From assembly GCA_011051755.1 (NCBI GenBank), contig DRKN01000093.1:1-37032 (forward strand): DNA of 37,032 nucleotides. The letters are read 5' to 3'. The notes below the pieces were generated by a model that saw only the letters and a program-made list of their open reading frames with translations, did no database searches and was not told where the DNA came from. This document shows positions 1-37,032 of the stretch, one piece after another (position 1 is the stretch's first letter; each line of letters opens with the position of its first letter). The stretch comes from Gammaproteobacteria bacterium (GTDB taxonomy: Bacteria; Pseudomonadota; Gammaproteobacteria; SZUA-152). The translations under genes and the position numbers were made by a program.

Positions 1-157
1 GATGTTAAGAAATAAACCTATTTAATCAAATGGTTACCAAAGGATCTTTAACTTTTAGCTGGCTTGCCATCAGTCTACCGATGGAATATATGCAAATGAC
101 TGGAAAAAAGAGAGAAGCACACTGAACTCGCCTAATCAGGCGCCATTCTCGCTAATT

Positions 158-338
158 CCTGAATCCGAGGGTTCAGGATGGCACATCGCACAGGCTCGTG
201 ATTCCACAGCGGTTCGAAAAATACCCGCTTATCCGCAGGATACACTTCGCTAACCGATGGGTGAAACTAAGGTTTTTTGATGCCACTGTGAAATCAATAT
301 CTTGCACTCTGTATCCACCCTGAATCCTCGGGTTCAGG
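158..338. repeat. Two copies of a 20-bp palindromic motif in an ORF-poor region
   Basis: CCTGAATCCGAGGGTTCAGG (158-177) and CCTGAATCCTCGGGTTCAGG (319-338), 18/20 identical. Confidence 0.65.
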
Positions 339-951
339 TAATTGAAATACAATGTTATTTTTATTAACTTAGCGCCAGCCGTCTATGCGGCTATCTCAAG
401 GGGTGCGGAAGGTCTGTTTGTGTGCGTTATCGTTTTCCCTCTGACAACGGACGATCCTCCAGGGGATGGGCCTGTTGCTTTTCTATCCCCGCAATTTCGA
501 GCAAAAAGCTGCGGTAATAGATTTTAGGTTCAGTCAGCTGACATTCAGTTTCGGCCTATAGACTAACGGATGGTGTCCGATAATAAGCAGGGATAGCTGA
601 TATACGATTTGCCGCCATACGTGATAGACGATGATTCTTAAGGAACCCTTGATCAAGTCATGAATGAAAATGTTGAGCCCAAAATACCCAACTCTGCGTT
701 GTCGGTAAACGCCTATTGCGGGTGGATTTGAATATTTTGAATTTCAATTCAGCTCAACCGGACTCAATTCAGAGGTTCTTCAACAGGTTATTAAAATGGC
801 TTCCTGTCTTCTCTAATCTACGAAAATCAATCGACGAAAAGCAAAGACTGGGTTGCCCTTGATCCTGCCGATACCGCCGTCTATCGGTACAGACCGCTGA
901 AACTACGGATGCGGGGGTCTGTTAAACAGCGAACCCAAGGTGCCCGCCGTG

Positions 952-1476
952 ATGTATTTTCGAAAATTGTTTTCAGCTATCCTTCTGATGACCTTCGGCA
1001 GTCCATTGCTGGCCCAGGACTGCGATCACAAGGCCTATGCAACAACGCCTTCCGATCAGTTCCGGGAGCATGGCAACGGTATCGTGACCGATACCAAGAC
1101 CAAACTGACCTGGATGCGCTGTAGCATCGGTATGCACTGGAAGGAAGAAACCTGCGCTGACATGCCGATTCATTATGAATGGAAGGATGCCGAGCGCTTG
1201 ATAAAGCGACTGAATAAAGACGGTGGTTATGCAGGCCATCGCGATTGGCGACTGCCGACCCTGAAGGAACTCGAGAGCATTGTTGAACATCGTTGCATCA
1301 ACCCGGTCATCAACCCTGAAATATTTCCTGCCACACCACCAACCGGGTTTTGGTCTTCCACCCGGGACAAAGACCATGAAAAAGGTGTCTGGTTGGTGTA
1401 CTTTTTGCATGGCAAGAGCTACATGGGCAACGCACGGCAGGCATGGAAGTTGCGCCTGGTGCGTGATGCACATTAG
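952..1476 (+). CDS. Secreted DUF1566 (Lcl C-terminal-like) domain protein
   Basis: ORF 940-1476; ATG at 952 after a GTG at 940; signal peptide MYFRKLFSAILLMTFGSPLLAQ; DUF1566 hallmarks TKLTWMRC, HRDWRLPTLKELESIVEHR, FWSSTRD. Confidence 0.8.
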   Translation: MYFRKLFSAILLMTFGSPLLAQDCDHKAYATTPSDQFREHGNGIVTDTKTKLTWMRCSIGMHWKEETCADMPIHYEWKDAERLIKRLNKDGGYAGHRDWRLPTLKELESIVEHRCINPVINPEIFPATPPTGFWSSTRDKDHEKGVWLVYFLHGKSYMGNARQAWKLRLVRDAH

Positions 1477-1581
1477 GTTTTACTGGATTTTCCAGCAATT
1501 CCGCGTGGACACACAAAACGTGCCCACCCTACATGTCTATTGGCAAGACGCCCTATTTAATTAACTAATTTAGAGTTGCTA

Positions 1582-2469
1582 ATGAGTTTTGAAAATCGCC
1601 AGCGGGTTGCTTCCTGCATCGAAGATATCGGCACGGATATCAATCAGGTTTCACAAATTTTCTATCGCCATTTGCTGCAAGACACTCCTGCGCTGAGCCG
1701 GATATTCTCAGGCAATACGGCCACCTTGAACCGCAAGTTTTTCAATATGCTGGCGGCGCTGAAAAATGTGAAGCATCTGGAAAAGATCGAGGCCTCGATT
1801 CACCAGCTGGGTGAGCGCCACGGGCAGCAATACGCTGTTCTCAGTGAGCATTTTGCGCCAACGAAAAAGGCGTTGATGGCGGCGCTTGAGGAGCACCTCG
1901 GTGATGGGTTTACGGCCGAGCTGCGACAGGCCTGGGATGAGGTCTTCGATGCGGTTGCTGATCTGATGAAGCCGGCAATTTCTCATACCCGACGCATAGA
2001 TGATGATTCACAGGCACTGAGCGGTTACGACGGTGATCTTCTACAGACCATCGGCGGTGAGGACGTGGTGCTGCGTATTCATCAGCGTTTTTACGACACC
2101 ATCTTCGATGAGCCCTGGCTGGGAAAGTTCTTTCGCGGTAAGCACGAAACGACGCTGGCGCGTAAACAGACCGAGTTCATGGTGGCGGCCTTTGGCGGCG
2201 AAAACCGCTATCGCGGTGATACACCGGCCTTTGTACATATGCACATGTTGATTACTCAGGAGCAACTGGAGGCCCGGGAAGCGATTCTGCGTAACGCTAT
2301 TCGTGACGAGGGCCTGAGTGAAGAGATCGTCGAGCGCTGGATCAAGGTCGATCGCGGCTTCTGGTCAGGGCTGGTCAAGGCATCGGAAGAGGAGTGCGTA
2401 TTGAAGTGCTTTGGTCAATATCCAGTGGTGGCGAAAAAACCGGATGGCTATGTCCCTCCATCGAGCTAG
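1582..2469 (+). CDS. Two-domain globin: N-terminal flavohemoglobin/single-domain-like globin plus C-terminal truncated-hemoglobin-like domain
   Basis: ORF 1576-2469, ATG at 1582. N-half has IHQLGERHGQQYAVLSEHF...MAALEEHLGDGFTAELRQAWDEVFDAVADLM (bacterial globin F-H helix pattern). C-half has IGGEDVVLRIHQRFYDTIFDEPWLGKFF...GGENRYRGDTPAFVHMHMLITQEQLEAREAIL (truncated globin pattern). Confidence 0.75.
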   Translation: MSFENRQRVASCIEDIGTDINQVSQIFYRHLLQDTPALSRIFSGNTATLNRKFFNMLAALKNVKHLEKIEASIHQLGERHGQQYAVLSEHFAPTKKALMAALEEHLGDGFTAELRQAWDEVFDAVADLMKPAISHTRRIDDDSQALSGYDGDLLQTIGGEDVVLRIHQRFYDTIFDEPWLGKFFRGKHETTLARKQTEFMVAAFGGENRYRGDTPAFVHMHMLITQEQLEAREAILRNAIRDEGLSEEIVERWIKVDRGFWSGLVKASEEECVLKCFGQYPVVAKKPDGYVPPSS

Positions 2470-2736
2470 CGACGAGTGAGGCCAAGAACAATCCCCATGG
2501 GCCGATAAACGATCCGCCCTGAAGGCTGCTTGTCGATGTGGTGGATTTTTCGAGCCGTATCGTCCGCGAGCTGCGACCTGTCTGTTTGCTGATGTCCAGG
2601 CTTTCAGGCTGTAAGTTCCCTTTAATAGCCGGTGATTGTTGGACTTTGCAGCGTCACAATTTGACATGGCTGAGGGATGTGGGCAAGGTGACGCCTTCTT
2701 TCTGTCACCCTCTTTCTCCATTGGATTGCGCACTGC

Positions 2737-3987
2737 ATGTTTAGGCCGCTGGAACTCTATATTGGCTTGCGCTACCTGCGCGCCAAACGCCGCAATCAGT
2801 TCATCTCTTTTATTTCCATGACCTCCATGTTGGGGATCGTGCTCGGCGTGACGGCGCTGATCACCGTGCTGTCGGTGATGAACGGCTTCGAAAAAGAGGT
2901 GCGTGAGCGCATTCTCGGCATGGCCTCGCATATCACCATTTCGGGTTACAACGGGCCACTGCAGGACTGGCAGACGCTGGATGAAAGGGTGCGTAAGCAG
3001 GAACCCCGTGTCATCGGTGCCGCGCCCTACATCCGCAAGGAGGCGATGTTTAACGCCGGGCGTGCGGTCACCGGTGCGCTGGTGCGTGGCATCCTGCCGG
3101 AACTCGATCCCGAGGTGTCGGATGTCTGGGAACACATGTTGGCAGGCGAACTGGCTGACCTGCGGCCCGGCGAGTTCAATATTATCCTCGGTCGTGGTCT
3201 GGCGCGCAGCCTCGGCGTCATGCCTGGTGACAAGGTAACCATGATAACGCCGCAGGCCAGCAGCACGCCAGCGGGCATCCTGCCTCGAATGAAGCGCTTT
3301 ATGGTCACCGGTATCTTTGAGGTGGGCATGCATGAATACGACAGCGCCCTCGCGCTGATCCACATCGACGATGCGGCCAAGCTGTTTCGTACCCGGGGTG
3401 GCGTCACCGGCCTGCGCCTGAAGCTGGACGACCTGTATCAAGCCATGCCGGTACGCGCCCGGCTGGCCCAGGCACTGCCCAGTGGCTACTGGGTCAGCGA
3501 CTGGACCCAGCGTCACGCCAACCTGTTTCGTGCGGTAAAAATCGAAAAGACCATGATGTTTTTGATCCTGTCGCTGATTATTGCCGTGGCAGCCTTCAAC
3601 ATTGTTTCCACCCTGGTGATGGTGGTTACGGACAAGCAGGCGGACATTGCCATCCTGCGCACCCTGGGCAGCACCCCGGCCTCTATCACGCTGATTTTTG
3701 TCATTCAGGGCACGGTGATCGGCTTGGTCGGGGTACTGCTGGGCGCTGTCGGCGGCATCAGCTTGGCGCTCAATATCGATAACGTGGTGGCTTGGCTGGA
3801 AGGCGCGCTGGGCATGCAGTTCATGCCTGCTGATGTGTACTACATCAGCACCTTCCCCTCCGAGTTGCACTGGGATGATGTAAGCAAGATCGTCGCCATC
3901 TCTTTCGGTCTCAGTGTGTTGGCGACCCTGTATCCGGCCTGGCGTGCGTCACGCACGCAGCCGGCGGAGGCCCTGCGCTATGAATGA
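2737..3987 (+). CDS. lolC: Lipoprotein-releasing ABC transporter permease (LolC/LolE/LolF family)
   Basis: 416 aa; N-terminal [57 protein letters not shown] and C-terminal [19 protein letters not shown] are Lol permease hallmarks. Confidence 0.93.
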
Positions 3988-4663
3988 CACGGCAGTGCTG
4001 GAATGTCACGATCTGGCCAAGCGTTTCAGCGAGGGTGGGTTGGAAGTGGAGGTGTTGCGCAGTGTCAGCCTGTGCGTGCAGCGCGGCGAAAAGGTCGCTA
4101 TTGTCGGCAGCTCCGGCTCCGGCAAGTCCACCTTGTTGCACCTGCTGGGCGGACTGGACAGGCCCAGCGGTGGAGATATCTTCATTGCTGGTGAAAATCT
4201 GTCGCGGCTCGGTGAGGCGGCGCGCGGCCGCCTGCGTAATCGTATGCTGGGTTTCGTCTACCAGTTTCACCACCTGCTGCCGGAATTCACTGCGCTGGAG
4301 AATGTCGCCATGCCGTTGTTGATCCGCGGTGACAGTGTCGCTTTTGCGCGCGAACAGGCGGCGGGACTGCTGGACAGGGTAGGCCTGGGGCCACGCTTGC
4401 GTCATAAACCCGGCGAGTTGTCCGGCGGCGAGCGCCAGCGTACCGCGATTGCCCGCGCCCTGATCAGCAAACCCCTGTGCGTGCTGGCCGACGAACCCAC
4501 GGGCAATCTGGACACCCACACTGCGGCACAGGTGTTCGACCTGATGCTGCAACTCAACGATGACATGGGCACCGGCATCATCATGGTGAGCCATGATCTG
4601 CAATTGGCGCGACGCATGGATACGGTGCTGACGCTGAGGGAAGGGCGGCTGGTCAGGGAGTAA
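3980..4663 (+). CDS. lolD: Lipoprotein-releasing ABC transporter ATP-binding protein LolD
   Basis: Start ATG 3980 ([16 protein letters not shown]) overlaps the permease stop; Walker [10 protein letters not shown], signature LSGGERQR, Walker [13 protein letters not shown]. Confidence 0.95.
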
Positions 4664-4695
4664 TGGTTCGGCGGAAGCCAGCCCGGTTACGGCGT

Positions 4696-5265
4696 TTATT
4701 CCTTTTCGACCTCTGCCTGAAAGGCATCTGCAACGGCCTTGCGACGGGCTGCACGGCGTCGCTGGCAGCGGTGATTCCAGCTGCGCTGCACCAGCCGCCG
4801 CCAGATAATCTGGATGGTGACATAGCCCACTGCGGCGCTGATGGTGCCACAGATAAGACTGCCCAGAAACAGCGGCTTCCAGATCAGTGACAGTTCCCGG
4901 GCGACCCATTCGGCGGTAAATTCGAACTCAACCCCCAGTGCCGGCGTGCCGAGCACCCAGGTGCCCACCAGATAGGAAAAATAAAAGATGGGCGGTATGG
5001 TAATGGGGTTGCTGATCCATACCAGGGTGACGGAAATGGGCAGGTTGACGCGGACGAGGATGGCGCCGATGGCGGCCAGCAACATCTGCAACGGCACCGG
5101 CCAGAAGGCGAAGAACAGGCCAACGGCGAAGGCGCCGGAAACGGAACGGCGATTCAGGTGCAGGATATTGGGGTCGTGCAGCAAAGGACCCAGGCAGCGC
5201 AGACACTTGTGATTACGGATTTTTTGCGGATCCGGCAGGTAGCGTTTGATGATGTGTCTGGGCAT
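4696..5265 (-). CDS. DUF2062 domain-containing membrane protein
   Basis: Sequence SVSGAFAVGLFFAFWPVPLQMLLAAIGAILVRVNLPISVTLVWISNPITIPPIFYFSYLVG is typical of DUF2062. Confidence 0.88.
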   Translation of the reverse strand: MPRHIIKRYLPDPQKIRNHKCLRCLGPLLHDPNILHLNRRSVSGAFAVGLFFAFWPVPLQMLLAAIGAILVRVNLPISVTLVWISNPITIPPIFYFSYLVGTWVLGTPALGVEFEFTAEWVARELSLIWKPLFLGSLICGTISAAVGYVTIQIIWRRLVQRSWNHRCQRRRAARRKAVADAFQAEVEKE

Positions 5266-5446
5266 TGAAGCTCGGGGATGCCTGGTTGGGGTATGGATTA
5301 TAGCGTCACATTATTATCCATCTTTTAGGGCGAGTACTCCACCAGGGTAATCAAGGTACTATTCACGGAGTTAGGTCACATCACTTTCAGTTTCTGCTCC
5401 GTCCTGAAAGCACGGATTCAGAAAATGATCAGGGAGGCATAGGGAC

Positions 5447-7813
5447 ATGCGCGCCGCGGCGCTGGGTTTTCTGGCTGGAACGTGGATGTTGCAGCAGTTG
5501 GCCAGTCTGCCGGATCGGCATTGGCCGTTGTTGCTGCCCGCCATCGTGCTGTTTCTCTGGCTGACGCCGATGGCACGGTTCACGCTGGTGCGCGTGGCCG
5601 GGTTTGTCCTATCGGGTTTTCTCTGGGCCGTTGCTGTGGGGCATTCCATGTCCGCCGGTGGATTGAATCCTGTGCTGGAGGGGCGGGATGTGCTGGTAGA
5701 AGGGGCGATCGTCTCCCTGCCAGACTCGCTCGGACATCACAGCCGCTTTCAGTTTCAAGCCGAGCGACTGTGGCTCGCTGATGGATCCTTTCGTGCAACA
5801 GATCGTTCAACGGAAAGCCTTCCCGGTAAACTCCTTCTGAACTGGTACCGTGATGCGCCGCCCCTGCGAGTGGGTGAGCGCTGGCGCTTGCGGCTGCGTC
5901 TCAAACAGCCCAATGGTTTCATGAATCCCGGTGGTTTTGATTACGAGGGTTGGCTGTTTGGCCAGGGTGTCCGTGCCAAGGGCTATGTGCGCAAGGCACA
6001 GGCCGATGACGAAAACCAGCGTCTGCAGGCGGCCTCCGGCCACGTCGTTGACCGCCTGCGCCAGACGTTGCGTGATGGTATTCGCAGCACACTCGCCGGG
6101 CATCCGCAGACCGGGCTGGTGACGGCGCTGGCGGTGGGGGACCGCTCGGCCATCGAGGATGCGCAATGGGACATGTTGATCCGTACCGGCACCAATCACC
6201 TGCTGGCCATCTCCGGCCTGCATGTAGGGCTGGTGTCAGGGATGGTTTTTTTCCTCATGCGCTGGCTGTGGAGCCGCTCCGCCCGTGCCAGCCTGTGCTG
6301 GCCCGCGCCCAAGGCCGGGGCGATGGCGGCCCTGCTGGCGGCGACCATTTACGCCGCGCTGGCCGGTTTCGCCGTGCCCACCCAGCGTGCGCTGGCGATG
6401 GTGGCGGTGGTGATGCTGGCGCTGATCCTGCAACGCCAGACCCGTCCTTCGTCACTGTTGGCGCTGGCCCTGCTGGTGGTGCTGGTGATCGATCCGCTGG
6501 CAGTGTTGGCGCCGGGTTTCTGGCTCTCTTTTGCCGCCGTGGCGGCGATCCTGCTCGGCATGTCGGGCAGGATCGGCGCCACGCGCGGCTGGCGCAGTTG
6601 GGGGCGGGTGCAGTGGGTGGTGACCTTGGGTCTGTTGCCGTTGCTGATCCTGTTGTTTCAGCGCGCCTCGTTGGTGGCGCCGCTGGCCAATCTGCTGGCG
6701 GTGCCCTGGGTGAGTCTGCTCACGGTGCCGCTGACCCTGCTGGGGAGCCTGTTGTGGCTGCTGTTTCCCACCCTGGGTGGCTGGTTGCTGAGTGCCGCGG
6801 CGTGGAGCCTGTCGGCCCTGTGGTGGGTGTTGGAGTGGCCGGGGGCGTGGTCTCTGGCGCAGTGGACACAATCGGCGCCACCGGCGTGGGCGGTGGCCAG
6901 TGGGCTGGTCGGGGTGATATTGCTGATTTTTCCTCGCGGTTTTCCGGCCCGTTGGCTGGGCTGGGTATGGCTGTTGCCCTTGCTGGTCGTGCGGCCCCCG
7001 ATGCCAGCACCCGGTGAGGCCGAATTCACCTTGTTGGACGTGGGCCAGGGGCTGGCGGCGGTGGTGCACACCCATAGTCATGTATTGGTGTTCGACACGG
7101 GGCCGCGCTTTCCCAGCGGTTTCAATACCGGCGAGGCGGTGGTCGCCCCTTTTTTGCGCCAGCGGGGGCTGACGGAGCTGGATCTGCTCATCGTCAGCCA
7201 CGGTGACAACGATCACATCGGTGGTGCGCTGCCGCTGGCTGCCGAACTGCCGCCAGCACAGGTCTTGAGCAGCGTGCCGCAGCGGTTGGCGGAGCTGGGG
7301 GCCGAACCCTGCCTTGGCGGTATGCGTTGGGAGTGGGATGGGGTTGGCTTTGAGTTGCTGCACCCGCGGGCGGATTACGTTGGTGGTGGCCGACAAGGCA
7401 ATAACCGCTCCTGTGTGCTGCGCGTGACGACCACCGGTGGCAGTGTGCTGATACCCGGTGATATCGAGTTACCGGCCGAAACACATCTGCTGGCAAGTCA
7501 GTCCGACGGATTGGCCGCCGACATACTGGTGGTGCCGCATCATGGCAGCCGAACCTCGTCCAGTGAGGCCTTTATCGATGCCGTGGCGCCACAGTTCGCC
7601 CTGTTTCCGGTGGGTTATCGTAACCGCTATGGCTTCCCCAAGGCCGATATTGCCGAGCGTTACCGGCAGCGGGGTATCCGCCTGCTCGACAGCGCCCGTC
7701 ACGGGGCGATCCGTTTTCGGCTCGGCGGCACAGAGGGGCTGCATTGGGTGGATACCTGGCGGCAATCCGCACGGCGCTATTGGCATCGCTTGCCGGACGA
7801 ATCCGGCGGGTAG
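5447..7813 (+). CDS. comEC: DNA internalization-related competence protein ComEC/Rec2
   Basis: 788 aa; DUF4131-like N-terminus, competence domain (NHLLAISGLHVGLVSGM), C-terminal metallo-beta-lactamase domain (LLDVGQGLAAVV, VSHGDNDHIGG, VPHHGSRTSS). Confidence 0.95.
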   Translation: MRAAALGFLAGTWMLQQLASLPDRHWPLLLPAIVLFLWLTPMARFTLVRVAGFVLSGFLWAVAVGHSMSAGGLNPVLEGRDVLVEGAIVSLPDSLGHHSRFQFQAERLWLADGSFRATDRSTESLPGKLLLNWYRDAPPLRVGERWRLRLRLKQPNGFMNPGGFDYEGWLFGQGVRAKGYVRKAQADDENQRLQAASGHVVDRLRQTLRDGIRSTLAGHPQTGLVTALAVGDRSAIEDAQWDMLIRTGTNHLLAISGLHVGLVSGMVFFLMRWLWSRSARASLCWPAPKAGAMAALLAATIYAALAGFAVPTQRALAMVAVVMLALILQRQTRPSSLLALALLVVLVIDPLAVLAPGFWLSFAAVAAILLGMSGRIGATRGWRSWGRVQWVVTLGLLPLLILLFQRASLVAPLANLLAVPWVSLLTVPLTLLGSLLWLLFPTLGGWLLSAAAWSLSALWWVLEWPGAWSLAQWTQSAPPAWAVASGLVGVILLIFPRGFPARWLGWVWLLPLLVVRPPMPAPGEAEFTLLDVGQGLAAVVHTHSHVLVFDTGPRFPSGFNTGEAVVAPFLRQRGLTELDLLIVSHGDNDHIGGALPLAAELPPAQVLSSVPQRLAELGAEPCLGGMRWEWDGVGFELLHPRADYVGGGRQGNNRSCVLRVTTTGGSVLIPGDIELPAETHLLASQSDGLAADILVVPHHGSRTSSSEAFIDAVAPQFALFPVGYRNRYGFPKADIAERYRQRGIRLLDSARHGAIRFRLGGTEGLHWVDTWRQSARRYWHRLPDESGG

Positions 7814-7848
7814 CACTTTACCTTATCTGTGGCAAACACAAGTATGTG

Positions 7849-7950
7849 GTAGGAGCGGGCCATGCCCGCGAAAAGCAACGGCTCCCACAATATCCGGATC
7901 CTATACCTCTGTGCAAAAGCAAGGCTATCGCGGGCATGGCCCGCTCCTTG
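7849..7950. repeat. REP/BIME-like inverted pair (copy 1)
   Basis: GTAGGAGCGGGCCATGCCCGCGA (7849-7871) and its inverse TCGCGGGCATGGCCCGCTCC (7928-7947), between comEC and exbB. Confidence 0.85.
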
Positions 7951-7997
7951 TCCAATCGATTTTTCTGCAAACCGTGCATAAACCAAAGTGATGTGTT

Positions 7998-8014
7998 GGT
8001 GGGCGCCGCCCACC
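7998..8014. repeat. GGTGGGC-family palindrome
   Basis: GGTGGGCGCCGCCCACC, a near-perfect palindrome in the comEC-exbB gap. Confidence 0.7.
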
Positions 8015-8116
8015 TGACGATGGCGAAATGAAAGCATGACGCGGTGCAAGGAATCTTCCGGCTAAACGGCGTCTCTGTTACAGTAACCCCCAATCTGAAA
8101 GCGAGGGAAATTCAAC

Positions 8117-8749
8117 GTGTTCGAGATCGTGCAATCCGGTGGCTGGCTGATGCTGCCGATCATTCTCTGTTCCATTATCGCCCTGGCGATCATTGGTGAA
8201 CGACTGTGGTCACTGCAGCGCAAGCGCATCACCCCCAAACACCTGGTGGCGCAGATTTGGCACCTGCATGCCAAGGGTCAGTTGACCCCGGAGCAGATCG
8301 AAACCGTGCGTAAGGGGTCGCCACTGGGGCGTATTCTCGCTGCGGGCCTGGCGAACATGAAACATGATCGCGAGGTGATGAAGGAAAGCATCGAGGAAAC
8401 CGGTCGCCACGTGGTGCACGAACTGGAACGCTACCTGAACTCCCTTGGCACCGTCGCCGCCATTACGCCGCTGCTGGGCCTGCTGGGCACCGTCATCGGC
8501 ATGATCAAGGTTTTCAGCGTGATTACCTCGCAGGGCGTGGGCAATCCGGCGGTGCTGGCCGGTGGTATCTCCGAGGCATTGATCACCACCGCGGCGGGGC
8601 TTTCCGTGGCGATTCCCAGCCTGATGTTTTATCGCTATTTCCGCGGCCTCATCGATGGTCTGGTGGTGTTCATGGAGCAGGAGGCCATCAAACTGGTCGA
8701 GGTGATCCACGGTGAACGTGAGAGTGATGCCGGGGATGCCGCGCCGTGA
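8117..8749 (+). CDS. exbB: MotA/TolQ/ExbB proton channel family protein
   Basis: GTG start with GAGGGA upstream; TVAAITPLLGLLGTVIGMIKVF and ITTAAGLSVAIPSLMFYRYF motifs; followed by an ExbD homologue. Confidence 0.92.
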   Translation: MFEIVQSGGWLMLPIILCSIIALAIIGERLWSLQRKRITPKHLVAQIWHLHAKGQLTPEQIETVRKGSPLGRILAAGLANMKHDREVMKESIEETGRHVVHELERYLNSLGTVAAITPLLGLLGTVIGMIKVFSVITSQGVGNPAVLAGGISEALITTAAGLSVAIPSLMFYRYFRGLIDGLVVFMEQEAIKLVEVIHGERESDAGDAAP

Positions 8750-9165
8750 ATATCGGTTCTGGCCGCAAGGAAGAACTGGATGTCAACATTACGCCACTGA
8801 TCGACGTGGTGTTCCTGCTGCTGATCTTCTTCATGGTCTCCACCACGTTTGAGCGTGAATCCGAAATCGAGATCGTGCTGCCGCAGGCGGCTGCCAACGT
8901 GGCGCCCGCGGATGATTTTTCCCTGGAAGTGATCGTCGATGCCGAGGGCACTTTTTACGTCAACGGCAAGCGGGTCATCAATACCAAGATCGAGACGCTG
9001 AAGAAGGCCATGCAGGAAATGGCGGGTGAACGCAAGGATCCGCCGATCATTCTCAGCGCCGATGCGCAGACCCCCCACCAGGCTGTGATCACGGTCATGG
9101 ATGCGGCGCGTCAACTGGGCTTTGTGCATCTCAATTTCGCTACCGTCAAATCCAACGAAGAATAG
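8746..9165 (+). CDS. exbD: Biopolymer transport protein ExbD/TolR
   Basis: ELDVNITPLIDVVFLLLIFFMVSTTF TM/Asp motif; overlaps the exbB stop. Confidence 0.93.
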   Translation: MNIGSGRKEELDVNITPLIDVVFLLLIFFMVSTTFERESEIEIVLPQAAANVAPADDFSLEVIVDAEGTFYVNGKRVINTKIETLKKAMQEMAGERKDPPIILSADAQTPHQAVITVMDAARQLGFVHLNFATVKSNEE

Positions 9166-9178
9166 CGGTTTCCGCATC

Positions 9179-11017
9179 ATGCCTGCCGATTCCCGCACCC
9201 AGTATCCGGCCGGTCAGACTGGACAACAGCAAACGCCGGGGCAGATCTACCGGCGCCTGCTGGGCTATGCCTGGCGCGACTGGCCGATCCTGTTGTTCGC
9301 TATTCTCGGCATGGCCGTGGTGGCCGCCACCGAGACCGGTTTCGCCTGGCTGATGAAGCCCATGCTGGACGGCAGTTTTGTCGACAGGGATCCGGACGTG
9401 ATTCGCTGGATTCCCTGGGCGCTGCTGGGCATTTTCATGATTCGTGGCCTCGCCAGCTTTGCCGCCAACTATGGTATGCAGCGGGTAGGGCGCAAGATCA
9501 TTCATGACCTGCGGCAGCAGATGTTCGCCAAGTTGATGCGCCTGCCGACGGCCTTTTACGACAACAATGCCGCGGGCCAGCTGACCTCGAAACTGATCTA
9601 CGACGTCGAGCGCGTGGCTTCGGCGGCCACCTCGGCGTTGACCGTCGTGGTGCGCGACAGTCTGACCATCCTCGGTCTGCTGGGCTTCATGTTCTACACC
9701 AACTGGCGGCTGGCGGCGGTGTTTCTGTTTCTCGGCCCGTTGATCACCGTGCTGGTGGTGTTTGTCAGCAAGCGTTTCCGCCGCATCAGCAAGCGTATTC
9801 AGCATTCCATGGGCGACGTGTCGCAGCTGTCCCAGCAGATTACCGAGGGTCATCGGGTGGTGAAAATCTTTGGTGGCCAGGCCTACGAGGAACGGCAGTT
9901 CGGCGAGGCCAATGAATACAACCGTGCACAGAACATGAAGATGGCCATCACCAGCGCTCTGAGTGTGCCTATTTCACAGTTTCTCGGCGCCTCGGGGCTG
10001 GCGGTGATTCTGTTTATCGCCACCTCGGATGCCATGCTCGAATCCTTGAGTGTCGGTACCTTCATGGCTTTTGTCACCGCCAGCATGTTGCTGCTGGCGC
10101 CGATGAAACGCCTGACCATGATACAGTCCATCGTGCAACAGGGTATCGCTGCGGCACAGAGTGTCTTTTTCCTGTTGGATGAGGACGGCGAGAAAGATAC
10201 CGGTACACGGCGCATCGACCGCAGCCAGGGGCGGGTCGAATTCCGTGACGTGGCGTTTACCTATGATCCGGACAAGGGCAAGGTACTGGATGGCGTGAGT
10301 TTTACCGCTGAGACGGGGCAGGTGGTGGCGATTGTCGGCCGTTCCGGCAGCGGCAAGTCGACCCTGGTGGGTCTGTTGCCGCGTTTCTATGATCTGGGCG
10401 ATGGTGAGATCAGCCTCGACGGTATTCCGATCCAGGCGCTGAGCCTCGCCAGCCTGCGTGCGCAGATCGCCCTGGTGAGCCAGGACATCATTCTCTTCAA
10501 CGACACCATCGGCAACAACATTGCCTATGGTGCGCTGGCCGGTGCCGATGAAGCGGAGGTGATTCGCGCCGCCGAAGCGGCACACGCCATGGAGTTTATC
10601 CGCGAGCTGCCACAGGGGCTGGATACCCTGGTGGGTGACAAGGGCGTATTGCTTTCCGGTGGCCAGCGTCAGCGCATCGCCATTGCCCGCGCGTTGCTCA
10701 AGGATGCGCCGATCCTGATTCTGGACGAGGCGACCTCGGCACTGGACAGCGAGTCCGAGCGTCACATTCAGGCCGCGTTGAATGTGCTGATGAAGGGCCG
10801 CACCACCCTGGTGATCGCCCATCGCCTTTCCACCGTGGAAGGCGCCGATAAGATTCTCGTACTGCGTGGCGGGCGCATCGTCGAATCCGGTCGCCATGCC
10901 GATCTGTTGGCGGCGGAGGGGGATTATGCAGCCCTGTATCGCATGCAATTCAATGACTCCCCGCCTGCCACAGCGCCGATTGACCCGGCAAGGCGAAGCA
11001 GCCGTGAATGGCCTTGA
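9179..11017 (+). CDS. msbA: Lipid A export ATP-binding/permease protein MsbA
   Basis: Likely start ATG 9179 (MPADSRTQ) rather than 9101; ABC exporter with [17 protein letters not shown] and ILDEATSALDSESE; adjacent to lpxK and kdsB. Confidence 0.94.
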   Translation: MPADSRTQYPAGQTGQQQTPGQIYRRLLGYAWRDWPILLFAILGMAVVAATETGFAWLMKPMLDGSFVDRDPDVIRWIPWALLGIFMIRGLASFAANYGMQRVGRKIIHDLRQQMFAKLMRLPTAFYDNNAAGQLTSKLIYDVERVASAATSALTVVVRDSLTILGLLGFMFYTNWRLAAVFLFLGPLITVLVVFVSKRFRRISKRIQHSMGDVSQLSQQITEGHRVVKIFGGQAYEERQFGEANEYNRAQNMKMAITSALSVPISQFLGASGLAVILFIATSDAMLESLSVGTFMAFVTASMLLLAPMKRLTMIQSIVQQGIAAAQSVFFLLDEDGEKDTGTRRIDRSQGRVEFRDVAFTYDPDKGKVLDGVSFTAETGQVVAIVGRSGSGKSTLVGLLPRFYDLGDGEISLDGIPIQALSLASLRAQIALVSQDIILFNDTIGNNIAYGALAGADEAEVIRAAEAAHAMEFIRELPQGLDTLVGDKGVLLSGGQRQRIAIARALLKDAPILILDEATSALDSESERHIQAALNVLMKGRTTLVIAHRLSTVEGADKILVLRGGRIVESGRHADLLAAEGDYAALYRMQFNDSPPATAPIDPARRSSREWP

Positions 11018-11984
11018 GTCGCACTGGTATCGCACCACCCCGCTGACACTGTTGTTGTTGCCACTGTCGTGGTTGTTCTGTGCCGTTGCCCTGGCTCGTC
11101 GCTGGGCCTACCGTAGCGGCCTGCTGAAAACGGTGCGGCTTCCCGTGCCGGTCATTGTGGTGGGAAACATCAGTGTCGGCGGCACCGGCAAGACGCCCAT
11201 GGTGGCCTGGCTGGTGGCGTTGTTGCGCAAAGCAGGTTATCGCCCCGGTATCATCAGCCGGGGCTACGGTGGTGGCGCGGATCACTGGCCACAGCCGGTG
11301 CGGGCGGACAGTGATCCGAGCCAAGTCGGTGACGAGGCGGTGCTGCTGGCGCGCCGTTGCCGTTGTCCGATGGCGGTAGGCCCGGATCGCCCGGCGGCGG
11401 CACGGGCACTGTTGCAAGATGCCGATTGCGACATCATCATCAGTGACGATGGCTTGCAGCACTATCGGCTGGAGCGCGATGTGGAGATTGCCGTGGTCGA
11501 TGGCGTGCGGCGTTTTGGCAACGGCCACTGCCTGCCCGCAGGGCCACTGCGCGAGCCGGTGCGGCGTCTGCGTTCCGTGGATGTAGTGATCGCCAATGGC
11601 AGCGCCGGCGCGCGTGAGTACGCCATGGAACTACGGCCTGCGAGTCTGTGCAATTTGTTGCACGATGAGCAAACCCGACCGTTGCAGCAGTTTGCCGGTC
11701 AGTCTGTGCATGCCGTCGCCGGCATTGGCAATCCGCGGCGTTTTTTTGAGTTGCTGACTCGCCACGGACTCGCGGTGATCGAGCATCCCTTTGCGGACCA
11801 TCATCCCTTCTGCGCCGGGGATCTCGACTTCGGCGATGAATTGCCGGTACTGATGACGGAAAAGGATGCGGTAAAATGTCAGGCCTTCGCCAAGGCCCAT
11901 CATTGGTGCCTGCCGGTGGATGCGCAGCTCGATGAGCGTGTTTCCCAAATATTGTTACGCCTGATAGGAAAAACATATGGATAA
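11004..11984 (+). CDS. lpxK: Tetraacyldisaccharide 4'-kinase
   Basis: Likely GTG 11004 ([23 protein letters not shown]; the listed ORF extends upstream to 10866); [19 protein letters not shown]-loop and [27 protein letters not shown]. Confidence 0.94.
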
Positions 11985-12159
11985 AAAATTGCTCGACATT
12001 TTGGTCTGCCCCCTTTGCAAGGGGCCGTTGGTCTACGACAAGCAGGCGCAGGAACTGATCTGCAAGGGTGACCGGCTGGCCTTTCCGATCCGTGACGATA
12101 TTCCGGTGATGCTGGAAGACGAGGCGCGGGTGCTGGCGGCGGACGAAGAGGTGGTCTGA
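11977..12159 (+). CDS. Trm112-family protein (YcaR-like)
   Basis: 60 aa: [51 protein letters not shown]; overlaps lpxK and precedes kdsB. Confidence 0.95.
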
Positions 12160-12175
12160 AGCCGCAAAATATCTG

Positions 12176-12225
12176 TTGCCACAGAGGCACAAGAGAACAC
12201 GAAGTTCTCCGTGCCTCTGTGGCAA
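12176..12225. repeat. Long hairpin between the Trm112-like gene and kdsB
   Basis: TTGCCACAGAGGCAC-AA-GAGAAC-ACGAA-GTTCTC-C-GTGCCTCTGTGGCAA: 15-bp perfect outer stem and 6-bp inner stem. Confidence 0.9.
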
Positions 12226-12256
12226 GCGCATTTGAATTCAAACTGAGAACCGCCCC

Positions 12257-13021
12257 GTGAGTTTCTGTGTCGTCATTCCCGCCCGTTATGCGGCCACGCG
12301 TCTGCCGGGCAAGCCGTTGCTGGATATTGCCGGAAAACCCATGATTCAGCACGTGCACGAGCGTGCGCAGGAAAGTGGTGCCGAGAGCGTGATCATCGCC
12401 ACCGATGACAGCCGTGTGCAGGTCGCCGCCGAGGGCTTCGGTGCGCGCGTATGCATGACATCAAGCGAGCATCGTTCCGGCACCGACCGGCTCGCCGAAG
12501 TGGTGGATCAGTTGGGTCTCGATGACGGGCGGGTTGTCGTCAACCTGCAGGGCGACGAACCACTGATGCCGCCGGCGGTGATACACCAGGTGGCGGACAA
12601 TCTGACGCTGCACCCGGTTGCCGGCATGGCCACGGTATGCTGTCGTATCACCACCGCCGCCGAGCTGTTCGACCCCCATGTGGTGAAGGTGGTGATGGAC
12701 GCCAAGGGCATGGCGGTATATTTCAGCCGTGCGGCGATTCCCTGGGATCGCGATGCCTTCGCCAGTACCACTGAGACGTTGCCAGTACGCTCGGCGCATT
12801 ACCGACACATTGGCCTGTACGCCTACCGTGCCGGTTTTCTGCGTCAGTACGTCGACTGGCCAAGCTGCCATCTGGAGGATATGGAATCCCTCGAACAACT
12901 ACGCGCCCTTTGGCACGGCCAGCGTATCCACGTGGCCGAGGCCGTCGAGACGCCGCCAGCGGGAGTGGATACGGTGCGGGATCTCGAGATCGTGCGCGCC
13001 CGGCTTGGCGCCAGTTCCTGA
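12257..13021 (+). CDS. kdsB: 3-deoxy-manno-octulosonate cytidylyltransferase
   Basis: GTG start; [55 protein letters not shown]. Confidence 0.96.
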
Positions 13022-13148
13022 AAAAGTAGACGGGTAATGACCGTCGCTTGCGGGGCTGATCCAGCGTTGGCTGACGACAAGATCCCATTGCAACGTATCG
13101 TGGATGACAGCGGTGCTGATAGACAGAAATTCCAAGCCATGATGCCGG

Positions 13149-13235
13149 CCAGGAGCGGGCCATGCCCGCGATGAAGGGGGGGAACAATTTGATAGCCTTT
13201 CCACTTTACCCATCGCGGGCATGGCCCGCTCCTAC
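13149..13235. repeat. REP/BIME-like inverted pair (copy 2)
   Basis: CCAGGAGCGGGCCATGCCCGCGA and TCGCGGGCATGGCCCGCTCCTAC, same arms as copy 1, between kdsB and the HhH-GPD gene. Confidence 0.85.
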
Positions 13236-13264
13236 GCTTGTTCCACCTGCTAAAAATTCACTGC

Positions 13265-13903
13265 ATGTCACTGCACGCGGTATTTGATGATTTATTGGCG
13301 GCCTATGGCCCCCAATACTGGTGGCCGGGGGATACGCCCTTCGAGGTCATGATGGGCGCGATACTCACGCAGAACACGGCGTGGGGCAATGTGGAAAAGG
13401 CCATTGCCAATCTGAAAAAAAACGATGCGCTGACGGCCGAGGTGATTGCCGGCTGTGGGCACGACCGGCTGGCGGCATGGCTGAAGCCATCCGGCTATTT
13501 CAATATCAAGGCGACACGCTTGCAGAATTTCTGCCGCTGGTATCTCGCCCGGGGTGGTTTCGAGGCATTGAGCCGGTGGCCGACCGATGAACTGCGTCAC
13601 GGCCTGCTGTCGGTGAACGGGGTGGGGCCGGAGACGGCGGACGCTATATTACTGTATGCCTTCGAACGGCCGGTATTCGTCATCGACACCTATACCCGGC
13701 GCCTGTTTTCGCGCCTGGGCCTGCTGCACGGGACGCTGGGTTATGAAACCCTGCGGGGTCATTTTGAGGCCGCGTTGCCGATGGATGTTGCGCTATTCAA
13801 TGAATATCATGCCCTCATCGTGCGGCATGCCAAGCATGCATGCAGGAAGCGGCCCCTGTGTGAAACCTGTTCGTTGGCGGCGAACTGTCTGACTGCGGGT
13901 TGA
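13265..13903 (+). CDS. HhH-GPD superfamily base-excision DNA glycosylase (endonuclease III domain, MagIII-like)
   Basis: Start MSLHAVFDDLLAAYG at 13265; GAILTQNTAWGNVEKAI, NGVGPETADAILLYAFERPVFVIDTYTRRLFSRLG; C-terminal Cys cluster CRKRPLCETCSLAANC suggests a 4Fe-4S cluster. Confidence 0.88.
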   Translation: MSLHAVFDDLLAAYGPQYWWPGDTPFEVMMGAILTQNTAWGNVEKAIANLKKNDALTAEVIAGCGHDRLAAWLKPSGYFNIKATRLQNFCRWYLARGGFEALSRWPTDELRHGLLSVNGVGPETADAILLYAFERPVFVIDTYTRRLFSRLGLLHGTLGYETLRGHFEAALPMDVALFNEYHALIVRHAKHACRKRPLCETCSLAANCLTAG

Positions 13904-13956
13904 AACCGTTGACGGTGGCGCGGATTATTTCTACGGTGTTACTTTCATCTCTGAGG

Positions 13957-14033
13957 GGCCAACTTCCCACGGCTCGCTTACTCAAAGTAGGTTCTTTAGG
14001 AAAAGTGCCTACTTTATGGTGCTGCGAGTCAGC
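13957..14033. repeat. Dispersed repeat family B, copy 1
   Basis: ...CGGCTCGCTTACTCAAAGTAGGTTCTTTAGGAAAAGTGCCTACTTTATGGTGCTGCGA, similar to 21266-21337. Confidence 0.75.
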
Positions 14034-14088
14034 ATTGAGCCCCCCTTGGGCGGGAATGTTTATTCGGCACGTTAATGTAACGGAATAG

Positions 14089-15021
14089 TTATTTTGCGAT
14101 ACGTGTACAGTTACGGCCGTCTTTCTTGGCCTGATACAGGGCCTGGTCGGCGCGTGCAAAGAGTGCCTTGCCGTCCTCATCCTTACGCAGGGTGGCAACG
14201 CCAAAGCTGGCCGTCATCTTGATGTGCTTGCCTTCACAGGCGCAGTCCATCTCGGCCACATTGCGACGAATACGGTCGGCCAGTCGTTTGACGCCCTTGC
14301 CATCGGTTTCCGGCAACAGCACCACGAATTCTTCACCACCGTAGCGGAACAGCTGATCTGACAGGCGAATGGTGTTGTCCGCGCAGTTGGCCATGGCCTT
14401 TAACAGACAGTCACCAATCGAGTGACCATAGGTGTCGTTGATGGATTTGAAGTGATCGATGTCGATGACAATCATGCCCAATGGACGCTGATGGCGCTGA
14501 GCCAGCTCAATTTCCCGATCCAGTACTTCGTTGAGAGCGGCGCGATTGCCGATGCCGGTGAGCGGATCCTTGTGGGCAGCGCTCAGGGCGGAGTGATAGA
14601 GCAGGGCGTTGCGTAACGGGTATAGCAGTGTGCACAGCAGGTTTTCCAGCTGTCGACACTCTTCCGCTTTGAACTTGCGGCGGCGGCTGATGAGTAGTGT
14701 TCCCAAGATTTCATCGTTGACGGTCAGCCGGTAGGACACCTTGTGGCGGGCGTTCTTACCCACGCTAAAGGCGATCTCCTGCTCTTCATGTTCATAGCTC
14801 AGGTGCCCATGTGTCACGATGGACTGGATGTTTTCACTGAACTCCGTGAGAATGCTTTCGATGTCCAGACTGGTCTGTAACTGGTTGGAAAGCTGCAGCA
14901 GATGGCTGACATCCATCGGTGTTTCATCAAACGTGTTTTCTTCGAACAGTGGCACCAGATTTCCGCTATTACTGATGGGTGACATGCTGATTTCTCCAGT
15001 GGTTGTCATTGTTGGCATCAA
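14089..15021 (-). CDS. GGDEF-domain diguanylate cyclase with N-terminal GAF-like sensor region
   Basis: DPLTGIGNRAALNEVLDREI...RYGGEEFVVLLPET; intact GGEEF signature. Confidence 0.9.
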   Translation of the reverse strand: MMPTMTTTGEISMSPISNSGNLVPLFEENTFDETPMDVSHLLQLSNQLQTSLDIESILTEFSENIQSIVTHGHLSYEHEEQEIAFSVGKNARHKVSYRLTVNDEILGTLLISRRRKFKAEECRQLENLLCTLLYPLRNALLYHSALSAAHKDPLTGIGNRAALNEVLDREIELAQRHQRPLGMIVIDIDHFKSINDTYGHSIGDCLLKAMANCADNTIRLSDQLFRYGGEEFVVLLPETDGKGVKRLADRIRRNVAEMDCACEGKHIKMTASFGVATLRKDEDGKALFARADQALYQAKKDGRNCTRIAK

Positions 15022-15360
15022 CGTCTCAGACGTATTTTGGATTGTGTATCGTTATAAGCGAAAAGCATGCCAATTTTGTGAAGATTTCGTGAAAAGCAGT
15101 ATATTCATAAGGTTATACGACATATGTAAGTCGAGCGTCAGGATTGTGTCAATTTAGTGGCAGGTTTTTGCCCGTCGATGCGGCGAAAAGGTGTCGTCTG
15201 TGCTGGCCGTTTGTCCTGTTTCAGAGTCGCTTGCTTGGGAATCGTGTTGGTCTGATCTATTGTCTATATTATTGAAATGGTTTTTGATGTCAGTGGTCAC
15301 AATTACGGTGGTGACGCGAGTTCGTCGTGGCATCTTCGTGGTATCACCGAGGGGAATGTA

Positions 15361-16398
15361 ATGTTACGAAGAGGGTTACTGGTGTTGTTATTGCTGGCCG
15401 TTTTGCCGATCGCGGTGGCGGGACTGAAAGAAGGGGAGCTGAACGAAGACCTGACCAATCCCGGCTCCATTGAGTTGCCGGCCTGGTTCAAGAATTCCTT
15501 TATGGACATTGCCGAGGACATTGCCGAAGCCACGGCGGAGAACAAGCGCCTGGTGCTCTATTTTCATCAGGATGGCTGTCCCTACTGCAAGAAACTTATC
15601 GAAGTCAACTTCGCCCAGCAGGATATCGCCGACAAGGCGCGTGCCACGGTGGATGTGTTGGCCATCAACATGTGGGGCGACCGCGAGGTGACTTGGCTGG
15701 ATGGCGAGACCATGAGCGAAAAGGCGTTTGCGCGGAAGATGCGTGTCATGTTTACGCCGACACTGCTGTTTCTCGACGAGCAGGGCGAGCTTGCCCTGCG
15801 TGTCAATGGTTATTACAAGCCCGCCAAGTTCAAGGCGGCGCTGGAGTATGTCGCACAGCACGGCGAAAAAAAGGAGCGTTTTGCCGAGTATTATCAGCGG
15901 GTCAAGTCGGCGCCTGTCAGCGGCAAACTGCACCGCGAGGCGTTTATTCTGCCGCTGGATCAACTGGCGGCCGCGCCCCGTTCCAGCAGTGGTTACCGGC
16001 TGGTGCTGTTTGAGCAGAAACAGTGTCCCAATTGCGATGAGCTGCATCTGGACATCTTCAAACGTCCGCAGAGCCGCGAGCAGCTTGCGCGTTTTGATGT
16101 CTTCCAGGTGGATATGTGGTCGGACGAGATGCTGAAGACGCCACGCGGGGAATCCCTCAGCGCCCGTCAGTGGGCGAAAAAACTACAGATCAACTATGCA
16201 CCGTCACTGCTGTTTTTGGATAAAGCGGGCAACGAGGTATTTCGCGCCGAGGCCTACCTGAAGGCCTTCCATCTACAGTCGATACTGGACTACGTGGCCT
16301 CCGGGGCCTATCGCGATGAGCCGGAATTTCAGCGCTATATCGATGTGCGCGCAGATCGCCTGCGCGAACAGGGCAAGCGTGTCGATTTGATGAATTAG
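15361..16398 (+). CDS. Periplasmic tandem thioredoxin-fold protein (SoxW/DsbE-like)
   Basis: Likely start 15361 (MLRRGLLVLLLLAVLPIAVAG signal peptide). Two thioredoxin-like domains, each with CxxC: LVLYFHQDGCPYCKKL and LVLFEQKQCPNCDEL. Confidence 0.85.
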   Translation: MLRRGLLVLLLLAVLPIAVAGLKEGELNEDLTNPGSIELPAWFKNSFMDIAEDIAEATAENKRLVLYFHQDGCPYCKKLIEVNFAQQDIADKARATVDVLAINMWGDREVTWLDGETMSEKAFARKMRVMFTPTLLFLDEQGELALRVNGYYKPAKFKAALEYVAQHGEKKERFAEYYQRVKSAPVSGKLHREAFILPLDQLAAAPRSSSGYRLVLFEQKQCPNCDELHLDIFKRPQSREQLARFDVFQVDMWSDEMLKTPRGESLSARQWAKKLQINYAPSLLFLDKAGNEVFRAEAYLKAFHLQSILDYVASGAYRDEPEFQRYIDVRADRLREQGKRVDLMN

Positions 16399-16523
16399 TA
16401 CCTTAGGGGGTGTTTTCAATCATTTCGGCAGGACTGTTGAAATGGTTGAGAGCACCCCCGGGTTTTCTGCGTATTTTGTAGAAAATTATTTCGTGAAGGT
16501 ACTTATCCAGTTCATTCGGGTTA
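16397..16523. repeat. Dispersed repeat family C, long copy with nested hairpin
   Basis: AGTACCTTA ... TTTCGTGAAGGTACTTATCCAGTTCATTCGGGTTA with an internal GGGGGTG...CACCCCC hairpin. Confidence 0.75.
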
Positions 16524-16539
16524 AGTAGAAATAGCGAAC

Positions 16540-18459
16540 TCAGCCCAGGTTGTTTTTGATGTCGCCATAGAAACAGTATTGTCGTTTGCCGCGTCGTTTA
16601 GCCTCGTACATGGCCTGATCCGCACGTTCCAGCAGGCTGTCCTCGTTTTCGCCATCCAGCGGATAGATGCTGATGCCGGCGCTGCCGCTGACCTGCAACG
16701 GGCCACTGTCACAGTCCACACAGATGTTCAGGCTGTTGACGATGCGCTCGGCCAGTTGTTCGATGAGGGCGGCGTCCTCCAGTCCATTGAACAATACGGC
16801 AAACTCGTCCCCGCCGAGACGGGCGACGGTATCGTCCTCACGCACACAGGCGCGCAACTGCGCAGCCACCTTGCCCAGTAACTGATCCCCGGCGGCGTGT
16901 CCCAGGGTATCGTTGACGGCCTTGAAACCATCCAGATCGACGTACATGACGGCGACGATGGTCTGATTGCGGTGGGCGCGTGCGCGTGCGCCACGCAAGC
17001 GATCATGGAACAGCATGCGGTTGGGCAGACTGGTCAATTGGTCGAAGTGGGCGAGCAATTCCAGGCGATCTTCGTTTTCCTTCAGGCTGCTGATATCCGA
17101 ATAGGTGGCGACAAAGTGGGTTGCCTGGCCACTGTCGTTCTTGACGCCGCTGATGGTGACCAGGTTCGGACGGGCTTCGCCATCCTTGTGGCGGTTCCAG
17201 ACTTCGCCCTGCCAGTGATCGTTGTTTTCCAGTGACTGCCAGATGGATTGGTAAAAGTCCGCGTCATGTCGTCCAGAACTCAGCATCGCCGGCGTTTGTC
17301 CCATCAATTCCTCGCGGCTGTACCCGGTCAGGCGGCAGAATGCATCATTCATATCGAGTATGTGTTTCTCGCTGTCGGTGATGAGTATGGGTTCCGCGGT
17401 AATTTCAAACACCTGCTGGGTGAGACGGAGGCGTTGCTCAGCCTTACGCTTTCTCGATACATCCCGCATGGCGGCGATAGCCAGTGACAGACCATTCTTC
17501 CGCGTGTGGCTGAGGGAGATCTCGACCGGAAATTCCCGGCCATCCTTCGATATGGCGATGAGATCACCACTCTTGTCGATCGGCCGGGACAGTAGCTTGG
17601 CAAAGAAGGTCGTTCTTTGACCGACGTGCTGATGTCGTAGGCGGGGAGGCATCAGGGACTCGACCTTCATGTCCAGTATTTCCTCCTTGCTATAACCGAA
17701 CATGGATACCGTTCGGGCATTGACGCCACTGATGTATCCGTCAGAATCCACGATCAACCAGGCGTCGGGGGCGGCCTCTACCAGTGATTCGGCGTAGGCC
17801 TTGGCCGCAGTGGTATTTTGATTCGCTTCCATGATACGGCGAATGAAGATGATCAGCAGGCCGGCAACCAGGGCGATGACCGGGATCAGCAGCGCTCCCA
17901 GATCGATGAAGCTAATGGTGCCCGCCAACTGCATACTGGTTTCCCACTCACGTTTGCGGCTTTGCTCAAGGGCATTGCGGGTCAGAAAATCAATCGCCGT
18001 CAGGGCCGGGGTGTCGTTGACCTGCACGTGGATTTCGACCTCGCGGGGCGTGTTGCCTTCGGCGATGAGTTTGCGGGCAAACTTGTATTTTGACTGATAG
18101 ATGTTGACGACATGGAGCAGACTTTCCAACGCCTGTGTTTCTTCATCTGATCGGGACAGGCTGCGATACTCTTCAATGGCGTGGTAGGTTTCGTGTAGAT
18201 TTTCATCGATCTTGGGCAGCAGATCGTCTGTCTGATGAAGGATGTAATTCTTGAAATAATGGATGAATCCACCATAACCGAAGTGGGTATTGATTCTGGC
18301 CAGGGCGTAGTTGCTTTTGGCGGCATATTCATTGAAGTCATGCCACTGTGCTTCAACGCTCAGGATGCGGGACTTGCTCTCAAAAACAAAGAAGACCAGC
18401 AATACCATCAGGGTGGTGGCAATCATGGTAATAGCAATGATTTTACTTCGCAGGCTCAT
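16540..18459 (-). CDS. Membrane PAS-PAS-GGDEF sensor protein (putative diguanylate cyclase)
   Basis: Likely start MSLRSKIIAITMIATTLMVLLVFFVFE; two TM segments, PAS motifs (PDAWLIVDSDGYISGVN; ITAEPILITDSEKHILDMNDAFCRLTGYSREEL), RLGGDEFAVLFNG. Confidence 0.9.
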   Translation of the reverse strand: MSLRSKIIAITMIATTLMVLLVFFVFESKSRILSVEAQWHDFNEYAAKSNYALARINTHFGYGGFIHYFKNYILHQTDDLLPKIDENLHETYHAIEEYRSLSRSDEETQALESLLHVVNIYQSKYKFARKLIAEGNTPREVEIHVQVNDTPALTAIDFLTRNALEQSRKREWETSMQLAGTISFIDLGALLIPVIALVAGLLIIFIRRIMEANQNTTAAKAYAESLVEAAPDAWLIVDSDGYISGVNARTVSMFGYSKEEILDMKVESLMPPRLRHQHVGQRTTFFAKLLSRPIDKSGDLIAISKDGREFPVEISLSHTRKNGLSLAIAAMRDVSRKRKAEQRLRLTQQVFEITAEPILITDSEKHILDMNDAFCRLTGYSREELMGQTPAMLSSGRHDADFYQSIWQSLENNDHWQGEVWNRHKDGEARPNLVTISGVKNDSGQATHFVATYSDISSLKENEDRLELLAHFDQLTSLPNRMLFHDRLRGARARAHRNQTIVAVMYVDLDGFKAVNDTLGHAAGDQLLGKVAAQLRACVREDDTVARLGGDEFAVLFNGLEDAALIEQLAERIVNSLNICVDCDSGPLQVSGSAGISIYPLDGENEDSLLERADQAMYEAKRRGKRQYCFYGDIKNNLG

Positions 18460-18772
18460 GGCGTCCGTGTCCCTGTTTGCACAGTGATCGGTATCTGGCA
18501 AGGATCTGCTATTCCATCGGCAGCCAGGTGGGATAAGTTTATAGCTTATCGATGAACGGTATTGATTGGCCTGTCAGACACGGTCAAGTCTCCATTTTTT
18601 GCACAATGAGAAAGCCGGTGTAGTGCGCTACAATACGCGCTGCTCCCGGCAACGCTTGCTCAGGCCGGATGCCAGTCAGATTGACCGCTGGTTTGGTGGT
18701 TTATTAGCGGTACGGTCAAGCTCAATAACCCCATCGATTCAATGACTTTGAAATTCCAGGAAGTGACGCGAA

Positions 18773-19009
18773 ATGGCGAAAGCTAAGAAATACGACTATC
18801 GGGTGGTGCAGGCCACTGCTGGTTGGCGCGCAGAAGTCACCCGCCGGGTGACCTCAAAGAAAACAATGGTTTCCAAGAGCCAGGGCGGGTTTTGCAGCGA
18901 ATCCGAGGCGAAAGAGTGGGGTGAACAGGCGCTGAAGTCATTTCTGAAGAACCTCGATGAACGCAATAAACGCCGATCCAGTCAGCGTGATCAAAGACGT
19001 CAAGAGTAA
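18773..19009 (+). CDS. Small basic protein, DUF3622-like
   Basis: 78 aa MAKAKKYDYRVVQATAGWRAEVTRRVTSKKTMVSKSQGGFCSESEAKEWGEQAL; family recalled from memory. Confidence 0.65.
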   Translation: MAKAKKYDYRVVQATAGWRAEVTRRVTSKKTMVSKSQGGFCSESEAKEWGEQALKSFLKNLDERNKRRSSQRDQRRQE

Positions 19010-19029
19010 TGTCCTTCATTGGATATGGA

Positions 19030-19092
19030 GGTGGGCGCTATGCTCACGCGGAATGACAGATAACGGTCTGATGCGTGGCCACAGCGCCCACC
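19030..19092. repeat. GGTGGGC-family inverted repeat between convergent DUF3622-like gene and ureG
   Basis: Arms GGTGGGCGCT..CACGC and GCGTG..AGCGCCCACC. Confidence 0.75.
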
Positions 19093-19114
19093 CTTCACGA
19101 GTAATCCAGCCGTT

Positions 19115-19750
19115 TTAGCGGGTGGTTGTTGAGTTGCTCGCCATCAACATCCCCTCACGGATTAAAAAATCAATCACGACATCCAGACCTTCACAGGTTT
19201 TTAGCTGGGTGAAGACGAAGGGCTTGCTGCTGCGCATGCGTTGACTGTCGATGTTCATGACCTCCAGGGATGCCCCCACCATCTCGGCAAGATCAATCTT
19301 GTTGATGACCAGAAGGTCAGACTTGGTAATGCCGGGGCCGCCTTTACGCGGGATTTTTTCACCGGAAGCGACGTCGATGACATAAATCGTCAGATCCGCC
19401 AGTTCCGGGCTGAAGGTTGCGCTGAGGTTGTCGCCACCGCTTTCGATAAAAATGATGTCGAGACCCGGAAATTTCTGCGACAGATCCTCCACGGCGGCCA
19501 GATTCATGGAAGCATCTTCGCGAATGGCGGTGTGCGGGCAGCCGCCGGTTTCTACGCCGACGATACGCTCTGCTTCCAGTGCCTGCGCTTCGGTGAGGAT
19601 GCGTTGGTCTTCGCGGGTATAGATATCATTGGTGACCACGGCGATGTCGTAGTCATTGCGCATGGCCTTGCATAATTGCTCAAGCAGGGCGGTCTTGCCG
19701 GAGCCGACCGGACCGCCGACACCAACGCGCAAGGGGGCCTTTGAATTCAT
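19115..19750 (-). CDS. ureG: Urease accessory GTPase UreG
   Basis: [22 protein letters not shown]-loop, [35 protein letters not shown]. Confidence 0.98.
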
Positions 19751-19771
19751 ATTTTATTCCTCACTTAATTT

Positions 19772-19821
19772 AGTACCTTGGAAAAATTTCGTGAAGGTAC
19801 TTATCCCGTTCATTTGGGTTA
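19772..19821. repeat. Dispersed repeat family C, short copy between ureG and ureF
   Basis: AGTACCTT...ATTTCGTGAAGGTACTTATCCCGTTCATTTGGGTTA; last 36 bp match 16488-16523 with 2 mismatches; its final TTA is the ureF stop on the minus strand. Confidence 0.8.
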
Positions 19822-20523
19822 GGATCTGAATAAACGGCTGTACTGGGTTTCGTGCAGGCTGCTGGCAATGGCCTGGGCCGGTGTGCTGGCGCCAATGGCG
19901 TCATCTTCAAGTGCGATGGCATGTTCAACGGCGACGTTAATTTCCGCGCTGAATTGGTACAGGAGTTGCTGGCCTTCGGTTTGTCCCAGCGGCACCAGTT
20001 TGATGGCGGCCGCAACCGTGTTTTCCAACCAACTCCAGGTGTAGCCCGTGAGTAAATTCCGCAGGGGAATCCGCCAATGATGTGCAGCCAGCGCATAAGC
20101 TGCCAGTTGGCAACACATGAGAGAAGAGCGCCAGTTTTCCAGCGGCGGCCAGTCGTGGCTGTCGGGTAGCTGTTGCAATACCTTAAACAGGGCTCGCGCC
20201 CGCTGTTGTTCTTCGTTGCGGAGTTCAGAGGTTTCACGACTGGCGTACAGCCACTGAGCCCAATAATGGAATTCCGTGTGATTGTCACTGTTGACGGCAT
20301 CAAACAGTCGGACTAAAAGAGGTAGTTCGAGAGTTTGCAGGCTGTCGTCCAATACGGATTTCAGCCAGTGACAAGTGTCCGTTTTGTTGTGTATCCAGCC
20401 GCACTCAACGGCCCACTCCAGCCCCTGCGAATAGGTAAAGGCACCGGTCGGCAGATTGGGACTGATCAACTGCAGTAGACGCAGGCCTGGCAGGCCAGGA
20501 TTGGATAAGTCAATGTCAGGCAT
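19819..20523 (-). CDS. ureF: Urease accessory protein UreF
   Basis: LRLLQLISPNLPTGAFTYSQGLEWAVECGWI; position beside ureG. Confidence 0.96.
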   Translation of the reverse strand: MPDIDLSNPGLPGLRLLQLISPNLPTGAFTYSQGLEWAVECGWIHNKTDTCHWLKSVLDDSLQTLELPLLVRLFDAVNSDNHTEFHYWAQWLYASRETSELRNEEQQRARALFKVLQQLPDSHDWPPLENWRSSLMCCQLAAYALAAHHWRIPLRNLLTGYTWSWLENTVAAAIKLVPLGQTEGQQLLYQFSAEINVAVEHAIALEDDAIGASTPAQAIASSLHETQYSRLFRS

Positions 20524-20758
20524 GGTTTGTTGTTTTTGCCCGTATCCGTGCAGAGTGTGCGCTACTCAATAGACCGGACAGGCCGATGAGCAGGGCGGCG
20601 ACGAGCAAAATCCCGGCAATGATGAATCCCGTGCCCGCCATTTCAACGCAGTGGGCCCAGGCATGGGCCAGCAGACCCGTTGACGGGCCAGTGTCATGCG
20701 CCTGCGCCAACGGGGATGTCAAGGCTATACCAATGATCAGTAGTATTTTTGATGTCAT
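20516..20758 (-). CDS. Small membrane/exported protein in the urease operon (80 aa)
   Basis: ATG at 20758 with AAGGA about 7 nt upstream, starting about 10 nt after the ureE stop and overlapping the ureF start; signal peptide MTSKILLIIGIALTSPLAQA, then AHDTGPSTGLLAHAWAHCVEMAGTGFIIAGILLVAALLIGLSGLL. Confidence 0.75.
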   Translation of the reverse strand: MTSKILLIIGIALTSPLAQAHDTGPSTGLLAHAWAHCVEMAGTGFIIAGILLVAALLIGLSGLLSSAHSARIRAKTTNHA

Positions 20759-20768
20759 GGGATGTTCC

Positions 20769-21251
20769 TTATTCGTGGTTATGTGAATAGCTGTGTGAAT
20801 GATGGTGGCCTTCAGCGGCCTGTTGATAGGCGCCGGCCTCCGGTTCAAAGGGGGCTTGCTCAACAATCACTGCAAGGCCCATTTGTCGCACCATGTCATC
20901 CAATACATGGTCGTGCTGGTAACGCAGCCAGCCCTTTTCCACTTGCAGGGGAATGTGACGATTGCCCAGGTGATAGGCCGCACGGGCCAGCAGGGTGGGG
21001 TCATCGCTATGGAGGGTGGAAACGGTTTCGGCCGCGGCGATCAGTTCAATGATCAGGCCGTCACCATTGCCCAGTCGATCACCGCCCCGCAGCAGGGTGC
21101 CGCGTGGCAAAAACAGACCTACGTCCCGGCCATCGTCCAACCTGGTGCGCAGGCGACTGCGCACACGTTGTTCGATGGGCAGGGTCAGTCGGCCGTCGAT
21201 GTCGCCACGTTTATCCATCACCGCATCAATAATGTATGTCAGTTCAATCAT
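20769..21251 (-). CDS. ureE: Urease accessory metallochaperone UreE
   Basis: RVRSRLRTRLDDGRDVGLFLPRGTLLRGGD, AYHLGNRHIPLQ and a His-rich C-terminus EGHHHSHSYSHNHE. Confidence 0.96.
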   Translation of the reverse strand: MIELTYIIDAVMDKRGDIDGRLTLPIEQRVRSRLRTRLDDGRDVGLFLPRGTLLRGGDRLGNGDGLIIELIAAAETVSTLHSDDPTLLARAAYHLGNRHIPLQVEKGWLRYQHDHVLDDMVRQMGLAVIVEQAPFEPEAGAYQQAAEGHHHSHSYSHNHE

Positions 21252-21265
21252 GGTTTAATCTCTCT

Positions 21266-21337
21266 GGGTCGAATTCCCCGCAGCTCGCCTAGCAACAGTA
21301 GGTTCTTTAAGAAAAGCGCCTGTTTTGGGTGCTGCGA
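21266..21337. repeat. Dispersed repeat family B, copy 2
   Basis: ...CAGCTCGCCTAGCAACAGTAGGTTCTTTAAGAAAAGCGCCTGTTTTGGGTGCTGCGA, aligned with 13957-14033. Confidence 0.75.
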
Positions 21338-21341
21338 TTAT

Positions 21342-21470
21342 CGTCATTCCGGCCTGTTTTTAGCCGGAATCCAGAGATTGCCGTCCCGGGATCCGGTTCT
21401 CACTGGAGCGATTCATCCAGAGTGCTCGAAGTTTCCTACACGCTGGATTCCCGCCTGCGCGGGAATGACG
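21342..21470. repeat. CGTCATTCC...GGAATCCAG inverted-repeat element between ureE and ureC
   Basis: CGTCATTCCGGCCTGTTTTTAGCCGGAATCCAG (21342-21374) and CTGGATTCCCGCCTGCGCGGGAATGACG (21443-21470) in opposite orientation. Confidence 0.85.
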
Positions 21471-21570
21471 GTATTCAGCACTCTTCAATACCCTGCTTTC
21501 ACGTGGCGAAATAGCCTGCTGTGAGGGTTGTTTATTACCGTTTTCTAAAACAAGGCGTTAAGATAAAGTT

Positions 21571-23274
21571 CTAAAACAAAAAATAACGTTGCGCCATGGG
21601 TAATACGGTGGCGGGTTCACAGGTCAACAGCGCACCGTCGGCACGTACCTCGTAGGTCTGTGAATCGACTTCGATATACGGTGTGTAGCGGTTATGAATC
21701 AAGTCCTGTTTTTTGACGTTCCGGCAGTTTTTCACCACCCCCACTTTTTTTTGTAATCCCAATTGTTCAACAATGCCCGCGGACATGGCCGCAGCGGAAA
21801 CAAAATTCATACTGGTTGAGGCCAAGGCCTTACCGAAACTGCCGAACATGGGACGGGAGTGCACCGGCTGCGGTGTGGGAATCGAGGCATTGGCATCGCC
21901 CATCAGCGCATGGGCTATCATTCCCCCCTTGATAATCAGCGTGGGCTTGATACCGAAAAAGGCCGGTGACCACAGTACCAGGTCGGCCAGCTTGCCCACT
22001 TCCACCGAACCGACCTCATGGGCGATGCCGTGGGTAATGGCCGGGTTGATGGTGTATTTTGCCATATAACGTTTCACCCGGTTATTGTCGTTGTCAGTGC
22101 TGTCGCCCTGCAGTGCGCCACGCTGCACCTTCATCTTGTGCGCGGTTTGCCAGGTGCGGGTAATAACTTCACCGACCCGGCCCATGGCCTGTGAATCGGA
22201 AGAAATCATCGAAAATGCGCCCAGGTCATGCAGGATGTCTTCGGCGGCGATGGTTTCGCGGCGAATACGGGATTCGGCAAAGGCCACGTCTTCGGCGATA
22301 CCGGCATCCAGGTGATGGCACACCATCAGCATATCCAGATGTTCATCAATGGTGTTGACGGTATAAGGCCGCGTCGGGTTGGTGGAGGAGGGCAGTACAT
22401 TGTCGAGCCCACAGGCACGGATGATGTCCGGTGCATGACCGCCTCCGGCGCCTTCCGTGTGATAGGTGTGAATGGTGCGGCCTGCAAAGGCGGCAATGGT
22501 GTCTTCCACAAAACCGGACTCGTTCAGAGTATCGGTATGAATCGCTACCTGCACATCGAAGGCTTCTGCAACGTTCAGACAATTGTGAATGGCCGCCGGC
22601 GTGGTGCCCCAGTCTTCATGCAATTTGAGTCCCATGGCGCCGGCGGCGATCTGCTCGTGCAAGGCATCGGGCAGACTGGCATTGCCCTTGCCCATAAAAC
22701 CCAGATTCATGGGAAAGGCCTCGGCGGCTTCCAGCATACGGTGGATATTCCACGGCCCCGGTGTGCAGGTGGTGGCATTGGTGCCAGTGGATGGGCCGGT
22801 GCCGCCACCGAGCATAGTGGTGATACCCGAGGCCAGTGCTTCTTCTATCTGTTGCGGGCAGATAAAATGAATGTGGGCGTCGATGCCCCCGGCGGTGATA
22901 ATCTTGCCCTCGCCACCGATCACATCCGTGCCGGGGCCGATAACAATATCCACATTGTCCTGCACATCGGGGTTGCCCGCCTTGCCGATGGCGGCGATAC
23001 GGCCGCTTTTAATGCCGATGTCGGCCTTGACGATGCCCCAGTGATCGATAATCAGCGCATTGGTGATGACCAGGTCGGCCACCTCGGCGGAGATGGCCTG
23101 TGATTGCCCCATGCCATCACGAATGACCTTGCCGCCACCGAATTTGACCTCGTCGCCATAGGTGGTGAAGTCTTTTTCCACTTCTATCCACAGCTCGGTA
23201 TCCGCCAAACGCAATTTATCACCAATGGTGGGGCCAAACATTTCCGCGTAGGCCTGCCGGCTCATGGTCGCCAT
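21571..23274 (-). CDS. ureC: Urease subunit alpha UreC
   Basis: 567 aa; [56 protein letters not shown] (carbamylated Lys region), MVCHHLD. Confidence 0.99.
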
Positions 23275-23603
23275 TATTGTTGTTCCTCCGCCGAATTATT
23301 CAATGCGCCCATGACCTTGCCCTGAAAGCCGTACACGATACCTTTGCCGGCAAAAATCACCAATTCAACGCTGCGATGTTGCCCCGGCTCAAAACGCACT
23401 GCCGTACCGGCAGGGATATTGAGCCGGTAGCCACGGGTTTTTTCACGCTCGAATTTCAAGGCCGTGTTGGACTCGTAAAAATGATAGTGCGAACCAATTT
23501 GAATAGGCCGGTCACCGCTATTGGCGACGTCGATACGCAAGGTTGCACGTCCTGAATTGATCTCGATATCGCCTGTGCGGATCTTCATTTCGCCCGGAAT
23601 CAT
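23274..23603 (-). CDS. ureB: Urease subunit beta UreB
   Basis: Likely start [49 protein letters not shown]. Listed ORF extends to 23627. Confidence 0.97.
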
Positions 23604-23626
23604 CGTTTGCTCCAATTGTTGTACCA

Positions 23627-23929
23627 TCAGCTAATCGGTTGATGAACGGTGACCAGTTTGGTGCCATCGGGAAAGGTGGCCTCGACCTGCACCTCATCAA
23701 TCATCTCTGCGATGCCATCCATGACCTGCTCCACGCTGAGTATCCGGCGGCTTTCGTTCATCAGTTCGGCCACCGTCTTGCCATCACGGGCGCCTTCCAT
23801 AATGGCGGCGCTGATATAGGCCATGGCCTCGGGATAGTTGAGTTTGACGCCGCGTGCCAGTCGGCGTTCAGCCAGCAATGCAGCGGTAAACAGTAGCAGT
23901 TTGTCTTTTTCGCGCGGGGCTAAGTCCAT
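23627..23929 (-). CDS. ureA: Urease subunit gamma UreA
   Basis: [57 protein letters not shown]. Confidence 0.98.
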
Positions 23930-23998
23930 CGGTCTGCCTTTTTTAAAAGAAGAGTAAAGTTTACAAGCATGTGTCTAAACCACGTCTGAATTTTCAGT

Positions 23999-24065
23999 GT
24001 AGGGTGGGCATTGCCCACCATTGATATCTGGTTAGAGCAGAATCGGTGGGCGCTGCCCACCCTAC
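23999..24065. repeat. GGTGGGC-family inverted-repeat pair between ureA and ureD
   Basis: GTAGGGTGGGCATTGCCCACC (23999-24019) and GGTGGGCGCTGCCCACCCTAC (24045-24065), arms 19/21 complementary; the second arm encodes the ureD stop. Confidence 0.85.
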
Positions 24066-24934
24066 GTTGCCCATATTCGTGGTGGCACAGCAGTACGATC
24101 AAGCAGTTTGGGGCGTAATATGCGCCAAATTTCAGTGAGCTTCCGTTTCAAGCTTTCACTGTTGTTTCCCAAGCCACGAACCACCAGCAGGCCATCGATA
24201 AGCGTGACCCCCAGCGGTGTTGACGCGCCATTTTTCGTCAGATATTCACGTACTGTCTCAAGATGATCTTCGTTACAGGGAAAGGCCAACAGGGTCGCCT
24301 GTATGGGGTGATCACGCAGGCCTGCTGCCGCGGACAGGGTTTTCCTGTCGAGCACGCGCTGGCTTTCCACCAGTAACAGTGTCTGGTTATGATAGAACGA
24401 CAAGCGGGAATCAAAGGCGCCGTGTTCAAACCGCTCATGGCTGGCGGGGCGCCCCAGGCAACTGACATCCCAGCCGATGAAGACGGCGTCATCTTCCAGT
24501 TCGATGCGGGTGCGGACGCGCAAGCGAGCGCCGGCAAAGAGAATGTTTTCCTGTGGCAGCCATTCGAGACTGGCGCCGGCCTTGACGCAAAAGGTCTGTT
24601 GCAGAGACGCCCATTCACCGGCGCTCAAGTAAAATTTACCGGAGCCAGGGGTGGTACACAGCACCTGGGCCTTGTCGGTGACTTCCAGCGTAATCTGTAG
24701 TTGATCGCCGCCGACCACGCCACCGGGTGGATGAAGAATATAGATATGTGCGAGGTTTCCCTCGGGATAAAAGGGGCGTTGCACACGTAGCGGGCCAATG
24801 TGCCGGCTGTATTTGATTCGGCTGCGTGAAATAGGGGAGGGCGAATTGTTTTGTGCAAAACCCAGCGTCAGTTGTGCCAGCCAGCCAGCGGAAGCTGTCG
24901 TATTTTTCTCCTGTAGCAAAGACGCCGGATTCAT
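24062..24934 (-). CDS. ureD: Urease accessory protein UreD
   Basis: PLRVQRPFYPEGNLAHIYILHPPGGVVGGDQLQI; ATG overlaps the urtE stop (ATGA). Confidence 0.96.
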   Translation of the reverse strand: MNPASLLQEKNTTASAGWLAQLTLGFAQNNSPSPISRSRIKYSRHIGPLRVQRPFYPEGNLAHIYILHPPGGVVGGDQLQITLEVTDKAQVLCTTPGSGKFYLSAGEWASLQQTFCVKAGASLEWLPQENILFAGARLRVRTRIELEDDAVFIGWDVSCLGRPASHERFEHGAFDSRLSFYHNQTLLLVESQRVLDRKTLSAAAGLRDHPIQATLLAFPCNEDHLETVREYLTKNGASTPLGVTLIDGLLVVRGLGNNSESLKRKLTEIWRILRPKLLDRTAVPPRIWAT

Positions 24935-25626
24935 ACGGTTAAATATTCCTTGATCAGCTCTTTGGAGAGATTGTCCACCTGGCCCTTGGCGACCGGACGT
25001 CCACGGTCGAGGATGCAGAACTTATCGGCCACCTTTTTTACAAAGGGTAGTTTTTGTTCCACCAGCAACACCGTCATACCCATTTCGCGGTTAAGCTTGC
25101 CGATGATATCGCCGATTTCCGCTACGATGTTGGGTTGGATGCCCTCTGTCGGCTCATCCAGAATCAGTAATTTGGGATCAATGACCAAGGCGCGTCCCAC
25201 CGCCAGTTGCTGTTGCTGGCCGCCGGACAGGTCGCCACCGCGACGTTGATGCATTTCTTTTAGTACCGGAAACAGTTCATAGATGAATTGCGGTATCTTA
25301 CGTGCACGGTCGGGGCGGGCCGGTAGGCCAATTTGCAGATTTTCTTCCACGCTCAGCATGGGAAAAATCTGCCGGCCCTGCGGCACATAGCCAATCCCCT
25401 GTTTTGCTCGTTGCTCCATCGGCAGGGTGTGCAGGGCCATGTCCCGGTAATGGATCTCGCCAGACGCAATCGGCAGGGCGCCCATGATGCAATTGAGTAA
25501 AGTGGTTTTGCCGACGCCATTGCGACCCATCAGGCAAGTGCACTCGCCTTCGCTGACATCAAGCTCAATATCCCACAGAGTGTGGCTTTGACCGTAAAAT
25601 TGATTGAGACCACGGACTGTTAACAT
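24931..25626 (-). CDS. urtE: Urea ABC transporter ATP-binding protein UrtE
   Basis: LivF-like ATPase MLTVRGLNQFYGQSHTLWDIELDV, GRNGVGKTTLLNC, LSGGQQQQLAVGRAL; urt gene order. Confidence 0.95.
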   Translation of the reverse strand: MLTVRGLNQFYGQSHTLWDIELDVSEGECTCLMGRNGVGKTTLLNCIMGALPIASGEIHYRDMALHTLPMEQRAKQGIGYVPQGRQIFPMLSVEENLQIGLPARPDRARKIPQFIYELFPVLKEMHQRRGGDLSGGQQQQLAVGRALVIDPKLLILDEPTEGIQPNIVAEIGDIIGKLNREMGMTVLLVEQKLPFVKKVADKFCILDRGRPVAKGQVDNLSKELIKEYLTV

Positions 25627-25647
25627 GTGATTCTTTTGCTCATTGGC

Positions 25648-26478
25648 TCATTCACCGAGATAGACTTCGATTACCCGTGGATCTGACTGTACTTCGGCCA
25701 TGCTGCCCTCCGCCAGCACACTCCCCTGGTGCAATACCGTGACCTTGCGCGCAATGGAGCGCACAAAATCCATGTCGTGCTCCACCACGATGACCGTGTG
25801 TTTGCCGGCCAATGAAGTGAGCAGCTCTGCGGTACGCTCCATTTCCTGATGCGTCATGCCTGCCACCGGTTCGTCCACCAGCAGCAAGGCCGGCTTTTGC
25901 ATCAACAGCATGCCGATCTCCAGCCACTGTTTTTGACCGTGAGAAAGCTTTCCAGCCGGATCGCTAGCTAACTCGTTGAGGCCGATGATGGTCAGCACTT
26001 CATCGATCAATTCACGCTGTTCCGTGCTGAGTCTTGCCACCAGTAGTGGCCAGACCCGTTTGTCCTGTGACATGGCCAGTTCGAGGTTTTGGGATACCGT
26101 GAGGTTTTCAAACACGGTCGGTTTTTGGAATTTTCGTCCGATGCCTGCCTCGGCAATCTCCGGTTCGTCCATCTCCAATAGATTCAGGCGTTGCCCGAAC
26201 CAGGCCTGGCCCGTGTCGGGGCGGGTTTTTCCGGTGATGATATCCATCATGGTGGATTTTCCCGCGCCATTGGGGCCGATGATACAGCGCAACTCGCCGG
26301 TTTCAATGTACAGATTGAGATTATTGATGGCCTTGAAACCATCGAAACTTTTATTGAGACCTTCAAGGTATAAAATAATATTGTGACTGACATCAAGCTC
26401 AGGAGGTACAGCCTTTACCAGAAAATCAAAGACCCGGTCGCGACGTGAAAATTCGCGCAAGATCTGCATGGCTTTCAT
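25648..26478 (-). CDS. urtD: Urea ABC transporter ATP-binding protein UrtD
   Basis: Likely start MKAMQILREFSRRDRVFDFL (26478), overlapping urtC; LivG-like IIGPNGAGKSTMMDIITGKTRPDTG, LSHGQKQWLEIGMLLMQ. Confidence 0.95.
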   Translation of the reverse strand: MKAMQILREFSRRDRVFDFLVKAVPPELDVSHNIILYLEGLNKSFDGFKAINNLNLYIETGELRCIIGPNGAGKSTMMDIITGKTRPDTGQAWFGQRLNLLEMDEPEIAEAGIGRKFQKPTVFENLTVSQNLELAMSQDKRVWPLLVARLSTEQRELIDEVLTIIGLNELASDPAGKLSHGQKQWLEIGMLLMQKPALLLVDEPVAGMTHQEMERTAELLTSLAGKHTVIVVEHDMDFVRSIARKVTVLHQGSVLAEGSMAEVQSDPRVIEVYLGE

Positions 26479-27563
26479 GTTTTTTCTCTCCGCATGTTGC
26501 GCAGCCCGACAATGCCCTTGGGCAGGTATAGGGTGACCAGTATGAACAGGGCGCCCAGTGCATACAACCACATTTCGGGTAATGCAGCGGTAAAATAGGT
26601 CTTGGAATAGTTCACCAGCATGGCGCCGATGACTGCGCCATAGAGCGTACCACGGCCACCAATGGCGACCCAGATCAGTAGCTCAATGGAATTCAGAGGA
26701 GAAAATTCACCGGGATTGATGATGCCGACCTGTGGCACATACAGTGCACCGGCAACGCCTGCCATGATGGCAGAAAAAACAAAAACCCATAATTTGATGT
26801 TCTCGACCCGGTAACCGCAGAAACGGCTGCGGCTTTCGGCATCCCGAATGGCGACACTGGCCAGCCCCAGTCGCGAGCTGACGATGATTCGGCTCAACAC
26901 ATAACCGATGGCCAGAGCCGCTGCCGAGGCCAGGAACAGGGCGATGCGGGTGCTGTCCGCGCGCAGATCAAAACCCAGAATATCTTTAAAATCCGTCAGG
27001 CCATTGTTGCCGCCAAAACCCATTTCATTGCGGAAAAAGGCCAGCATCAATGCATAGGTCATGGCCTGGGTGATGATGGACAGATACACGCCGGTGACCC
27101 GGGAGCGGAACGCCAGATAACCGAACACATAAGCAAGTATGCCGGGCACCACCATGACCATCAATGCAGCGAACCAGAACTGGTCGAAGCCGAACCAAAA
27201 CCACGGCAGTTCCTGCCAGTTGAGAAAAACCATGAAGTCCGGCAACACCGGGTCACCATACACGCCGCGTTCACCGATCTGGCGCATCAGGTACATCCCC
27301 ATGGCGTAGCCGCCCAGGGCGAAAAAGGCGGCATGGCCCAGGGTGAGAATGCCGAGATAACCCCACACCAGATCGGCGGCTAGGGCGAGCAGGGCATAGG
27401 TCAGATATTTACCGAGTAGGGTAACGGTGTACGTGGACAGGTGAAAGATGCTGCTCTCCGCTACCAGTAGATTCAGCACTGGTACGACGATGCTCACGAC
27501 CAACAGGGTGGCCAGCAACCAGACGCCCGGCCGGTCATTTTTTAGAATATTCATCAACAACAT
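26475..27563 (-). CDS. urtC: Urea ABC transporter permease UrtC
   Basis: LivM-like permease; LVWGYLGILTLGHAAFFALGGYAMGMYLMRQIG; urt order. Confidence 0.95.
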   Translation of the reverse strand: MLLMNILKNDRPGVWLLATLLVVSIVVPVLNLLVAESSIFHLSTYTVTLLGKYLTYALLALAADLVWGYLGILTLGHAAFFALGGYAMGMYLMRQIGERGVYGDPVLPDFMVFLNWQELPWFWFGFDQFWFAALMVMVVPGILAYVFGYLAFRSRVTGVYLSIITQAMTYALMLAFFRNEMGFGGNNGLTDFKDILGFDLRADSTRIALFLASAAALAIGYVLSRIIVSSRLGLASVAIRDAESRSRFCGYRVENIKLWVFVFSAIMAGVAGALYVPQVGIINPGEFSPLNSIELLIWVAIGGRGTLYGAVIGAMLVNYSKTYFTAALPEMWLYALGALFILVTLYLPKGIVGLRNMRREKT

Positions 27564-27566
27564 GAA

Positions 27567-29204
27567 TCAGTCCTCCGCCGCCCGGCCGCGTTGAGGGAAT
27601 AGCCCCTTGGGTCGTTTCTGTATGAACAGGATGATAAAAATCAGCACCAGGATCTTTGCCAGTACCGCCCCGGCCCAAGGCTCTATCAGTTTGTTGATGA
27701 CCCCAAGACTCATACCGGCCACCAAGGTACCCCACAGATTACCGACACCGCCGAATACCACCACCATGAAGGAATCAATAATATAGGCCTGACCGAGATT
27801 GGGACCTACATTGGTCAGCAGACTCAGTGCCACGCCGGCCAAGCCGGCAATGCCGGAGCCCAAGCCAAAGGTCAATGCATCAACCCATGTTGAGCGCACG
27901 CCCATGGCGCGCGCCATGGTGCGATTTTGTGACACCGCACGAACTTGCAAACCCAGGGTCGTTTTTTTCATCACCATAATGAGAGCCGCAAATACCGCCA
28001 GACAGAAAAGAATGATGTATAATCGATTCCAGGTTAGCGCCAACACTTCATTGATTTGCCAGGCGCCGGACATCCATTCCGGTGTCTCGACACTACGATT
28101 CAACGGCGAAAAAATCGTACGCACCATTTGCTGCAAAACCAGACTGACACCAAAAGTGGCCAGCAGGGTTTCCAGTGGACGACCGTATAAATGGCGAATG
28201 ACACTGCGTTCAATGGCAACGCCCACCAGCCCGGAAACAATAAAGGCCGCTGGAATGGCCACCAGTATCGAAGCGCCAATATTGTTCGGCATTAATAGCT
28301 GAACCACATAGGTGGTGTAGGCGCCGATCATCATGAGTTCGCCGTGGGCCATATTGATAACCCCCATCACACCGAAAGTGATGGCAAGGCCAATGGCCGA
28401 TAACGCCAGTACCGAGCCCAGGCTCAGGCCAAAAAATACTGTTTCGGCCTTGGCATAAAGATCACGTTTATCGTTGATCTTCTTGATGGCTGAGAGGGCC
28501 GCGTTTTTTAGTGCTTCAGTTGGTGCCTGATAGTTTCTCAATGCATTCATGGCTGAAGAATTGAGGCTTTGGGAAAGTGTTTCGATGGCTGATCGTTGTT
28601 CGGTTTCATTACCATTTTCAATCTGAATGACGGCCAGCAGTGTTCGCATGGTGGTAATTACCCGGCTGTCGGTTTCATTTTTTGCTGCTTTTTCAATCAA
28701 ATGGGAGGCGCTAAGATCGGGGTTTTTCAAAAGCTCCTGTGCGGCCGCCAGTCTGATGTCAGCATCCTTGTGTTTGAGCTGAATTACCGCGAGCAGTTGA
28801 CGAATGGTGCTGCGCAGACGGTTATTGACTTTTACTTTCTTAAAGCCGCGCCTGTTTTTCTGGCTTATCTGTTCACCATAAAAAACGGGGCTGAAGGTAT
28901 AGTGCTCCCCGGTTTCTTGTAAAAAATACAGTGCCTTGTTGTGTTTGGAGTAATATAGCTGTCCTTCCAGCATGGCCTTCATGACGGCAAGGGCTTGCGG
29001 TGGGTTTTGCCGTGCGATGGTTTCAAGGGCTTTGGCTTTGTTGTTGTAGTTTTTACTGGACAGCGTTTTCCAGGCATCATCCAGTAAATTGTTACCTGGT
29101 ATTTCTTCGGCCATAACCTGTGGGGCAGGGATACTGATAATGCACAGAAACAGCAATAGTGAAATCGGTTTTTTTACTAGAGCTGCTATTGAAAATGGCG
29201 ACAT
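27567..29204 (-). CDS. urtB: Urea ABC transporter permease UrtB
   Basis: About 545 aa with signal peptide, N-terminal helical-repeat region and LivH-like C-terminal permease (GVMGVINMAHGELMMIGAYTTYVVQ), as in UrtB. Confidence 0.95.
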   Translation of the reverse strand: MSPFSIAALVKKPISLLLFLCIISIPAPQVMAEEIPGNNLLDDAWKTLSSKNYNNKAKALETIARQNPPQALAVMKAMLEGQLYYSKHNKALYFLQETGEHYTFSPVFYGEQISQKNRRGFKKVKVNNRLRSTIRQLLAVIQLKHKDADIRLAAAQELLKNPDLSASHLIEKAAKNETDSRVITTMRTLLAVIQIENGNETEQRSAIETLSQSLNSSAMNALRNYQAPTEALKNAALSAIKKINDKRDLYAKAETVFFGLSLGSVLALSAIGLAITFGVMGVINMAHGELMMIGAYTTYVVQLLMPNNIGASILVAIPAAFIVSGLVGVAIERSVIRHLYGRPLETLLATFGVSLVLQQMVRTIFSPLNRSVETPEWMSGAWQINEVLALTWNRLYIILFCLAVFAALIMVMKKTTLGLQVRAVSQNRTMARAMGVRSTWVDALTFGLGSGIAGLAGVALSLLTNVGPNLGQAYIIDSFMVVVFGGVGNLWGTLVAGMSLGVINKLIEPWAGAVLAKILVLIFIILFIQKRPKGLFPQRGRAAED

Positions 29205-29265
29205 ATGTGGTCTCATTTTGAATGCTTAAAACTCAAGGGTGCATCTAACAATCACCGATAAATAA

Positions 29266-29316
29266 AGGGGCATAAACTACAAACGAATCAACCATTCATT
29301 TGCAGCCTATGTCCCC
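29266..29316 (-). terminator. Putative terminator/attenuator hairpin between urtA and urtB
   Basis: Minus strand: GGGGGACATAGGCTGCAAATGAAT-GGTTG-ATTCGTTTGTAGTTTATGCCCCT followed by TTATTTAT; imperfect long stem. Confidence 0.5.
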
Positions 29317-29380
29317 CTTCTCTAAAAACGTGAAAATACAACTGTATTTTTTTCGATATTCATGTCACTCAATATCATGG

Positions 29381-30676
29381 CTAGTAGTTTTGGCCACTGC
29401 ACTTTTTCGTTTTGACATTGTAGCTTCCGCAAGACAGCGGTGTGCGCCAGTCCGCAATCAGATCCTTGGAGCCCGGTAGATAGTCGGACCAGGCATCACC
29501 CGCCACCAGCCCCGAGGTCTCCCAAACAATATCAAATTGGCCATCTTTCTGAATTTCACCGATCAGTACCGGTTTAGTGATGTGGTGATTGGGCATCATT
29601 GCCGAGTATCCCCCGGATAAATTGGGTACACTGACACCGATCAGCGCTTCCTGAACGGCTGAGGGATCCGTGGTGCCGGCTTTTTCAACGGCCTTCACCC
29701 ACATGTTAAAGCCGATGTAGTGTGCCTCCATGGGGTCATTCGTCACCCGTTTTTTGTCCTTGATGAACGTTTTCCAGGCACTAATGAAGTCTTCATTTTC
29801 ATCCGACTCAACGCTCATAAAGTAATTCCACGCAGCAAGGTGGCCGACCAGAGGCTTGGTGTCAAGGCCGGAAAGCTCTTCTTCACCGACCGAAAATGCA
29901 ATCACGGGAATATCTTCAGCAGAAATGCCCTGATTGCCCAGTTCCTTATAGAAGGGGATATTAGCATCGCCATTGATCGTCGATACCACCGCGGTTTTCT
30001 TGCCAGCACTACCGAATTTTTTGATATCGGAAACGATGGACTGCCAGTCGGAATGACCAAAAGGTGTGTAATTGATCATGATGTCTTTTTCAGCGACGCC
30101 TTTTGCAAGGAGATAGGCCTTAAGGATCTTATTGGTGGTGCGTGGGTAGACATAATCGGTGCCAGCCAACACCCACCGTTCGACACCAATATCATCCATC
30201 AGATATTCAACGGCAGGTATGGCTTGCTGATTCGGTGCCGCACCGGTGTAAAACACATTTTTTGAGGATTCTTCACCTTCGTATTGCACGGGATAGAACA
30301 AAATGCTATTGAGTTCCTCGAATACCGGCAGTACGGATTTACGGGAAACAGAAGTCCAGCAGCCAAAGACCACATTGGTCTTGTTCTTGGAAATAAGTTC
30401 GCGCGCTTTTTCTGCGAACAAGGGCCAGTTGGAGGCCGGATCGACAACGACGGCTTCGAGTTTTTTACCCAGTAGGCCACCTTTCTTGTTTTGCTCATCG
30501 ATGAGCATCAGCATGGTGTCTTTCAGGGTGGTTTCTGAAATGGCCATGGTGCCGGACAATGAATGCAATATACCAACCTTGATGGTGTCTTCGGCCCAGG
30601 CCAGACCCGCGCTGGCCAGGGATAAGGTGGTGATTGCCGTTGCTAACGCCAGTTTTTTCAGCGTTGTTCTTATCAT
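29381..30676 (-). CDS. urtA: Urea ABC transporter substrate-binding protein UrtA
   Basis: Signal peptide then EDTIKVGILHSLSGTMAISETTLKDTMLMLIDEQNKKGGLLGKKLEAVVVDPASNWPLFAEKARELI. Confidence 0.97.
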   Translation of the reverse strand: MIRTTLKKLALATAITTLSLASAGLAWAEDTIKVGILHSLSGTMAISETTLKDTMLMLIDEQNKKGGLLGKKLEAVVVDPASNWPLFAEKARELISKNKTNVVFGCWTSVSRKSVLPVFEELNSILFYPVQYEGEESSKNVFYTGAAPNQQAIPAVEYLMDDIGVERWVLAGTDYVYPRTTNKILKAYLLAKGVAEKDIMINYTPFGHSDWQSIVSDIKKFGSAGKKTAVVSTINGDANIPFYKELGNQGISAEDIPVIAFSVGEEELSGLDTKPLVGHLAAWNYFMSVESDENEDFISAWKTFIKDKKRVTNDPMEAHYIGFNMWVKAVEKAGTTDPSAVQEALIGVSVPNLSGGYSAMMPNHHITKPVLIGEIQKDGQFDIVWETSGLVAGDAWSDYLPGSKDLIADWRTPLSCGSYNVKTKKCSGQNY

Positions 30677-30709
30677 GATCGACTCTCCTGTTCTGTATAG
30701 GCGGTATGC

Positions 30710-31849
30710 TTAAATCTGGAATTGCATGCCAAAGGTAACGGCGGTGGTGTCATCACCCTTGGCGCCACTGGCATTGGCGTCACCATTGGTCACATTCAGG
30801 TTTAATCTGAGATTATGGCCTGAGATCACATAGTTGACGCCTAGCTCGGTCAGTGAGCTGCTTACGCCTGCCGAGGGACTGTTATTGGTGTAGCGCACAT
30901 AAGGTTGATACATTCCCGGGCCGCCGGTGTTGCCTAGCAGATAAGCAAAGCTGGCAAAATAGGCCTTACCATCAAACATCGAAAAGACCGGTGTTGCCGC
31001 ACGGGTGGAGACGTCAAAAGACTTGTACTCCGCTTCGACCGTGACCGCTGCGCCACCGGTCAGCGGCTTTTCAAACAGGCCATCGATGGCATAGCCCGTG
31101 AATGAACCCGATTGTGTGAACGTGCCATATCCGTCATCCTGTGATTGAACCGAAAGGGCCAGGGTCAGGATGTCACCGCCTTTGCCAAAATAGGTGCTGC
31201 TGGTGTAGTAGCCCGGATTGGATTCCTGATCCAGGATGTTGTACGCAAAACGGGCCGTGTACAAGGGCGCATCACTCTGGTTTTCAGCACCGCTATAGCC
31301 ATCAAATATGCCGACCGCATACTGGAATTTTCCCAAGCTACCCCAGGCGGTGATGCCTTCGTCACGGCCGTAAGTACCGGCCACGCCATTGGCGCCATTA
31401 TTGATATCGTTGTCTGACGGATAAAGTGGAACGGTATATTGTCCCCAGGTCAGTCCATAAAACGGGCCATTCATTTCTATGCGATCAGCCGGGGTCAGCA
31501 TGCGGCCCATCCACACATTGAATGCCTTGCCGGGTTCATACTGGATGATGGCGTCCAGCACACCATATTCACCCCACATCTTGTCGGTGCCAAAATAGAA
31601 CTTGAAATCTTTAGTGGCTTGGCCGGAGACATACAGGCGCATGTTTTCCAGGTTAAAATTACTGGCGCGGCTGCTACCATCGGGTGCGGCATCACTCACC
31701 GAGGCAATGGAGGTGCGGATACCGGCGCCAAAACTGACCCAACGGGTATCGTCAATGACAATTTTCCCACCGGCCAGAGCCGGCGTGCTGCTTACAGCGA
31801 GTAGGCCACCCACAAGCAGTGACGTCCCAACTACATTTTTCATTTGCAT
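30710..31849 (-). CDS. Outer-membrane beta-barrel porin-like protein, first gene of the urt/ure unit
   Basis: Likely start MQMKNVVGTSLLVGGLLAVSSTPALAGG; alternating beta pattern (MRLYVSGQATKDFKFYFGTDKMWG, YAVGIFDGYSGAENQSDAPLYTARFAYN) and C-terminal FGMQFQI; 33-nt gap to urtA. Confidence 0.75.
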   Translation of the reverse strand: MQMKNVVGTSLLVGGLLAVSSTPALAGGKIVIDDTRWVSFGAGIRTSIASVSDAAPDGSSRASNFNLENMRLYVSGQATKDFKFYFGTDKMWGEYGVLDAIIQYEPGKAFNVWMGRMLTPADRIEMNGPFYGLTWGQYTVPLYPSDNDINNGANGVAGTYGRDEGITAWGSLGKFQYAVGIFDGYSGAENQSDAPLYTARFAYNILDQESNPGYYTSSTYFGKGGDILTLALSVQSQDDGYGTFTQSGSFTGYAIDGLFEKPLTGGAAVTVEAEYKSFDVSTRAATPVFSMFDGKAYFASFAYLLGNTGGPGMYQPYVRYTNNSPSAGVSSSLTELGVNYVISGHNLRLNLNVTNGDANASGAKGDDTTAVTFGMQFQI

Positions 31850-31964
31850 TTCGAGTTTCCTGTGGCTACAGCCAATGGCCGATGAGAGATCGACAAATGT
31901 CAATGGAAAGCGCTGAAAATGCGATAAATGAACAGTTCCGGCGGCTTTCTTGAGGTTTTAGCTG

Positions 31965-31994
31965 GATCCCGCAAGCACGAGTACTTGCAGGATC
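31965..31994. promoter_or_regulatory. Inverted repeat in the divergent porin / NCS1-kinase intergenic region
   Basis: GATCC-c-GCAAG-CACGAGTA-CTTGC-a-GGATC. Confidence 0.5.
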
Positions 31995-32302
31995 TAAGTG
32001 CTAGTCTATCGATGCATGGACAGGGGGAGAATTCGTCATGTGGCACAGCGGCATACGTCAAATGACGCATGGTGGAAAAATGCTGTTTAGGCTAGGGGCT
32101 GTTCTCCATCATTTCGACCGTCCTGCCGGTGCGCATTTTTTGTCCGCCAAGGCGGCGCGAGTGCCGTGTGGTTGGTCCACATCAGCGAGCGCCAACGCCG
32201 TTGGGTGAACAATGAGCAGCGGCCCCTTTGGCGTCATTTATCAGCGAATTTGCGGTAGACTTACTCATATCGGTGTTTATCTCAGCTCATCTGAGCCGGG
32301 CG

Positions 32303-32329
32303 ACTGACCGCCACGCGGTGGCGGCCAGT
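32303..32329 (+). promoter_or_regulatory. GC-rich hairpin just upstream of the NCS1-kinase start
   Basis: ACTG-a-CCGCCAC-GCG-GTGGCGG-c-CAGT, ending about 17 nt before the GTG 32346 / 32 nt before the ATG 32361. Confidence 0.45.
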
Positions 32330-32345
32330 GCCGGCGATGCAATAG

Positions 32346-35300
32346 GTGCAACAGATCTCGATGAACAAGAATAAAGACGCACAACGCATCCGGCGCGAGT
32401 ACAACCAGTGGGTAGCCAATGAAACGTTGGAAGACTATGCCCTGCGTTATACCGCCAAACGGGCACGACGCTGGTCCACAGCTTGGGTTGCCAATACCGC
32501 GTTGGGCATTATTTCTTTCCTGGCACTGGAGGCCATCGGCGGCACCATCACCCTGAATTACGGTTTCACCAACGCCATGTGGGCGATAGTGGTGGTGGGA
32601 GGCATTATCTTTCTGTCCGGGTTGCCACTAGCCTATTATGCCGCGCGCGATGGCATCGATGTCGACCTTCTCACCCGTGGCGCCGGTTTTGGCTATATCG
32701 GTTCCACCGTTTCATCACTGGTTTACGCCTCATTCACCTTTATATTCTTTGCCATTGAAGCAGCAATCATGTCGATGGCCATCAATATGACCACGGGCAT
32801 TCCGATGTCGCTGGCCTATCTCATCAGCACCATCGTGGTGATTCCTCTGGTGACTCACGGCATCACGCGTATTTCCCATTTTCAGGCCTGGACACAACCT
32901 TTGTGGCTATTTCTGCAAATCCTGCCGTTGGTGTTTATCGGCATGCACGAGTCTGAAGCCTTTTCACAATGGCTCACGTTTGGCGGTTCTGCTGCCGGGG
33001 GAGAGCAAGGGTTTCAACTGCTGCTGTTTGGTGCGGCGGCAGCGGTGATTTTTCCCCTGATTGCCCAGAATGGCGAACAGGCCGACTTTTTGCGGTTTTT
33101 GCCGGAGCGAACCCAACAGAATAAAATCCAATGGTGGTTGGCCGTGGTGGGCGCCGGGCCGGGTTGGGTGATATTTGGTGTCATCAAGCTGTTTATTGGC
33201 TCATTTCTCGCCGTGCTCGCCCTGAATCACGGCTTATCTTCCACCTTGGCTGATGACCCGGCACATATGTATGCCGTGGCATTTAGCTACATTACGGTGA
33301 ATCCCGATATGGCGCTGTGGCTGGCGGGTATTTTTGTGGTCATTTCACAGTTGAAGATCAATGTTACCAATGCCTATGCCGGATCTATCGCCTGGGGTAA
33401 TTTTTTCTCACGGTTGACGCACAGTCATCCGGGGCGTGTGGTGTGGCTGCTGTTCAATGTGACGATTGCCCTGATGCTGATGGAGCTTGGACTTTATCAG
33501 GCCTTTGAAAGTATTTTGATTACCTACGGCTGTCTGGTGGTCGCCTGGGTGGCTTGCGTGGTAGCGGATCTGGTGATCAACAAGCCGCTGGGCCTGAGTC
33601 CGGCGCATATCGAGTTCAGACGCAGCCACCTGTACGACATCAACCCAGTGGGTGTGGTATCGATGTTTATCGCCTCTTGCGTCGGTATTCTCGCTAATTG
33701 GGGGCTTTTTGGCGAGATTGCAGAGGCCCTGGCCGCCTTCATATCTTTGCTGATCCCCTTTGTTACGGTACCACTCATCGCCTGCCTCACTCGGGGGCGG
33801 TATTATCTTTGTCGTCAAGCGGAGGAGGATGCCGTGCCTGGATCGCCACATAAGGAAACACAACAACGTTGCCAGGTCTGTGAAAACTGTTTTGATCACG
33901 AAGATATGAGTCAGTGTCCGAGTTATGATGGCGCGATTTGCTCATTGTGCTGTGCATTGGATTCCCGTTGTGGTAATCAGTGCCGCCCGCATGCCCACTT
34001 ATCGGTACAATCATCGTCACTATTCAGTCGGATACTGCCGGCGTTCATTCACCAGCGACTGCATTCTGTCACGGGACATTTTTTGGGCATGTTCTTCATA
34101 ACCACCGGCATTATCGCAGGTTTGCTTACGGTGGTTTTTTATGGTCAGCAGAACAAGACAGAAGCTGATTTGATATTAATCAGCGATGCATTATGGCAAG
34201 TATTTTTCCTCTTGATGTTGATCACCGGTGTCTTGGTCTGGCTTTATGTGCTGGCCCAGCAAAGTGCCCGCTTCGCTCTCAATGAAACACGGCTTCAAGC
34301 AGAATTGTTGGCCAATGAAGCAGAGGCACATGAGCAAACCGCAATAGAATTGGCGCAGGCACGTGATACGGCCAATGCAGCCAATCAGGCTAAGTCGCGC
34401 TATTTGTCAGGCGTTAGTCATGAATTAAGGACACCACTGAACACCATTTTTGGTTATTCCCAGCTAATGGAGGCCGACACCCGGCTGGATGCAAAAAACC
34501 AAAAAATTTCATCGGTGATAAGGCGCAGTAGTGAACATCTTGCAGATGTCATTGAAGGCCTGCTGGAAATTTCAAAAATCGAGGCGCATAAATTTGACTT
34601 GCGCCGTGATACGGTGGATCTGCGTTTGTTGATTCAACAGCTTGACGACATGTTTCGGCCATTGGCCAAGGATAAAGGCATTGATTTTATTGTTATTTGT
34701 CAGGCGGAACTGCCCCGGTTTGTTTCCACCGATGAGAAGCGGCTGCGACAAATCTTATTGAATTTGCTGTCCAACGCCATAAAATTTACCCTTGAAGGTA
34801 AAGTCGAGTTGCAAATCACCTACCGGAATCAGGTTTCCCGCATGATCGTCAGAGATACAGGCATCGGCATTGCCAAGGATGACCAGTCGAGGATTTTCGA
34901 ACCTTTTGAGCGAGTACATAATAAACAGACTCAATTGATTAGTGGTACTGGGCTGGGTTTGTCGATTAGCCGCCTGCTGGTAGAAATGATGGGAGGCAAT
35001 CTTGAACTGAAAAGTCAGCTTGAACAGGGCACGGAGTTTTGTCTGAGTCTTTTTTTACCGAGCGTGGACGAGCGGCTTACGGTGAATCAGGATCATGCCA
35101 ACATCTGTGGTTATGAAGGGAAATCTCGCCATATCATGATTGTCGATGATGAAAGCAGTCATCGGCATCTGATAAGTGATTTATTGCAGCCGCTAGGTTT
35201 TGTCGTTCATCAGGCAGAGTCGGCCGAACAGGCATTTGCCCTGTTGGAAGGACGGCTTCAGTCGATTGATTTGTTCTTGCTGGACATCAATATGCCTGAA

Positions 35301-35762
35301 GTGAATGGTTGGCAGTTATTGGAAGAGCTTCGCCAGCGTGGTTTCAAAAAATCCATCATCCTCCTTTCGGCCGATCCGTATGAAAATGCCACTTTGCAGC
35401 AAAAAGAGACGGGATTTGATGCTTATATCAATAAGCCGGTGCGTATTGAAAAACTGCTTAAACAATTGCAGCGCTGTCTCGATTTGCAGTGGCGAGGCAT
35501 TCAAGAAATTTCGCAAACAAATTCAAGGGACAGCGGCAATGGTGAAGCATTCCTTCCAGATCCTGACACAATGGATTCATTGAGAAATTTTGCAAGCATG
35601 GGTTACTTGAAAGGGGTGATGGAATGTATTGAATCTCTTGAATCACAGTATCCACAATCGCCCTGGGTTGCAAAAATAAGAGCACTAACGGATAAATGTG
35701 ATCTCGATAGTATTGTCCACATGATTGGTGAACTGGCTGGATCCAATGGCAGGGAACCCTGA
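32346..35762 (+). CDS. NCS1-family permease domain fused to Cys-rich segment, histidine kinase and receiver (hybrid transporter-sensor kinase)
   Basis: N-terminus YNQWVANETLEDYALRYTAKRARRWSTAWVANTALGIISFLALEAIGG is NCS1/CodB-like with multiple TMs; CQVCENCFDHEDMSQCPSYDGAICSLCCALDSRCGNQC; two further TMs; H-box SHELRTPLNTIFGYSQLM; N/G boxes NLLSNAIKFT, DTGIGIA, GTGLGLSIS; receiver IMIVDDESSHR...LFLLDINMPEVNG...INKPVR. The start could be ATG 32361. Confidence 0.9.
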   Translation: MQQISMNKNKDAQRIRREYNQWVANETLEDYALRYTAKRARRWSTAWVANTALGIISFLALEAIGGTITLNYGFTNAMWAIVVVGGIIFLSGLPLAYYAARDGIDVDLLTRGAGFGYIGSTVSSLVYASFTFIFFAIEAAIMSMAINMTTGIPMSLAYLISTIVVIPLVTHGITRISHFQAWTQPLWLFLQILPLVFIGMHESEAFSQWLTFGGSAAGGEQGFQLLLFGAAAAVIFPLIAQNGEQADFLRFLPERTQQNKIQWWLAVVGAGPGWVIFGVIKLFIGSFLAVLALNHGLSSTLADDPAHMYAVAFSYITVNPDMALWLAGIFVVISQLKINVTNAYAGSIAWGNFFSRLTHSHPGRVVWLLFNVTIALMLMELGLYQAFESILITYGCLVVAWVACVVADLVINKPLGLSPAHIEFRRSHLYDINPVGVVSMFIASCVGILANWGLFGEIAEALAAFISLLIPFVTVPLIACLTRGRYYLCRQAEEDAVPGSPHKETQQRCQVCENCFDHEDMSQCPSYDGAICSLCCALDSRCGNQCRPHAHLSVQSSSLFSRILPAFIHQRLHSVTGHFLGMFFITTGIIAGLLTVVFYGQQNKTEADLILISDALWQVFFLLMLITGVLVWLYVLAQQSARFALNETRLQAELLANEAEAHEQTAIELAQARDTANAANQAKSRYLSGVSHELRTPLNTIFGYSQLMEADTRLDAKNQKISSVIRRSSEHLADVIEGLLEISKIEAHKFDLRRDTVDLRLLIQQLDDMFRPLAKDKGIDFIVICQAELPRFVSTDEKRLRQILLNLLSNAIKFTLEGKVELQITYRNQVSRMIVRDTGIGIAKDDQSRIFEPFERVHNKQTQLISGTGLGLSISRLLVEMMGGNLELKSQLEQGTEFCLSLFLPSVDERLTVNQDHANICGYEGKSRHIMIVDDESSHRHLISDLLQPLGFVVHQAESAEQAFALLEGRLQSIDLFLLDINMPEVNGWQLLEELRQRGFKKSIILLSADPYENATLQQKETGFDAYINKPVRIEKLLKQLQRCLDLQWRGIQEISQTNSRDSGNGEAFLPDPDTMDSLRNFASMGYLKGVMECIESLESQYPQSPWVAKIRALTDKCDLDSIVHMIGELAGSNGREP

Positions 35763-36709
35763 TGCAGAGATTCAAGGACAAGACAACCGTGCTGGTTGTG
35801 GATGATTCACCGGATTCGTTGAGCATGGTCAATCTTGCTCTGGATGAAGCGGGCATTGCGGTTTTGATCGCACTCAATGGTCAACAGGCCATGAATGTAC
35901 TTGAGAAAATTACGCCCGATATCATTTTAATGGATGCCATGATGCCGGTGATGGACGGTTTTGAATGTGCCGGTGAGATCCGCAAGCGATTACCGCTGAT
36001 TCCGATTATTTTCATGACCGGCCTCAGTGACGTTGAGCACATCGTCAAGGCTTTTGACGCCGGGGGCAATGATTACATTGTCAAGCCGATTCACCCCGAG
36101 GAATTACTGGTGCGTATCCGTCAGCACATCAACAGCACACGCATGTTGATGGAGGCGCAAAAGGCGCTGGATTCACTGCGTCAATATGTCTTTTGCATCG
36201 ACAATCGAGGACATATTTTATGGGCGACCCCAGAGGCTCAAACCTTGTTGGATCAAGCACAAACAGCAGCGGACTCAATAAGGCTGGAGGAACGCTTCAG
36301 TCGCTGGTTACCCAATGGTCAGATTGGACACGATTTGGCCTTGCCCGTGAGCAAACAGGACACGATGCTGACAGTGTACTATTTCAAACAGACCGAAGAA
36401 GATGAATATCTTCTAAAAATCCAATCGCCCAATGTTGAAATTGATCCGGCAATTCTGGAACAGAGGTTGGCCATAACCTACCGTGAAGCAGAAGTTTTGC
36501 TTTGGTTGGCGCACGGTAAGACCAATCGGGAAATTGCCGAAATTCTTGAAATGAGTCCGAGAACCGTGAATAAACATCTGGAGCAAATGTTTCCCAAGAT
36601 CGGCGCGGACAATCGTACCGTTGCCGCCTCCGTTGCCATACAAATTATCCTCGGTGGGCGTATTGGGCGTCCACCAAACCAGGAATACTCTATTCAGGAA
36701 ATTAAATAA
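35762..36709 (+). CDS. Response regulator: REC, PAS-like linker, LuxR-type HTH
   Basis: TGATG overlap with the hybrid kinase; TVLVVDDSPDSLSMV...IILMDAMMPVMDG...YIVKPI; YVFCIDNRGHILWATPEAQTLL; LAITYREAEVLLWLAHGKTNREIAEILEMSPRTVNKHLEQMFPKIGADNRT. Confidence 0.93.
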   Translation: MQRFKDKTTVLVVDDSPDSLSMVNLALDEAGIAVLIALNGQQAMNVLEKITPDIILMDAMMPVMDGFECAGEIRKRLPLIPIIFMTGLSDVEHIVKAFDAGGNDYIVKPIHPEELLVRIRQHINSTRMLMEAQKALDSLRQYVFCIDNRGHILWATPEAQTLLDQAQTAADSIRLEERFSRWLPNGQIGHDLALPVSKQDTMLTVYYFKQTEEDEYLLKIQSPNVEIDPAILEQRLAITYREAEVLLWLAHGKTNREIAEILEMSPRTVNKHLEQMFPKIGADNRTVAASVAIQIILGGRIGRPPNQEYSIQEIK

Positions 36710-37032
36710 TTTATATAAGTGGTGCTCGAATTTAGTTTGTATTCACCTGGCAAAAGTATGTGCTCTTAGGCGAGGGGCGTGAGCACGACTGCATGGAGGC
36801 AGGAGGTAGGGCGACTCAGGAGACACAGCCAGGGCAAACGCACGAAATATGCATGCTTTTCAATTAGCTGGAATAATATATTCATGTAAAGCTTGAGTGT
36901 TGTGGTTAAACTGAGGTTCCTTTCTTAGAACGACAAACTATCCCTTATTTATCATCTAGATAGACAAAAACAGGGTTCAAGGCTCTGTCTACATTTTTAC
37001 TTTCTTCAGTAACTGGTAGGCTTTTTGTTGCC

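Follow-up and report, generated by a model that had tools for sequence, protein, structure and literature searches.

Gene organization of the locus

We examined a 37,032-nucleotide stretch of gammaproteobacterial DNA (contig DRKN01000093.1), referred to here as the window. On its forward strand, a gene for an NCS1-like hybrid histidine kinase, a putative transceptor (32361..35762), is followed by one for a response regulator (35762..36709), in which Pfam identified a REC (35789-36118) and a LuxR/GerE HTH domain (36473-36637). The kinase gene is a single uninterrupted frame in the window sequence (32346-35762) and shares one base with the next gene (TGATG, 35760-35764). Although the ORF list starts it at GTG 32346, ATG 32361 is the likelier start, since close homologues begin at its equivalent. 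An earlier note on this DNA had described one ORF in which a permease, a Cys segment, two membrane helices, a histidine kinase and a receiver are fused, overlapping a LuxR-type regulator, and this was borne out by the single frame, Pfam and the structural model. The possibility it raised of a frame error, with permease and kinase as separate genes, is ruled out, because the same fused frame, of about 1,100-1,250 aa and without internal stop, occurs in more than 50 independent genomes.

The pair is divergent from a porin-urtABCDE-ureDABCEFG array on the reverse strand. Its first gene encodes an outer-membrane porin (30710..31903), a predicted target of the pair and weakly FmdC/ExtI-like, as the match to NF040900 (79 bits) falls under the model cut-off of 150. 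It is followed by urtA (29381..30676; TIGR03407, 572 bits), a long form of urtB (27567..29216; TIGR03409, 435 bits), urtC, urtD and urtE (24931..27563; ORFs that cluster with the Urt genes of homologous loci) and ureD-ureA-ureB-ureC-ureE-(hupE-like)-ureF-ureG (19115..24934; ORFs and clustering).

The NCS1-related permease domain

Residues 21-485 of the kinase (residue 1 being codon 32364; 32424..33818, forward strand) form a 12-TM domain of NCS1/LeuT fold, as assigned by an AF2 model and by fold and profile comparison. The model of this domain (pLDDT 84.8, pTM 0.87) was closest to CodB, with a Z of 33.8 over 397 residues at 3.3 A, and to Mhp1 (Z 26-28.8), the next families reaching at most 25.2; SLC5-type entries rank under NCS1 among the closest folds, and there was no STAC or SLC5 Pfam match. 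Foldseek matched the domain to CodB with an E of 4.6e-10, and a profile-profile comparison with an NCS1 set (hhalign) gave a probability of 99.7 and an E of 2.1e-26 over 389 columns. On the other hand, the curated models PF02133 and TIGR00800 left the window protein unmatched, and a PF02133 search of its own genome matched neither this protein nor any other. When PDB sequences were searched with the family profile, NCS1 chains were missing from the results, and only the Cys region gave matches, to zinc fingers and below threshold. One kinase-less relative scores above the PF02133 cut-off (31.8 bits against 23.5). Pfam and NCBIfam by themselves thus overlook the permease domain. The NCS1-like permease of the earlier note was supported by profile and fold comparison and failed the PF02133 domain check; since the curated models do not match it, the domain is an NCS1-related subfamily and no textbook member.

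TM1, TM3 and TM8 of CodB and Mhp1, which have the same fold and TM arrangement (PMC9379551), correspond gaplessly to the window domain. CodB residues were mapped at about 17% identity, with two methods in agreement. The aromatic sandwich is not retained, as Phe128 stands at the position of CodB Trp108, and Leu232 or Ile233 (in two alignments) at that of Phe204. CodB Gln105 is replaced by Thr, and Mhp1 Gln121 by Glu132. The Na2 hydroxyls of CodB Thr278/Thr279 (TM8) are replaced by an invariant Lys331 and a near-invariant Ile332, also in the kinase-less relatives, which may mean another coupling.

The Cys domain, kinase and regulator

A 9-Cys segment had also been noted, and it is real, with 8 of the 9 Cys invariant among 64-67 homologues. 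They form the domain C-x2-C-x11-C-x7-C-x2-C-C-x5-C-x3-C (33870..33983, forward strand). A fold search gave no significant match, only RING/PHD/FYVE-like hits at E>0.1. These hits, together with one relative (L040) that has lost exactly four of the Cys, suggest that it is probably a two-metal treble-clef domain. Two further membrane helices (34068..34256, forward strand; model residues 569-593 and 600-631) lead into the kinase.

The kinase has the features of a hybrid histidine kinase in Pfam, namely HisKA (34389..34586, residues 682-747), HATPase_c (34728..35057, residues 795-904) and a receiver (35133..35468, residues 930-1041), all on the forward strand, with the H, N, G1 and G2 boxes and the receiver Asp residues intact. 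Its partner, with Pfam REC at residues 10-119 and GerE/LuxR at 238-292, has those of a NarL/FixJ (LuxR-type) response regulator. No recognisable HPt for a receiver-to-receiver path was found.

Distribution and gene neighbourhoods

The family was present in 52 of 398 Pseudomonadota genomes (about 13%) in a random sample of the phylum. When neighbourhoods were tabulated, as the earlier note had suggested, the sensor adjoined urt, formamidase or urease genes in 53 of 55 (urtA in 45, fmdA in 37 and ureC in 9), the remaining two being cut by contig ends. Equivalog models identified the neighbours as formamidase (NF045496, about 790 bits), aliphatic amidase (PRK13286, about 714 bits) and UrtA (TIGR03407). 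Across Pseudomonadota, the sensor is constantly accompanied by a urt-type ABC transporter together with formamidase/aliphatic amidase or urease. Amide-type and urea-type loci have identical pocket residues, even though the tree shows at least 5 switches of operon type. As the pocket has no residues that separate the two, the operon type is unreadable from the sensor sequence.

Kinase-less relatives with the NCS1 and Cys domains are rare; one (L033) lies directly upstream of fmdA-fmdB-amiE with a palindrome (see below), and L040 lies beside urease. They do not form one clade, as they branch successively at the base of the tree, a placement that carries long-branch warnings.

The earlier note allowed that homologues might already be annotated generically, and hundreds of Klebsiella plasmid records hold family members labelled, for example, 'ATP-binding protein' or 'hybrid sensor histidine kinase'. 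A hybrid kinase (1131 aa in the first case) and a receiver/LuxR protein beside urtABCDE were reported in Dechloromonas aromatica (VIMSS583663/583664; PMC2907700) and in operon III of Ectopseudomonas guguanensis G3 (PMC13296017). Judged by their descriptions, both pairs are very likely family members; these papers give them generic names only and recognise neither a function nor an NCS1 domain. We found no functional description of an NCS1-kinase in the openly available full-text literature, and in the papers searched we found no bacterial membrane receptor described for urea or short-chain amides.

A palindrome in the shared promoter region

An 18-bp palindrome, ATACGTCA-WW-TGACGTAT, was recovered unsupervised from 50 non-redundant divergent promoters, with a log-likelihood gain of 468 compared to 40-47 for shuffles. 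In the window, the predicted operator ATACGTCAAATGACGCAT (32053..32070, one mismatch to ATACGTCANNTGACGTAT) lies between porin-urt and the kinase gene and is unique at up to 2 mismatches in its own 3.3-Mb genome. At 20 bits or more, 89 sites were detected in 70 loci, all upstream of urt, fmd, ami or kinase genes, and none away from such promoters in the 2.99 Mb of loci scanned; the sites upstream of fmdA, amiE and non-divergent urtA lay outside the motif training set. So did the Klebsiella plasmid palindrome, which scored 25.1 bits (next best 4.1). A match was present in 28 of 30 genomes with the kinase and in 4 of 30 without it, and 29 of 42 operator sites in this genome comparison fell inside the clusters. 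Two one-mismatch sites elsewhere were inspected, one within an unrelated ORF and the other between a TorF-like porin and an rpe-like gene. Not all loci have the operator in this form: a Comamonadaceae-type urease clade (L103, L107, L109, L176, L178, L195, L198 and L204) lacks it or has only a weak version, and in Bradyrhizobium it is altered (ATACGCAAGATCGCGTAT).

In the loci scanned, the palindrome is specific to urea/amide promoters, and its binding by the regulator is predicted from sequence. The sensor is linked to urea/amide genes with the palindrome located at them, which places it in a predicted urea/short-chain-amide regulon. The dedication to the adjacent porin-urt-ure operon proposed in the earlier note agrees with this near-total linkage and with the conserved palindrome in the shared promoter region.

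Proposed function

The pair probably serves as a two-component sensor dedicated to urea and short-chain amides (formamide, acetamide), and its regulator would activate the genes for their uptake and hydrolysis. Because the constant partners are a urt-type transporter and formamidase/amidase or urease, these compounds are the likely ligand class; we infer that control is by activation, not repression, and that the NCS1 domain is a receptor more than a transporter. A former NCS1-type secondary transporter would thereby serve as membrane receptor. Ligand bound in the rebuilt polar pocket would shift the transporter conformation, and the putative Cys8 metal domain, followed by the two further membrane helices and a coiled coil, would relay this shift to the kinase. 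From there phosphoryl groups would flow to the LuxR-type partner, which, on binding the palindrome, would activate porin-urt-ure here and urt-fmdA-fmdB-amiE elsewhere.

Co-location is unable to separate urea/amide sensing from the sensing of ammonium or nitrogen status. The NCS1 domain could sense ammonium or general nitrogen status as a repressing signal, the pair derepressing urea/amide genes at low ammonium. The Ks-Amt5 of Kuenenia offers a precedent for an ammonium receptor-kinase (PMC5764959), and the shared pocket of urea and amide loci would suit such a signal. According to a review (PMC10781810), the Methylophilus fmdCABDEF operon is induced by formamide and urea, in favour of urea/amide sensing, and repressed by ammonia, as ammonium sensing would have it. 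However, nitrogen-status control would be expected at many operons, whereas the operator is single-copy at up to 2 mismatches in its own genome, and the kinase-less relatives adjoin formamidase/amidase or urease, as expected of transporters for those substrates. We regard ammonium sensing as unlikely.

The protein could also be mainly a second urea/amide transporter, with the kinase reporting flux, a dual role as proposed for CbrA, which transports histidine (PMC7096432). Some loci have kinase and formamidase without a nearby ABC transporter (L166, L179 and Methylovirgula pHY1), but most loci already encode one, and Lys331 and Ile332 replace the Na+-ligand hydroxyls; this role seems quite improbable. 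Nucleobases, allantoin and hydantoins are the classical NCS1 ligands. With CodB and Mhp1 as the nearest folds, such a compound yielding urea could be sensed, except that formamidase and amidase genes recur as neighbours, no nucleobase or allantoin genes were seen among the recurrent neighbours of the sampled loci, and the stacking Trp and Gln105 of CodB are replaced. This makes such a ligand very improbable. Of the two ligands envisaged in the earlier note, a purine/pyrimidine catabolite or a urea-related compound, only the latter class thus remains likely.

Relation to known transporter-linked sensors

The SLC5-STAC kinases CbrA, CrbS and RpuS (PMC7096432, PMC13022988, PMC9100948) likewise join a LeuT-superfamily transporter domain to a histidine kinase that governs genes of nutrient use, and CbrA also has a Lys in the Na2 site (K196). 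The window protein differs in its NCS1-type input, in its linker (the 8-Cys domain and two TMs, with no STAC identified), and in its output through a REC-LuxR partner with a defined palindrome and linked urea/amide genes. Ks-Amt5 is likewise a nitrogen-compound transporter recruited as kinase receptor, but with an Amt fold and ammonium as ligand, and the accessible part of PMC5764959 describes no linked urea/amide operon. The fmd cluster of Methylophilus methylotrophus encodes a putative positive regulator, with no sensor kinase described in the available part of PMC10781810. Compared to CodB and Mhp1, the window domain is fused to a Cys domain and a kinase and lies under Pfam detection.

Whether these proteins form a new NCS1 subfamily in a wider sense appears to us evenly balanced. 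It would have exchanged nucleobases for urea and short-chain amides as ligands, and the Na+ site for a fixed lysine. The NCS1 and Cys8 domains would form a swappable receptor module on hybrid kinases, PAS-kinases and a PAS-GGDEF-EAL protein. In Pseudomonadota this module would be in general use as a receptor for urea and amides, on conjugative Klebsiella plasmids too, and the rare kinase-less forms would be carriers of urea and amides that have escaped recognition.

Urea and short-chain amides are major nitrogen sources. The ligand class and the operator sequence proposed for this family can both be tested, with the kinase-less relatives as controls. If the proposed function is true, NCS1 would join SLC5 and Amt among the transporter folds from which receptors have been derived; its linker is a different one, and a lysine occupies its cation site, as it does in CbrA.

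The fused kinase gene and its partner

The kinase gene was open without interruption from 32346/32361 to 35762, confirming the single ORF read in the earlier note, and it overlapped the regulator gene (35762-36709, forward strand) by one base, in TGATG. Pfam HisKA, HATPase_c and Response_reg matched its C-terminal half, with all catalytic boxes present, and Response_reg and GerE matched the regulator, as expected of the hybrid kinase core and LuxR-type partner claimed there. A frame error was excluded, since the same fused frame, with no internal stops, is found in more than 50 other genomes. The module was absent from the sampled genomes of the same genus (G064) and family (G301); in this lineage the locus is therefore accessory.

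The NCS1-like domain and its pocket

The N-terminal half had been taken for an NCS1 permease. In the Pfam search PF02133 did not match the window kinase, nor any protein of its genome at E 0.001, and the claim stood on predicted fold and profile comparison instead. The structure model of this half, built from a 67-member alignment, had a pLDDT of 84.8 and a pTM of 0.87, and structure comparison placed CodB closest (Z 33.8, 397 residues, 3.3 A), followed by Mhp1 (Z 26-28.8), with the next families at 25.2 or below; Foldseek matched CodB too, at E 4.6e-10. Profile-profile comparison of the family with a self-assembled NCS1 set gave a probability of 99.7 (E 2e-26), and a kinase-less relative (L040, 9588-11210), which adjoins urease genes, exceeded the PF02133 cut-off on its own. 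By fold ranking, profile comparison and the L040 match, the domain is therefore NCS1-derived, though well diverged.

We infer all pocket assignments from alignment, with residue 1 of the window kinase at codon 32364; TM1, TM3 and TM8 aligned gaplessly with NCS1 proteins, and MAFFT and hhalign concurred. CodB Gln105 and Trp108 would correspond to Thr125 and Phe128, Mhp1 Gln121 to Glu132, and the CodB Na+ ligands Thr278/Thr279 (PMC9379551) to Lys331 and Ile332. The putative replacement of TM8 hydroxyls by Lys has a parallel in CbrA, in which Lys196 occupies the Na2 site (PMC13022988). None of the 59 typed kinase-fused sequences, from amide-type and urea-type loci alike, varied at Glu56, Thr125, Glu132, Gln235, Glu238, Gln239, Lys331, Asn333 or Asn336. 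Glu56 was replaced in both kinase-less proteins, with an Asp one position earlier, making it a candidate receptor/transporter difference drawn from two sequences.

The Cys domain and modularity

Eight cysteines of the segment described as 9-Cys were invariant among aligned homologues. L040 missed exactly four (positions 518, 530, 536 and 540) and retained C-x2-C...C-x2-C, a pattern hinting at two metal sites of four Cys each; modelled by itself, the domain was weakly similar to RING/PHD/FYVE-like folds, which is consistent with two sites but not proof. As kinase-less forms retain the domain, it is older than, or independent of, the kinase fusion. It also occurred near 263 kb, within a protein named arcB, in two 330-380-kb 'Acinetobacter phage' records (CAKLQH020000001.1 and CAKLQF020000001.1), which may be mislabelled plasmids.

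The NCS1+Cys unit was also found joined to PAS-HK-REC in L037, to REC-less kinases in L031, L166 and L179, and to PAS-GGDEF-EAL in L038 (7351-11019); the L038 fusion hints that this sensor can have a c-di-GMP output as well. Kinase-less forms were basal in the tree, with 98% SH-aLRT for the fused clade and long-branch warnings. Locus L033 carries the kinase-regulator pair and, divergently, a kinase-less NCS1+Cys gene (11266-12945) upstream of fmdA-fmdB-amiE, with no ABC transporter; this protein and that of L040 are candidate unrecognised urea/amide carriers. An outlier NCS1 protein (L207) lacked the Cys domain and had Arg at the Lys331 position; in the stretch 9174-14209 its gene is followed by those for a nitrilase-type amidase, an AmiC-like binding protein and an AmiR/ANTAR regulator.

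Gene neighbourhood and probable ligand class

Gene maps, drawn for named genomes and two random samples, showed the pair adjoining urtABCDE, usually divergently, followed by fmdA, fmdB and often amiE, or by urease genes. The proposed association with urt/ure was borne out by tabulation: urtA, fmdA or ureC occurred in 53 of the 55 loci of the phylum sample, contig ends truncating the remaining two. FmdA scored about 790 bits against the formamidase equivalog, and AmiE about 714 bits against that of aliphatic amidase. Judging by the arrangements of the kinase loci, L033, L040 and L207, the ligand class is probably urea and short-chain amides.

The window UrtB (27567-29216) is a long form with about 250 additional N-terminal residues and a weak HEAT match; UrtB is short in amide-type loci, so this subunit differs between the two operon types. 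On Methylovirgula plasmid pHY1 (L226, 7040-13366) the pair faces formamidase/FmdB head to head, and the annotation shows no ABC transporter between the two; weaker operator-like sites were seen at two positions, 8701 and 17252, the second of them upstream of the amidase. The module is common on Klebsiella plasmids (342 records); the one examined (L225, NZ_CP094480.1, 2913-12372) is conjugative, IncFIB/IncFII, and carries the kinase with urtABCDE, formamidase and the operator in place.

A shared, predicted palindromic operator

From 50 non-redundant divergent intergenic regions, EM extracted the symmetric motif ATACGTCA-WW-TGACGTAT (gain 468 versus 40-47 in shuffles); a palindromic model was imposed, and a non-palindromic run recovered the same element. 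Across the 3.3-Mb genome, no site other than the predicted window copy (32053-32070) came within 2 mismatches of the motif. When 2.99 Mb of loci were scanned with the matrix, 70 loci held 89 sites scoring at least 20 bits, and all 89 lay upstream of genes belonging to urt, fmd, ami or the kinase family; shuffled sequence had none. Held-out sites preceded separate fmdA and amiE genes and a non-divergent urtA, and on a held-out Klebsiella plasmid the site separating urtA from the kinase gene reached 25.1 bits, against 4.1 for the runner-up. Where the kinase is not close to urtA (L196, L197 and L202), the site was about 90 bp from urtA, hit ends being imprecise. Matches occurred in 28 of 30 genomes with the kinase, compared with 4 of 30 without it. 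The genome scan placed 29 of 42 matches within urt/fmd/ami clusters, with one before amiE in G596. The element was altered in Bradyrhizobium and missing, in the scanned loci, from a urease-linked Comamonadaceae-type clade. Outside the urt locus of G689, a 1-mismatch operator (L221, about 7024) was flanked by a gene for a TorF-like porin and one resembling rpe, and may be chance or an additional target. Because of the co-occurrence and the symmetry, the LuxR partner is the predicted binder.

Relation to known systems and proposed mechanism

The SLC5-type kinases CbrA and RpuS, and Ks-Amt5, are working analogues, from which this family differs by the fold of its input domain, its linker, its probable ligand class and its predicted operator. 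Proteins that very probably belong to it are in print under generic names only (PMC2907700; PMC13296017), those of Klebsiella plasmids being annotated as 'ATP-binding protein', and no functional description of the family was found in the literature searched. A comparable Methylophilus operon is induced by formamide and urea and repressed by ammonia, with no kinase named in the part of that source consulted (PMC10781810). In the proposed mechanism, urea or a short-chain amide would bind the NCS1 receptor, and a transporter-type rearrangement would reach the kinase by way of the Cys8 domain, the two extra helices and a coiled coil. Phosphoryl transfer, which may follow more than one route given the receiver within the kinase and the missing HPt, would then activate the regulator and switch on porin-urt-ure.
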